A stretch of 49,659 bases of DNA from Bacteroidales bacterium (lineage in GTDB: Bacteria > Bacteroidota > Bacteroidia > Bacteroidales > UBA932). The stretch covers positions 1-49,659 of the forward strand of contig JAUYTX010000044.1 in NCBI GenBank assembly GCA_030695025.1. Direction: 5' to 3'. Made by a program: the position numbers and the translations under genes. Below, in pieces: positions 1 to 49,659 of this stretch. The notes under the pieces are model-generated. The model did not search any database, had not been told where the DNA came from, and saw only the letters and a list, made by a program, of their open reading frames with translations. Every line of letters starts with the position of its first letter. Within the stretch, counting starts at the first letter, position 1.

Positions 1-12
1 TTTAACAGAAAA

Positions 13-522
13 GTGACAATAAATATGCTAAAGAGAAAAGCTGACTCCTCTATTGGTAAACTAGAGAGATTTGAATACTTCTTTCTTGTGCTGTGTGTGA
101 TATTGACGGGGCTCTATTCTACACTCCTTGCAATAAATGAAGAGAGGGCATTCAAGAACGAAAGTATAATGGTAATCATTACTGTATTTGTACTTGCAGG
201 AATATGGCAGGGATACAAAATTTATCTTCTCGGCAAAATAAAATATGATAGTTGTACCACCATTGATCTGCTCAAAAGAGCTTCGGAGTTCAAGCTTATG
301 ACACAGGCAAGGTTTGTAGTGGGTATGGTGCTGTTGATCCCGACAATAATTCTGCTTGTGAATTTTCAGAGAGATATGCTAACCAGGGAGATGATAGTGG
401 GAATGGTTGTAGGTGGCACATTTGGTCTTCTGATTGGAATAAGAGCCTTTCTTATGCATTGGAAGAATATTGATGAACTAATCTATGATCTTAAAGAGAT
501 CAAAAGCTATGAAAAGGACTGA
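13..522 (+). CDS. Hypothetical four-helix membrane protein
   Basis: I do not recognise this 169-residue protein. It has four clear hydrophobic segments (about residues 23-43, 52-72, 103-120 and 127-147) separated by short charged loops, and an acidic/basic cytoplasmic-looking tail, so it is an inner membrane protein. The start used is GTG at 13, whose GTGA overlaps a TGA that could end a gene lying before the window; an ATG at 25 (MLKRK...) is an equally plausible start. It converges on the GNAT gene with only 11 bases between stop codons. A gene that begins by a GTGA overlap and encodes several helices could be the second gene of a regulator/membrane-protein pair, but the first gene is not visible, so this is inference. 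Confidence 0.6.
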   Translation: MTINMLKRKADSSIGKLERFEYFFLVLCVILTGLYSTLLAINEERAFKNESIMVIITVFVLAGIWQGYKIYLLGKIKYDSCTTIDLLKRASEFKLMTQARFVVGMVLLIPTIILLVNFQRDMLTREMIVGMVVGGTFGLLIGIRAFLMHWKNIDELIYDLKEIKSYEKD

Positions 523-533
523 TAGTTATTTGT

Positions 534-1004
534 TCAACGGCACAGCTCCAAAACAGGGTAGTGGGGTTCGATAAAGCCAAATTTTCTGTAGAGTTTCTCT
601 CCGTCCTTTGATGTATGGAGAGAAATTTTGCTTATTCCCCTACGCCCGGCCTCATCAATGAGTTCCTGCAGAATTACTGCCGAGTACCCTTTTCTCCTCT
701 CCTCTGGCAGGGTGTACATATTAAGTATGTCTCCCTCAAGATATAACGGTTTGTTTGCATCACCGGGAATCTTCTTAATAACCATTGCCCCAAAGCTTAC
801 GACCTTCTCCTCAAGCAGCGCCATATATGCAAAGAATCGCTCTCCTTCCAGAGCTTCTCTGAAGTATTCATTGAGTCCTTTTTCCAGTTCTGCTTTGTAC
901 TCCGGTGAAAGTTCTCCCTGCATCTCTTCCAGATACTCTATCCTGTATTTTGTTAGAAGCTCTATCTGCTCTATCTGAATTTTTTGTAAAGTGAGATTTT
1001 TCAT
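534..1004 (-). CDS. GNAT-family N-acetyltransferase
   Basis: A 156-residue cytoplasmic protein with the GNAT fold: a conserved beta-4/beta-5 region ending in NMYTLPEERRKGY, where the R/Q-x-x-G-x-A-type acetyl-CoA loop reads RRKGYS, followed by the helix LQELIDEAGRRG, the strand ISKISLHTS and the terminal KLYRKFGF motif typical of the family. The substrate cannot be told from sequence. The frame stays open upstream to 1109, but that extension runs through a 136-bp dispersed repeat and has no GNAT-like sequence. I therefore place the start at ATG 1004, which gives the usual family length. It is transcribed away from the M28 gene behind it and may be read from its own promoter. Confidence 0.85.
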   Translation of the reverse strand: MKNLTLQKIQIEQIELLTKYRIEYLEEMQGELSPEYKAELEKGLNEYFREALEGERFFAYMALLEEKVVSFGAMVIKKIPGDANKPLYLEGDILNMYTLPEERRKGYSAVILQELIDEAGRRGISKISLHTSKDGEKLYRKFGFIEPHYPVLELCR

Positions 1005-1028
1005 ACCCAAAGGTACAACAAAAAAAAT

Positions 1029-1164
1029 CTCCGCGCCAGTTTTGGATATGTGTTTGCTAAACAGGTGTATGCAAAATAGACTTATGCGAATTTGCTCTTG
1101 CATTTGCATAAGTCTCTTTTGTAATGTGTTGAGAAGAAATTAGTTGTCCAAAAGTGGCGCGGAG
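1029..1164. repeat. 136-bp inverted-repeat element, copy 1
   Basis: The ends are an 18-bp inverted repeat with one mismatch, ctccgcgccagttttgga against tccaaaagtggcgcggag, flanked by A and T runs that extend the symmetry. A second inverted repeat lies inside (agacttatgc.../...gcataagtct), so either strand can fold into a long branched hairpin. Copy 2 at 4393 has the same length and differs at only two positions; copy 3 at 3082 keeps the ends and length but has a different interior. The right end overlaps the last codons of the M28 peptidase and supplies its stop codon. It could be a non-autonomous mobile element or a bidirectional terminator; no transposase is present. Confidence 0.85.
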
Positions 1165-2564
1165 ATTTTTTTTATCCAGTTTGTGAGATATTCTGCTATA
1201 CTCTCCATGCCTTCATAGTTTACCTTATCTTCGGTATCTTCAGGCGTATGAATCTCTATTGGGATACCTGTATAAAATTCAATAGTTGGAATCCGGGCGT
1301 GAATAAAAGGGAGAGCGTCACTCGGGATGCCCTTACTTTTAATAAGATTAAGATTACTCTCCAGTTGAGGGATATGTTTAACAGCCATCTGTTTATCTTT
1401 GCCTGAGTAGTGGTAATACAAGGAGTCACCCTTAAATCCTCCAAGTAGATCTAAATTTACCATTAATTCAATGCTCTCATTTGGAAAGGGCAGGTTTTCC
1501 AAAAAGAATTTTGACCCGGCTATCATGCCCTCCTCCGCTCCAAAGGCTACGAAGATAATATTGTGATATGTATCTTCATTTCTAAGCTTTTTAGCCAACT
1601 CAAGCATCATTGCAACACCAGAGGCGTTGTCGTTGGCTCCTGGGTGAATTACACCCTTTCTAGTGCCGATATGGTCGTAGTGTGCTCCAACAATTATGTA
1701 CTTGTCACTCTCTCCTCTTTTAACTCCAACTATGTTTGAGGTTTGGATAATGTTCGAATATCTTATTGCATCAATTTCAATGTCATAGTCAAGAGGTATC
1801 TGAGGGATTATTTGTTTACTTGCAACTGCATTGTTATAACGATTATACTCCTCTTTTGAAAAGATTCTGAAAAAGTCAGAGGTGTCAATTTGGATTTTAA
1901 TTACTTTGTCTCCGGTATTGTAATCCGTTGAGTTGAATGGGGCAATTCTCTTCCGGATGAACCTTCTACTCTCTTGGTGACTTTTATACTCGTTAAAAAG
2001 GTATATTAATGAAGTTGCCCCTGATGGCTGTAGCTGTAACATATCTATTTTTTTGAGAGATTTCAGCCAATTTGATACTTCATCGGTGTGTTCAATGAAT
2101 GTTTTAGAAGGATACAAAATAACAGCTTTATCCTTGAGAGTGCCATCAGCTAATACATCTCTATCAAGGCAGTAGCCAATGAAGGAACATTTTGCCTTTA
2201 CTATTGCGGTTTGATAATGGTTGCTGAGACCAAAATTTGTAACTGTATGAATCGAAGAGTCTCTCAAATTTATAAATCTCAAAACTCCTTCGTAAAACGA
2301 TGAGTAAGTATATTCGAATGGCAGCAAATAGGAGTCGCTGCCTTTATGGTGTTCCAAATTATTTAAGCTGAATTGTTCAGAAATGTAGCATTGGGCCAGT
2401 GAATCTTCAATTGTACCGGGAAACCTTCCGGCCATCTGTTCAGATGTCAGATACCTCACTACCTCTTTCATTGAGGGTTGAGCATATACCTCTCCACTTA
2501 GCAAAATTGCTAAAAGGAATGACAGTATGACATGACTTCTAACTAATTTTTTCATGATCATCAT
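1140..2564 (-). CDS. M28-family zinc aminopeptidase, exported
   Basis: A 474-residue exported peptidase. The N-terminus (MKKLVRS followed by a hydrophobic stretch ending in VYAQ) is a signal peptide. The M28 metal ligands appear in order: HYDH near residue 295, GANDNASG near 308, GAEEG near 341 with the catalytic Glu, NLDLLGG near 372, and EIHTPEDT near 438. The insert between residues 60 and 270 is a protease-associated-like region. The start chosen overlaps the upstream lipoprotein stop as TAATG, which indicates coupled translation; ATG at 2555 is the alternative. The last seven residues and the stop codon (SAPLLDN) are encoded by the terminal repeat of the 136-bp element, so the original C-terminus was probably altered by its insertion. 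Substrate unknown. Confidence 0.93.
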   Translation of the reverse strand: MMIMKKLVRSHVILSFLLAILLSGEVYAQPSMKEVVRYLTSEQMAGRFPGTIEDSLAQCYISEQFSLNNLEHHKGSDSYLLPFEYTYSSFYEGVLRFINLRDSSIHTVTNFGLSNHYQTAIVKAKCSFIGYCLDRDVLADGTLKDKAVILYPSKTFIEHTDEVSNWLKSLKKIDMLQLQPSGATSLIYLFNEYKSHQESRRFIRKRIAPFNSTDYNTGDKVIKIQIDTSDFFRIFSKEEYNRYNNAVASKQIIPQIPLDYDIEIDAIRYSNIIQTSNIVGVKRGESDKYIIVGAHYDHIGTRKGVIHPGANDNASGVAMMLELAKKLRNEDTYHNIIFVAFGAEEGMIAGSKFFLENLPFPNESIELMVNLDLLGGFKGDSLYYHYSGKDKQMAVKHIPQLESNLNLIKSKGIPSDALPFIHARIPTIEFYTGIPIEIHTPEDTEDKVNYEGMESIAEYLTNWIKKISAPLLDN

Positions 2565-2956
2565 TAGCCGATCTCTTCAAAAACTGGTTCATCTTCGCTC
2601 GCAACAGGACAAGTTTCATTAAGTGATTCAATTATGGCAAATATAAGGCTGTTAGACATAAAAACAGCTGTTGTTTTACCTGTTTTTATCCACACCGGTT
2701 TCCCGTTTTCGTCTGCTTTCAATAAGTCAATATCTGAAGAATTTTCTATACAGGCGCCACATTCAATGCAGTTCTCATGATTAATGTAAAATGTGCTACC
2801 ACCAGAACGGGTTTTTATCATTGATTTTGTATTAATTACGGTGGAATTATTAGTTGATTTAGTGATTTCGGCCTTAGTTTGTAATTCTTCTTTCGAGCAA
2901 GATAATGTAAGAATAAAGGTAATTGCCAGTGTTAGTTTAACAAGATTGTTTTTCAT
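2564..2956 (-). CDS. Secreted ferredoxin-like lipoprotein with one Fe-S motif
   Basis: A 130-residue lipoprotein: a signal peptide ends at the lipobox LSCS (Cys20), followed by a Ser/Thr-rich linker to about residue 50. The C-terminal part carries CIECGAC and, some 50 residues later, CP in ETCPVASE. This is the C-x2-C-x2-C...C-P arrangement of a single [4Fe-4S] ferredoxin domain, with aromatic and acidic surroundings. The lipobox puts it outside the cytoplasm. It shares a TAATG junction with the M28 peptidase downstream and is probably the first gene of that two-gene operon. A redox partner is not visible. It could be a surface protein that binds a metal or cluster for another purpose. Confidence 0.75.
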   Translation of the reverse strand: MKNNLVKLTLAITFILTLSCSKEELQTKAEITKSTNNSTVINTKSMIKTRSGGSTFYINHENCIECGACIENSSDIDLLKADENGKPVWIKTGKTTAVFMSNSLIFAIIESLNETCPVASEDEPVFEEIG

Positions 2957-3081
2957 TTTTTGATTTTGTTGGATAAATGATATAATATAGAAATAGTTAG
3001 TCCAAAAGTAGATTTGCTATTTGGATTATGCTTCACAAAACTTGGTGACGATGTATATTTTAGCACTCAGTGTGTGTTTTT

Positions 3082-3217
3082 CTCCGCGCCAGTTTTTGGT
3101 ATGTGGGAGATATTGAGCAAATTAAAAATGAGCCAACTTTTGGTGGTTACATAACAAATAGGCTGACTTGTTTTTAAGCACCAGACATACAATTAGTTAT
3201 CATAAAGTGGCGCGGAG
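3082..3217. repeat. 136-bp inverted-repeat element, copy 3 (divergent)
   Basis: Same outer ends as the copies at 1029 and 4393 (ctccgcgccagttttt at the left, ataaagtggcgcggag at the right) and exactly the same length. The interior is largely different, though it too contains a shorter internal dyad (gagcc...ggct). Its right end overlaps the 3' end of the LytTR gene and provides that gene's last codons and stop. Confidence 0.75.
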
Positions 3218-3895
3218 AATATTTTCACGATATTTTCTGGAGATATCAAGAGCTTTATTCCCGATGTAAAGTTTCTTAGGTGTAATTTTGGTAATATGGG
3301 ATTTGTTTACAAGATATGAGCGGTGTATTCTAATAAATCGGGAATCAAGTGCCATTTGCCAGTTTGAGATATTCCTCTTTGTTCTGTATGATGTATCAGT
3401 ATTTGTTCTTATCCACACCTCATCGTCACAGGATTCAATATAAACGATTGATTCAATTTCGATTGAAATCCTCTTTCTGTCTGATATAAATTCAATGTAT
3501 TTTGACTTTTTAATATCTGTCATTGATTTAATTCTGCTTTCAAGCAGCTTCTCCAGTGATAAAAATGCAATGATTATTAGCCATATAAAAAAGGGATTAA
3601 AAACTAAGTCTGCATTTTTTTCAGACATATAGTTGATAAGATATATGTCGACCAGGATAATACATAGGTATTCGATTATCAGTACAGCAAATGCCAGACA
3701 CATCATGTGGAACACCCCTCTCAAGCGTTTAGTGAACGAAATATCCTCGATGAAAAATTTTGCTGTTATAACTCCGGGCAGTGTTGCTACCGAGAGCATA
3801 AGCGCAGATGAGTATCCATCTGCGGTGCTCATGAATACACCGCTCAGCAAAAAAGTCACGAATACCCAGTATAGAAAATTGATAAAACCGTTCAT
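3200..3895 (-). CDS. Membrane-anchored LytTR transcriptional regulator
   Basis: A 231-residue protein with about four transmembrane helices in the first 125 residues and a C-terminal LytTR DNA-binding domain (about 130-231). The domain is recognised from FISDRKRISIEIESIVYIES, the central YRTKRNISNW and the family-typical FIRIHRSYLVNKSHI. There is no receiver domain and no histidine kinase next to it, so signal sensing probably occurs in the membrane part itself. The final residues LRATL and the stop codon lie inside the right end of a 136-bp repeat. Its target is unknown; the divergently read ExbB/TolQ-like gene 170 bases away is one candidate. Confidence 0.88.
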   Translation of the reverse strand: MNGFINFLYWVFVTFLLSGVFMSTADGYSSALMLSVATLPGVITAKFFIEDISFTKRLRGVFHMMCLAFAVLIIEYLCIILVDIYLINYMSEKNADLVFNPFFIWLIIIAFLSLEKLLESRIKSMTDIKKSKYIEFISDRKRISIEIESIVYIESCDDEVWIRTNTDTSYRTKRNISNWQMALDSRFIRIHRSYLVNKSHITKITPKKLYIGNKALDISRKYRENILRATL

Positions 3896-4035
3896 ACCAT
3901 AAAATTAGATCATTTAAATCAACTTCACTACCAATTTTAACTTAACATTCTAAATTTCGATTAAACAGCGGGTTTTTGCACCCGGATGAGGGGTTTTGTA
4001 AGGCACAACAGGAGGTAATCTGTTAAGAATGAGGT

Positions 4036-4043
4036 TAACTTTG
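4036..4043 (+). promoter_or_regulatory. Putative -7 promoter box
   Basis: TAACTTTG matches the Bacteroidota -7 consensus TAnnTTTG and lies 24 bases before the start at 4068. No convincing -33 box at the usual spacing. Confidence 0.5.
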
Positions 4044-4067
4044 CTATAACCTTTTAAAATTATTATC

Positions 4068-4385
4068 ATGTCAATCAGATCATTGTTTCTTGAAGGTGGA
4101 GTCTTTGGAATGACTCTGCTCACCATAGTATTAATCCTGATTATTCTTGCTGCTTGGAAAGCTCCGGCCTGGGTAAAGGAACTTGGTTTAATTGCCCTTA
4201 TGACCGGAGTTTTATGGACGTTTAGTGGTTTTTACCAGATTAGTGACATTGTTGCCGATAATCCGGGAATCACTCATGATGTTATATTCGGAGGTGTAAG
4301 AGTAAGTTTAATACCCTTTTTTTACGGAGGATCAATCTATTTGGCGTCTCTGATACTGCGGATTATAAACAAACCGAGGTTGTAG
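4068..4385 (+). CDS. Small MotA/TolQ/ExbB-like membrane protein
   Basis: A 105-residue inner membrane protein with three hydrophobic helices. The opening FLEGGVFGMTLLTIVLILIILAAWKAP, the following LGLIALMTGVLWTFSGFYQ, and VRVSLIPFFYGGSIYLASLILR resemble the helices of MotA/TolQ/ExbB proton-channel subunits. It is much shorter than TolQ or ExbB and has no ExbD/TolR partner next to it, so it is a minimal, orphan relative. A -7 box sits 24 bases upstream, and a 136-bp inverted repeat begins seven bases after the stop and may end the transcript. Function unknown; membership of the family is read from helix pattern only. Confidence 0.7.
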   Translation: MSIRSLFLEGGVFGMTLLTIVLILIILAAWKAPAWVKELGLIALMTGVLWTFSGFYQISDIVADNPGITHDVIFGGVRVSLIPFFYGGSIYLASLILRIINKPRL

Positions 4386-4392
4386 AATTTTT

Positions 4393-4528
4393 CTCCGCGC
4401 CAGTTTTGGATATGTGTTTGCTAAACAGGTGTATGCAAAATAGACTTATGCGAATTTGCTCTTGCATTTGCATAAGTCTCTTTTGTAATGTGTTAAAAAG
4501 AAATTAGTTGTCCAAAAGTGGCGCGGAG
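4393..4528. repeat. 136-bp inverted-repeat element, copy 2
   Basis: Nearly identical to the copy at 1029: same 136-bp length, two substitutions (gttgagaag against gttaaaaag). It sits between two converging genes (stops at 4385 and 4546) and does not overlap either, consistent with a terminator-like or neutral insertion site. Confidence 0.85.
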
Positions 4529-4545
4529 AATGTTTTACGTGGAGA

Positions 4546-5118
4546 TTAGTGTTTAAATCGCTGAATTACTTCAGGCATGAATCTTTCAAAGAGGGTTTTC
4601 AGGGCCTCTTCGTTTGCCTGAAGAAAGGAGATGCTGAGGTTGGGGTTGATGGCGCTGGATTTATAGTGGGACATAATTTGAAGAGATCTATGCAGGCCTT
4701 CTGTTGTTGAGTAATGCAGCAGCCGGTTTGTGCCTATGAAGTGAAAGATAAATCCCTTTACCCGGTTGGGCAGGTGAGAGTAGTTCAAGAGTGCCGAGAG
4801 GTAAAAATTGTACGAGAAGAGCCTAAGGTTGCATGTGGGGTTGTATTTTTTAAAATCGGAGGCCAGAAAGTGGTCAAAATACATATCGGCCACTATTCCG
4901 GAGTAGCGGTTGAAAACAGGGCGCAACATCTCTACAGTTTCAAGAAATACAGGATGAGAATCCGTAAAGCGGTCAATCTCTCTGTGAAGCAAAATTCCCC
5001 GCTGTATATCCGGCGGATAATTCTCATGACTTTTGCCCTTTACAAAATCTCCGATAAAGTTACCCACCTGCAATTGCCGGTTGTCACCTGAAAGAAATAT
5101 GTGTGAGAGGTAATTCAA
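4546..5118 (-). CDS. acpH: Acyl carrier protein phosphodiesterase family protein
   Basis: A 190-residue protein of the AcpH/DUF479 family, whose E. coli member removes the phosphopantetheine arm from holo-ACP. The opening MNYLSHIFLSG, then VGNFIGDFVKG, RGILLHREIDRFTDSHP and the later VADMYFDHFLASDF give the conserved His and Asp positions expected for the metal-dependent HD-like active site. Length matches the family. It is a single gene on the minus strand ending near a 136-bp repeat. The family assignment is firm; the exact in vivo substrate in this organism is inferred. Confidence 0.87.
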   Translation of the reverse strand: MNYLSHIFLSGDNRQLQVGNFIGDFVKGKSHENYPPDIQRGILLHREIDRFTDSHPVFLETVEMLRPVFNRYSGIVADMYFDHFLASDFKKYNPTCNLRLFSYNFYLSALLNYSHLPNRVKGFIFHFIGTNRLLHYSTTEGLHRSLQIMSHYKSSAINPNLSISFLQANEEALKTLFERFMPEVIQRFKH

Positions 5119-5154
5119 AATCTTTTTTTTACAAAACTACTAATGGTTATGGTT

Positions 5155-5190
5155 AAAAAAGAAAAAGCAGATATATATACCTGCTTTTTC
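5155..5190 (-). terminator. Rho-independent terminator
   Basis: A perfect 10-bp stem (gaaaaagcag with ctgctttttc, 10-base loop), followed on the minus strand by six T residues. It lies 85 bases after the stop of the 61-residue membrane protein and so probably ends that transcript before acpH. Confidence 0.8.
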
Positions 5191-5274
5191 ACCCTAAACA
5201 CACTTTGTCCTAAACTTAACCTATGAAACTAGAGCAATTCGCTATATTGAATTTTTTATTAATTCTGGTTTATA

Positions 5275-5460
5275 TTAAACCGATATATCCTTTAGGAAAT
5301 CAAGTATTCCGAATATCCTGAGAAGCCAAATTATCACTATGATCACAACAACGATATTCAAGATTCTCTTGATTTTCACGTCCATTGGAATATAGGTGTT
5401 AACGAGCCACAAAACGATACCTGCAACAACAAGAACAATTAAAATAGTAAGTAATGGCAT
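5275..5460 (-). CDS. Small two-helix membrane protein
   Basis: A 61-residue protein with two hydrophobic helices (about 4-22 and 34-52) joined by a loop NTYIPMDVKIKR. It resembles the short Thivi_2564-type membrane proteins common in Bacteroidota, whose role is unknown. A -7 box is found 28 bases upstream and a strong terminator downstream, so it is a single-gene transcript. Confidence 0.75.
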   Translation of the reverse strand: MPLLTILIVLVVAGIVLWLVNTYIPMDVKIKRILNIVVVIIVIIWLLRIFGILDFLKDISV

Positions 5461-5487
5461 AATATATTTTTTAAGTTTTTACTATAC

Positions 5488-5495
5488 CAAAGTTA
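5488..5495 (-). promoter_or_regulatory. Putative -7 promoter box
   Basis: TAACTTTG on the minus strand, 28 bases before the start of the 61-residue membrane protein; matches TAnnTTTG. Confidence 0.5.
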
Positions 5496-5623
5496 ACCTA
5501 CAATAACTATATATTCTTTACAAAATTCCGTCAAAAATTTGCAAATTTCACACATTGATGTTGTAACGTTGACTAAGTTGGACACTAGTATATATTATAA
5601 AATTCTTTAAGTGGATAGAACGA

Positions 5624-8600
5624 TTATTGATTCATATCTGTATGGATATAATTGAAACGGGTCAGATATTTTCCTGCAGCAAGTCTTGCGAGCAAGTAAC
5701 TTATTGTTGACTCTGCCCCCTGGTTCAGATTTACATGCGTCTCCTCAAGTCCGTCATAACAACCTCCTGTACATGGATTATAAACAATCTGGTTTAAACG
5801 GTTCTTTCCAAGAAACCAGTTAAATGCAATTGATATCTTCTTTAAATACTCCTGGTCATTAAGTTGGTCGTAGAATGAACTTAAAGCAAGAATTGTATAG
5901 GCAACATCAATAGGCTGCTCTCCGTACCCTACCATGATGTCACCTTTTTTAAGCCATTTTTTATTTGATATTACCACCATTCCACTTTTTTTAAAGGTTT
6001 TGGAAAGCAGAAATTTAAATGACTTTATTGATATTGTTTTATAAGCTTGATCTTCTGTAGCCATCCAGGCATATAGCATGCCCTCTGAGAGAGAACTGTT
6101 TGCGTAAGTGAGATAACTCTCAAACCACATCCAATCCGTTGATGATTCGTGTTTAAACATCTCTGAAAGCCTATCTGCAAAGATTTTTATTAGGCTTATA
6201 TTTCCCTTGGAAGGAGTATGAGTATTGTAAAAGTAGAGTCCTTTTATAATGAAAGCCATTGCTCTGCTGGAGTAAATGTCTTTAATACAAGGTATTGTCC
6301 GTTTCATTATTTTAAGGGCTTTTATCACTAAATTCTCCGGTAAAACGGAGCTTTCTGAGATAAAGTACCCTAATGCCCATATCGCTCTTCCGTTAGCGTC
6401 ATCAAGGTTGACGCTGTTCTGGTCTGTAAAATTTGAATTCTGATCTACATAATTCAAAAAAGCTCCGTTTGATTGCTGACAGAGGTCAATAAAATTCAGA
6501 TATGCTTTTATAAGAGTCAGATCCTGTGGGTCTAATGTCAGTTTGTAATGCATACATATTGCAATTAAGGCTCTGGCATTATCGTCAAGTGTATACCCTG
6601 AGTCAATATCCGGTTGATTTATTCTGGCAAATTGAACAATTCCGGTATCAGTTGTCATCTCATTAATATAGTTCAAATTTATGGCCGGCAGATTGTATTT
6701 CAGAGGGATCTCGTCCTGAATGACTTTTTTGAAGAGTTCTGCATGAGCAATTGCTGAATTTTCCCATGATGTTGAGACAATTTTCTGAAGAGCGTTAGAA
6801 CTCATGCTCAATCTTAACTGCTCATCACTTAATAAATGTATAACCCCCTCGGCCAGCTGACTGGAACTCCCAAAATCAATAATTATTCCGGTATCCTTAT
6901 TCATCACCTCTGTAGCATGCGGTATTGGAGTTGATATGATTGGGCATGAACAACTCATAGCATACGCAAATGTACCACTTACAGCCTGATAGGGATTATT
7001 AGTCGTAAAGAGATATATATCTGTGAGTTGCAGATAGTCCAGCAACTCTGGAAGAGCCATGAAGCTATTTATAAAAAGGACATGCTTGCTTATCTTTAGA
7101 GTTGCGACCTTTGCTTCGAGCATCTCCCGGTATCTCTCGCCATCAGATTTTATAATAGTCGGATGAGTTTTACCAATTACTATAAAGATGACTTCCGGGT
7201 ATTGTTTTATTATAGTTGGAAGTGCATCAAGAGTTGTCTCTATACTTTTCCCGGAGCTAAGCAGACCAAAGGTTGTAAGCACTTTCTTACCCTTTAATTT
7301 GTACTTGATTTTTAGAAGATCTCTGTCAGTGTGGAGTACCAGGTGTGTGCCATGAGGTATGACAGATATTTTACTCTTTATAGTATCATACTCATTAATA
7401 AGTATTCTTGCCGAGGTGTTTGTCATTACAATAACAGCGCTTACAGCATCTATGATGTTTTTAACTTTTATCCTTAAGAAGCTGTCCGGGTTTGGAATAA
7501 CTGTGTGGAAAACCAGAATAACAGGTTTTTGGAGCGAGGATAAAAATTTTTGAAACAGACCATCTTCATTTTGAAACAGACCAAATTCATGCTGAATTAG
7601 AATTCCCTTTATAAGAGCATTATTGTTTATGAGATCTTTAAGCTTTGAGTAATCCTTATGATCACTAGTGTTAAGTATATATTCTACTTCGTCCGAGTAG
7701 CTATGTTTTTCAAATGGAGTTTCAAGGGCACAAACCTTAATTGTAAAAGATTTTCCAAATTTACTTGTTATTGAACATATCAGATCCTGAGAGTATGTAG
7801 CAATTCCGCATACTCGTGGAGGATATGATGTCAGGACAAGTATCTCCGGAGTCTTCCCTATTGATTTATCTACTTCGTCGTTATTCTCTACCAACTCTTT
7901 CAGCAAAGACGGCAGGTTTAATGAAGCACAGGCAATCTGTTCGTCGGCTGCTCCGTAATAGATAAAGAGTGTATCGCCAAAGACAACTGCACCGGTAGGA
8001 AAGACTACATTATTCACTTCACCTATAAGTTCCCAATCATATTCAGGTGAAAAGAGAGCATAAGGTAGTCGTGATATCACTTTTGTTGGATTGTCAATAT
8101 CTAGTAGCGCTGCACACGCAGAGTAAACTAATCCTCTTTGGGTCTTCTCTACCCCGTGATAAATGAGAAGCCATCCAAATTCTGTTTCAATCGGAGGACA
8201 ACCGCCTCCAACATAGGAATATTCGTGTGAATAGAAGGGGTCGAGAACAATGAATTCGTGAAAATTGTGAAAATAGTCCCTCCAGAATTCCATGGTCAAC
8301 TCATCCAGGCTTTTGACGCTAACGAGCTGTATTCCGGGTCTTATTCTATGAAGAAAAACAAATTTGCCGTCAATTTTTCTGGGGAAGAAAATAAGGTTTT
8401 TATCCCATAACATCATCTTCTTCTCCGGATCTGTCTCCTGATAATAGAATTTATGGTTACGATAATATTTTATATTTATGTCACCATCATTTTCTGCAAT
8501 ATCAACAAACTCGGAGTAGGTTATGGGCGGGACTATTATCCCCTTTTTTGTGAAATTTACAAGATTTTTAGATGTCGCCAATGCTCCTCGTGCATTTATT

Positions 8601-8905
8601 CCATCGTATGCAGTATATGTCATATAGTAGGTGTTGTCGATTGACACTATTCGTGCATCTTCAACCCCATGTGCTTCATAATCAAACTCCGACGCCATTA
8701 TTGGCCTGTCCCATCTCTCCACTAAAGTTAACGGCCCATCTAACCTGCAGTAGCCAATACTGGAGTAGTTCCCGGTACTTACAGCCCGGTAGAATATATG
8801 AACACTATCCCCTACACGTATTACAGCAGGGTTAAGCACACCCTCATTCTCAAATTCATTGGAGCTCTTCTCCAGAATTATGCCCTCTTTCTTAACTACT
8901 ACCAT
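5624..8905 (-). CDS. GH130-like / GT4 glycosyltransferase / alpha-helical fusion protein
   Basis: A 1093-residue cytoplasmic protein with no signal peptide and three parts. Residues 1-335 resemble a five-bladed GH130 mannoside phosphorylase: NPAVIRVGD, YRAVS, the catalytic-Asp motif GVEDARI (Asp83) and YYMTYTAYDG. Residues 350-735 are a GT4 glycosyltransferase, with PPRVCGIATYSQ at its start, SVIPHGTH, TTFGLLSSGKSIE, and SGTFAYAMSCSCPIISTP in place of the usual E-x7-E loop; this SGTxAYA form is typical of one GT4 subgroup. Residues 745-1085 hold TDTGIVQFARI and SGYTLDDNARAL, the helical domain that follows this GT4 subgroup in other bacteria. Known GH130 enzymes phosphorolyse or hydrolyse beta-mannosides, so the fusion may make or recycle a mannoside. 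The linked substrates are inference. Confidence 0.88.
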   Translation of the reverse strand: MVVVKKEGIILEKSSNEFENEGVLNPAVIRVGDSVHIFYRAVSTGNYSSIGYCRLDGPLTLVERWDRPIMASEFDYEAHGVEDARIVSIDNTYYMTYTAYDGINARGALATSKNLVNFTKKGIIVPPITYSEFVDIAENDGDINIKYYRNHKFYYQETDPEKKMMLWDKNLIFFPRKIDGKFVFLHRIRPGIQLVSVKSLDELTMEFWRDYFHNFHEFIVLDPFYSHEYSYVGGGCPPIETEFGWLLIYHGVEKTQRGLVYSACAALLDIDNPTKVISRLPYALFSPEYDWELIGEVNNVVFPTGAVVFGDTLFIYYGAADEQIACASLNLPSLLKELVENNDEVDKSIGKTPEILVLTSYPPRVCGIATYSQDLICSITSKFGKSFTIKVCALETPFEKHSYSDEVEYILNTSDHKDYSKLKDLINNNALIKGILIQHEFGLFQNEDGLFQKFLSSLQKPVILVFHTVIPNPDSFLRIKVKNIIDAVSAVIVMTNTSARILINEYDTIKSKISVIPHGTHLVLHTDRDLLKIKYKLKGKKVLTTFGLLSSGKSIETTLDALPTIIKQYPEVIFIVIGKTHPTIIKSDGERYREMLEAKVATLKISKHVLFINSFMALPELLDYLQLTDIYLFTTNNPYQAVSGTFAYAMSCSCPIISTPIPHATEVMNKDTGIIIDFGSSSQLAEGVIHLLSDEQLRLSMSSNALQKIVSTSWENSAIAHAELFKKVIQDEIPLKYNLPAINLNYINEMTTDTGIVQFARINQPDIDSGYTLDDNARALIAICMHYKLTLDPQDLTLIKAYLNFIDLCQQSNGAFLNYVDQNSNFTDQNSVNLDDANGRAIWALGYFISESSVLPENLVIKALKIMKRTIPCIKDIYSSRAMAFIIKGLYFYNTHTPSKGNISLIKIFADRLSEMFKHESSTDWMWFESYLTYANSSLSEGMLYAWMATEDQAYKTISIKSFKFLLSKTFKKSGMVVISNKKWLKKGDIMVGYGEQPIDVAYTILALSSFYDQLNDQEYLKKISIAFNWFLGKNRLNQIVYNPCTGGCYDGLEETHVNLNQGAESTISYLLARLAAGKYLTRFNYIHTDMNQ

Positions 8906-9021
8906 ATTCTTCTATTCTAACGAATATTAATGATGAAAACACATAATTATAAAGTTCACGTTTTAAAAAATGGAAAACTTATACAATTCCATCAGAAACA
9001 TTTATTATTCACACATTTGAT

Positions 9022-9138
9022 TTAAACTATCAAAAATAGTTTGCAAACTAAAAAAATAGTTTAAACATGACGACCCTGAATGGAAAAATGCCAATCACGA
9101 CTTTGTACTAAAGGTGATTTTTGAGTAACGTTAACCAA
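9022..9138 (+). pseudogene. Deletion relic of a BlaI-BlaR1-like locus
   Basis: Two abutting pieces match the intact locus at 25.6-28.1 kb. Positions 9024-9062 copy the twin operator (same AAACTA...TAGTTT dyads, same GC joint). Directly after it, 9067-9138 copies the last bases of the BlaR1-like gene plus the first bases beyond it. Read in the matching frame it gives DDPEWKNANHDF, then VLKVIFE and a stop, against DDPEWKNANHDF, ILQVIFELR in the intact gene. The whole repressor and nearly all the sensor are missing, which fits a single internal deletion of a former paralogue. Since the sequences differ at scattered positions, it is an old paralogue rather than a recent copy. The operator dyads could still bind the repressor made at 25.7 kb. 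Confidence 0.85.
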
Positions 9139-9274
9139 TAATTGATTGCCGCATTGCGTATTAAAGCAGCTGTTAACTTGAGGGATTATTATTTTTCTAA
9201 ATGGGTATGTAAAACCGGGAAAGTTTTCTTAAATTTAACATGTTGAAGAGAGTACTTCAATAAAATCGGTACAT

Positions 9275-10261
9275 ATGAAATTGTTTGTCGTTAAGACTTT
9301 AATAATTAATGTCTTTGTACTTTTTGTAAGCCATCTCCATTCCCAGTCTGCAAAAATAACATTTGCTCCACAATGGATGCCTCAGGCACAATTTGCAGGA
9401 TATTACGTAGCTCAGCAGATGGGATTTTACAAAGAGGCTGGTTTAGAGGTGGAAATTATTCACCCTTCTGCAAATATCCCCGCAACAGATCTTCTCTCTT
9501 CAGGTAAAGTAGATGTAATATCTCTTTTTCTGATTACAGGAATGTCAGCTAAGAATAATGGGATGGACCTTGTGAACATAGCTCAGCTCTCTCAGCACTC
9601 AGCCATATACATAGTAACAAAAAAATCGAGCGGAATAGATAGACTTGAAAAACTTAAAGGCAAAAAAATAGGTGTCTGGAAAAGTGGTTTTGACGAGGTT
9701 CCTAAGGCCATGATGAAAGAGAAAAATTATGATGTTGAATGGATTCCGATTCTCTTCTCTGTTAACCTTTTTATGCTCGACGGAATTGATGCAATGACGG
9801 TTATGTCATATAATGAATATGATAACATAATTAATTGTGGTGTAAACGAAGATGAACTTAATGTTTTCCCGATTTCGGATTACGGTTATGATGTTCCTGA
9901 AGACGGTTTGTATTGCCTGAATGCGACCTACAATGCGAAGAAAGAGGAGTTGAAAAGATTTGTTGAGGCTACCTTCAGAGTATGGGAGTATGCATCTGCA
10001 AACAAAACAGAGGCAATAGATATTGTTCTTGACAAAATGAAGGCTGCACATATCCCGGCAAATCGGGTACATCAGGATTGGATGCTTGACAGAGTTCTTG
10101 AGATGATGAAGGGATCAAATAAGAGTAAAGATAACGGGAGAGTTAAAAAGGGAGAGCTTCTTGAAACTGACTTTAACCATGCATCAAAAATATTTGGCAA
10201 TAGCTCCGGAAACGACCTGAAATATACGTTTGAAGAGTTTTACAGGTCACCCAATCAGTAG
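9275..10261 (+). CDS. NMT1/THI5-type ABC substrate-binding protein
   Basis: A 328-residue exported binding protein (signal peptide ending near SHLHSQ). The mature start ITFAPQWMPQAQFAGYYVAQQMGFYKEAGLEVEI is the hallmark of the NMT1/THI5/SsuA-like family, which binds thiamine precursors, sulfonates or nitrate-like ligands; later LKGKKIGVW and the hinge region also fit. It opens an eight-gene operon, with only nine bases to the next gene. Oddly, the only permease and ATPase in the operon are of the polar amino acid type, which is not the usual partner of this class. It may act as an extracellular ligand sensor for the neighbouring dCache phosphatase. Ligand unknown. Confidence 0.85.
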   Translation: MKLFVVKTLIINVFVLFVSHLHSQSAKITFAPQWMPQAQFAGYYVAQQMGFYKEAGLEVEIIHPSANIPATDLLSSGKVDVISLFLITGMSAKNNGMDLVNIAQLSQHSAIYIVTKKSSGIDRLEKLKGKKIGVWKSGFDEVPKAMMKEKNYDVEWIPILFSVNLFMLDGIDAMTVMSYNEYDNIINCGVNEDELNVFPISDYGYDVPEDGLYCLNATYNAKKEELKRFVEATFRVWEYASANKTEAIDIVLDKMKAAHIPANRVHQDWMLDRVLEMMKGSNKSKDNGRVKKGELLETDFNHASKIFGNSSGNDLKYTFEEFYRSPNQ

Positions 10262-10270
10262 CTTACATCT

Positions 10271-12199
10271 ATGAAGAGAACTTCACTCTCATATCACATT
10301 ATCAAGAATGTACTGCTGTTTTGCATTGCACTCTTTCTGGTAATTTTTTCTGTCTATTACTATTTTGCCCGAAAAACTATCAGAGAAGATACAAGGGAAA
10401 ACTCTGTTTACCTTGCAAAAACAACTATCAACAAGATTGAGCAGGTTCTCACACTGGCAGAAAAAAATCCTCAAATCATAGCAAAGATGCTTGAGGCATC
10501 ATTTGTAAGTAAGGACTCTCTTGTCCCTTTTTTGAAGTCGATGTTGAGTGTAAACGATAATTTATACGGGTCCATAATAGCATTCGAACCATATTACTAC
10601 CCCGAACAGGGTATGTACTATGCCCCTTATGTGTACAGACAAGATGACTCAATTTGCACATCAATTTTAGGTGACAGAAACTATGAGTATTTTTATATGG
10701 ACTGGTACCAGATACCAAAGATTACAAACAAGCCATACTGGTCAGAGCCATATTTTGATGAAGGGGGCGGGAATGTCCTTATGACAACCTACTCGGTTCC
10801 GTTTTATAAAGATGTTAATGGAGCTAAAACCTTTAGTGGTGTCGTAACAATTGATATTACCCTTAAATGGCTCACAGAAATCATAACAGAGGTTAAAATT
10901 CTCGAGAGCGGATATGCCTTTTTACTCTCCCGCAATGGAGTGGTTATCTCACACCCAAACAGTGAGTATATTATGAACCAGACAATTTTTACAATTGCAA
11001 AGGAGAATAACCAACCGGGAATGAGAGAAACCGGAAGGAGGATGATAAGAGGCGAAAGCAGTTTTCAGGCGGCAGAGTTCAGAAGCGCATGGAAACCAGG
11101 TAAGCTTTGGATTAATTATGCTCCACTTCCGTCAAGTAAGTGGTCGATGGGTATTATTTATCCCGAAAAGGAGATGTTTGCCTCTCTTCACAGGATGAAC
11201 TTTATACTACTTGTTTTGATAATAATAGGGCTCGTAAGTCTCTCGGTTGTAATATTCAAAATTGTGAGCAAACTTACCTCTCCTCTTAAAGATTTTGCAG
11301 ATTCAGCCAGATTGATTGCGTCAGGCAACTTTAATGTCAGGCTTCCGGAGATTAAAACGGAGGACGAGATGAAAGAACTTTATAACTCTTTCTCCTTTAT
11401 GCAAAAAGAGCTGGACGAATACATGGCCACTCTGAAAGAAACCACCTCGGCCAAGGAGAAAATAGAGAGTGAATTACGTATTGCCAACGAGATTCAGATG
11501 TCCATGATTCCTCACATTTTTCCTCCTTTTCCTGATTTGTCGCAAATTGACCTTTTTGCCACACTAAAATCAGCAAAAGAGGTAGGTGGGGATTTATACG
11601 ACTTTTTTGTAATTGAAGGGAATAAATTCTGTTTTGCAATAGGTGATGTGTCAGGCAAGGGGGTACCGGCATCACTTTTTATGGCAGTGACAAGAACTCT
11701 GGTACGCTCAATATCTGACAATGTACACTCTCCTTCGGCAATAGTCGAATCCCTGAACAGATCAATCTCCCAGAATAATGACTCAAATATGTTCGTAACA
11801 CTTTTTCTCGGAGTACTGGACCTAAAAACGGGAGAACTGCTGTACACAAATGCAGGACACAATCCGCCGGTGCTTATTAGAAAAAACGGTGAGACATTTA
11901 TGTTTGAAAAGACCAAATTTATACCGGCCGGGCTCTTTGAAGATTTTAAATACGGAGAGTCATCGCTTAAACTTGAATCGGGCGATATGCTGTTTCTCTA
12001 CACAGACGGCGTAAGCGAAGCTGAAAACGTACAGGGAGATCTGTTTGGAGAACATTCAGTAATGCAGATAATTAACAATAACATAAACGCCCGGCCGCAA
12101 GAGCTGATTAACATTATGGGTAATGAAATATCTGCTCATGTAAATGGTTACACTCAATCTGACGACATAACAATGATGACAATTGTGTACAATGGATAA
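10271..12199 (+). CDS. dCache-HAMP-PP2C (RsbU/SpoIIE-type) sensor phosphatase
   Basis: A 642-residue membrane sensor. A transmembrane helix (about 14-34) is followed by a periplasmic double-Cache-like domain (about 35-305; YYAPYVYR, YWSEPYFDEG, GVVTIDITL are typical), a second helix (about 309-331), a HAMP linker (LTSPLKDFADSARLIASGNF), a coiled coil with the linker RIANEIQMSMIP, and a PP2C/SpoIIE phosphatase domain from about 430. Metal-binding motifs are present: GGDLYDFF (near 438), IGDVSGKGVPASL (near 457), LYTDGVSEA (near 575) and SDDITMM (near 630). It should dephosphorylate the STAS protein encoded two genes on. It overlaps the next gene by eight bases. Confidence 0.93.
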   Translation: MKRTSLSYHIIKNVLLFCIALFLVIFSVYYYFARKTIREDTRENSVYLAKTTINKIEQVLTLAEKNPQIIAKMLEASFVSKDSLVPFLKSMLSVNDNLYGSIIAFEPYYYPEQGMYYAPYVYRQDDSICTSILGDRNYEYFYMDWYQIPKITNKPYWSEPYFDEGGGNVLMTTYSVPFYKDVNGAKTFSGVVTIDITLKWLTEIITEVKILESGYAFLLSRNGVVISHPNSEYIMNQTIFTIAKENNQPGMRETGRRMIRGESSFQAAEFRSAWKPGKLWINYAPLPSSKWSMGIIYPEKEMFASLHRMNFILLVLIIIGLVSLSVVIFKIVSKLTSPLKDFADSARLIASGNFNVRLPEIKTEDEMKELYNSFSFMQKELDEYMATLKETTSAKEKIESELRIANEIQMSMIPHIFPPFPDLSQIDLFATLKSAKEVGGDLYDFFVIEGNKFCFAIGDVSGKGVPASLFMAVTRTLVRSISDNVHSPSAIVESLNRSISQNNDSNMFVTLFLGVLDLKTGELLYTNAGHNPPVLIRKNGETFMFEKTKFIPAGLFEDFKYGESSLKLESGDMLFLYTDGVSEAENVQGDLFGEHSVMQIINNNINARPQELINIMGNEISAHVNGYTQSDDITMMTIVYNG

Positions 12200-12620
12200 C
12201 CATAACAACCAAAAGAGCTTACTCGTCAGTAACAAAATAGACGAACTTAACAGAGTTGCCCTGTTTTTGGATGAGCTCGGTACATCCTGGGGCTTACACG
12301 ACTCTTTGGCAGCAAATTTAAATCTGGTAATTGAGGAGGCTCTGACCAATATAATATTGTATGGCTATAACGACTCTGATAACCACATTATTGAAATATT
12401 ATTAACAAGAGGTGATGGCCAAATTTCAATAACAATAAAAGATGACGGACTTGAATTTGATCCAACAAAAATGAGAGATCCCGACACAACTCTATCAGTT
12501 GAAGAGAGACCTGTTGGTGGGTTAGGCATTTTTCTGATAAAACAAATAATGGATAAAGTACAATATATGAGGGAAGGAAAAATAAATTACTTAATTTTAA
12601 CAAAAAACATCACTTTATGA
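12192..12620 (+). CDS. RsbW-like anti-sigma-factor-type serine kinase
   Basis: A 142-residue HATPase_c protein of the RsbW/SpoIIAB type. The N-box is intact (VIEEALTNIILYG, Glu49 and Asn53), as are the G1 box KDDGLEFDP (Asp84-Gly86) and the G2 box VGGLGIFLIKQ. In known systems such kinases phosphorylate a STAS protein on serine and bind a sigma factor. Here no sigma factor is in the operon. Start taken at ATG 12192, overlapping the phosphatase gene by eight bases; the frame extends nine bases further to a TTG. The stop overlaps the STAS start as ATGA. Confidence 0.92.
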   Translation: MDNHNNQKSLLVSNKIDELNRVALFLDELGTSWGLHDSLAANLNLVIEEALTNIILYGYNDSDNHIIEILLTRGDGQISITIKDDGLEFDPTKMRDPDTTLSVEERPVGGLGIFLIKQIMDKVQYMREGKINYLILTKNITL

Positions 12621-12946
12621 ATACAACCCTTATCATGTCGGGAGACTACTCAGTAATAATCGTTGAAGGAAGAGTTGATACTACAAATGCAGGCGAATTT
12701 GAAAAGGAGGTAATGGCTGTTGTTGAAAGCGGATCCGAAAAAATAATTCTTGATTGTTCTGGGTTAAAATACATAAGCAGCTCCGGGTTGAGGGTTTTTC
12801 TGATTGTGCATAAAAAGATGCTGGCAAAAAAGGGATGTTTAAAACTCTGCTCTCTGCAACCCGGGATAAAAGAAATATTTGATATTTCGGGGTTCTCATC
12901 AATTTTTTCCATCTTCCCGGATAAGCAAGCAGCCGAAGGGGACTAA
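12617..12946 (+). CDS. STAS-domain anti-anti-sigma-type protein (RsbV-like)
   Basis: A 109-residue single STAS domain. It has the family core IVEGRVDTTNAGEFE, the strand KIILDCSGLKYI and the phosphorylation loop SSSGLR; Ser55, two before Gly57, is in the position of the phosphoserine of RsbV and SpoIIAA. It would be phosphorylated by the RsbW-like kinase and dephosphorylated by the PP2C sensor, both encoded just upstream. The unphosphorylated form would bind an RsbW-type fold. Two such folds are encoded here, the kinase and the C-terminal domain of the ABC ATPase, which makes the ATPase a candidate target (inference). Confidence 0.93.
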   Translation: MNTTLIMSGDYSVIIVEGRVDTTNAGEFEKEVMAVVESGSEKIILDCSGLKYISSSGLRVFLIVHKKMLAKKGCLKLCSLQPGIKEIFDISGFSSIFSIFPDKQAAEGD

Positions 12947-12979
12947 AAGCAATAAACAACAGGATAATAATGTAACGTT

Positions 12980-13657
12980 ATGGAGTTCCTGGAATCTATA
13001 GTTAACTCATTTACTAATAACCTGATATTGAACAACGGATGGCTCGTTGTTCTAAAAGGGTTATGGGTAACTCTCCTGATCACCTCCTCCGGCCTTTTTT
13101 TCGGAACTGTTATAGGAGCAATTCTATGCTCGTCACGGCTCTCTTCTATAGGGTTACTTAGAGTAACAGCAAAAACAGTGATAGCATTTCTAAGGGGCAG
13201 TCCCGTGTTGCTTTTACTTATGGTTTTCTACTATGTAGTATTTGCAAACAGCAGGATTGATGCGGTGTATATTGCCGTGATAGCCTTTGCCCTGAACAGC
13301 GGAGCTCATATTGCCGAGATCATGCGTTCGGCACTCTCTGCAGTAGATAAAAAACAACTCGAAGCAGCCAGAATGCTGGGCTTTTCAAAAATCCGTGCAT
13401 TTATGGCAATAACACTTCCCCAGGCAGGCAGAATTGCAAGGCCGGTCTATCAGAATGCCACGATAAACCTCCTCCAGTGGACATCGGTTGTAGGATATGT
13501 AACAATAACAGATCTTACCCGTACCGTAAACAACATTGGAGCCCGCACAGGCGATCCGTTCTTTGCCCTCTTTTTTGGGATACTTATCTATCTGGGTATC
13601 TCATATCTGGTAAACTTCATGTTCACGCTGAAAATCAGAAAAAGGAAGGCATTATGA
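12980..13657 (+). CDS. Polar amino acid-type ABC transporter permease
   Basis: A 225-residue inner membrane permease of the HisM/GlnP/ArtM type. It has about five helices and the cytoplasmic EAA loop that couples to the ATPase: EAARMLGFSKIRAFMAITLPQ. The segment LLRVTAKTVIAFLRGSPVLLLLMVFYYVVF is the usual LRGTPLLVQL-like signature. Only one permease is encoded, so it probably forms a homodimer. It starts 33 bases after the STAS gene and overlaps the ATPase start as ATGA. Confidence 0.93.
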   Translation: MEFLESIVNSFTNNLILNNGWLVVLKGLWVTLLITSSGLFFGTVIGAILCSSRLSSIGLLRVTAKTVIAFLRGSPVLLLLMVFYYVVFANSRIDAVYIAVIAFALNSGAHIAEIMRSALSAVDKKQLEAARMLGFSKIRAFMAITLPQAGRIARPVYQNATINLLQWTSVVGYVTITDLTRTVNNIGARTGDPFFALFFGILIYLGISYLVNFMFTLKIRKRKAL

Positions 13658-14745
13658 TACAGACAGTTAATCTTTGCAAAAGCTTTGGAGATCTTATAAT
13701 ATTTAAAGATCTGAATATCACAGTGCAAAAGGGCGAATGTGTTGCTGTTATCGGCCCTTCCGGAGCCGGCAAGAGTGTGCTGTTCAGAACTATAGCTATG
13801 CTTGAAAAGCCGGATAGCGGGCAGGTATTTATCAATGGGACAGATATTACCCAAAAGGATGTCAATATCAATAAAGTAAGAGAGAAACTCGGAATGGTTT
13901 ACCAGGGTTTTCATCTCTTCTCGCATCTTAATGTTCTTGATAACATCACTTTGGCTCCTGTAAAGGTAAGTGGAATGAATAAAACTGAGGCCCGGAAAAA
14001 AGCTATGGAGCTTCTCTCAATGGTAGGACTGACAGAAAAAGCCACCTCATATCCTCACCAACTATCCGGGGGCCAGCAACAAAGGGTAGCAATAGCAAGA
14101 TCCCTGGCAATGGATCCGGATATTATCCTGTTTGACGAGCCCACATCTGCACTTGATCCCTCAATGACTGGAGAGGTGCTGGCTATTATAAGAAAGCTGG
14201 CACGTAGTGGTCTTACAATGATGATCTCAACTCACGAAATGAGATTTGCACAAGATGTTGCCAGCAGAGTCTTCTATATAGACGAAAAGAGTGTTTACGA
14301 GCAGGGGACTGCACAGGAGATCTTCCAAAACCCCCAAAGAGAGAAGACCAGGATGTTCATCCGCAAGCTTAAAGTTTTTAGTTACTCAATAACTTCACAC
14401 GGTTTTGATATGGTGGCAATGAATGTTCAGATTGAACTGTTTTGCCAGAAATACAATATTGAATCTAAAAAGATAAACCATATCCAGCTGGTTTTGGAGG
14501 AGCTTATACTTGAGGTGTCAGGAGAGGGAGAGAGTAACAGGCAGCTAAAAATTGATTACACTATAGAACATTCTGAGGAGAGGGGAGAGATTCTAATCTC
14601 ATTCAATTACGAAGGAGATTTTTTCAACCCTTTCGGGTCTGAAGGGGAGGGTGATCATTTAGGGATAGTTCTGATTACAGGTATAGCCAAGAATTTTGAC
14701 CATGCGTACAAAGATGGCCAGAACACCATAAATATTAACATTTAA
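13654..14745 (+). CDS. ABC ATPase fused to a degenerate RsbW-like (HATPase) domain
   Basis: A 363-residue protein. Residues 1-240 are a GlnQ/HisP-type ATPase: Walker A GPSGAGKS (34-41), Q-loop Gln84, signature LSGGQQQRVAIAR (from 137), Walker B IILFDEP (157-163) and H-loop His194. Residues 241-363 align by eye with the operon's own RsbW-like kinase: IQLVLEELILEVSG matches its N-box helix, YEGDFFNPF its DDGLEFDP, and DHLGIVLITGIA its GGLGIFLIKQI. The essential N-box Asn is Glu287, and the G1 Asp-Asp-Gly reads Tyr-Glu-Gly, so kinase activity is unlikely. It may be a docking site for the STAS protein. Start chosen at ATG 13654 (ATGA overlap with the permease); longer readings in this frame run through the permease gene. 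Confidence 0.9.
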   Translation: MIQTVNLCKSFGDLIIFKDLNITVQKGECVAVIGPSGAGKSVLFRTIAMLEKPDSGQVFINGTDITQKDVNINKVREKLGMVYQGFHLFSHLNVLDNITLAPVKVSGMNKTEARKKAMELLSMVGLTEKATSYPHQLSGGQQQRVAIARSLAMDPDIILFDEPTSALDPSMTGEVLAIIRKLARSGLTMMISTHEMRFAQDVASRVFYIDEKSVYEQGTAQEIFQNPQREKTRMFIRKLKVFSYSITSHGFDMVAMNVQIELFCQKYNIESKKINHIQLVLEELILEVSGEGESNRQLKIDYTIEHSEERGEILISFNYEGDFFNPFGSEGEGDHLGIVLITGIAKNFDHAYKDGQNTININI

Positions 14746-14757
14746 ACCCAAAGAACT

Positions 14758-15585
14758 ATGAAAAACAAAATTTCCATTTTATTAATTGCCCTTATGACAC
14801 TGGGGATAACCTCATGCGTAACTAAGACCGCAAAAATCGAGACATTGGCCGACCTTCAGGGTAAGGTGATCGGAACCCTCTCTTCAGGAATTTCTGAAGA
14901 GGGAAGCAAAGCAATGATTACAGCGCTGATTGGAGGAGAGCCTTCTCAGATACTCAGCTTCAACCGCTCTTTGGACGTGCTTGCAGCACTAAGAAGCGGT
15001 AAAATTGACGGGTTTGCATCACATCAGTTTGCAGCCGATTACAATCTAAAGAGAAACACAGATGTAATCTCAATTCCTGTGCTGGATATTCCTATTGAAG
15101 GCCAAGCTATTATGGCAGTCCGTTCAGAAGACACTAAACTTAAAGCGCACCTGGACAGCGCAATCTTAATTCTGAAAGACAATGGAACTATTGCCTCTCT
15201 GGAAGAGGAGTGGATTACAAACCTTCCTGCAGAAAATGAGCCTACATTCAACGAAATTCCTGTAATCGAAGGTGCTGCAACATACTATGTTGGAGTTTCA
15301 GGCGATCTGCCTCCGCTTGATTATGTAGCTGCAGACGGCTTCCCTGCCGGATTCAATGTTGCACTGCTTAGTGAAATTGGTAAAATACTAAATGTCAATT
15401 TCAAATTTGTCTCACTGGAAACACAGGCCAGATTTACAGCGCTTGCAAGTAAAAAGATTGATGTTGTATTCTGCCACTTCCAAAGCTCAAACACAAACTA
15501 TTTTGACGAACTGAAAAATGATGGATGGTTAGCCACTGAACCATATTTCATCTACAAAGGAGGCTGTTTTATCGTTAAAAAATGA
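14758..15585 (+). CDS. Circularly permuted amino acid-binding lipoprotein (SBP_bac_3-like)
   Basis: A 275-residue lipoprotein (lipobox ITSC, Cys20). Its two halves are in swapped order relative to ordinary family 3 binding proteins. Residues 28-153 look like the second half of a normal protein: LADLQGKVIGTLSSG, LAALRSGKIDGFASH and LKDNGTIASLEEEWI, the last being the usual C-terminal helix. Residues 176-275 look like the first half: YYVGVSGDLPPLDYV, GFPAGFNVALLSEIGKIL, ALASKKIDVVFCHF and FIVKK, which normally comes just before the second lobe. So the new termini fall at the inter-lobe hinge. The reading frame is intact, which argues against decay. It overlaps the TonB receptor start as ATGA. 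Confidence 0.85.
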   Translation: MKNKISILLIALMTLGITSCVTKTAKIETLADLQGKVIGTLSSGISEEGSKAMITALIGGEPSQILSFNRSLDVLAALRSGKIDGFASHQFAADYNLKRNTDVISIPVLDIPIEGQAIMAVRSEDTKLKAHLDSAILILKDNGTIASLEEEWITNLPAENEPTFNEIPVIEGAATYYVGVSGDLPPLDYVAADGFPAGFNVALLSEIGKILNVNFKFVSLETQARFTALASKKIDVVFCHFQSSNTNYFDELKNDGWLATEPYFIYKGGCFIVKK

Positions 15586-18500
15586 TACGATTAGCCTGCT
15601 CTGCAGCTCTGTTGATGCTGCTTTTCATTACTTCTGCATACAGCCAGGGAGCCACAACAGGTACTCTTGAAGGAAGAGTAACTGATGAGGCTTCCGGGCC
15701 TGTTGCGGGGGTTTCAATTATTGCAGTACATCTGCCATCCGGTACAAGGTATGCTGCAACATCAAGAATTGACGGTACATATTCAATCCCGGGGATGAGG
15801 GTTGGCGGGCCTTACAGGCTAACAGTAAGTTATCTGGGCTATTACAATGCTCAGTCATCAGAATTGACTATTACAGTTGGAAATACAACCAGATATGACT
15901 TTACAATAAGTGAAAAAGCGACCGAGCTGCCTCCCGGTATTGTATGGGCAAGCAGGGGAGAATCGGCAACTATAATTAACAACAGAGATATTGTTTCGCT
16001 GCCATCAATCTCAAGATTAATTACGGACTTCACCAGATTGGTATCTCACTCCCGTGGCACATATTTTACCGGGAAAGACAACAGAATGAATTCGTTGACA
16101 ATTGATGGTTCTATCTTTGGAAACTCATTCGGTATAGCAGGTATGCCGGGAGAGAGAACAGGCGTTGCCCCCATCTCTTTTGAAGCCATAGAGCAGGTTG
16201 GAATTGCAATCGCTTCACCCGATGTGAGATACTCGGGATACACAGGAGCAGCGATAAACATGGTAACAAAAAGCGGAACAAATGACTTCAGGTCATCGGT
16301 TTATTACAGCTTAAGAAATGAATCCATGGTTGGTAAAAAGGCTGCAACTGCATCCTTCAGCACAGGGACTTTCAGATTCAATATGGGAGGCGTTAATATT
16401 TCAGGACCAATCATAAAGGACCGTCTCTTTTTCTTTGCCGCTCTCGAGGCTGAAGAGTATGTAAGGCCTGCAACTCTATTTATTTCCAATGACGGAACCC
16501 AGAATGCAGGAGGCAACATTACCAGGGTTCTAAAGCAGGATTTAATTCAGTTAAGATCCTTCTTGAAAGAGAACTTCGGTTACGAAACCGGAGATTGGGA
16601 GGGATATGACTTCACCACGAAAGCATTAAGATTTATTACAAAACTGGACTACAATCTAAATGACAGAAATAAAATCAGCATACGATACAACCAACTAAAC
16701 TCCTTATCTGACCAATTCATTGCAAACTCAGATGCGCTGGGATTTGGATATCGCAGAGGAAGCATAAGTTCTCTCAACTTTCAAAACTCAAACTATTCTC
16801 TGGTAGAAAACATCAAATCTGTAATCGCAGAGTGGAACAGCGCAATAAGCGAAAAGTATGTTAATAACCTGATTGTCGGATACAGGCACCACGATGAAAG
16901 CAGAAAAAATCCGGCCAAGCTGTTTCCAATGGTAGACATTCTTAAAGATGGTGTAACCTATACAACCTTTGGAACAGAGCCATTTTCTCCATATAACGGT
17001 CTCACTTACGGCACTTTTCAGCTGCAGAATAATTTAAATATCTACCTTAAAGGGCACTCAATAGTAGCAGGATTCAACCTGGAGCGCTTCACATCAAGCG
17101 ACAGCTTCTTCCCGGCAGCACAAAGTATCTATGTTTACAACTCCCTCGATGAGTTTTATGCAGACGCTAACGGTTACCTTGCCAACCCCGACAGGACAAC
17201 ATCCAATGTAAATCTAAAAAGATTTCAGTACCAATACTCCAATATTCCCGGATTTGAAAAACCGGTTCAGGAGCTCAAAGTGTTGTATACCGGAATCTAT
17301 CTTCAGGATAAATGGTCTCTTACTCCAGAAATCAAACTCACCTTTGGCCTCAGAATGGATATTCCTCTTTTTGAAAAAACAGGCTATAGGAATACTGAGG
17401 CAGAGCAGCTGACCTTCAGGGATGAACACGGGATGGATGTCAAATATGCTACAGATAAACTCCCTAATCCAAACCCACTTTTCTCCCCAAGATTTGGCGT
17501 TGAGTGGGATGTTTTTGGTAATGATTTATTTAAGGTACGAGGAGGAAGCGGGATATTTACCGGACAACCTCCATATGTGCTAATATCAAATCAAATAGGA
17601 AATAACGGAATATTAACCGGTTTTGAATGGATGGATGGTTCTCCCAATTTCCCGCTTTACAACCGGCCCTTCAGTCCCGTTACAGACAGATATAAACCCG
17701 CTAATGTAAACGGTGCTCCGGCTTTCAGGTATAGTCTGGCATTAACAGACCCGCAATTTAAGTTTCCGCAGATCTTTAGAAACAATATCTCCGTTACCGG
17801 CCGGCTCCCCCTTGACATTGTTGCCAATATTGAATTCATTTATGACAAAGAGATTAACGGAATAACAAACATAAATGTCAATCTGCCCGCTGCAAACAGC
17901 ACCTTCAAAGGCCCGGATAACAGAGCCCGTTACACTGCCGGAAGCAGAATACACTCAAAAATCTCAAATGCAATTGTTCTTAAAAACAGTAAAGAGGGGT
18001 ACTCACGCAATTTTGCGCTTACACTTGAAAAAAGCATAAACAACCTATATTTTTGGAAAGCAGGTTACTCTTTCGGACAAACCAAAAATCTAATGGATAT
18101 CGGCACCGTAGCATACAGCACATGGAGCTACAACCCTCACCACTCTGACCCTAACAATCCACAACCCGGTATCTCGATTTACTCACCCGGGCATCGCTAT
18201 TTTGGAGCACTTTCAATGAAAATTAAGAGCTTTGGATTTGGACCGGCAATGCTCTCTCTTTTCTTTGATTCATACACCGGAGGGCGTCAAAGTTATGTTA
18301 TTTCAGGGGACCTAAACGGAGATGGTGCAAACAGCAATGACCTCATATATGTGCCAAAAAATCAGTCAGAGATGGATTTTGCAGAGTACACATCAGGAAA
18401 CCGCACTTATACAGTCGCTGAGCAGAAAGTAGCCTGGGATAACTACATTAATAACGATAAATACCTAAGCAAACGCCGCGGTATGTATGCCGAGAGAAAC

Positions 18501-18863
18501 GGGGTTGCATTACCAATGATTTCACGACTTGACCTGAGCCTTTCCCAGCAAATTAAATTGCCCTTATCTGGTAAAGAGAACAGAATCACAGCCAGAGTTG
18601 ACATCCTTAACCTTACCAACCTGATTAACCGGAACTGGGGCGTTAGCAAGACCCTTGTTACTACCCAACCGCTTATCCTCAATGGAACTGTTGCACATGA
18701 TGGAGGAGTTAAGCCCGTTTACACCCTTCGGGCAGTTAATAACCAGCTTATTGACAAATCTTTTATCACCACCGCCACCATCAACGACGTCTTCCGCCTT
18801 CAGTTTTCTATAAGGTGGGATCTTGGGTTGAGCAGGCAAAAGATATCGTCTAAGAATTATTAG
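15582..18863 (+). CDS. Oar-like TonB-dependent receptor
   Basis: A 1093-residue outer membrane protein. A signal peptide (ending SAYSQG) precedes a carboxypeptidase-regulatory-like domain (about 25-110; GTLEGRVTDEASGPVAGVSI, GTYSIPGMRVGGPYRL), a plug-like region with DNRMNSLTIDG and GYTGAAINMVTKSGTN, and a long beta-barrel with the repeated aromatic/acidic strands of Oar-type receptors. It ends in a C-terminal strand of alternating hydrophobic residues with an aromatic (FSIRWDLGL). No SusD-type partner follows. It is the last gene of the phosphorelay/ABC operon and overlaps the permuted binding protein by four bases, so it may import the same ligand across the outer membrane. Confidence 0.92.
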   Translation: MIRLACSAALLMLLFITSAYSQGATTGTLEGRVTDEASGPVAGVSIIAVHLPSGTRYAATSRIDGTYSIPGMRVGGPYRLTVSYLGYYNAQSSELTITVGNTTRYDFTISEKATELPPGIVWASRGESATIINNRDIVSLPSISRLITDFTRLVSHSRGTYFTGKDNRMNSLTIDGSIFGNSFGIAGMPGERTGVAPISFEAIEQVGIAIASPDVRYSGYTGAAINMVTKSGTNDFRSSVYYSLRNESMVGKKAATASFSTGTFRFNMGGVNISGPIIKDRLFFFAALEAEEYVRPATLFISNDGTQNAGGNITRVLKQDLIQLRSFLKENFGYETGDWEGYDFTTKALRFITKLDYNLNDRNKISIRYNQLNSLSDQFIANSDALGFGYRRGSISSLNFQNSNYSLVENIKSVIAEWNSAISEKYVNNLIVGYRHHDESRKNPAKLFPMVDILKDGVTYTTFGTEPFSPYNGLTYGTFQLQNNLNIYLKGHSIVAGFNLERFTSSDSFFPAAQSIYVYNSLDEFYADANGYLANPDRTTSNVNLKRFQYQYSNIPGFEKPVQELKVLYTGIYLQDKWSLTPEIKLTFGLRMDIPLFEKTGYRNTEAEQLTFRDEHGMDVKYATDKLPNPNPLFSPRFGVEWDVFGNDLFKVRGGSGIFTGQPPYVLISNQIGNNGILTGFEWMDGSPNFPLYNRPFSPVTDRYKPANVNGAPAFRYSLALTDPQFKFPQIFRNNISVTGRLPLDIVANIEFIYDKEINGITNINVNLPAANSTFKGPDNRARYTAGSRIHSKISNAIVLKNSKEGYSRNFALTLEKSINNLYFWKAGYSFGQTKNLMDIGTVAYSTWSYNPHHSDPNNPQPGISIYSPGHRYFGALSMKIKSFGFGPAMLSLFFDSYTGGRQSYVISGDLNGDGANSNDLIYVPKNQSEMDFAEYTSGNRTYTVAEQKVAWDNYINNDKYLSKRRGMYAERNGVALPMISRLDLSLSQQIKLPLSGKENRITARVDILNLTNLINRNWGVSKTLVTTQPLILNGTVAHDGGVKPVYTLRAVNNQLIDKSFITTATINDVFRLQFSIRWDLGLSRQKISSKNY

Positions 18864-18875
18864 TTTTAATTTTTA

Positions 18876-18883
18876 TACCTTTG
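18876..18883 (+). promoter_or_regulatory. Putative -7 promoter box for the metal efflux operon
   Basis: TACCTTTG matches TAnnTTTG and ends 20 bases before the GTG start at 18904, just after the TonB receptor stop. This separates the efflux genes from the upstream operon. Confidence 0.55.
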
Positions 18884-18903
18884 TACACTTCTGTAGATAA
18901 TTT

Positions 18904-19386
18904 GTGAAAAAAGCCATATACATAAGTTTTTTGATATTTTCCAACATAATTATGTTGGCACACGCAGCTGTTCCTCATCACCATCACAATGGATTAGTAG
19001 TGGCTCTGCTTGAAACGGATTATGAGAATAAACATCAGCATGGCCATCAGCATCAGCATAACCATGACCATAAGCATCAGCATAACCATGACTATGAGCG
19101 TCAACATCAACATGCTACAAATCCCCATAATCACGACAATAATGGCACATCAGAACAGTGTGCGCTTAATGAAGTTTTCACCCGTTCAGACAATGATCTA
19201 AAAATACGTCTTTCTGAAAGGTATGATTATAAATCGACCCAGTTCTTTGTATTAAAAAATGATATAATCAAGTTTGTTTTTTTAAGTGAGGGCGGTTTAC
19301 CGTTCAGGCAAAAACCATATTTTAAATTATATCCTCCAAATTTCTCTTACGGCTCTACAGGATTGAGAGCACCTCCAGTTTGTTAA
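18904..19386 (+). CDS. Histidine-rich exported protein, metal-efflux associated
   Basis: A 160-residue protein with a signal peptide ending near LAHAAVP, then HHHH and a run of some 60 residues made mostly of His, Gln, Asn and Asp (KHQHGHQHQHNHDHKHQHNH and similar), encoded by an imperfect cat/cag repeat. The C-terminal part is hydrophobic-aromatic and resembles the short His-rich proteins (DUF6769-like) found beside Cus/Czc systems in Bacteroidota. It probably buffers or delivers divalent or monovalent metal in the periplasm. GTG is used as the start, 20 bases after a -7 box. Metal identity cannot be told. Confidence 0.75.
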   Translation: MKKAIYISFLIFSNIIMLAHAAVPHHHHNGLVVALLETDYENKHQHGHQHQHNHDHKHQHNHDYERQHQHATNPHNHDNNGTSEQCALNEVFTRSDNDLKIRLSERYDYKSTQFFVLKNDIIKFVFLSEGGLPFRQKPYFKLYPPNFSYGSTGLRAPPVC

Positions 19387-19503
19387 TTCTAAAATTTCTG
19401 TTATAAAGACAGCAAATGAACTTGTTTAATACAGTCCATTGCTCTCTTGTGTATGCATTAAATAACCTAAAAGATAGGGAATTAACAAATAAAATTATAA
19501 AAA

Positions 19504-19767
19504 ATGAAAACTTTTAAAATATCAGCAATCCTAATATCTGCATTTATCATTCTAAGTCTTAACTCTTGTAACAACTCTTCAAATAAAAATCAACCTGAGG
19601 GCACACATGTTCATGATGATGGTTCTGTGCACGAATCACATACTGACGAAACTAAAAGCACCACGCCACAAGAAAGCTTCCAAGTTGAAGCAGACACAAC
19701 GGTTACGCAACCAGAAAAAAAAGATGACCATGGGCATGACCACTCTGACCCAAACCACAAACACTAG
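19504..19767 (+). CDS. Small His-rich lipoprotein
   Basis: An 87-residue lipoprotein (lipobox LNSC). The mature part is strongly hydrophilic with His/Asp clusters, THVHDDGSVHESH near the front and DDHGHDHSDPNHKH at the very end. Such tails are probable metal-binding sites. It lies 13 bases before the membrane fusion protein gene and is part of the efflux operon. No fold is recognisable. Confidence 0.75.
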   Translation: MKTFKISAILISAFIILSLNSCNNSSNKNQPEGTHVHDDGSVHESHTDETKSTTPQESFQVEADTTVTQPEKKDDHGHDHSDPNHKH

Positions 19768-19780
19768 TAGCTGAGTTAAT

Positions 19781-21286
19781 ATGAAAATTGTTAATTTATT
19801 TGTGGCGTTGCTTTTAGCAGCCGCCATAACATCCTGTGGCAATAAGCAAACCGCCGCGGCCGAGGATCACCCTCACGATGAAAACCTTCAACTTACAGCA
19901 TACAGTGAAACATTTGAAGTGTATGCCGAAGCTAAACCATTTGTAGCCGGACAAGAAAGTAATATTCTAGCTCATTTCTCTTTCCTAAAAAATTTTAAAC
20001 CAATTACAGAAGGGAGGATTACAGTAAGTCTAATAGTTGGTGCTGAAGGTATCCGGCAAACACTTGAAAAGCCATTACGTACAGGCATATATGAATTCTT
20101 TTTAACCCCCGCCACTGCCGGAGTAGGAAAAATGATTTTCGACATTGAGACTCCAGATATGAAATCACAGATTGTTGTCCATAATTTGAGAGTTTTTACT
20201 GAGGTGCATGATGCACAACATTTTGCTGCTGGTGCGATTGCCTCCGCTAACAATGGCGCTGTTTTCACCAAAGAGCAAAGTTGGAAGCTGGATTTTGCAA
20301 CGGAAGAGGTCCATTTGGAGCCCTTTGGCCAAGTGATTCATACTGTAGCACAGATAATGCCATCGCAGGGAGATCAAAGGGTGGTTGTTGCAAGGGCTGG
20401 AGGGATAATATCTTTTCCCGCTCAGGAAATAGTGGAAGGGAAAAATGTAAACGAAGGAGAGCAGCTATTCTCAGTGAAAAGCGACGGTATGGCAGATAAC
20501 AACCTCTCTGTGCGCTTGAGTGAAGTAACTTCGGAATACAACAGAGCTAAAGCTGAGTATGAACGTAAAAAGGATTTGGCCAAGGATAATATCGTTTCAC
20601 AAAGCGATCTTTTAAAGGCGCAAACCGAGTATACTAATGCCAAAGCTGTATACAGCAACCTTAGTTCAAATTTTAATATGGGCAAGCAGACAATCACTTC
20701 ACCCATAAGAGGCTATATCACACAAATTCTGGTTAGTAATGGTCAATATGTTGAGACAGGTGAGCCTGTTGCAATTGTTTCCCGAAATATTGATTTGTTT
20801 GTAAAAGCTGAATTACAGCCCAAATATTACCCATTATTGAACAGTATTGTATCTGCAACCTTTGTTAACACCGGCAGCAACTTAAGATATACCCTTGAAG
20901 AGTTGGACGGGAGGGTAGTCTCTTTCGGCAAATCATCAGACCTTTCCAATCCCCTTATCCCTGTTTTTTTTAAAGTGAAAAACAATGTGGGATTACTTCC
21001 CGGAAGCTTTATAGATGTATTTATAAAAACACGAACTAACAATTTGGCAAAAACTGTTTCCAACGAAGCTATTATTGAAGAGATGGGGAGCTATTTTGTT
21101 TACATTCAGATTACTCCTGAGTTTTTTGAAAAAAGGTTGGTTCGTAAAGGAGTAACAGATGGGTTTCGTACTGAAATACTGGATGGAGTTTCTGCTGGAG
21201 AGAGGTTTGTCAGCAAGGGTGCAATTTTGGTTAAGCTTGCACAAGCATCGGGTGCCCTGGATGCACATTCGGGTCATGTACATTAA
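19781..21286 (+). CDS. Heavy-metal RND efflux periplasmic adaptor (CusB/CzcB-like)
   Basis: A 501-residue lipoprotein (lipobox ITSC). After the lipid anchor comes an extra beta-rich domain (about 40-150; AHFSFLKNFKPITEGRITV, TPATAGVGKMIFDIET). Next come the adaptor parts: a beta-barrel strand region, a helical hairpin (LSEVTSEYNRAKAEYERKK through LLKAQTEYTNAKAVYSNL), the lipoyl-like ITSPIRGYITQILVSNGQYVETGEPVAIV, and the membrane-proximal domain up to the His-containing end DAHSGHVH. It links the inner membrane pump to the outer membrane channel encoded downstream. The gap to the pump gene is 12 bases. Confidence 0.92.
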   Translation: MKIVNLFVALLLAAAITSCGNKQTAAAEDHPHDENLQLTAYSETFEVYAEAKPFVAGQESNILAHFSFLKNFKPITEGRITVSLIVGAEGIRQTLEKPLRTGIYEFFLTPATAGVGKMIFDIETPDMKSQIVVHNLRVFTEVHDAQHFAAGAIASANNGAVFTKEQSWKLDFATEEVHLEPFGQVIHTVAQIMPSQGDQRVVVARAGGIISFPAQEIVEGKNVNEGEQLFSVKSDGMADNNLSVRLSEVTSEYNRAKAEYERKKDLAKDNIVSQSDLLKAQTEYTNAKAVYSNLSSNFNMGKQTITSPIRGYITQILVSNGQYVETGEPVAIVSRNIDLFVKAELQPKYYPLLNSIVSATFVNTGSNLRYTLEELDGRVVSFGKSSDLSNPLIPVFFKVKNNVGLLPGSFIDVFIKTRTNNLAKTVSNEAIIEEMGSYFVYIQITPEFFEKRLVRKGVTDGFRTEILDGVSAGERFVSKGAILVKLAQASGALDAHSGHVH

Positions 21287-21298
21287 TAGCAATATGTT

Positions 21299-24200
21299 AT
21301 GTTGAACAATATCATAAAATTCTCGCTCGAGAATAAGCTCTTCATATTGCTTGGTGCAGTATTGCTTATTGTAGGCGGAACATACACATTCCAAAAAATG
21401 GATGTGGATGTATTCCCTGATCTGACAGCCCCGACAGTAGTTGTAATGACTGACGCTCATAGTATGGCTACTGAAGAGGTAGAACGCCTAGTCTCTTTTC
21501 CTATAGAAACAGCAGTGAATGGTGCTACGGATGTACGTAGAGTGCGCTCTGCATCTTTGCAGGGATATTCATTTGTCTGGGTAGAGTTTGATTGGGGTAC
21601 CGACATTTTTCAAGCCCGTCAGATAGTCAGCGAAAAGATGGTTACACTTACGGGTTCTCTGCCTTCTGGTATATCTCCTATACTAGCTCCTCAATCAAGC
21701 ATTATGGGAGAGATTCTTTTTGTTGGACTGCAATCCGATTCAACTTCTATGATGGAGCTACGCACACTAGCAGATTGGGTAGTAAAACCAGCAATATTGG
21801 CTACGGGCGGAGTGTCACAAGTGACCATTATCGGGGGTGACTACAAACAATACCAGATTCTTGCAGACCCTGTTAAGATGAACGCCTATGGGGTAACAAT
21901 GAATGAACTTGAGATTATTGGAAAAACGTTAAGTACAAATTCCACCGGAGGTGTTGTCAGAGATTATGGAAACGAGTATTCCCTTCGTGGAATGGCTCGT
22001 ACCAATGACCTGGATGAGATGGGCAGAACATATCTGAAAACCAGAAATGGGAAGCCGGTAGTATTATCTGATGTTGCAGAGATTGAAATTGGAACTCCTG
22101 TTAAAATGGGCCATGCTTCTCAAAATGCAAAACCTTCGGTAATATTGGCTATCTCTAAACAGCCCAACATAAACACACTCAATGTTACTGAGCGGATAGA
22201 GCAAAATTTGGCAGAAATTCAAAAGACTTTTCCAGCCGATGTTAGAATGGATACCAAAATTTTTCGTCAGGCTGATTTTATTGAAGCATCTGTTAATAAT
22301 GTTGGACTTGCATTGATGGAAGGAGCAATATTTGTGGTTATAATACTGTTTTTATTTCTGGCGAGTTTCCGCACAACAATTATTTCAGTAATCGCTATTC
22401 CGTTATCGCTTTTGGGAACCATTATTGTCCTGTATTTTCTTGGTATGAACATCAATACCATGACATTAGGAGGTATGTGTATAGCGATAGGATCTTTGGT
22501 AGACGATGCTATTGTTGATGTGGAAAATGTATATAAACGATTGCGCCAAAATCATTTAAAACCGAAAGAGGATCGAGAATCAGCATTAACAATAGTGTTT
22601 AACGCTTCGAGTGAGGTACGTATGCCAATCATAAACTCTACGCTCATTATTATTGCTAGTTTCACTCCATTGTTTTTTCTTTCAGGCATGGAGGGACGTA
22701 TGCTCGTTCCGCTGGGTATAGCGTTTATTGTTGCACTAAGTATGTCAACTGTAGTGGCACTTACTGTTACCCCTTTATTATGTCAAATGATGCTCTCCAG
22801 CGACAAGTATCTCAACAAGAAAAAGAGAGATAGTTGGTTAACACGCAATCTTTCAGGGAATTATCAAATATCGCTTGGATGGGTATTGTCTAATAAAAAG
22901 AAGGTGCTTTTCCCAACTATCGCTATTCTTATTGTGGCAATTGTATTATTCCTGAGAATGGGACAAAGCTTCTTGCCTGAATTTAACGAAGGTTCACTTA
23001 CAATTTCTGCAGTAACTAAACCTGGTGTTACCCTTAATGAAAGCAATCGTTTAGGAAATCTGATTGAAACAGAACTGTTAACCATCTCTGAAGTTACAAG
23101 TACCGCAAGACGTACCGGGCGTGGGGAGTTGGATGAGCACTCTCAGTCAACCAATAGCGCTGAAATTGATGTAAACTTTAAGCTCGATAAGCGAAGCAGA
23201 GAGGTTTTTATGAATGATGTAAGGCACAAACTGGGAGAAATTCCCGGAATTGCTGTTACTGTCGGACAACCACTTGGGCATCGAATTGACCATATGCTTT
23301 CGGGCACAAGGGCAAATATTGCAATAAAGCTCTTTGGAACTGATTTGAGCCAAATGTTTATGATAGCTAATCAGGTTAAAAGCTCTGTTGATGGTATTGA
23401 AGGGTTAGTAGATGTGGCTGTTGAACAGCAAACCGAAACTCCGGAACTACAAGTCAGAGCTAACCGAGGAAAGCTTGCCCGCTATGGAATTACAATAGAA
23501 GACTTTAATAAGTTTATCGAACTCGCATTTGCAGGAGAAAAGTTGTCAGAGATTTATGAAGGCCAACGCAGCTTTGATTTAGTACTGCGCCTGAATAAAA
23601 ACTATACAGAGAATATTGAACAAATAAAATCTGCACTGATTGATACAGAGAACGGTAAAAAAGTGCCGCTGGAAGAGGTTGCCGAAATTGTCTCTGTTGG
23701 AGGCCCTAACTCAATTAGCCGAGAAAATGTGCAACGAAAAATTGTTATTTCGGCTAATGTCGCAGGTCGGGATTTGACAGGAGTAGTAGCGGATATAAAG
23801 AAGAGCATAGAAGAAAGCATTAAACTTCCTGAAGGGTACCGTATTGAGTACGGCGGACAATTCGAGAGTGCCCAAAATGCATCTAGAATACTGTTCTTAA
23901 CCTCAATTTTGGCAATTTGTGTAATATTCCTATTGCTTTATGGTGAATTTAAAAATGCCACACTCTCTGCCATTGTTTTGTTAAATCTGCCATTGGCCTT
24001 AATTGGAGGAGTATTTGCTGTATATTTTACATCGGGCATTGTGAGCATTCCCTCTATCATAGGCTTCATTACACTATTCGGGATTGCTACCAGAAATGGA
24101 ATCTTGTTAATTTCTAAGTATCAAAATATGCAATATGAGAATGTGCCTCTATATAAAGCAGTTAGGTTAGGTTCCCTTGATAGACTTAATCCAATAATTA

Positions 24201-24397
24201 TGACTGCCCTTACATCGGCATTAGCATTAATACCGTTGGTATTAAATGGCGATAAATCTGGTAATGAAATTCAAAGTCCTATGGCAGTTGTTGTATTGGG
24301 AGGACTTTTAACATCTACCCTTCTCAATATATATATCGTGCCCATCGTTTATGAAATGCTTCAAAACAGAAGATTAAAGAAAGAAGAGCTATTATGA
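21299..24397 (+). CDS. Heavy-metal efflux RND pump (CusA/CzcA family)
   Basis: A 1032-residue inner membrane RND transporter with 12 predicted helices and two large periplasmic loops. Signatures include MDVDVFPDLTAPTVVVMT near the start, SSIMGEILFVGLQ, the TM4 region GGMCIAIGSLVDDAIVDVENV (acidic residues near 401-408) and the second-half GFITLFGIATRNGILLISKYQ. Length and motifs fit the HME family that expels Cu, Ag, Zn, Co or Cd using the proton gradient. The precise metal is not evident; the His-rich partners fit Zn or Cu. It overlaps the outer membrane gene by four bases (ATGA). Confidence 0.95.
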   Translation: MLNNIIKFSLENKLFILLGAVLLIVGGTYTFQKMDVDVFPDLTAPTVVVMTDAHSMATEEVERLVSFPIETAVNGATDVRRVRSASLQGYSFVWVEFDWGTDIFQARQIVSEKMVTLTGSLPSGISPILAPQSSIMGEILFVGLQSDSTSMMELRTLADWVVKPAILATGGVSQVTIIGGDYKQYQILADPVKMNAYGVTMNELEIIGKTLSTNSTGGVVRDYGNEYSLRGMARTNDLDEMGRTYLKTRNGKPVVLSDVAEIEIGTPVKMGHASQNAKPSVILAISKQPNINTLNVTERIEQNLAEIQKTFPADVRMDTKIFRQADFIEASVNNVGLALMEGAIFVVIILFLFLASFRTTIISVIAIPLSLLGTIIVLYFLGMNINTMTLGGMCIAIGSLVDDAIVDVENVYKRLRQNHLKPKEDRESALTIVFNASSEVRMPIINSTLIIIASFTPLFFLSGMEGRMLVPLGIAFIVALSMSTVVALTVTPLLCQMMLSSDKYLNKKKRDSWLTRNLSGNYQISLGWVLSNKKKVLFPTIAILIVAIVLFLRMGQSFLPEFNEGSLTISAVTKPGVTLNESNRLGNLIETELLTISEVTSTARRTGRGELDEHSQSTNSAEIDVNFKLDKRSREVFMNDVRHKLGEIPGIAVTVGQPLGHRIDHMLSGTRANIAIKLFGTDLSQMFMIANQVKSSVDGIEGLVDVAVEQQTETPELQVRANRGKLARYGITIEDFNKFIELAFAGEKLSEIYEGQRSFDLVLRLNKNYTENIEQIKSALIDTENGKKVPLEEVAEIVSVGGPNSISRENVQRKIVISANVAGRDLTGVVADIKKSIEESIKLPEGYRIEYGGQFESAQNASRILFLTSILAICVIFLLLYGEFKNATLSAIVLLNLPLALIGGVFAVYFTSGIVSIPSIIGFITLFGIATRNGILLISKYQNMQYENVPLYKAVRLGSLDRLNPIIMTALTSALALIPLVLNGDKSGNEIQSPMAVVVLGGLLTSTLLNIYIVPIVYEMLQNRRLKKEELL

Positions 24398-25572
24398 AAA
24401 AGATAATTTTAAGTTTATGGCTGATGGCTGTTGCGCTAATTGCAACAGCTCAAGGCAATTATGACCACATTCTGTCAGGGATTGAAGCAAATAGCACAAC
24501 CTTGCTGTCATTGCGAGAACAGATGGAGGCACAGAAACTCGAAAACCGCACCGGTATTTTTCCGTCAGATCCAGAAATTGAGTTTGCCTACCTGTGGGGA
24601 AATACTGCTGTAGCCGGTGACCGCACGGATTTTAAAATCTCACAGTCATTTGATTTTCCTACAGTTTACAGCCACAAGGAAAGAATTTCTAAGTTTAAAA
24701 ATACAAATACAGAGTTATTGTACAAGGCCGAAAGGATATCCTTACTCCTTCACGCAAAACAGCTTTGCATCCAACTGGTTTACTACAACGCACTAGCAAA
24801 AGAGGTTTATCAAAGGCTAGGTAACGCAGAACGTATTGCATCTGCCTTCAAAACTAAACTTGAAAAAGGGGATGCAAACATTATTGACAATAATAAAATT
24901 CAAATGAATGTTATTTCATTACAAAATGAGGCAACAGGAATTGAAACCGAGAGAACAATGCTCTTATCTGAACTTAAACGATTAAATGGCGGACAAGAGG
25001 TTGTTTTTGACCAAAGCAATTATTCCGATGGTATCTTACCTGACAATTTTGATGAGTGGTATTCACGGACTTTATCTCAAAGCCCTGTTTTGCAACACGC
25101 AAACACACAAATTTCAATCAGAGAAGAGGAGGTCCGCTTGAATAAAGCTCAGGGACTTCCAAAACTTTCTGCCGGATATATGAGTGAGCAACTTCTTGGA
25201 GAAAAATTTCAAGGAGTTACCGTAGGCCTCTCAATCCCGCTTTGGAGTAATAAAAACAGAGTGAGGCAGTCACAAGCGCAACTAGTTGCAAATCAATCAC
25301 TTCTAGCAGACTGCAAAGTTGCCTTCCAAACCAGATTGCAAGGCCTTTATGATAAAGCTGTTAAACTACAGCAATCGGCACTAAAGCACAGAATTGCCCT
25401 ATCCTCTTTTAACAACGAACTTTTGCTTAAAAAGGCATTGGATGCCGGAGAAATCTCACTGCTTATCTACCTAACTGAGTTAGAGTACTACTACCAGGCA
25501 TTCAGACAAGTTCTTGAAACAGAAAAGAATTTTGAGCTCACTTTAGCAGAACTTTTTGCAATGGAATTATAA
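24394..25572 (+). CDS. TolC-like outer membrane efflux protein (CusC/CzcC-like)
   Basis: A 392-residue exported protein (signal peptide ending ATAQG) of the outer membrane efflux factor family. It is rich in long amphipathic helices with the family pattern, for example NTQISIREEEVRLNKAQGLPKLSAGYM followed by GVTVGLSIPLWSNKNRVRQSQAQ. It is somewhat short for TolC but normal for CzcC types. It closes the efflux operon; 56 bases after its stop begins the operator of the BlaI/BlaR1-like pair. Confidence 0.9.
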   Translation: MKKIILSLWLMAVALIATAQGNYDHILSGIEANSTTLLSLREQMEAQKLENRTGIFPSDPEIEFAYLWGNTAVAGDRTDFKISQSFDFPTVYSHKERISKFKNTNTELLYKAERISLLLHAKQLCIQLVYYNALAKEVYQRLGNAERIASAFKTKLEKGDANIIDNNKIQMNVISLQNEATGIETERTMLLSELKRLNGGQEVVFDQSNYSDGILPDNFDEWYSRTLSQSPVLQHANTQISIREEEVRLNKAQGLPKLSAGYMSEQLLGEKFQGVTVGLSIPLWSNKNRVRQSQAQLVANQSLLADCKVAFQTRLQGLYDKAVKLQQSALKHRIALSSFNNELLLKKALDAGEISLLIYLTELEYYYQAFRQVLETEKNFELTLAELFAMEL

Positions 25573-25628
25573 TTTAGATTACCCTGTCTGTTCACTATAT
25601 TCAAAGGTGATTTTTATAAAATAAATTT

Positions 25629-25675
25629 AAACTATTAAAAATAGTTTGCAAACTAAAAAAAATAGTTTAAATTTG
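25629..25675 (+). promoter_or_regulatory. Twin BlaI-type operator overlapping a promoter
   Basis: Two 19-bp dyads, AAACTATTAAAAATAGTTT (25629-25647) and AAACTAAAAAAAATAGTTT (25650-25668), are joined by GC, so their centres lie 21 bp apart, about two helical turns. A -7 box TAAATTTG (25668-25675) begins inside the second dyad and ends 28 bases before the repressor start. A bound repressor would block this promoter. A close copy stands in the relic at 9024. Confidence 0.8.
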
Positions 25676-25703
25676 TTCAAGCATTAATCAAACAATCGTT
25701 ACA

Positions 25704-26075
25704 ATGGAAAAACTTACTGCTAAAGAGGACGAAATAATGACCTTTTTTTGGGAAAAGGGGGCAATGTATGTAAAGGATCTTATAGATCTCTATCCCGATC
25801 CAAAGCCCCATTTCAACACAATATCTACTATGGTGAGGGCGCTTGAAGCCAAAGGCTTTTTGGCCCATAAAAAATTTGGATATACCTATCAGTACTATCC
25901 AGTAGTTACGCCGGAAGAGTTTGGTGAAGGAAAGATTACCGGTGTAATCAACAAGTACTTTGAAAACTCCTATCTGGATGTTGTCTCAGCATTTGTCAAG
26001 AAGGATAAAATACAACTTGAGGAGTTAAAAAAGCTGATTGAAGAGATTGAACAGGCAAACAATAAAAAGAGGTGA
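25704..26075 (+). CDS. BlaI/MecI/CopY-family transcriptional repressor
   Basis: A 123-residue winged-helix repressor. MEKLTAKEDEIMTFFWEKGAMYVKDLIDLYPDPKPHFNTISTMVRALEAKGFLAHKKFGYTYQYYPV is the standard BlaI/MecI DNA-binding domain; the rest is the dimerisation helix region. Family members are cleaved by a paired BlaR1-type protease on signal, which releases their own operator. The twin dyad directly upstream is the obvious target. It overlaps the BlaR1-like gene by four bases (GTGA). No beta-lactamase is near, so the regulated process is not antibiotic resistance in any visible way. Confidence 0.93.
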   Translation: MEKLTAKEDEIMTFFWEKGAMYVKDLIDLYPDPKPHFNTISTMVRALEAKGFLAHKKFGYTYQYYPVVTPEEFGEGKITGVINKYFENSYLDVVSAFVKKDKIQLEELKKLIEEIEQANNKKR

Positions 26076-28054
26076 CAATATTCCTATCATATCTGCTAAA
26101 GGTGAGTGTTTGTACAGCAGTGTTTTATCTTGCCTACATTCTGACTCTTTCAAAAGAGACATTCTTTAAACTAAACAGGGTGGTAATATTGTCCGCTGTT
26201 TTAGCTTCTGGAGTATTGCCTATATGGACTTTAAAAATTACAAAAGAGATATTAATATCGCATGAGTTGCGTCAGGATACCTTTTTAGGTGAATTAACAG
26301 GTGAGCAACTTTTGACATCAAGTGACAGTAGTACAGGTTGGGCTGACTTTTTGCCCGTTGTTGTTCTCATTATCTTTCTAACCGGAGCAGCAATTGTATC
26401 TCTAAGGAATATTTACGGTGTATTTCAAATTTTTAGAATAATTAAAAATTCCAAAAAGGAGATCCGGTCAGATGTCAAGATACACATAAGTAAAAACGAG
26501 GTGATTCCCTTCAGTTGGTTCAGAAATATCATAATATCTACAGAAGATTATAAAACAAACAGGGAGGTTATTATTGAACACGAAAGAGCTCATATTCAAC
26601 TGAAACATAATTATGATCTGTTGTTTATTAACACTGTGGCAATCATTCAGTGGTTTAATCCCATATTCTGGCTTTTACGAAAAGAACTTATTACAATTCA
26701 CGAATATCAGGCCGATAGTCGTGTACTCAAAAATGGCATCGATGCAAGAAAATATCAATACTTATTAATCTCAAAAGGGACTCTGCAGAGTTTTTCCATA
26801 CCGGTAGTGAATCACTTATGCAGCGGAAACTTTAAAAAAAGAATTAAAATGATGCTTAAAGATCAATCAAATCCAAATAAAGCAATTAAGGTTTTATTTT
26901 TAATCCCATTGCTTGCAATTGCTGTGGCAGCTTTTGCCAAAACAGAGTACGTGATATCTCCTCCGGATGTGTCATTGTCAAATGAAATCGTAATATCTCC
27001 CCCTGATGTGTCATTATCAAATGAAATCGTGACATCTCCTCCCGATGTTTCATCAACATCAGAATCAATAAAAGAACCGCAAAGAGACACAAAAGTTATC
27101 AGAGACCAGGCTGTGCCTGTAACAATTATGAAGAATGGCACATATAGTTTGGGTCAATGGTCCTCTTATTCAAGTAATAAAAACATTAATGAGGCAACCC
27201 GGGATAACATCGATCAAGTGATAAAAGATATTGTCTCAAAAATGAAATATCCCAAAGATTCAATTCATTTTTTAATAAAGTTTGAGGAGGGTGATTCGCG
27301 TACAGTAAACCCCGATCATCTAAAGTCACTTCTGGACGCTTTAAAGAGTAATGGAATAAAAAATATTTCATCTGAAAATAAATCTAATGAATATATGCAA
27401 CTGAAAAAGGGGGTATTATCTGTTAAAATTAACGATGTGGGGCTCTTTTTGGTTAATAATGAATTTGTTACAAACAGTAATGAGGTGGAGTATTTACTCA
27501 AGAAGCATATAGAAAAACTGAAATCCGCTTCAAATGAACCAATTATAGCTGAGGTACAAACATCAGGTAAGACTCCAGTTGAGGCATTGAATATGCTAAA
27601 AGATATCCTTCAAAGAGAGAATATAACCAATGTTAATTATCTGTATGCAAAAAAGGTACAAGCAAATGAAGAGTTCCCTAAATCACTTACAACCAAAATT
27701 CCAAAATTTATTGCTCCCCAAATGATCTACCCCGAAGATGCAAAGAAGTCAGCGACAAAGGGAGAGTTCTATGTTAAGATTAAGTCAGAAAAGGGAGTGA
27801 TAAAACTAGCAGAAGTTATAGATATTAAAGATGATTTTGACACTCCACGTTGCGAACCACTCATCATTGTGGCCTATGGAAGATCAACGGAGGTAATAAC
27901 CGAAAAATCAAATGAAACCGAAGCTGCCAAAGGTCTGGCATCAATTAAAAATGAGCTGCTCCGGGTTACAGCACTTCTTTCTCAATATGACGATCCTGAA
28001 TGGAAAAATGCCAATCATGACTTCATACTTCAGGTAATATTTGAGTTGCGTTAA
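26072..28054 (+). CDS. BlaR1/M56-type membrane peptidase sensor with TonB-C-like end
   Basis: A 660-residue protein. Its N-terminal half has four or so transmembrane helices and an M56 zinc-protease loop with HERAH (His170-His174) and the downstream EYQAD. After a helix near 280 comes a periplasmic part that lacks the penicillin-binding fold of BlaR1. It has a three-fold 13-residue repeat ending near 332, a middle region, and residues about 548-590 (IAPQMIYPEDAKKSATKGEFYVKIKSEKG) that resemble a TonB C-terminal domain. Start GTG overlaps the repressor stop. The external signal is unknown. The intergenic stretch after it forms a strong hairpin. Confidence 0.88.
   Translation: MTIFLSYLLKVSVCTAVFYLAYILTLSKETFFKLNRVVILSAVLASGVLPIWTLKITKEILISHELRQDTFLGELTGEQLLTSSDSSTGWADFLPVVVLIIFLTGAAIVSLRNIYGVFQIFRIIKNSKKEIRSDVKIHISKNEVIPFSWFRNIIISTEDYKTNREVIIEHERAHIQLKHNYDLLFINTVAIIQWFNPIFWLLRKELITIHEYQADSRVLKNGIDARKYQYLLISKGTLQSFSIPVVNHLCSGNFKKRIKMMLKDQSNPNKAIKVLFLIPLLAIAVAAFAKTEYVISPPDVSLSNEIVISPPDVSLSNEIVTSPPDVSSTSESIKEPQRDTKVIRDQAVPVTIMKNGTYSLGQWSSYSSNKNINEATRDNIDQVIKDIVSKMKYPKDSIHFLIKFEEGDSRTVNPDHLKSLLDALKSNGIKNISSENKSNEYMQLKKGVLSVKINDVGLFLVNNEFVTNSNEVEYLLKKHIEKLKSASNEPIIAEVQTSGKTPVEALNMLKDILQRENITNVNYLYAKKVQANEEFPKSLTTKIPKFIAPQMIYPEDAKKSATKGEFYVKIKSEKGVIKLAEVIDIKDDFDTPRCEPLIIVAYGRSTEVITEKSNETEAAKGLASIKNELLRVTALLSQYDDPEWKNANHDFILQVIFELR
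26951..27067 (+). repeat. Three tandem 39-bp repeats inside the BlaR1-like gene
   Basis: Units at 26951, 26990 and 27029 encode VISPPDVSLSNEI, the same again, and VTSPPDVSSTSES. The first two are nearly identical at DNA level. A Pro/Ser-rich spacer that could vary in copy number between strains. Confidence 0.85.
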
Positions 28055-28060
28055 CCATTT

Positions 28061-28108
28061 ATCTCCGCGCCAGTTAGTTACCACAAACTGGCGCGGAGAT
28101 CATTTTTT
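28061..28108 (+). terminator. Strong hairpin terminator sharing the 136-bp element ends
   Basis: A perfect 15-bp stem, atctccgcgccagtt with aactggcgcggagat, around a 10-base loop, followed by T residues at 28103-28108. It lies seven bases after the BlaR1-like stop. The arms are the same sequence as the outer ends of the 136-bp repeats at 1029, 3082 and 4393, so it is either a minimal member of that family or its ancestor. Confidence 0.82.
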
Positions 28109-28146
28109 GTATTAAATTGCAGGTAGAAATCACTAAAAAAACGGCT

Positions 28147-29277
28147 ATGAAAACTGTCATCAAAGTAATGTTTCTGCTGTTTGTTATGGCATTCGCCACT
28201 CAAAATTACCTGTCAGCAAATAATTTAAACGAGCCAAACAAGGCCAGAATGGACTCCCTTCTTCCAGTCAGAGGGTTCTGTATCGCATTGCCAACCCCCG
28301 ACAGGGTTGATGAATTTATCCGGTTTATTGATACCGAGCTTGCTCCAAGAGGTGTTAACACATTGGTATTAAGGGTGGAGTACAAGTATAAATGGAAAAG
28401 CAGACCGGAACTTATCGATACTCTTGCACTCTCAAAAAGGGAGGTGAAAAAAATTTTAAAAATGTGCCGGAAACACGATATAAAGATGATTCCGCTAATT
28501 GACCTTCTTGGTCACCAATCAGGGCGCAATGGCTTAGGGATGTTACTTAAAGTTTATCCCCAATTCGAAGAGACCCCTATGGAGTTTGGTAACGATCCGA
28601 CAAGATTGCCAATGAATGGCTTTAATATGCGAAGTTATTGCCCAAACCATCCTGATGTTCACAAAGTTGTATTTGATGTGGTAGATGAGATCTGCGAATT
28701 GTTTGAATCGGATATATTTCATGCCGGCATGGACGAAGTGTTTGATATTGGTAACGACAAGTGTCCAAGGTGTGCGGGAAAGGATAAGGCAGAGTTATTT
28801 GCCGGGGAGGTGTCGACAATACGTAACCATTTGGCTTCTAAAGGCAGGAAGATGTGGATGTGGGGAGACAGATTGCTTGATGGAAGAACAATAGGTCTTG
28901 GCAGATGGGAAGGGAGCTACAACAATACCCACAGGGCTATTGATATGATACCAAAAGATGTAACAATCTGCGACTGGCACTACGAGAGAGCCGATCTTAC
29001 AGCAACTCTTTTTGCAATGAAGGGGCTTGATGTAATGACCTGTCCTTTTAGAAATCCACATACTGCGGTTATGCAGGCGGAGGATATGGTTAGATTCCGT
29101 CAGAATTCGGCAAAGGTGATGAAAGAGAGATTCCGTGGGGTATTACACACTGTATGGTCAAATACGGGAGCGTTCCTGGATGGCTTTTACGGAAGAACCC
29201 CTCTTGACCAAAACACCGGCGACCGCACACCATGGGAGGCCTTCCGCCGTATGTATGACAGAATAGCGGAGTTTTAA
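28147..29277 (+). CDS. GH20-like glycoside hydrolase, exported
   Basis: A 376-residue exported protein (signal peptide MKTVIKVMFLLFVMAFATQNYLSA) with a TIM-barrel layout. The FHAGMDEVFDI segment holds the Asp-Glu pair of family 20 beta-hexosaminidases, and MRSYCPNHPDVHKVVFDVVDEICELF before it is also typical. The N-terminal GH20b-like domain of larger enzymes is missing, so it is a compact version. Further Trp residues (WMWGDRLL, CDWHYERADL) fit a sugar pocket. The frame extends upstream to 28117, but ATG 28147 starts the signal peptide. Likely in the periplasm; substrate unproven. Confidence 0.8.
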   Translation: MKTVIKVMFLLFVMAFATQNYLSANNLNEPNKARMDSLLPVRGFCIALPTPDRVDEFIRFIDTELAPRGVNTLVLRVEYKYKWKSRPELIDTLALSKREVKKILKMCRKHDIKMIPLIDLLGHQSGRNGLGMLLKVYPQFEETPMEFGNDPTRLPMNGFNMRSYCPNHPDVHKVVFDVVDEICELFESDIFHAGMDEVFDIGNDKCPRCAGKDKAELFAGEVSTIRNHLASKGRKMWMWGDRLLDGRTIGLGRWEGSYNNTHRAIDMIPKDVTICDWHYERADLTATLFAMKGLDVMTCPFRNPHTAVMQAEDMVRFRQNSAKVMKERFRGVLHTVWSNTGAFLDGFYGRTPLDQNTGDRTPWEAFRRMYDRIAEF

Positions 29278-29281
29278 TTTT

Positions 29282-30103
29282 TTACTGATATTTTATGCGT
29301 TCTGCCAGTTGTAGGAAATAGTCGTTAGACCAAATTTCCAAATCACCCGGATTTTGCACAAATGGCATTACATCCCGTCTGACCATATTTATATCGGCAG
29401 CGCTCAGTTTATCCAATAACATAGCCCTAAAATCTTTCTTGTCGATATCAATACCATTAAACTCTTTAGCCCGCGCTTGGAAGTGTTCAAATCCAAGAGG
29501 AATGCCTTTTCTTATATACCATTCAAAATCGTACCAATCACGACCCTTAACACGATTTTTAAAGTTTCTGAATATCAGAGCATGCATCTTTCCCGCAAAA
29601 AGATCCGGCAGAGAAAAGCAACGTGTCATAAACGAAAACGGCATGAGTGACAATCTCTGTTCGGTTGAAAAAACCAAGGGAGGGTTAGTGTCGACTTCAA
29701 TTTTTATCTTTATCCCTTTTTCTGTCTTGAAGCTCAGGTCATATAATTCAGTACTGTCCTTGAGAAATGCAGATTCCACTTTAGTTTGGAGTTTCTTGTC
29801 CTTCTTCGTAATCAACACATCTCGCCCCGCTGCTTTAAACTCCTGAATGATTGGAATAAAATAGCTTTCGAGATTGAATTCTAAATTTTTTTCGACTAGA
29901 GAGAAATCCAAATCCTCGGAAAACCGAGGCAAACTGTGAAATATGCGCAAACATGTGCCTCCGTAAAAAGCAGCTTTATCAAAAAAACCTCCCCGGTAGA
30001 GCCCGGCAAGAGCTATCTCCTGCATAACTTCCTGTGTTGCATTTCGCTTTTGTTCGATGGTCTTTATATCGTACCGGTTGAGCATCTGATCAAATATCGT
30101 CAT
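29282..30103 (-). CDS. abiEii: AbiEii-type nucleotidyltransferase toxin
   Basis: A 273-residue member of the AbiEii/AbiGii family. The nucleotidyltransferase core reads FYGGTCLRIFHSLPRFSEDLDFSL, with GG and the D-x-D pair, and is followed by IKIEVDTNPP with a third acidic residue and by LFAGKMHALIFR. Family members are type IV toxins that transfer nucleotides, some to tRNA, and act in phage abortive infection. It is preceded by its antitoxin gene with a four-base ATGA overlap. It converges on the GH20-like gene with four bases between stops. Confidence 0.92.
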   Translation of the reverse strand: MTIFDQMLNRYDIKTIEQKRNATQEVMQEIALAGLYRGGFFDKAAFYGGTCLRIFHSLPRFSEDLDFSLVEKNLEFNLESYFIPIIQEFKAAGRDVLITKKDKKLQTKVESAFLKDSTELYDLSFKTEKGIKIKIEVDTNPPLVFSTEQRLSLMPFSFMTRCFSLPDLFAGKMHALIFRNFKNRVKGRDWYDFEWYIRKGIPLGFEHFQARAKEFNGIDIDKKDFRAMLLDKLSAADINMVRRDVMPFVQNPGDLEIWSNDYFLQLAERIKYQ

Positions 30104-30726
30104 CTGGATAATAGTTTTAGTATTAATTCAAGCGTCTTTTTCTTCTTTCCCGTAGCGACACATTGTTCTATAATGCTTTTGTCCATCATTTCAAATGCCG
30201 ATGTGTCCAGACGCAGATCTTTTTCTAAATAAATTTCGACGGCCTTCTTCGACTGAAAATTTAGGTGAGGTGTAGACACAATTATATCGCACAGGGCTTT
30301 TTCGGGCGAAGCAATTAGGAATGTATATTTATTATCAACTGTTTTTTGAACTATGCCTATGGAATAATAGTTTTCATTAACAGATATATACTGAAATTCA
30401 GCAATACTGTTTTCGAAATTTTTAGAGCGATTGGTCGTTGCAGAGCGGATGGTAAAAACCTGTTCCGGAATTAAACCATAATATCGCAATGCACTCTCCA
30501 TTGATACATAGGAAGGGCCATAGAGATGATTTGCTATCAACTCCACAGAGAGCAGCTCTCCCGAGACTTCGGGTGAAACTACATACATTCCCTTCTTTAA
30601 TCTTATAAGGCTGCCCTCGTTTTCAAGCGATGCAATCTTGTTTTTCGGAAATTTATATTTTAAGAATAGTGACCGAAGAACAGAATAATCAACAGGTATC
30701 ACCCCAAGTTGTTTTAGTACTTTCAT
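30100..30726 (-). CDS. abiEi: AbiEi-type antitoxin / transcriptional regulator
   Basis: A 208-residue protein. The N-terminal winged-helix part (FPKNKIASLENEGSLIRLKKGMYVV) and the following SVELIANHLYGPSYVSMESALRYYGLIPEQV match AbiEi antitoxins, which repress their own operon and counter the nucleotidyltransferase toxin. The later IASPEKALCDIIV is also characteristic. A -7 box sits 26 bases upstream, suggesting that the pair is transcribed alone. It serves as a defence-type module in an accessory stretch. Confidence 0.9.
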   Translation of the reverse strand: MKVLKQLGVIPVDYSVLRSLFLKYKFPKNKIASLENEGSLIRLKKGMYVVSPEVSGELLSVELIANHLYGPSYVSMESALRYYGLIPEQVFTIRSATTNRSKNFENSIAEFQYISVNENYYSIGIVQKTVDNKYTFLIASPEKALCDIIVSTPHLNFQSKKAVEIYLEKDLRLDTSAFEMMDKSIIEQCVATGKKKKTLELILKLLSR

Positions 30727-30752
30727 TGCAGATATTTCTAATGCTATTACAG

Positions 30753-30760
30753 CAAATATA
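30753..30760 (-). promoter_or_regulatory. Putative -7 promoter box for the abiE pair
   Basis: TATATTTG on the minus strand, 26 bases before the antitoxin start. Confidence 0.45.
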
Positions 30761-30819
30761 CAAATAATTGCTTAGATAGTTGAAAAAAAAGATGCTATGT
30801 ATGCAAAATAATTAGATTA

Positions 30820-30842
30820 AACCATTCTTGAGGGATTTGGAG
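30820..30842 (+). repeat. Short copy of the island repeat (module D)
   Basis: AACCATTCTTGAGGGATTTGG also occurs, with one change, at 34845 and, more decayed, at 32854. Only this end of the longer modules A and B is present here. Confidence 0.5.
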
Positions 30843-31022
30843 TTGATAGTAAAGTTAAAACCAACTTTATATATTTGATAATAAAACAGATATACTATAT
30901 TTTGACCAATGAATACAGTGCATGATGACCATTTATTATGTTATTCAAGATGGTTATAACTTCCTTTCAAACGATAAACTTTTTTTTTCGTACATTTAAG
31001 TTTTCCGTTAAAAAAATGCACT

Positions 31023-32666
31023 ATGTCAAGCAAAATTATTTTCAGGATAATCCTAATTACATTATTATCCTTAACGGTTGTTTTAATCTGTATTCAACTA
31101 AGCTTTACACTCTATTTAAACAACAAAATCAAAATCACTTTGCTTGAAGAGATCGTCAGACAGACAGACCAAAAGTATGATGTAAGAATTGCAAAACTCA
31201 ATACGAATTTTTTCAGACAATCAATCTACATTTCGGGATTCTGTCTGAAACCTATTAAAAGTCTTGATTCTACTTCTCAAAAGTACTTTTTCACTGCCAG
31301 CAGAATTAATTTCATAAATTTTGATGTTTTCTCTTACCTCTTCCGTAAAAACCTGATAATTTCCCGTATGGAGCTCGTGAACCCCTCTGGTAAGGTTTTC
31401 AAAAGCAGGGCCACACTTTCCAAACACCCCAAAAAAGAACGGACCGATGATCCCCAAAAGGTATTCTCTATATATGACCTCTTCAGAAAAAAAATCCACT
31501 CACTGCAGATAAACAGCATTCAAATAAGCAATGCCGACATTGAGTTATTTGACGATTACACTGATATTGTTCCCTCTATTGTCAGCAAGGAGAACGAGTT
31601 GATGATTGCCAATCTGAGAATTGATAAATTATCGGATGAAAGTGGAAGACTATTTTTCGCCGATAGTATGCGTCTGATTATTAACAATTTTAATTATACT
31701 CCAAAAGACAGTCTCTACTCTCTTCGAGTGAAAAGATTTTCTGCATCATATACCGACTCCACTTTACTTCTTGATTCTTTCTCTTTTGTTCCGAACTACA
31801 GTAAGCGAGAGTTTGCCAAAGTAGCCAATAAACAGATTGATCGGTTCAAGATTTCAGCTAAAAAACTTGTTTTCAGCAAAATTGATGTAAAACTACTCTT
31901 TGAACGAAATATATTCATCTCCGAAAAGTTGAATGTAGAGAGCCTTAATCTGTCGGCTTACAGAGATAAAAATGATATAATTAAACCTCAGAGAGTAAAA
32001 TCTTTACAGCAAAAATTGAAAAGCCTGCCCATATATTCGGTTATTGACACAATACAATTGAATGATGCCTCAATTACATATGAAGAGCTTGCGAAAGGAT
32101 CGTCAAAACCGGGCAGAATTTCATTTGACAGTTTAAACGCAACTATCACAGGTTTTACAAGCGACTCAACACTGTTTTCGAAATTTAACATACTTAAAGT
32201 TGATGCAACTTGTATGTTGATGAATAAAGGAAGACTACAGGCTCAATATCTCTTTCCGCTCAATACAGATAAAATGGAATTCAAATGCTCGGGTACACTT
32301 ACAAATATGCCAATGTCTGCATTGAATCCAATGTTGGAGACCAATGCAAAAGTTTCGATTAAAGGGGGCAATATTGATTCTATGGTTTTCTCCTTCAATG
32401 CCAATGAATTTGCTTCAAAAGGCACAATGAAGTTTGTCTATCAAAACTTAAAAATGGAGATTCTTAACAAGAAAGGGGGTGAACGCGGATTTCTGGAGCA
32501 CGCAAAGACATTTTTCGCCCATCTCTTTGTTATAAAAGAGAGTAATCCTACAGGAAACAACCCAGTACGTATTACAGAAATAAGCACTCCAAACGACCCT
32601 ACGCGATTTATCTTTAACTACTCCTGGAGGTCTGTTCTTAGCGGTATCAAACCAGCAATTCGTTAA
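31023..32666 (+). CDS. AsmA/DUF748-like membrane-anchored protein
   Basis: A 547-residue protein with one N-terminal transmembrane helix (about 8-33) and a long periplasmic beta-rich part. The pattern of short paired strands with repeated ISN/LNDASITYEE-like units (IQISNADIELFDDY, IDTIQLNDASITYEE) and the C-terminal SIKGGNIDSMVFSFNAN is like AsmA, DUF748 and related lipid-transfer-type proteins that bridge the envelope. No sequence signature fixes the role. It stands alone, flanked by accessory DNA on both sides, with decayed repeat module A 36 bases after its stop. Confidence 0.65.
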   Translation: MSSKIIFRIILITLLSLTVVLICIQLSFTLYLNNKIKITLLEEIVRQTDQKYDVRIAKLNTNFFRQSIYISGFCLKPIKSLDSTSQKYFFTASRINFINFDVFSYLFRKNLIISRMELVNPSGKVFKSRATLSKHPKKERTDDPQKVFSIYDLFRKKIHSLQINSIQISNADIELFDDYTDIVPSIVSKENELMIANLRIDKLSDESGRLFFADSMRLIINNFNYTPKDSLYSLRVKRFSASYTDSTLLLDSFSFVPNYSKREFAKVANKQIDRFKISAKKLVFSKIDVKLLFERNIFISEKLNVESLNLSAYRDKNDIIKPQRVKSLQQKLKSLPIYSVIDTIQLNDASITYEELAKGSSKPGRISFDSLNATITGFTSDSTLFSKFNILKVDATCMLMNKGRLQAQYLFPLNTDKMEFKCSGTLTNMPMSALNPMLETNAKVSIKGGNIDSMVFSFNANEFASKGTMKFVYQNLKMEILNKKGGERGFLEHAKTFFAHLFVIKESNPTGNNPVRITEISTPNDPTRFIFNYSWRSVLSGIKPAIR

Positions 32667-32701
32667 AATAATTAAACCCTCTTTAACCGGACATTAGGGA
32701 T

Positions 32702-32875
32702 TGTCGAACCCCCTATAAATCAGACTTAGTTTCACTCGATAAAATCAATTGTTTTCAAACGAAGGTTAACCAATCAAAAAGAGAAAACCCTAACTGATTT
32801 ATTATCAATTAGGGTTTATTTGTTCCAGTACCCCGAAGAGGACAATTTTCCGAACCTTTTATGAGGGATTTAGAA
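32702..32875. repeat. Degenerate tRNA-end/terminator repeat, module A
   Basis: In order: a block like those at 34660 and 36477 (GTCGAACCCCC...CAGACTTAGTTTCA), a block shared with 36525 (TTGTTTTCAAACGAAGGTTAAC), a stem-loop at 32786-32815 (aaaccctaa...ttagggttt), then GTACCCCGAAGAGG...CGAACC (32828-32856). That last piece reads on the minus strand like a decayed T-arm and acceptor 3' end of a tRNA. The 427 bases between the AsmA-like gene and the ATPase hold no gene. Confidence 0.6.
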
Positions 32876-33093
32876 TTGTTAGCTGGAAAAAACATAATTC
32901 TAACGAAGGATAAACCTTTTGTACTGGAATGGTTGTAAAGAAATCACATTTGCAATAAATAATAACTACGTGCTATTAGATATAATATGACCGCTAATAT
33001 AAGAATAAGGTCAATAATAAGCTCTTATTATATCATAATTTGTGGTTATAGATGTTTTTTATTATTTTTGCTATGCTTAAAAATTTGTTTAAT

Positions 33094-34560
33094 ATGAGCC
33101 AACTTGATAGTCAGTTAAAAGAGCAACTTATAAAAAGGGTGTCTTTAGATAATCCTTGGTGGTTATCTGGAACTATTGCAGATGATTATAAAAAAATGCC
33201 ACTTAGACCATATTCTGAAGTCTTTTATCCATTAGTCGCAGATACATCAATAAGGCGAGCAACAATATTGATGGGGCCACGACGAGTGGGCAAAACAGTG
33301 ATGCTATATCATACTATCGACAAACTAATTGCAAGTGGCATTAATCCACAAAAAATTATATATCTGTCTATAGATACCCCGATATATAACAACGTCTCTC
33401 TTGAGGAGTTATTTAACTACGCTCGACAAGCACTCAAACAGGAAGATAATTACGATGATTTCTTTGTTTTTTATGATGAGATACAATATCTAAAAAATTG
33501 GGAGGTTCATCTTAAATCACTCGTTGATAGTTTTCGCAGTGTTAAATTTGTCGCTTCCGGTTCGGCTGCTGCTGCACTTAAGATGAAAAGTAATGAGAGC
33601 GGTGCAGGAAGGTTTACCGACTTTATGCTACCTCCCTTGACTTTCTATGAATTTCTGAATCTGCAAAATCTTAACAACATAATCATTGAAAAAAGCGACA
33701 AATCTATCGCTCCATATGACACCATAAACATTGATGAACTAAACCGTCTATTTATTGAATATATAAATTATGGGGGTTATCCTGAAGTTGTTTTCTCTGA
33801 AAAAATACGCTCTAATCCCGGACAGTATATCAAGAATGATATTATTGATAAGGTTTTGCTCCGAGACTTACCGAGTCTGTATGGTATCACAGATATTCAA
33901 GAGTTAAATAAACTGTTTGTGCATATTGCCTTTCGTTCAGGGAATGAGTTTTCTTATGAAGCACTTTCCGGCGAGGCCGGAATCAAGAAAGATTTACTGA
34001 AAAAATATCTTGAGTATCTGGAAGCTGCTTTCCTAATAAAGGTAGTAAATAGAATAGATCAAAATGCAAAACGGATGCAACGGGTTATCTCGTTTAAGAT
34101 TTACCTGACCAATCCAACATTGCGATGTGCTCTATTCTCGCCAATTGAAGATTCTGACGATTTTATTGGAAGTATGGTTGAAACAGCAATTTTTGCACAA
34201 TGGATTCAAGGCGAGAAGAGTGATTTTTACTACGCCAACTGGACAAATGGCAGAGAGAAGGGAGAGGTTGATATGGTATGGACTGATGCTGCAACGCAAA
34301 AAGCCTTTTCTTTAGCTGAGGTTAAGTGGACAGATCGCTTTTATAATAATCCAACAGAGTTGAAGTCGCTAAATAAGTTTCTTGAATATAATAAAGATAT
34401 TCGCAAAATAATAGTTACAACAAAAAGCAAAACAGGTACATACGATTCTCCACAAGGGAAAATACTATTTATTCCTGCGGCAATTTATGCGTATTGGGTT
34501 TCTTCCTATCTTTATAACAATAAAAGAACCTCATTGCTCACTCCTAATGATGTGTCATAA
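33094..34560 (+). CDS. DUF4143-type AAA ATPase
   Basis: A 488-residue ATPase of the AAA_14 plus DUF4143 type common and very variable in Bacteroidota genomes. Walker A is GPRRVGKT, and the Walker B region is FFVFYDEIQYLKNWE with the following FVASGSAAAALK sensor strand. The C-terminal domain has the PD-(D/E)xK-like pattern GEVDMVW...AEVKW. Family role is unsettled. Start chosen at ATG 33094 (MSQLDSQ), the usual family start; the frame extends to 33052. It is AT-rich compared with the core genes and lies between two decayed repeats. Confidence 0.85.
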   Translation: MSQLDSQLKEQLIKRVSLDNPWWLSGTIADDYKKMPLRPYSEVFYPLVADTSIRRATILMGPRRVGKTVMLYHTIDKLIASGINPQKIIYLSIDTPIYNNVSLEELFNYARQALKQEDNYDDFFVFYDEIQYLKNWEVHLKSLVDSFRSVKFVASGSAAAALKMKSNESGAGRFTDFMLPPLTFYEFLNLQNLNNIIIEKSDKSIAPYDTINIDELNRLFIEYINYGGYPEVVFSEKIRSNPGQYIKNDIIDKVLLRDLPSLYGITDIQELNKLFVHIAFRSGNEFSYEALSGEAGIKKDLLKKYLEYLEAAFLIKVVNRIDQNAKRMQRVISFKIYLTNPTLRCALFSPIEDSDDFIGSMVETAIFAQWIQGEKSDFYYANWTNGREKGEVDMVWTDAATQKAFSLAEVKWTDRFYNNPTELKSLNKFLEYNKDIRKIIVTTKSKTGTYDSPQGKILFIPAAIYAYWVSSYLYNNKRTSLLTPNDVS

Positions 34561-34659
34561 TAAGCAAAAATAAAACTCTTATTTTGCATTATGCCGCTAA
34601 ATTACTTGTGATCAAGTGGAAAAGTTTGCAAAATAAGAAAGAGGCCTCATCAAAATGAC

Positions 34660-34865
34660 TGTCGGAACCCCTGAAAAACTGACATAGATTCATTCGACAA
34701 ATTCTGATAGATATATCGTCTAAATTTTCCTGTTTGCAGAATTATGGCGCAAAAATGGCGCAAATTGTAAAATTAAAAACCCTAACTGACTCATTATCAA
34801 TTAGGGTTGTTTTGTTTCCGTACCCCTGAGAGGAAAAATATCCGAACCATTCTTAAGGGATTTGG
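34660..34865. repeat. Degenerate tRNA-end/terminator repeat, module B
   Basis: Same order as module A: TGTCGGAACCCC...GACATAGATTCATT (shared with 36478), a stem-loop at 34777-34812 (aaccctaa...ttagggtt), GTACCCCTGAGAGG...CGAACC (34820-34847), and AACCATTCTTAAGGGATTTGG. A piece reading LWRKNGAN in one frame matches IWRNNGAN at 36605, so a former short coding end may be included. The 426-base gap between the two ATPase genes holds no gene. Confidence 0.6.
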
Positions 34866-34986
34866 ACCGGATTGTGAAATTAAAATATGATTCAAATGGT
34901 TGAAAATGATTGAAATAGATTGATGATAATTGAAAGCGTAGTCAGTGACACAAGTATCCTCACAATCATTCCATAAGTTTTTCAAT

Positions 34987-36276
34987 TCACTCTCTCAAAC
35001 AAGCCAACGGAATAACATGAACGCCATCGGCCCTTGTATATCCATATTGTCCGCCAGTCAAAACAATCTTCAGGTCAGGTTCTCGAATAGGCATCTGCTT
35101 CTCGGTCTTGTTATGCTCGACTATAAGGTTATGGAGTTGAACCAGGTGATTTGCGCCATCCTCAATATCTTTGCTACCAAGCTTACATTCAATCAGGGCA
35201 TAGCGTCCATCGCCAAGATGCAACACAACATCCGCCTCCAGACCATAGCGGTCACGATAGTAGCCAACACTAGAGAAGAAGCCGTATGAATATGCCTTTA
35301 GGTCACGAATGCACATCTGTTCAAAAATATACCCGAAGGTTTTCAGTTGAGTTTGAAGTGATTCTGGTGTCAGACCCATCACAGCAACCGCCACTGACGG
35401 GTCGCAGAAGCCACGTTTAGGACTGCTCCGGATGGCAGTCTTGCTACGTATCGCCGGGCACCAGGCATCGATATCCTGTATAACGAACAGCTTTTCTAAA
35501 GCAGATATATAGTCATCAAACGTTGATCGTGAGCATTCCATCTTATCGCTTGCAGTAACATCGGCCAACATCGATGTAGTCTTCGCTACAGTAGATATAT
35601 TCCTTGCGTATGAGTGAAGTATTTGCCTTGCCAATTTCTCGTTACGTTGGACACCATCCACGCGTGAAATATCCGTCTTGCATACTGACTGTACATAATC
35701 TTTGGCTATCATCAGTTTTGCGTTCGGGTCGGTTACATTCAAAGATGCCGGCCAACCGCCACGGCAAGCAGAGAAGATGATATCGTTCACATTCATATCA
35801 GAAACAGCTTCCACCTCCTGTTCCGGATGGTCAAACAGATCCTTGAGTGAAACGCTTCCGTTTGACTCCTTTGATTCCCACAGCGACATTGTCGACATCT
35901 GCATACGCGAGATGCGTCCCGTTCCACTATGATGAATTTTCTTCTCATTCACGGCATTCGACCCCGTAAGAATAAACTGACCAGGATTACCACGTTTGTC
36001 GCACATCGTGCGAACGGCATCCCATAGTACAGGAGCATCCTGCCACTCGTCGAGCAATCTAGGAGTTTCTCCTATCAAAAGATTTGAGGGCTTTACGGCC
36101 GCCGTTGCCAGATAATCATCACGGTTATCTGGATCTTGCATTCGCAGTACACTTCCCGCCTGCTGTTCGGCAGTTGTTGTCTTTCCACACCACTTCGGGC
36201 CTTCAATCAACACAGCCCCCATCGCATTCAACCTGTCTTTCAGGTGCTTGTCGGTTATACGTTCCAAATAATTCAT
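34987..36276 (-). CDS. DUF4143-type AAA ATPase (second)
   Basis: A 429-residue protein with Walker A GPKWCGKT, Walker B RLLDEWQDAP and sensor ILTGSNA in the N-terminal AAA_14 domain, followed by a winged region and a PD-(D/E)xK-like domain (EADVVLHLGDGRYALIECKLG). It belongs to the same broad family as the ATPase at 33094 but is a different subfamily, and it is more GC-rich, so the two probably arrived separately. A -7 box is 26 bases upstream. Function unsettled. Confidence 0.87.
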   Translation of the reverse strand: MNYLERITDKHLKDRLNAMGAVLIEGPKWCGKTTTAEQQAGSVLRMQDPDNRDDYLATAAVKPSNLLIGETPRLLDEWQDAPVLWDAVRTMCDKRGNPGQFILTGSNAVNEKKIHHSGTGRISRMQMSTMSLWESKESNGSVSLKDLFDHPEQEVEAVSDMNVNDIIFSACRGGWPASLNVTDPNAKLMIAKDYVQSVCKTDISRVDGVQRNEKLARQILHSYARNISTVAKTTSMLADVTASDKMECSRSTFDDYISALEKLFVIQDIDAWCPAIRSKTAIRSSPKRGFCDPSVAVAVMGLTPESLQTQLKTFGYIFEQMCIRDLKAYSYGFFSSVGYYRDRYGLEADVVLHLGDGRYALIECKLGSKDIEDGANHLVQLHNLIVEHNKTEKQMPIREPDLKIVLTGGQYGYTRADGVHVIPLACLRE

Positions 36277-36301
36277 ACAATTGGCTTATTTATCAGTCAT
36301 A

Positions 36302-36309
36302 CAAAATTA
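36302..36309 (-). promoter_or_regulatory. Putative -7 promoter box
   Basis: TAATTTTG on the minus strand, 26 bases before the second ATPase start; matches TAnnTTTG. Confidence 0.4.
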
Positions 36310-36476
36310 CTAATAACAAGGAAATTGCAAAAATATTATGAACAATTGTGGTGTTTTATCAGGAATATTTGCGGTAATTCATCAGGAATTCTTGCGGTAT
36401 TTCATCCTGAGGGTGTGATAAATCCCGGAAATATCCGGGAACGCTGAAAGTGTCGAAATCTCCATTTTGTCGGACC

Positions 36477-36600
36477 TGTCGGAACCCCTTAAAATCGGAC
36501 ATAGATTCATTGTACAAGTTCATTTGTTTTCAAACGAAGTTTAACAGATCAAAAAGAGAAAAACAAAGGGAGATATTTCTGTTAAATCTCCCCTATATGA
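36477..36600. repeat. Degenerate repeat, module C
   Basis: TGTCGGAACCCC...GGACATAGATTCATT matches module B, and TTTGTTTTCAAACGAAG...ATCAAAAAGAG matches module A. A different stem-loop (gggagat...atctccc, 36568-36592) stands where A and B have theirs. The rest of the 492-base gap between the ATPase gene and tRNA-Leu holds only a GC-rich hairpin and the tRNA terminator. Confidence 0.55.
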
Positions 36601-36662
36601 AGAAATCTGGCGTAACAACGGCGCAAATAGTAAAAAGTTTGATTTTGGAGCGTAGCGACGGA

Positions 36663-36680
36663 CCCCCTCCTCGGAGGGGG
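36663..36680. other. GC-rich perfect hairpin
   Basis: ccccctcc and ggaggggg pair around a two-base loop, followed by more G runs. It stands out in an AT-rich stretch and could be a REP-like dispersed repeat; only one copy is in the window. Confidence 0.5.
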
Positions 36681-36730
36681 TGGCGGGGGTGGGATAAACT
36701 AAAGGAGCTTGCCCGCATCCGGCAAGCGAC

Positions 36731-36772
36731 GGTACAAAAAAAGCAGGCATCTCTACCTGCTTTTTTTGTACC
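36731..36772 (-). terminator. Terminator of tRNA-Leu
   Basis: A perfect 17-bp inverted repeat, ggtacaaaaaaagcagg with cctgctttttttgtacc, around an 8-base loop. On the minus strand it begins in the last bases of the tRNA and ends in a T run. Confidence 0.82.
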
Positions 36773-36852
36773 CGGAGCCGGGATCGAACCGGCACAGCCT
36801 TGCAGCTACTGGTGTTTGAGACCAGCGCGTCTACCGATTCCGCCATCCGGGC
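36769..36852 (-). tRNA. tRNA-Leu (anticodon CAA)
   Basis: On the minus strand, the acceptor arm GCCCGGA pairs with TCCGGGT (first pair G-T), then discriminator A. The anticodon stem CTGGT/ACCAG encloses the loop CTCAAAC, anticodon CAA, reading UUG. A variable arm and T arm (GCCGG TTCGATC CCGGC) follow, as expected of a class II leucine tRNA of 84 bases. CCA is not encoded. Its 3' end faces the accessory stretch at lower coordinates, the usual arrangement for an island integrated at a tRNA. Confidence 0.95.
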
Positions 36853-36881
36853 ATAAAAAAGTGTTCGGTAAACAGGGAGTG

Positions 36882-36889
36882 CAAAAGTA
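36882..36889 (-). promoter_or_regulatory. Putative -7 promoter box of tRNA-Leu
   Basis: TACTTTTG on the minus strand, 29 bases before the tRNA 5' end. Confidence 0.45.
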
Positions 36890-36911
36890 GCTAATTTTTT
36901 TTAAAAACAAG

Positions 36912-36953
36912 AACCTGTGCAGCAGAAAGTCTTAGCTTACCGGTGCACAGGTT
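36912..36953 (-). terminator. Terminator after the M16 peptidase gene
   Basis: A perfect 10-bp stem, aacctgtgca with tgcacaggtt, starting 32 bases after the peptidase stop on the minus strand and followed by a T-rich tail. Confidence 0.7.
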
Positions 36954-36985
36954 TTGATTATTTGTTTAGAATCTTGAATCTTGCG

Positions 36986-39796
36986 TTACAACTTAACAAG
37001 TATTGGTTTACCAAGACCAAGTTTCTCAAGTGGTTTAAGCTGGGTGCGGGCGTCACCTACTACAATAAATACCATTTCGTTGGTATTAAAGTTTTTGGTT
37101 ATCACCTCAACAGCTTGCTCAAGTGTCATTTCGTTGAGCATCTTCTCCTGATTTTTCACATAGTCAAACGGCATGTTGTATTGCGAAACATTGTACAGAA
37201 CTCTCACTAGTGCACCAAGGGTCTCGAATGAAGAGGCCATTGCGCGTGTCAGTGAGTTTTTGGTGTCTGCAAGCATATCCTCGTTAAAGGTGCTCTTGTA
37301 GTTTCCAATTAGGTCGTTGAAAATTGCAACTGCTTCGGCAGTGGTGGTTGCCTGAACGCTTGACGATGCGGTAAAGTTGTTGTAGAACTTACCGGTCTCA
37401 AAGGTCGAAGAGGCACCGTATGTGAATCCTCTTTGCAGACGTAATACATCAAAGAGCATTCCCTGTGATCCCGATCCTAGTTTGTAGTTTGTAACAAACC
37501 AAGGGTAGAAAGCAGCATTGCCGAAATCCATTGCCGGTTTGCTCACATAAATCATCGACTGAGGTGATCCCACATTGTCAACAAAGTATATCTGACCTGT
37601 TTTGGCAGGAATTCCCTGCACAGGCTCAGGAACAACAACATCAAAAGGAGCCCAGTTTTTGGCCAGAGATGCAAGAGCAACCTCACACTTCTTAAGATCA
37701 ATTGCACCTGCAATATTCATGGTTGCAATAGCCGGAGAGAAGCTTGCTGCATAAAACGCCTTAACATCATCAATTGTGATATTGTCGATGCTTTCAGGAG
37801 TTCCAAGATGTGATACCGCAAATGTTCCATCTTGTCCATAAAGAAGGAGGTCACGGGTTTTGCGGGCAATGCTTCTTGGGTCGGCTGATGCCTGACGCAG
37901 TGCAGATTTTGCCTCCTGTTTAACCCTTGCGAATGCCTGTTCGTCAAATCTTGGTTTGAGAATCATCTCTTCGGTAAGAGCAACAACATCTTTAAAATTC
38001 TTTGAAAGAGCGGTACCGCTAATTTCCATTCCCTCAATGTCTGAAGAAATTGAAATTCTTGCTCCAAGAAGACCCATTGCGCTCTCAAGCTCCTCAGCTG
38101 TTTTAAGTGCAGTACCTTCATTCATAAGGCGGGCATTCAAATAAGCAAGACCTTTTTTACCCTGAGGGTCAAGAAGTGAACCGCCTTTAAGGCTGATTGT
38201 AAACTGTATAACAGGCATCTCGCTCTGTGTAATTCCATAAACCTCCATTCCGTTTGCCAGTTTTGATTTCCAAATGGCAGGGATGGTAATCGAAGGGGTA
38301 TTAGGGAGATAATCCGGCTCAACCGAACGGTCAATTAACGAAGGGGTTCTCTGATATTCATCGTCAACAATTTTACCTCCCTGAGATTTCAGTTGCTGAT
38401 CCTCTACCTTCTCAATGGTAACTTCACCCATTCTTGAGGCTGCAACAGCCAGGGCTGTCTGACCCTGAGGTACAACGCTCAATACAAGATGGTTTTGACC
38501 TTTGAAGTATTTCTCATATACAGCTTTTACATCTTCGGGGGTTACCTTCATGAACATATCAAGTTCTTCAAGTGATTTGACAGGTGATCCGCCAAATTCA
38601 TAATCCCTGGCCATCATAAGAGCTTTGCCCATTACGCTGCTGAGACGATTGTAAAGGTTAACCTCCTGCATAACTTTAATTTTCTGGAGCTCTTGTACGT
38701 TCACTCCTTCAGATTCAAATCTTGCAAATGCCTCTTCAATAGCAGAATAAACATTATTGAGATCTACGCCATCAAACGCTCTTACAGATATCTGAGTTTG
38801 TCCTGCAATCTCTCTTGACATACTAAATGCGTTTACCATTGGAGCAAGTCTCTTCTCCTCAACAATTACTTTGTAAAGAGGAGATGTTTTACTTCCTGCA
38901 AAAAGTGTAGCAAATGCCGAAAGTGCATATGAATCGGGATGATACTGTTCAACAGTGGGGTAGGTGATAGTGATTTGTGGGAGCTTTGCGTATGCATCTT
39001 CCCACATTACATTTTTGGTGCTCTCAAGTACTGCGGGTGCAGGCTGAGGTTTTTCAACTGTGTTACCGGCAGGAATCTCTGCAAAGTATTTGTTTATAAG
39101 CTCTTTTGCCAGTTTAGCGTCAAAGTCTCCTGTGAGAACCAGAGTGGCATTGTTTGGAACATAGTATTTATGATAGAACTCTTTAACATCGTCTATAGTT
39201 GCATTTCTGAGATCTTCAATTTCGCCGATTGTAGTCCAGCTGTAAGGATGTCCTTGCGGAAAGAGCTCTTTGGCAATAATGATGCTTGATTGACCATATG
39301 GCTGACTGTCATAATTCTGGCGCTTTTCATTTGAAACTATGTCAATCTCTCTTTCGAGTCCGCTTTGGGTAACGGTGTTGATAAAGTATCCCATTCTGTC
39401 GGCCTCCATCCAGAGGATCTTTTCCAGGGCGTCGCGAGGTACTGCCTCGTAGTAGTTTGTACCATCGGCGTTGGTTGAACCGTTAAAAGTTCCTCCCATT
39501 TTGGCAATTCTTTGGAAAAATGCATTTCTCGGAAGGTTTTCAGACCTCTGGAAAAGCATGTGCTCAAAAAAGTGTGCAAAGCCGGTTCTTCCCGGTTTTT
39601 CTCTTCCTGAACCTACATGGTATTGGATTGCAAGGGCTACAATAGGGTCTGAAAGGTCCTGATGTAACACAACCTTGAGACCGTTGTCAAGGGTGTATTT
39701 TTCGAAGGCGATATTAACGCCAGCCTCCTTGGGAGTACATGAGTACAAAACAAGAAGAATAACCGGCAGCAAAAGTGTGCGAAATAAATTTTTCAT
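36986..39796 (-). CDS. Two-domain M16 zinc metallopeptidase lipoprotein
   Basis: A 936-residue lipoprotein (lipobox LYSC, Cys20) with two M16 halves. The first is catalytic: the inverted zinc motif HFFEH (His75-Glu78-His79), the third ligand region EREIDIVSNEKRQN, and the R/Y-type IAPMVNAFSMSREIAG. The second half (from about 500) has the fold but no zinc motif, as usual for the non-catalytic partner domain; RGFTYGASS near the end is its conserved R/Y segment. Such pitrilysin-like enzymes cut peptides in the periplasm or at the surface. Transcribed alone, with its own terminator. Confidence 0.94.
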   Translation of the reverse strand: MKNLFRTLLLPVILLVLYSCTPKEAGVNIAFEKYTLDNGLKVVLHQDLSDPIVALAIQYHVGSGREKPGRTGFAHFFEHMLFQRSENLPRNAFFQRIAKMGGTFNGSTNADGTNYYEAVPRDALEKILWMEADRMGYFINTVTQSGLEREIDIVSNEKRQNYDSQPYGQSSIIIAKELFPQGHPYSWTTIGEIEDLRNATIDDVKEFYHKYYVPNNATLVLTGDFDAKLAKELINKYFAEIPAGNTVEKPQPAPAVLESTKNVMWEDAYAKLPQITITYPTVEQYHPDSYALSAFATLFAGSKTSPLYKVIVEEKRLAPMVNAFSMSREIAGQTQISVRAFDGVDLNNVYSAIEEAFARFESEGVNVQELQKIKVMQEVNLYNRLSSVMGKALMMARDYEFGGSPVKSLEELDMFMKVTPEDVKAVYEKYFKGQNHLVLSVVPQGQTALAVAASRMGEVTIEKVEDQQLKSQGGKIVDDEYQRTPSLIDRSVEPDYLPNTPSITIPAIWKSKLANGMEVYGITQSEMPVIQFTISLKGGSLLDPQGKKGLAYLNARLMNEGTALKTAEELESAMGLLGARISISSDIEGMEISGTALSKNFKDVVALTEEMILKPRFDEQAFARVKQEAKSALRQASADPRSIARKTRDLLLYGQDGTFAVSHLGTPESIDNITIDDVKAFYAASFSPAIATMNIAGAIDLKKCEVALASLAKNWAPFDVVVPEPVQGIPAKTGQIYFVDNVGSPQSMIYVSKPAMDFGNAAFYPWFVTNYKLGSGSQGMLFDVLRLQRGFTYGASSTFETGKFYNNFTASSSVQATTTAEAVAIFNDLIGNYKSTFNEDMLADTKNSLTRAMASSFETLGALVRVLYNVSQYNMPFDYVKNQEKMLNEMTLEQAVEVITKNFNTNEMVFIVVGDARTQLKPLEKLGLGKPILVKL

Positions 39797-39918
39797 AAAT
39801 TTTTAGTTAAAGTTTCTTTATTTAAGATGATATAATTAGACGCTTTTTTAAGTTATAAGTTTAAATATTGGGGAAAAAATAAAGTTAAAAAATTTAGATG
39901 ATATATTAAGAATTCATT

Positions 39919-39926
39919 TATCTTTG
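39919..39926 (+). promoter_or_regulatory. Putative -7 promoter box of the B12 uptake operon
   Basis: TATCTTTG ends six bases before the first conserved part of the riboswitch, a normal distance to the transcription start. Confidence 0.6.
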
Positions 39927-39931
39927 CTCCG

Positions 39932-40075
39932 TTCAAAGTTAAGGGAACTCCGTGAGAACCGGAGACAGTACCCGCTGCTGTGATGCTTACCCGAACGGGT
40001 TGTCCGCAATCAAGAACCACTGCCTTAAAAGGCGGGAAGGTGACGGACATAAAAGCTAAGTCAGAAGACCTGCTT
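39932..40075 (+). promoter_or_regulatory. Cobalamin (AdoCbl) riboswitch
   Basis: The conserved elements appear in order: gggaactccgtgagaaccgg, acagtacccgctgctgtgatgc, ccactgcc...ggcgggaaggtgacgg, and aagctaagtcagaagacctgc (the B12-box region). These fit the cobalamin aptamer. It lies 45 bases before the btuB-like gene, so excess B12 should lower its expression, probably by sequestering the translation start. Confidence 0.93.
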
Positions 40076-40119
40076 GGAATATTATTATTAACGATCGAAC
40101 TTTCGGGAGATAGGGCGCG

Positions 40120-42063
40120 ATGCACAAATTGTATGCATTATTTGTAATTTATTTTTTCTATGCTGCGGGGCTTATTTCTGCTGCGGGGATCTCTGCTTAT
40201 GGTCAGCACAAGCCCGATACCACACTCAGGGTCAGGCTTGATTCTGTTACAATAACAACCGATACAAGAAGAACTCCACTCCCGGGAAAGTCATTTGCAG
40301 TAGGAACCCACATAATCTCGGCATCTGCCGGCTCTATAGCAGAATCGGCAATGAGCTCTCTTGCCGATTATTTCAGAGCCGAGAGTGCTGTCTATCTCAA
40401 AGAGTATGGCAAAGGGATGTCTTCATTTATCTCAATAAGAGGGACTTCGTCATCTCATACAACAGTGTCATGGAATGGAATGAGCCTGGCTCTGCCAACA
40501 ATGGGACAAACAGACCTTTCGCATGTACCAGTCTATTTTTTCGACAAAATGGACCTCCATATTGGAGGAAATGCAACCCTTTACGGAGATGGGAGCATTG
40601 GAGGAAACATCTCTCTTGCAACAGCTCCGCGCTGGAAGGAGGGGCTAAGTGGCGACATAACAACATCTGTTGGCAGTTTTTCAACCCTGTTTACAGGAAC
40701 AACAGTCAGGTATTCAAACTCAAAAACAGAGAGCAGAACTAGTCTTTTCAGAGGTTCTGCGGTAAACAGGTATGCTTTTGAAAACAATACCAAATTGGGA
40801 AGGCCCACAGAATACCTTAATAACTCAGGGTACGAAAACTACGGTGTTCTTCAGGAGATATACCGCAAAACGGGAAAAAGTTCGCTCCTTAATTTCAATT
40901 TGTGGTATCTTGATTTTGACAGGCAGATACAACCCTCTGTAGCTCTCAATGACAGGCCTGAGACATTCGCATCTATTTACGATAAAAACTTCAGGGCATC
41001 TCTCTCATATAGTGGTGTGTTATCACAGTTATCCTACGCAGCAAGGCTATCCTATGCCTACGACCATGAGAGGTACAAAGAGGATATTATTGCCGCATCA
41101 AGAGTTTTAGCCTCTGCGGAGGCAGGTTATTCTACAGCCTCGGGAAGAGTAAACTTCAAGGGTGGGATATCAGCCGAGCACATCTCACCGCAGGTTGACT
41201 CCTATGCAGATTCGGTTACCGAACAACGGGTTTATATCTATCTGCTTGCAAAAGCTGCTCTTGCAGAAAATCTTATTGCATCTGCAGGTGCCAGATACGG
41301 CATGGTAACGGGAAGTGAAATTCCCATAATGCCATCATTTGACATACTTTACATACCGTTAAAAACAAACAGCACACAGCTCTCTCTCAGGGCAGCCGCC
41401 TCAGCAAGCAGCAAAGTACCATCGCTTAATGACAGGTATTGGGGAGGAGTACACTCATACCTGAAAAGTGAATTTTCAAAAACGGCCGAGGGGGGGCTAA
41501 ATCTCTCCTGGTTCAGCGGCTACTCTTCGCTGGATATGTTTGTGACTGCCTACACAAGTGAAGTAAATGACTGGATTAGGTGGCTCCCTGCGGGAAGTGT
41601 GTGGAGGCCTCAGAATGTTCCTGAGGTAAGATCGAGTGGGGGAGAAGCAGGATTGATGTTCGTTACAGGGCTTGGGGAGTGGAAGTTAAGAACAGGATTC
41701 AATTATAACCACACCAATGTGGTTATGAAAAGGAGCCTTAGGGTTGAAGATCCATCAGTTGGTTATCAACTGGCTTATCAGCCAAAACATTCTTGGAGGA
41801 CATCTTTTACATTAGATAAAGAGCCACTCTCTCTCTTTGTGAGGTTTGCCTACACCGGGGAGAGAACAACGCTCGATATTTTTGATCTGCTTCCTGCCTA
41901 TCTCTTGACCGACATTGGTGCATCTGCAAAAATCAACATTAACAAATATAAATTTATACTTAACACAACAATCCTAAACCTGTTTGACACCAACTATCAG
42001 AACGTAAAGTTCTATGCGATGCCCAAAAGGCACTGGCAGGTGTCGGTCAGATGGAACTTTTAA
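40120..42063 (+). CDS. btuB: TonB-dependent cobalamin receptor (BtuB-like)
   Basis: A 647-residue outer membrane receptor. A signal peptide ends near ISAYGQ; a TonB-box-like DSVTITTD and a plug (MSSLADYFRAESAVYLKEYGKGMSSFISIRGTSSSHTTVSWNG; GGNATLYGDGSIGGNISL) follow, then a 22-strand-type barrel ending in a C-terminal Phe (VSVRWNF). No carboxypeptidase-like N-terminal domain. The B12 riboswitch upstream and the BtuG-like gene 14 bases downstream give the substrate. The inner membrane BtuCDF parts are not in this window. Confidence 0.92.
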   Translation: MHKLYALFVIYFFYAAGLISAAGISAYGQHKPDTTLRVRLDSVTITTDTRRTPLPGKSFAVGTHIISASAGSIAESAMSSLADYFRAESAVYLKEYGKGMSSFISIRGTSSSHTTVSWNGMSLALPTMGQTDLSHVPVYFFDKMDLHIGGNATLYGDGSIGGNISLATAPRWKEGLSGDITTSVGSFSTLFTGTTVRYSNSKTESRTSLFRGSAVNRYAFENNTKLGRPTEYLNNSGYENYGVLQEIYRKTGKSSLLNFNLWYLDFDRQIQPSVALNDRPETFASIYDKNFRASLSYSGVLSQLSYAARLSYAYDHERYKEDIIAASRVLASAEAGYSTASGRVNFKGGISAEHISPQVDSYADSVTEQRVYIYLLAKAALAENLIASAGARYGMVTGSEIPIMPSFDILYIPLKTNSTQLSLRAAASASSKVPSLNDRYWGGVHSYLKSEFSKTAEGGLNLSWFSGYSSLDMFVTAYTSEVNDWIRWLPAGSVWRPQNVPEVRSSGGEAGLMFVTGLGEWKLRTGFNYNHTNVVMKRSLRVEDPSVGYQLAYQPKHSWRTSFTLDKEPLSLFVRFAYTGERTTLDIFDLLPAYLLTDIGASAKININKYKFILNTTILNLFDTNYQNVKFYAMPKRHWQVSVRWNF

Positions 42064-42077
42064 CTTATTAAACTGAT

Positions 42078-43157
42078 ATGAAAAGAAATTTAAAAAGAGG
42101 TCTGCTTGCAGTCCTGGCAGTAATTGCGCTGGTTTCCTGTACTAAAGATGAAAATCCGATTGTTATTCAGCCGGAAAAAAAGGTAATTGTAATTAATCAG
42201 GGAAATTTTACCGAGCACTCGGCGAGTCTCTCTGTATATGACGAGGTCACAGGAACAGTCCAGAATAGGGTATTTGAGAGTGCAAACGGTATTTCAATAG
42301 GGGCCACAATTATATCAGGAACAATTTCAGCAGACGGCAAAGCATATCTGGTTTGCAACAACCCCGATAAAATCGAAATAATTGATGCAAAAACTTTCAA
42401 GATTGCAGGGAACCCGATGATAAGCGGATTGGAATCACCGCGTAATGTAATTGTATATCAAAACAGAATATATGTATCAAACTGGGGTTATGACTATATA
42501 GTTAATGCAATCGGATTCTGGGAATTCAATAAGTCATATGTTTCTGTTTATGACCTTAATACAAAATCCTTTATTAAAAAAGTACTGGTAGGCACAGATG
42601 CCGAGGGTATGGTTATATACAACTCTAAGCTTTTTGTTGCAGTTAAGGAGGGTGTTGCTGTTGTAGATATTGCCAATGATAACATGAGCCTCTTCACAAC
42701 TATTAAGCCTGCCGGAATTAACGGAGGTGCAAAATACATAACATTTGACCGCAATTCAAAATTATGGGCCTCGTTCCCTGAAAAGGGAGTTGTTCAGATT
42801 GACCCGCTAACAATGAGTGTTATGGGTTCGGTAGTGGTTCCTGTTGATGCAATGGATGGCTACATTACAACAGATGTTTACGGAGAAAAAATTCTCACCT
42901 ATCATACAAAATTTAACTCATCATATATGCCCGAAGAAGCCGGTATCTATTCGGTTGATGTTAGTTCTAAGAGTGTTTCTAAAATCTTTTCGGGCATATA
43001 TTTTTACGGAGTCGGGGTAAGCCCCTTTACCGGCAGTGTATTTACGGCAGAGGTGAGCTTTACGTCAAACTCTCTGATGAAGGTGTTTGGCATAGATGGC
43101 ACGTCAAAAGGTTCTGCCACAACAGGTGTTGGTACCTGCCGCTATCTGTTTTTGTAA
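42078..43157 (+). CDS. btuG: BtuG-like surface cobalamin-binding lipoprotein
   Basis: A 359-residue lipoprotein (lipobox LVSC) with a YncE/DUF5074-like seven-bladed beta-propeller: repeated units such as GTISADGKAYLVCNNPDKIEIIDAKTFK, SPRNVIVYQNRIYVSNWG and GAKYITFDRNSKLWASFPEKGVVQID. In Bacteroides, BtuG proteins of this type bind B12 tightly at the cell surface and hand it to BtuB. The size and the gene order after btuB agree with this. Assigned by context and fold; no binding residues are checked. Confidence 0.87.
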   Translation: MKRNLKRGLLAVLAVIALVSCTKDENPIVIQPEKKVIVINQGNFTEHSASLSVYDEVTGTVQNRVFESANGISIGATIISGTISADGKAYLVCNNPDKIEIIDAKTFKIAGNPMISGLESPRNVIVYQNRIYVSNWGYDYIVNAIGFWEFNKSYVSVYDLNTKSFIKKVLVGTDAEGMVIYNSKLFVAVKEGVAVVDIANDNMSLFTTIKPAGINGGAKYITFDRNSKLWASFPEKGVVQIDPLTMSVMGSVVVPVDAMDGYITTDVYGEKILTYHTKFNSSYMPEEAGIYSVDVSSKSVSKIFSGIYFYGVGVSPFTGSVFTAEVSFTSNSLMKVFGIDGTSKGSATTGVGTCRYLFL

Positions 43158-43173
43158 TTTATTGCGGGGAGTG

Positions 43174-43584
43174 TTACTCCGGAAGGTGAAATGTGATATT
43201 TTTGATGATGTCAGGATGTACACTGTTTGCAACAGGACAAGTCTTAACAGCAGTCTCAATAAACCTCATCTCTCTTTCGGAGTAGTCATTTCTCGGCAAA
43301 TAGATGTCAAGTTTGAGTTCACCGACTCTTCTTGGATTTGAAGTCATTATCTTTTCTGTCTCTATTCTGGTTCCATCAACCGAAAAACCGTGTGCCTGAG
43401 CAGAAATCCCCATTATAGTAAGAATACATGATCCGAGTGAAGTTGCAAAAAGATCGGTAGGTGAAAACATCTCGCCCTTGCCGTTATTATCCTCAGGCGC
43501 CTCTGTCATTATCTTGCTTCCCGACTTAAGATGCTCTGCTTCTGTTTTTAAGTCACCAATGTAAAAGGTTCTTATCTTTGTCAT
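43174..43584 (-). CDS. OsmC/Ohr-family protein
   Basis: A 136-residue protein of the OsmC family with both redox-active Cys positions: LGSCILTIMG (first Cys) and TCPVANSVHP (second Cys), plus FSPTDLFATSLGS. These proteins reduce organic or other peroxides with thiols. Single gene, converging on btuG with 16 bases between stops and followed behind it by miaB in the same direction; the 21-base gap allows co-transcription. Confidence 0.92.
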   Translation of the reverse strand: MTKIRTFYIGDLKTEAEHLKSGSKIMTEAPEDNNGKGEMFSPTDLFATSLGSCILTIMGISAQAHGFSVDGTRIETEKIMTSNPRRVGELKLDIYLPRNDYSEREMRFIETAVKTCPVANSVHPDIIKNITFHLPE

Positions 43585-43605
43585 AATATGCTTTTTATTA
43601 ATAAA

Positions 43606-44958
43606 TTAAATTAAAATTCCTTTTAGTGTGGCAGAGGAGCAGGAGGCTACTTTAACTATTGCATAGTCCCCAACTTTATACTCACCTGCAGGAAAAACAC
43701 AAATTTTGTTCTGTGAAGTTCTTCCTACAAGCTCTGCCGAAGATCTTTTGGAAGGTCCCTCAACCAAAACCTCAACCACCTTGCCCAAATCCTGCTTATT
43801 GCTGATATGTGAAAGTTCATTTTGGAGTGCAATAATCTCGTTCAGCCTTCTGTTTTTGGTTTCATGAGGTACATCGTCAGGGTACTTTTCAGCAGCCTTT
43901 GTATCAGGCCTCTCAGAGTATTGAAACATGAATGCTGTGTAGTAGCCCACCTCTCTCATAACCGAAAGAGATTCAAGATGATCGGCCTCTGTCTCTCCTG
44001 AAAAGCCGGCAATCATGTCTGTACTTATTGTGCTATCCGGGATTATCTCTTTAATTTTCTGAACTCTTGCAAGATACTCCTCCCTTGTGTATTTACGGTT
44101 CATCCTCTTGAGGACAGCATTGCTTCCGCTCTGAATAGGAAGGTGAATATGGCGGCAAATATTTTTGTAAGCTGCAATGGTGTGAAGAACGGAGTCGTCC
44201 ATATCTTTAGGGTGCGATGTCGAAAAGCGAACCCTCAGTTGCGGGCTTATCTGTGCAACCATCTCAAGCAGTTTGGCAAATGTTAACTCTTTTTCCCAAA
44301 GATAGGAGTTCACATTCTGTCCCAGCAGAGTCACCTCTTTATATCCGTTTTCAAATAGCTCTTTCGCCTCATTGATTATGCTTTGCGGGTTTCGGCTTCT
44401 CTCCCTTCCCCTCACATATGGTACAACACAATATGAACAGAAGTTATTACATCCTCTCATTATTGCTATGTAGGCAGAGACTCCGTTTTTGTCCATCCTT
44501 ACAGGAGAGATATCTGCATAGGTCTCCTCCTGTGACAACATGGTGTTAATTTGTTTATCTCCTCCCGAGAGAGCTTCAATCAGTGAAGGAAGTTCGCGGT
44601 ATGAATCGGGTCCGGCAACAATGTCAACAGTTCCATTATCCAGAAGTTTCTCTTTTAACCTCTCGGCCATACATCCCAGAATTCCTATTTTCAGCCCCTT
44701 TTTCTTTTTCTTGACATGACCCAATTGCTCTATTCGTGCCCAGATTTTTTGTTCTGCGTTATCCCTTATAGAACATGTGTTTACAAGAATAAGTGAGGCG
44801 TCCTGAATTTTGTCACAAATTGAATACCCGCTTGGCTGGAGTACCGAAAGTACAACTTCGCTGTCGTTTACGTTCATCTGACAGCCATAGGTTTCAATAT
44901 ATACTTGTTTAAGTTTGTTGTCTAAGATAGGTTTTACGGAATGGAATTTGATAGTCAT
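43606..44958 (-). CDS. miaB: tRNA methylthiotransferase MiaB
   Basis: A 450-residue radical SAM enzyme that adds the 2-methylthio group to i6A37 of tRNAs. The N-terminal UPF0004 domain has its cluster Cys residues in ETYGCQMN, NTCSIRD and GCMAER. The radical SAM motif is CNNFCSYC, followed by VVPYVRGRERSR, which distinguishes MiaB from RimO. A C-terminal TRAM domain (about 385-448) binds tRNA. A -7 box lies 20 bases upstream, divergent from the LEA14-like gene. Confidence 0.96.
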   Translation of the reverse strand: MTIKFHSVKPILDNKLKQVYIETYGCQMNVNDSEVVLSVLQPSGYSICDKIQDASLILVNTCSIRDNAEQKIWARIEQLGHVKKKKKGLKIGILGCMAERLKEKLLDNGTVDIVAGPDSYRELPSLIEALSGGDKQINTMLSQEETYADISPVRMDKNGVSAYIAIMRGCNNFCSYCVVPYVRGRERSRNPQSIINEAKELFENGYKEVTLLGQNVNSYLWEKELTFAKLLEMVAQISPQLRVRFSTSHPKDMDDSVLHTIAAYKNICRHIHLPIQSGSNAVLKRMNRKYTREEYLARVQKIKEIIPDSTISTDMIAGFSGETEADHLESLSVMREVGYYTAFMFQYSERPDTKAAEKYPDDVPHETKNRRLNEIIALQNELSHISNKQDLGKVVEVLVEGPSKRSSAELVGRTSQNKICVFPAGEYKVGDYAIVKVASCSSATLKGILI

Positions 44959-44977
44959 CTATAGTACATTTATTCCG

Positions 44978-44985
44978 CAAATATA
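44978..44985 (-). promoter_or_regulatory. Putative -7 promoter box of miaB
   Basis: TATATTTG on the minus strand, 19 bases before the miaB start; faces away from the box at 44996, forming a divergent promoter pair. Confidence 0.5.
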
Positions 44986-44995
44986 TGCTTTTTTA

Positions 44996-45003
44996 TACCT
45001 TTG
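44996..45003 (+). promoter_or_regulatory. Putative -7 promoter box
   Basis: TACCTTTG, 21 bases before the LEA14-like lipoprotein start. Confidence 0.5.
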
Positions 45004-45024
45004 CTGTAATTCAAATATTAAAAT

Positions 45025-45489
45025 ATGAACAGATTATTAGCTTTTGCACTGGTTACAATTCTTATTACAACCTCATGTTCAAAACTGAAAGAGGTAGATG
45101 TAAGGGATATGAAGGTCACAAAGTTTGAACTCATAAATACGACCACAGCAAATATCCATATCGAGTACCTTATTGAGAATCCCTCAGGCAGAACAATTAT
45201 TGTACAGAGTGCTGATGGTATTCTTAAAAAAAGGGGAGTAAATTTTGCATATGCTACGTTGTTAAGCGCCGATGTTGTTACTCCAAAGATGGCTAGTATA
45301 AACAGCATAGTATTCAGAATTGAGATTAATGATCCGCTATCACTTCTTTCAATGGGGTTGAATGTTTCAAGATGGGATCTGGATGAATTCGTTCTTGATG
45401 GCATTTTTTCATTGAAAGTCTCAGGGGCAGGGCGTAAAACCCTTAGATATAAAGATGTGCCTTTGAAAAATATTGTAAATGCACTTTAA
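45025..45489 (+). CDS. LEA14-like (LEA type 2) lipoprotein
   Basis: A 154-residue lipoprotein (lipobox TTSC). The remainder has the LEA type 2 pattern: VTKFELINTTTANIHIEYLIENPSGRTIIVQSADGILKKRGVNFA, with the N-P-S/Y turn and alternating strands of a beta-sandwich. Role unknown; such proteins are abundant in Bacteroidota envelopes. It is 14 bases before the SPOR gene and probably co-transcribed. Confidence 0.75.
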   Translation: MNRLLAFALVTILITTSCSKLKEVDVRDMKVTKFELINTTTANIHIEYLIENPSGRTIIVQSADGILKKRGVNFAYATLLSADVVTPKMASINSIVFRIEINDPLSLLSMGLNVSRWDLDEFVLDGIFSLKVSGAGRKTLRYKDVPLKNIVNAL

Positions 45490-45503
45490 AAAAAATAGCA
45501 AAT

Positions 45504-45995
45504 ATGAAAAGAGTTCCTGTGATAAAGACAATCCTGTTGTCATTAATTTCTGTTTTTTGGCTCTCTCTTCCTGCTAATGCGCAAGCTCAATCTCTGAATG
45601 AGAGTGACACTCTGTTCAGGTCAGATATATTTAAAATTATTGCTGAGCCCGGCAGAAACAATTCTACCGTAACTATCAAGCAAAGCAGCCATATTACAAA
45701 TACTGTACATAATTATATAGCAAACGCCTCCAAAAAGAGATTGACCGGTTTTCGTGTGAGAATTTTCTTTGATAACAAACAGGATGCAAGAGAGGTCTCT
45801 CTCAATCTGGAGAACTCCTTCAGGGAGCTTTACCCCGGCGTTGGTGTTTACAGAACCTATACGAATCCCTACTTTAAGGTAACGGTAGGTGATTTCAGAA
45901 ACAGATCAGATGCGATGAAGCTTTTCAAAGAGATTGAAAGGATCTACCCATCTGCATTTATTGTGAGGGAGACTATTAATTTCCCGCCTCTTTAA
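45504..45995 (+). CDS. SPOR-domain protein, exported
   Basis: A 163-residue exported protein (signal peptide ending NAQAQ). The C-terminal 75 residues form a SPOR domain: GFRVRIFFDNKQDAREVSLNLE, YKTY-like VYRTYTNPYFKVTVGDFRNRSDAMKLFKEIER and YPSAFIV. SPOR domains bind denuded glycan strands of peptidoglycan at division sites. No enzyme domain is attached. It overlaps the converging glsB gene by four bases. Confidence 0.88.
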   Translation: MKRVPVIKTILLSLISVFWLSLPANAQAQSLNESDTLFRSDIFKIIAEPGRNNSTVTIKQSSHITNTVHNYIANASKKRLTGFRVRIFFDNKQDAREVSLNLENSFRELYPGVGVYRTYTNPYFKVTVGDFRNRSDAMKLFKEIERIYPSAFIVRETINFPPL

Positions 45996-46972
45996 TCACC
46001 CTTTAAGTGTTTTCCCAGGATAGGATTTTTCCACCATTTAGGCTGGAATCTTGCAGCTAATCTTTGTAAAGGGGAGATATACCTCTCAATTTTTTCAGGG
46101 TAGATATCTGAGATATTTATCATTATTCCTGTCTCCTCTACTCCTCCGAATCCATCGTTGATAGCTGTCCCAAAGACCTTCATAGATGGTGAAAGATTCA
46201 TATAGGAATTTATCAATGGCGGTATATTCTCACCTAGAGCTCTAATCTCTTTTGACAATACCTTATACCCCTCTTTGTAGTCAACCGAACTGAACAACTC
46301 TTGGAAATATGGGTTGCTGATATCGTACTCAAGTGGTTTTGTTGGTTTAACCAAATTCTTATCGTCAGAAAAATATATGCTTAGAAAATTTAGCAGTGTG
46401 TTTCTCGCCCTCATATTATATGACGAGTACATGGTAACTTTCCCGAAAAAATATTTAATATTTGGATATCTTAATACCAATGCGCCCAGACCATCCCAAA
46501 GGTTGTCAAGGGCGTAGAGGCCTTTCCTGCGAATATTTGTGCTTTGATAGTTTGGTTGTATGAATGACCTTCCCAGCTCAATTGTAAATGGCATGTACTC
46601 TGTAGTGAACTCCTTTGAGAAGGTAAAGAGTTCGCTGGTTGCCATATGATGAACATCCAGCCCGGAGCACTTGATGTAGCGGTATCCGCCAATAATCTCA
46701 AGGTCTTTAGGATCCCACACTATAAGCTGTTTGTATGGGTTTTTGCCGTCGGTATCAAACTCATCAATATCTACAGGTTTGCCGGTACCTCCTCCCGCAA
46801 GTCTGAATGAAATTTCTCTCAGCCTTCCAATCTCTCTCATGGTATGAGGTGAGTCCTGGGCTGTGACTTCGTAAAGCTTATTGTCTCCCTTACGTGTGTT
46901 TCTTATAAACTTATCTGACGACAACTCATCAATAATGAGCTTGCGGTCTATGGGTAATATTACCGGTTCCAT
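45992..46972 (-). CDS. glsB: Glycine lipid N-acyltransferase-like (GlsB-like) GNAT protein
   Basis: A 326-residue protein of the Acetyltransf_5/hemolysin-like GNAT group: MREIGRLREISFRLAGGGTGK followed by EIIGGYRYIKC, then FTIELGRSFIQPNYQ. In Bacteroides thetaiotaomicron the homologous GlsB makes N-acyl glycine from acyl-ACP and glycine. The PlsC-like gene directly upstream (three-base gap), the expected partner GlsA, supports this. Membrane-associated lipid synthesis; assigned by similarity and context. Confidence 0.8.
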   Translation of the reverse strand: MEPVILPIDRKLIIDELSSDKFIRNTRKGDNKLYEVTAQDSPHTMREIGRLREISFRLAGGGTGKPVDIDEFDTDGKNPYKQLIVWDPKDLEIIGGYRYIKCSGLDVHHMATSELFTFSKEFTTEYMPFTIELGRSFIQPNYQSTNIRRKGLYALDNLWDGLGALVLRYPNIKYFFGKVTMYSSYNMRARNTLLNFLSIYFSDDKNLVKPTKPLEYDISNPYFQELFSSVDYKEGYKVLSKEIRALGENIPPLINSYMNLSPSMKVFGTAINDGFGGVEETGIMINISDIYPEKIERYISPLQRLAARFQPKWWKNPILGKHLKGD

Positions 46973-46975
46973 TTT

Positions 46976-47800
46976 TTATTTTTTTAGTGAGTAAACCCTC
47001 TTCCTGACAAAGTCATTCCATTCATTAACACTTTTGCCGGATAAAAGTTCTTCATATGTAATTGGCTTGCCTATGTATGCCTTAAATGATCTGTTTTTTT
47101 GACGAAACATCTCATGAGGCAGGAGAATAGTTTCGTAATTGAATTTAATCCCCAGTCTTTTTCTGATGTTAGCAATTCTGTAGAAAAACCAGGAGTTTCT
47201 TCCTTCAAAGTAAACGGGTAAAATATCCCGCTGATATTTGATAGCCTGGTTCAGGTAGCTTTTTTTCCACTCCAGGTCTTCTATCTTTCCTTTGATTAAT
47301 CGTGAGCAAAGTCCGGCCGGGAAGTATATGATTTGATCTCCCGAGCTGTAGCTTTCATGGAACATATTTGCTGACTCTGCTGTTTGTTTTCCATATTTAT
47401 TGATAGGAATAAAAATGGGCCTTAGTGGTTCTATGCTGTAAACCAGATCATTAACGATGAATTTAACAGAATCAAAAATTTGTCCGAATGCTTCAGACAG
47501 AATGAGCCCGTCAAGACCTCCCAACGGGTGGTTAGATACCACTATATACCTACGGCCCGCTTGAATATTTTCATGGCCGGTTAGCGAGTATTTAATGTTT
47601 ATTCGTTTGAGAGCTTCAGTGGCAAACGGGACGCCTCTGAGGTGACCGTACTCCGAAAGCAGATCATTTATCTCTTCCTGGTGTATTAGTTTTTTTAGCC
47701 AGGTGAAAATAAATCCCGGTATTATCTTTAAAAGTTTAGGGTTTTTGCCGGCTATAACACTCTCTACATCAACTCTGGTATTTCTCTTCGATTCGCTCAT
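46976..47800 (-). CDS. glsA: PlsC-like O-acyltransferase (GlsA-like)
   Basis: A 274-residue acyltransferase. The motif I block reads VVSNHPLGGLDGLIL, i.e. His-x5-Asp in place of the usual His-x4-Asp of PlsC. The block IIYFPAGLCSRLIKG and PVYFEGRNSWFFYRIA give motifs III and IV. In the B. thetaiotaomicron pair, GlsA adds the second acyl chain to the N-acyl glycine made by GlsB. Its gene runs in the same direction as glsB, and it diverges from rpoN. Confidence 0.82.
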   Translation of the reverse strand: MSESKRNTRVDVESVIAGKNPKLLKIIPGFIFTWLKKLIHQEEINDLLSEYGHLRGVPFATEALKRINIKYSLTGHENIQAGRRYIVVSNHPLGGLDGLILSEAFGQIFDSVKFIVNDLVYSIEPLRPIFIPINKYGKQTAESANMFHESYSSGDQIIYFPAGLCSRLIKGKIEDLEWKKSYLNQAIKYQRDILPVYFEGRNSWFFYRIANIRKRLGIKFNYETILLPHEMFRQKNRSFKAYIGKPITYEELLSGKSVNEWNDFVRKRVYSLKK

Positions 47801-47841
47801 CTGAGGCGGGGTTTGTAAGATGCGAAGTTAAATAAAAATCA

Positions 47842-47849
47842 TATCTTTG
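47842..47849 (+). promoter_or_regulatory. Putative -7 promoter box of rpoN
   Basis: TATCTTTG. A transcript starting about seven bases later would begin near 47856, which favours ATG 47870 over ATG 47855 as the rpoN start. Confidence 0.55.
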
Positions 47850-47869
47850 CATAAATGTTCCATAGTAAT

Positions 47870-49276
47870 ATGTTAAAACAGGGATTACAACAAAAACTAC
47901 TGCAAAAGCTTTCGCCACTCCAGATTCAAACTATAAAACTACTGGAGTTGCCAACGCTGGAACTAGAACAAAGAATAAAAAAGGAGCTGGAGGAGAATCC
48001 CGTTCTGGACGAAGTTTCAGACAGCGAAGATATTGATGACGGGTCGGCGAGATCCTTCTCTTTGAGCGAATATTCATCAGACGACCAGATTCCATCATAT
48101 AAACTCTTTACCAGCAATCAGGGTAAAGACATTAAACCTGAATACAACACCTTTTCTGTAAGGGAGAGCTTTCACCAGTCTCTTGTAACTCAGCTAGGTT
48201 ATAGCCAGATGGATGCCAGGTCAAAGGCAATTGCAAAATTCATAATAGGCAGCCTGGACGATGATGGCTACCTCAGGAGAGACCTTGATGCTCTATCTGA
48301 CGACATCTCTTTTAGGGTAGGAATTGAGACCAACCCTGACGAGCTTGAAGCTATTCTGAAAAAAATTCAGGATTTTGAACCTGTTGGTATAGGTGCGCGA
48401 GATCTTCAGGAGTGTTTGCTATTGCAAATCAGAGCAAGAGAGCGTACTCCCCAGGTTGTGCTTGCAGAGAGTATTCTGGATGACCATTTTTCGGAATTCA
48501 CTAAAAAACATTATCAAAAGATATTGTCCCGTCTTTCAATCAGTGAAGGACAACTTAGAGAGGCCATAGAGGAGATAGTACACCTGAATCCAAGGCCGGG
48601 AGGGCAAATTGATGACTCCTACGCAGAACAGGCTCAGCAGGTCGTTCCGGATTTCGTGCTGGAATTCAAAGATGGGGAGTTGATTATGACCATGCCGCGC
48701 TTCTCTGTTCCGGAGCTTAAGGTAAACAAGAGATATGCCGACCTTTTAATGACTTCGGCCGGAGGTGATAGAGCAGGTAAGGAGGCAGCAACATTTGTAA
48801 AACAGAAACTGGATTCTGCTAAATGGTTTATTGAGGCTATAAGACAAAGGCATAACACCCTCAATAACACTATGAACGCAATTATTGACTTTCAGAGAGA
48901 GTTCTTTATTGAAGGGGATGAAACAAAGTTGCGTCCAATGGTTCTAAAAAACATCGCCGAAAAGACCAACCTCGACATATCTACCATATCCAGAGTTGTT
49001 AACTGTAAATATATACAGACACATTTCGGGATATACCCGTTAAAATACTTTTTCTCCGAAGGGCTTATGACAGATGCAGGAGAGGAGGTCTCTACAAGAG
49101 AGATTAAAAACATACTCGCCTCAAGCATTGATGTTGAGGATAAGAAAAAACCGCTGACAGATGAGGAGCTGGTGACTGTTCTGCATGAGAAGGGATACAG
49201 GGTGGCAAGAAGAACTGTTGCGAAGTACCGAGAACAGCTCAATATCCCGATTGCAAGACTTAGAAAGGAGCTTTAA
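47870..49276 (+). CDS. rpoN: RNA polymerase sigma-54 factor RpoN
   Basis: A 468-residue sigma-54. Region I is Gln- and Leu-rich (MLKQGLQQKLLQKLSPLQIQTIKLLELP), followed by an acidic linker, the core-binding domain (DDDGYLRRDLDAL, FEPVGIGARDLQECLLLQ), the helix-turn-helix region (IAEKTNLDISTISRVVNCKYIQTHFGIYPLKYFFSEG) and the C-terminal RpoN box ARRTVAKYREQLNIP. All parts are intact. Start at 47870 rests on the -7 box position; the alternative is 47855, adding MFHSN. An activator for it is not in the window. Confidence 0.96.
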   Translation: MLKQGLQQKLLQKLSPLQIQTIKLLELPTLELEQRIKKELEENPVLDEVSDSEDIDDGSARSFSLSEYSSDDQIPSYKLFTSNQGKDIKPEYNTFSVRESFHQSLVTQLGYSQMDARSKAIAKFIIGSLDDDGYLRRDLDALSDDISFRVGIETNPDELEAILKKIQDFEPVGIGARDLQECLLLQIRARERTPQVVLAESILDDHFSEFTKKHYQKILSRLSISEGQLREAIEEIVHLNPRPGGQIDDSYAEQAQQVVPDFVLEFKDGELIMTMPRFSVPELKVNKRYADLLMTSAGGDRAGKEAATFVKQKLDSAKWFIEAIRQRHNTLNNTMNAIIDFQREFFIEGDETKLRPMVLKNIAEKTNLDISTISRVVNCKYIQTHFGIYPLKYFFSEGLMTDAGEEVSTREIKNILASSIDVEDKKKPLTDEELVTVLHEKGYRVARRTVAKYREQLNIPIARLRKEL

Positions 49277-49286
49277 AAAACCTAAT

Positions 49287-49659
49287 ATGAAAAATCTATT
49301 TACGGGATTAGTTGTTTTAATCCTGATAACCGGCTGTAAAATGAAAGAGAGAGCAGATCTTATTGTTTATAACGGTAATATTTACACCGTTGATACAAAT
49401 TTTTCACAAGCGAGTGCAATGGCTGTCAAGGGCGGAATTCTGCTTGCCGTTGGAACCGACGATGAGATACTTAATAAATATCGGGCCAGTGAGATGATAG
49501 ACCTGGAGGGAGCTCCGGTATATCCGGGACTTAATGATGCCCACTGCCACCTAACCGGTCTTGGACGTGGTCTGACCAGGGTTGACCTCAGAGGAACAAC
49601 CTCATTTGACGAGATAATTGAAAAACTAAAAGAGAGATATGAACGTGATAAGCCTGCTT
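49287..49659 (+). CDS. Amidohydrolase lipoprotein (YtcJ-like), partial
   Basis: The gene starts at ATG 49287, 10 bases after rpoN, and is cut by the window end after 124 codons. The lipobox is ITGC. The protein opens with the amidohydrolase composite domain (DLIVYNGNIYTVD, AMAVKGGILLAVG) and then shows PVYPGLNDAHCHL, whose His-x-His binds the first metal. The pattern is typical of YtcJ-like amidohydrolases. Substrate unknown. Confidence 0.85.
   Translation, partial: MKNLFTGLVVLILITGCKMKERADLIVYNGNIYTVDTNFSQASAMAVKGGILLAVGTDDEILNKYRASEMIDLEGAPVYPGLNDAHCHLTGLGRGLTRVDLRGTTSFDEIIEKLKERYERDKPA

Follow-up and report, generated by a model that had tools for sequence, protein, structure and literature searches.

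Partner switches of Bacillus, SpoIIAA/SpoIIAB/SpoIIE and RsbV/RsbW/RsbU, are built from a STAS protein, a GHKL serine kinase and a SpoIIE-type phosphatase, and the same three components are found in the operon analysed here. A comparable set consisting of the PP2C phosphatase SiaA, the kinase SiaB and the STAS-like SiaC is described for SiaABCD of Pseudomonas aeruginosa in PMC7647112, with the diguanylate cyclase SiaD, rather than a sigma factor or a transporter, given there as the output. The first-pass annotation of this DNA had named a sigma factor or a few enzymes as the known outputs of such switches, a list that leaves out the STAS protein MlaB, which binds the ABC ATPase MlaF according to PMC7367683. 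As in our locus, the STAS protein of MlaFB has a single domain and is paired with an ABC ATPase; in the account of PMC7367683 a threonine lies at the interface, Mla is a lipid transporter with an ATPase tail of about 25 residues, and control of an ABC ATPase through STAS phosphorylation is posed by the authors as an open question. The GlnPQ-type PAAT importers share their ATPase and permease families with the present transporter, and GlnPQ-like tandem binding domains on the permease are present in many of its relatives. We know of no kinase/phosphatase pair for Mla and of no pseudokinase docking domain for SiaABCD.

The window, i.e. the whole stretch of 49,659 nucleotides of a Bacteroidales contig, contains an operon that differs from each of these systems. 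Unlike the Bacillus switches, it has no sigma-factor gene, and its ABC ATPase carries as a fusion a kinase-like domain from which ATP-binding residues have been lost. Compared with Mla, it encodes a PAAT importer with a putative pseudokinase domain of about 125 residues and has a kinase and a phosphatase in the operon, the permease being of the PAAT type and no MCE family occurring among the listed operon matches. In contrast to GlnPQ, binding domains of the window class are circularly permuted and the ATPase carries an extra C-terminal domain.

Gene content and order of the operon

Eight genes lie on the + strand between positions 9275 and 18863 in the order given in Table 1, as the first-pass annotation had described, and its families (phosphatase, kinase, STAS, permease, ATPase, two binding proteins and receptor) were all recovered. 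The successive gaps (+) and overlaps (-) are +9, -8, -4, +33, -4, +12 and -4 nt, so the largest gap of +33 nt stays within the 35 bases claimed; likewise, no sigma-factor family is among the listed family matches of the eight genes. Chance or mechanical open reading frames as the source of these genes are ruled out by the strong family matches. For the kinase, ATG 12192 is the probable start, which gives an overlap of 8 nt with the end of the phosphatase gene, and for the ATPase it is ATG 13654, rather than the starts of the longer mechanical frames. Scans for promoters and terminators gave a yield not clearly above that of shuffled sequences.

Table 1. Features of the operon, with positions in the window
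Feature	Position	Strand	Evidence
NMT1/SsuA-like periplasmic binding protein (SBP1)	9275..10261	+	PF09084 E 1.5e-37
dCache-HAMP-SpoIIE (PP2C) membrane sensor phosphatase	10271..12199	+	SpoIIE PF07228 E 1.2e-50
RsbW/SpoIIAB-type serine kinase, catalytic motifs intact	12192..12620	+	PF13581 (HATPase_c_2) E 1.5e-25
Single-domain STAS protein	12617..12946	+	PF01740 E 8e-20
PAAT (GlnP/EhuC-like) ABC permease	12980..13657	+	TIGR01726 65.7 bits, cut-off 42.2
Fused ATPase, whole	13654..14745	+	
ABC ATPase domain, GlnQ/EhuA-like	13654..14358	+	TIGR03005 E 4e-85; PF00005 E 1.4e-37
ATPase C-terminal degenerate SpoIIAB/RsbW-like domain	14359..14745	+	fold, profile, residue counts
Circularly permuted family-3 solute-binding lipoprotein	14758..15585	+	A4 profile vs PDB; order test
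Oar-like TonB-dependent-type outer-membrane receptor	15582..18863	+	PF25183 E 1.2e-41; PF13620 E 9e-18

The phosphatase combines PDC/dCache (E 5e-33 and 2e-16) and HAMP (E 5e-8) domains with a SpoIIE/PP2C domain whose PF07228 match spans positions 2-189 of 192. The neighbouring gene encodes a GHKL serine kinase whose N and G boxes are intact: the N-box Glu and Asn as well as GGLG are present in all 25 members of the operon kinase family, and the DxG Asp in 24 of them. In the single-domain STAS protein the candidate phosphorylation sites are Ser54-Ser56 within ISSSGLR, and the SSxGLR motif recurs among the cassette STAS proteins; at E <= 0.001 it is the only stand-alone STAS protein of the window genome, which is 91% complete. 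Of the 12 named loci having all three switch components, nine carry an SBP1 gene next to that of the phosphatase. The pairing is also found in L233, L235 and L236, where cassette and transporter lie far apart, and SBP1 is probably a sensory partner of the phosphatase.

The transporter half corresponds to an amino-acid-type importer of the PAAT/GlnPQ group, with a PAAT permease and a GlnQ-like ATPase, the EhuA (TIGR03005) and GlnQ (E 5e-83) matches of the ATPase domain both remaining under the equivalog cut-offs. In the second binding protein (AlphaFold2 pLDDT 86.7) the canonical lobe order of PAAT family-3 binding proteins is absent, lobe 2 coming first, followed by the N-terminal part of lobe 1; in the A4 profile alignment with 6svf, query residues 163-269 correspond to chain residues 2-104 and residues 29-150 to 112-227. 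This sequence result is used as the evidence for permutation, since the Foldseek TM-scores were low (0.19-0.53 among the 50 matches listed), as expected of a permuted fold. Exclusively the order lobe 2 then lobe 1 was found in 135 of the 137 distinct binding-domain frames at 103 fused loci, only one half being matched in the remaining two, whereas the order was canonical in all four family-3 binding proteins at those unfused control loci that have one. The permutation goes beyond the first-pass annotation. The outer-membrane receptor is present in 7/7 close relatives with a window-type transporter.

The C-terminal domain of the ATPase

The C-terminal domain, which the first-pass annotation had covered just by the words fused ATPase, was modelled by AlphaFold2 with a pLDDT of 86.9. 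In a Foldseek comparison with the PDB, ranks 1-19 were all entries of partner-switch kinases (SpoIIAB, UsfX, another anti-SigF factor, RsbW, SiaB and Rv1364c; best E 1.9e-6), a SiaB-SiaC entry being at rank 15, and histidine kinases appeared from rank 20 on and none earlier; judging from their fold, the matched chains would be the kinases of these entries. The fold is thus that of SpoIIAB and RsbW of Bacillus. Comparison by hhalign with the operon kinase family gave a probability of 97.3 (E 2e-11), and both methods place the domain in the GHKL anti-sigma-kinase fold. Profile A1 comprised the window and 18 of 34 domain sequences, and A2 13 of the 17 sequences that make up the later set of kinases. 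From the 81 domain sequences of L083-L162, one fragment and four near-copies were dropped, and the other 76 formed profile A3 together with the window. Profile A3, made from the C-terminal domain alone, matches kinase frames of other genomes with E down to 4e-8. A search with the C-terminal domain profile also matched a 713-residue frame in G066. Pairwise BLASTP of the domain against the operon kinase gave no match, Pfam with the domain alone gave HATPase_c_2 at E 0.075, under the curated cut-off, and a profile search against PDB sequences gave no convincing match; the case for a kinase-like domain stands on profile and fold comparison.

The catalytic N-box Glu is kept in 77/77 ATPase tails. 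The N-box Asn, found in 25/25 kinases, is present in only three of the 77 tails (L096, L103 and L104), and at the DxG Asp column, occupied by Asp in 24/25 kinases, the seven commonest tail residues, covering 76/77 tails, do not include Asp; the two residues expected for Mg-ATP binding are thus missing from nearly all tails. In the model of SypA-SypE presented in PMC10120452, a kinase Glu hydrogen-bonds the STAS serine. We equate this Glu with the invariant one of the tails, which by our own alignment would correspond to the Glu opposite the STAS serine in complexes of partner-switch proteins. With the fold and this Glu kept and the ATP-binding Asn and Asp lost, we read the domain most readily as a pseudokinase receiver, which plausibly provides the STAS protein with a candidate docking site on the transporter.

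Occurrence in relatives and linkage of the switch genes

The full operon recurs in three relatives (L020-L022). In three further close relatives (L023, L025 and L026) the transporter half is present but the phosphatase-kinase-STAS cassette is missing; downstream, L025 and L026 encode a STAS fusion protein (747 and 707 residues, respectively). In another, L024, the contig end falls inside the ATPase. The scan for fused ATPases yielded 254 candidate relatives, the best 80 of which span several phyla; among the 80 named loci, at least one switch component is found in 24, STAS plus kinase in 16 and all three components in 12. As the loci were collected via the ATPase tail, the reverse association, from switch genes to fusion, is outside their scope.

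Within one set of 24 genomes, 13 of 27 fused ABC ATPases have switch genes nearby, as against 0 of 40 that are unfused (Fisher p 8e-7), the unfused controls being hand-picked from the unfused matches listed and mostly of another transporter type, since just 4/40 adjoin a family-3 binding/permease gene. At the other 14 fused loci, no switch gene turned up over about 9 kb or as far as the contig reached. Among the 13 linked loci, L065 and L066 belong to one genome and are near-identical copies. On the ATPase tree, the STAS-plus-kinase linkage requires 9 changes, at least six of them forced by starred branches, against a shuffled mean of 15.6, and owing to this clustering relatedness inflates the linkage counts. 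In L030, from the same genus, a four-gene cassette 57-76% identical to that of the window is situated directly upstream of a different fused transporter, the ATP-binding domains being 54% identical. The STAS proteins of these two loci are 75% and the neighbouring C-terminal domains 23% identical, identities that suggest no obvious co-evolution.

The SpoIIE domain was compared in 80 genomes chosen at a completeness of about 90% or more, 41 with and 39 without the fusion. In the family of the window, a strong SpoIIE match is present in 9/9 genomes with the fusion and in 3/22 without a detected fusion (p 1e-5). Among 28 Chlorobiaceae genomes that have the fused ATPase, six (G111, G224, G248, G284, G355 and G374) give no SpoIIE match at E <= 0.001. 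Whether STAS, phosphatase and fused ATPase always occur together had been proposed as a check in the first-pass annotation; strictly, this fails because of the six Chlorobiaceae and the three relatives with SpoIIE and no fusion. Decay of the C-terminal domain where the switch genes are unlinked is not supported, the mean distance ratio in Chlorobiaceae being 3.04 (12 linked) vs 3.08 (19 unlinked), and at matched ATPase identity the difference between linked and unlinked loci is of mixed sign. In Rhodocyclus purpureus DSM 168, and likewise in Novosphingobium arvoryzae KCTC 32422, all three switch families lie within 10 kb of a fused ATPase. The fused ATPase of Selenomonas ruminantium TAM6421 is accompanied by a permuted binding protein, with a STAS gene situated about 7 kb upstream.

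The importer as a possible output of the switch

A sigma factor of the SigB/F/G type was rejected as the output: the operon has none, and TIGR02980 (cut-off 234.35 bits) was exceeded in 0/18 genomes, the best match scoring 103-118 bits in 17 of them and 22.7 bits in the remaining one, G014 (76% complete). The proposal of the first-pass annotation that the transporter is the output gains from this result, from the kinase-like tail and from the linkage contrast of 13/27 vs 0/40, and loses the strict co-occurrence. A partner switch having the ABC importer as its output is, in our judgement, somewhat probable, and control running from STAS to the ATPase is, we infer, the best-supported mechanism; the binding of MlaB to MlaF is a precedent. 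The dCache phosphatase would sense an external ligand, perhaps with the NMT1-type binding protein as intermediary; the SpoIIE domain would dephosphorylate the STAS protein and the RsbW-like kinase, to judge from its intact motifs, would rephosphorylate it. Unphosphorylated STAS would quit the kinase and dock on the SpoIIAB-like non-kinase domain at the C-terminus of the ATPase, where it may alter closure of the ATPase dimer or stability of the complex and so gate uptake by the importer, a PAAT transporter whose binding proteins are circularly permuted, either activation or inhibition being allowed.

C-terminal regulatory domains are known from other ABC ATPases such as MetN and ModC, and the domain could accordingly be a self-contained regulatory or dimerisation domain, the co-expressed switch having an unrecognised output elsewhere. 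The Chlorobiaceae that lack a SpoIIE match, the 14 of 27 matched fused loci without nearby switch genes, the about equal constraint on the domain in linked and unlinked loci and the occurrence of the same STAS type next to very different C-terminal domains all speak for this explanation. It leaves unexplained, however, the specific membership in a family of STAS-binding kinases, the clustering of switch genes at fused but not at unfused ATPases, and the invariance of the N-box Glu despite loss of the ATP-binding residues, and the SigB/F/G result goes against it as well; we regard it as unlikely, though a serious contender.

The same anatomy would permit the importer to be the input, the C-terminal domain capturing or releasing STAS according to the transport state so that flux tunes a switch with another target. 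Transporters serving as co-sensors are known from other systems, and in G013 the cassette lies on a different contig from the transporter gene (L233). Yet the cassette already has a sensor of its own, dCache with the adjacent binding protein, and no alternative output is known, although one could have been missed since the neighbourhood scans covered the operon's own families; an input role thus appears improbable. Phosphorylation of STAS by the transporter itself, through a C-terminal domain that binds nucleotide or is a working kinase, would agree with the GHKL fold and with the Asn retained in L096, L103 and L104, but the loss of this Asn in 74/77 tails, the DxG column and the separate intact kinase of the operon make it very improbable.

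Returning to the importer as output, there is about an even chance that these loci represent an undescribed, widespread class of ABC importers under the direct gating of protein phosphorylation, through handover of STAS from an active kinase to its dead relative on the ATPase, with permuted binding proteins co-inherited. Among the open-licence PMC papers listed in our searches, none was seen to describe an ABC importer as the target of a partner switch, an ABC ATPase bearing a SpoIIAB-like domain, or a solute-binding protein that is circularly permuted in nature. Little is understood of how ABC importers are controlled after translation, and with STAS, kinase, phosphatase and an ATPase bearing a kinase-like receiver together in one operon, the question of phospho-control becomes open to direct testing; complete or partial versions of the system occur in cultured members of Rhodocyclus, Novosphingobium and Selenomonas. 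The solute-binding receptor fold has been permuted on purpose by engineers, and the binding proteins found here would be a natural circular permutation in such a fold. If the proposed mechanism is true, transporters would be added to the outputs of partner switches, which would act directly on an importer, unlike the control of gene expression by the best-known switches, and conversion of a kinase into a pseudokinase would be a route for wiring new outputs.

Operon content and the fold of the ATPase tail

The first-pass annotation had described an eight-gene operon, and its genes were found to be real, collinear and tightly packed. In order, they encode an NMT1-type binding protein, a dCache-HAMP-SpoIIE phosphatase, an RsbW-like kinase, a STAS protein, a PAAT permease, an ABC ATPase, a family-3 binding lipoprotein and an Oar-like outer-membrane receptor. 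Within the 2.25 Mb, 91%-complete genome, stand-alone STAS matches are limited to the operon protein, and the other PF01740 match lies in a 583-residue frame.

Coordinates of the operon features, flanking ORFs and genes at other loci (L-numbers)
Location	Strand	Feature
Window 5624-8905	-	1093-residue ORF: GH130 mannoside-phosphorylase-like and GT4-type glycosyltransferase domains, further C-terminal region
Window 9275-18863	+	Operon
Window 13654-14745	+	ABC ATPase
Window 14359-14745	+	Tail of the ABC ATPase
Window 14758-15585	+	Family-3 binding lipoprotein
Window 18904-25572		After the operon: DUF6769 protein, small His-rich ORF and metal RND efflux-like genes (by eye; family scan covered 18904-19386)
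L087:16036, L088:14486, L132:12315, L157:4367		STAS-domain proteins of 707-753 residues, <10 kb from the fused transporter; L087 protein by Pfam: N-terminal STAS with TCAD9/APH phosphotransferase-like domains
L106:3637, L111:3631, L118:2130		STAS-like proteins ~2.3-2.4 kb upstream of the fused permease-ATPase pair; IASSFIR replaces the usual SSxG phospho-site motif
L235:3785-8658, L236:3548-8421		NMT1-type protein adjoining a dCache-HAMP-GAF-histidine kinase, then a separate SpoIIE protein (Pfam of L235)

The window ATPase carries approximately 125 additional residues at its C-terminus. A Pfam search with this tail alone returned HATPase_c_2 at an E-value of only 0.075, yet the match was collinear across most of the model. 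A profile of 19 tails matched a profile of 13 kinases with a probability of 97.3 (E 2e-11), and the tail profile A3, comprising 77 sequences, also picks up kinase ORFs in other genomes at E-values as low as 4e-8. The AlphaFold2 model of the tail had a pLDDT of 86.9. Foldseek comparison with the PDB placed partner-switch kinase entries (SpoIIAB, UsfX, another anti-SigF factor, RsbW, SiaB and Rv1364c) at all of ranks 1-19, where the list gives entries and the matched chains are taken from the fold to be the kinases and not their partners; ordinary histidine kinases appeared from rank 20. Based on the profile-profile, AlphaFold2 and Foldseek results, the tail is a SpoIIAB/RsbW-type domain.

Judged from its residues, the tail is unlikely to be a kinase. 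All 77 tails and all 25 kinases have the N-box Glu, whereas the N-box Asn, found in 25 of 25 kinases, is retained in only 3 of the 77 tails. At the Asp column of the DxG motif, Asp occurs in 24 of 25 kinases and is absent from the seven commonest tail residues, which cover 76 of the 77 sequences. The STAS serine hydrogen-bonds a kinase Glu in the SypA-SypE model described in PMC10120452, and this model can be superimposed on the crystal structures of SpoIIAA-SpoIIAB and RsbV-RsbW. We read this Glu as the equivalent of the N-box Glu of the tail; since the ATP-binding residues are lost and the presumed STAS-facing Glu is kept, the tail looks like a putative STAS docking site.

Distribution of the fused ATPase and linkage to switch genes

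Genomes carrying the tail numbered 13 among the 80 of the kinship sample and 43 among the 395 of the phylum sample; both figures include the window genome. From a collection of named genomes, 254 of 346 candidate stretches were called relatives, and the best 80 of these 254 loci were kept and examined. Tail and ABC ATPase share one ORF at 79 of the 80, the contig stopping first at L089. According to their record labels, these loci represent Bacteroidota, Chlorobiota, Ignavibacteriota, Thermodesulfobacteriota, Pseudomonadota, Bacillota, Chloroflexota and other phyla, and the nearest named relatives of the window ATPase among them are Bacteroidales/Bacteroidetes MAGs. Two contigs (L090 and L133), labelled Clostridia and Alphaproteobacteria, fall inside Bacteroidota on the ATPase tree and are probably mis-binned, or recently transferred. 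Plasmid pSRC1 of the cultured isolate Selenomonas ruminantium TAM6421 (L239) carries a fused ATPase, annotated simply as the ATP-binding protein of an amino acid ABC transporter, along with a permuted binding protein and, approximately 7 kb upstream, a STAS gene. A cultured non-pathogen, Rhodocyclus purpureus DSM 168, also has the set.

All 27 fused loci of 24 genomes with a fused ATPase were compared with 40 unfused ABC ATPases of the same genomes, chosen by hand among the next-best matches. A switch gene (STAS, kinase or SpoIIE) lay within approximately 9 kb at 13 of the 27 fused loci and at 0 of the 40 unfused ones (Fisher p 8e-7), a comparison in which contig ends cut some stretches, two of the 13 linked loci (L065 and L066) are near-identical copies in one genome, and a family-3 binding/permease gene adjoins only 4 of the 40 controls. 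Among the best 80 named loci, of which many are truncated at a contig end, at least one component was found at 24, STAS plus kinase at 16 and all three at 12, in an order that varies among lineages. In the 78-row ATPase tree, built by a quick method, STAS-plus-kinase linkage is clustered: it requires 9 changes, of which starred branches force 6 or more, versus a mean of 15.6 for shuffled labels; gain and loss are not told apart in this count. In the single-contig genome G154, the whole switch-plus-transporter cluster of L065 and L066 occurs twice in near-identical form, approximately 200 kb apart. At L235 and L236, the NMT1-type protein beside a dCache kinase suggests that binding protein and dCache form a general sensor pair.

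Permuted binding proteins

In the family-3 binding protein of the operon, the order of the parts is exchanged. Using a 28-member profile against 6svf, query residues 163-269 matched chain residues 2-104 and query 29-150 matched chain 112-227; two matched stretches were seen in 54 of the 60 matches listed against solved binding proteins, the best three of which were shown in full. With separate half models, 135 of 137 distinct binding-domain ORFs from 103 fused loci, including binding domains fused to the permease in one to four copies, had lobe 2 then lobe 1 only, and in the remaining 2 one half was matched. The canonical lobe order was found at all 4 unfused control loci having a family-3 binding protein. 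An obvious route to the permutation would be a frame shifted by half a domain in tandem permease-fused binding domains; the match to the two-domain tandem 6h30 (query 21-259 to chain 96-321), which runs across the domain junction, fits this route.

Co-occurrence, partners of the tail and proposed mechanism

Whether switch parts and fused ATPase are always found together, as the first-pass annotation had asked, was answered in the negative in the strict form. In a sample of hand-chosen genomes of the window's family (completeness approximately 90% or more), strong SpoIIE matches (E <1e-40) occurred in 9 of 9 genomes with the fusion and in 3 of 22 without it (G018, G027 and G037), the p value of 1e-5 being generous because the sampled genomes are related. 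Cassette and transporter lie on separate contigs in G013. In genome family f51, taken as Chlorobiaceae, 6 of 28 fusion genomes have no SpoIIE match, and tail divergence is not higher at unlinked than at linked loci; therefore the tail may have a role of its own in the absence of the switch, or a different partner. In G017, from the window's genus, a cassette similar to that of the window (binding protein 70%, phosphatase 76%, kinase 57% and STAS 75% identical) lies directly upstream of another fused transporter, with 54% identity in the ATP-binding domain and 23% in the tail, and thus the cassette is found with two different fused transporters. The STAS proteins resemble each other although the adjoining tails are strongly diverged, a pattern that shows no obvious co-evolution and counts against the proposed mechanism. 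With respect to sigma factors, no SigB/F/G match (TIGR02980) exceeded the cut-off of 234.35 bits in 18 genomes; the best scores were 103-118 bits in 17 genomes, probably the main sigma factor, and 22.7 bits in G014.

The tail occupies the same place as the C-terminal regulatory domains of other ABC ATPases. PMC7367683 describes MlaB, a STAS protein, as able to bind an ABC ATPase and as needed for the stable position of the ATPase in its complex. In a STAS review (PMC8256260), 'ABC transporter' and 'MlaB' have 0 occurrences each. The separate parts are of known kinds, and no description of their combination was found in searches of open-licence PMC papers. In the proposed mechanism, the dCache domain and the NMT1-type protein would sense, STAS would pass through a phosphorylation cycle and dock on the tail, and a change in transport would result.
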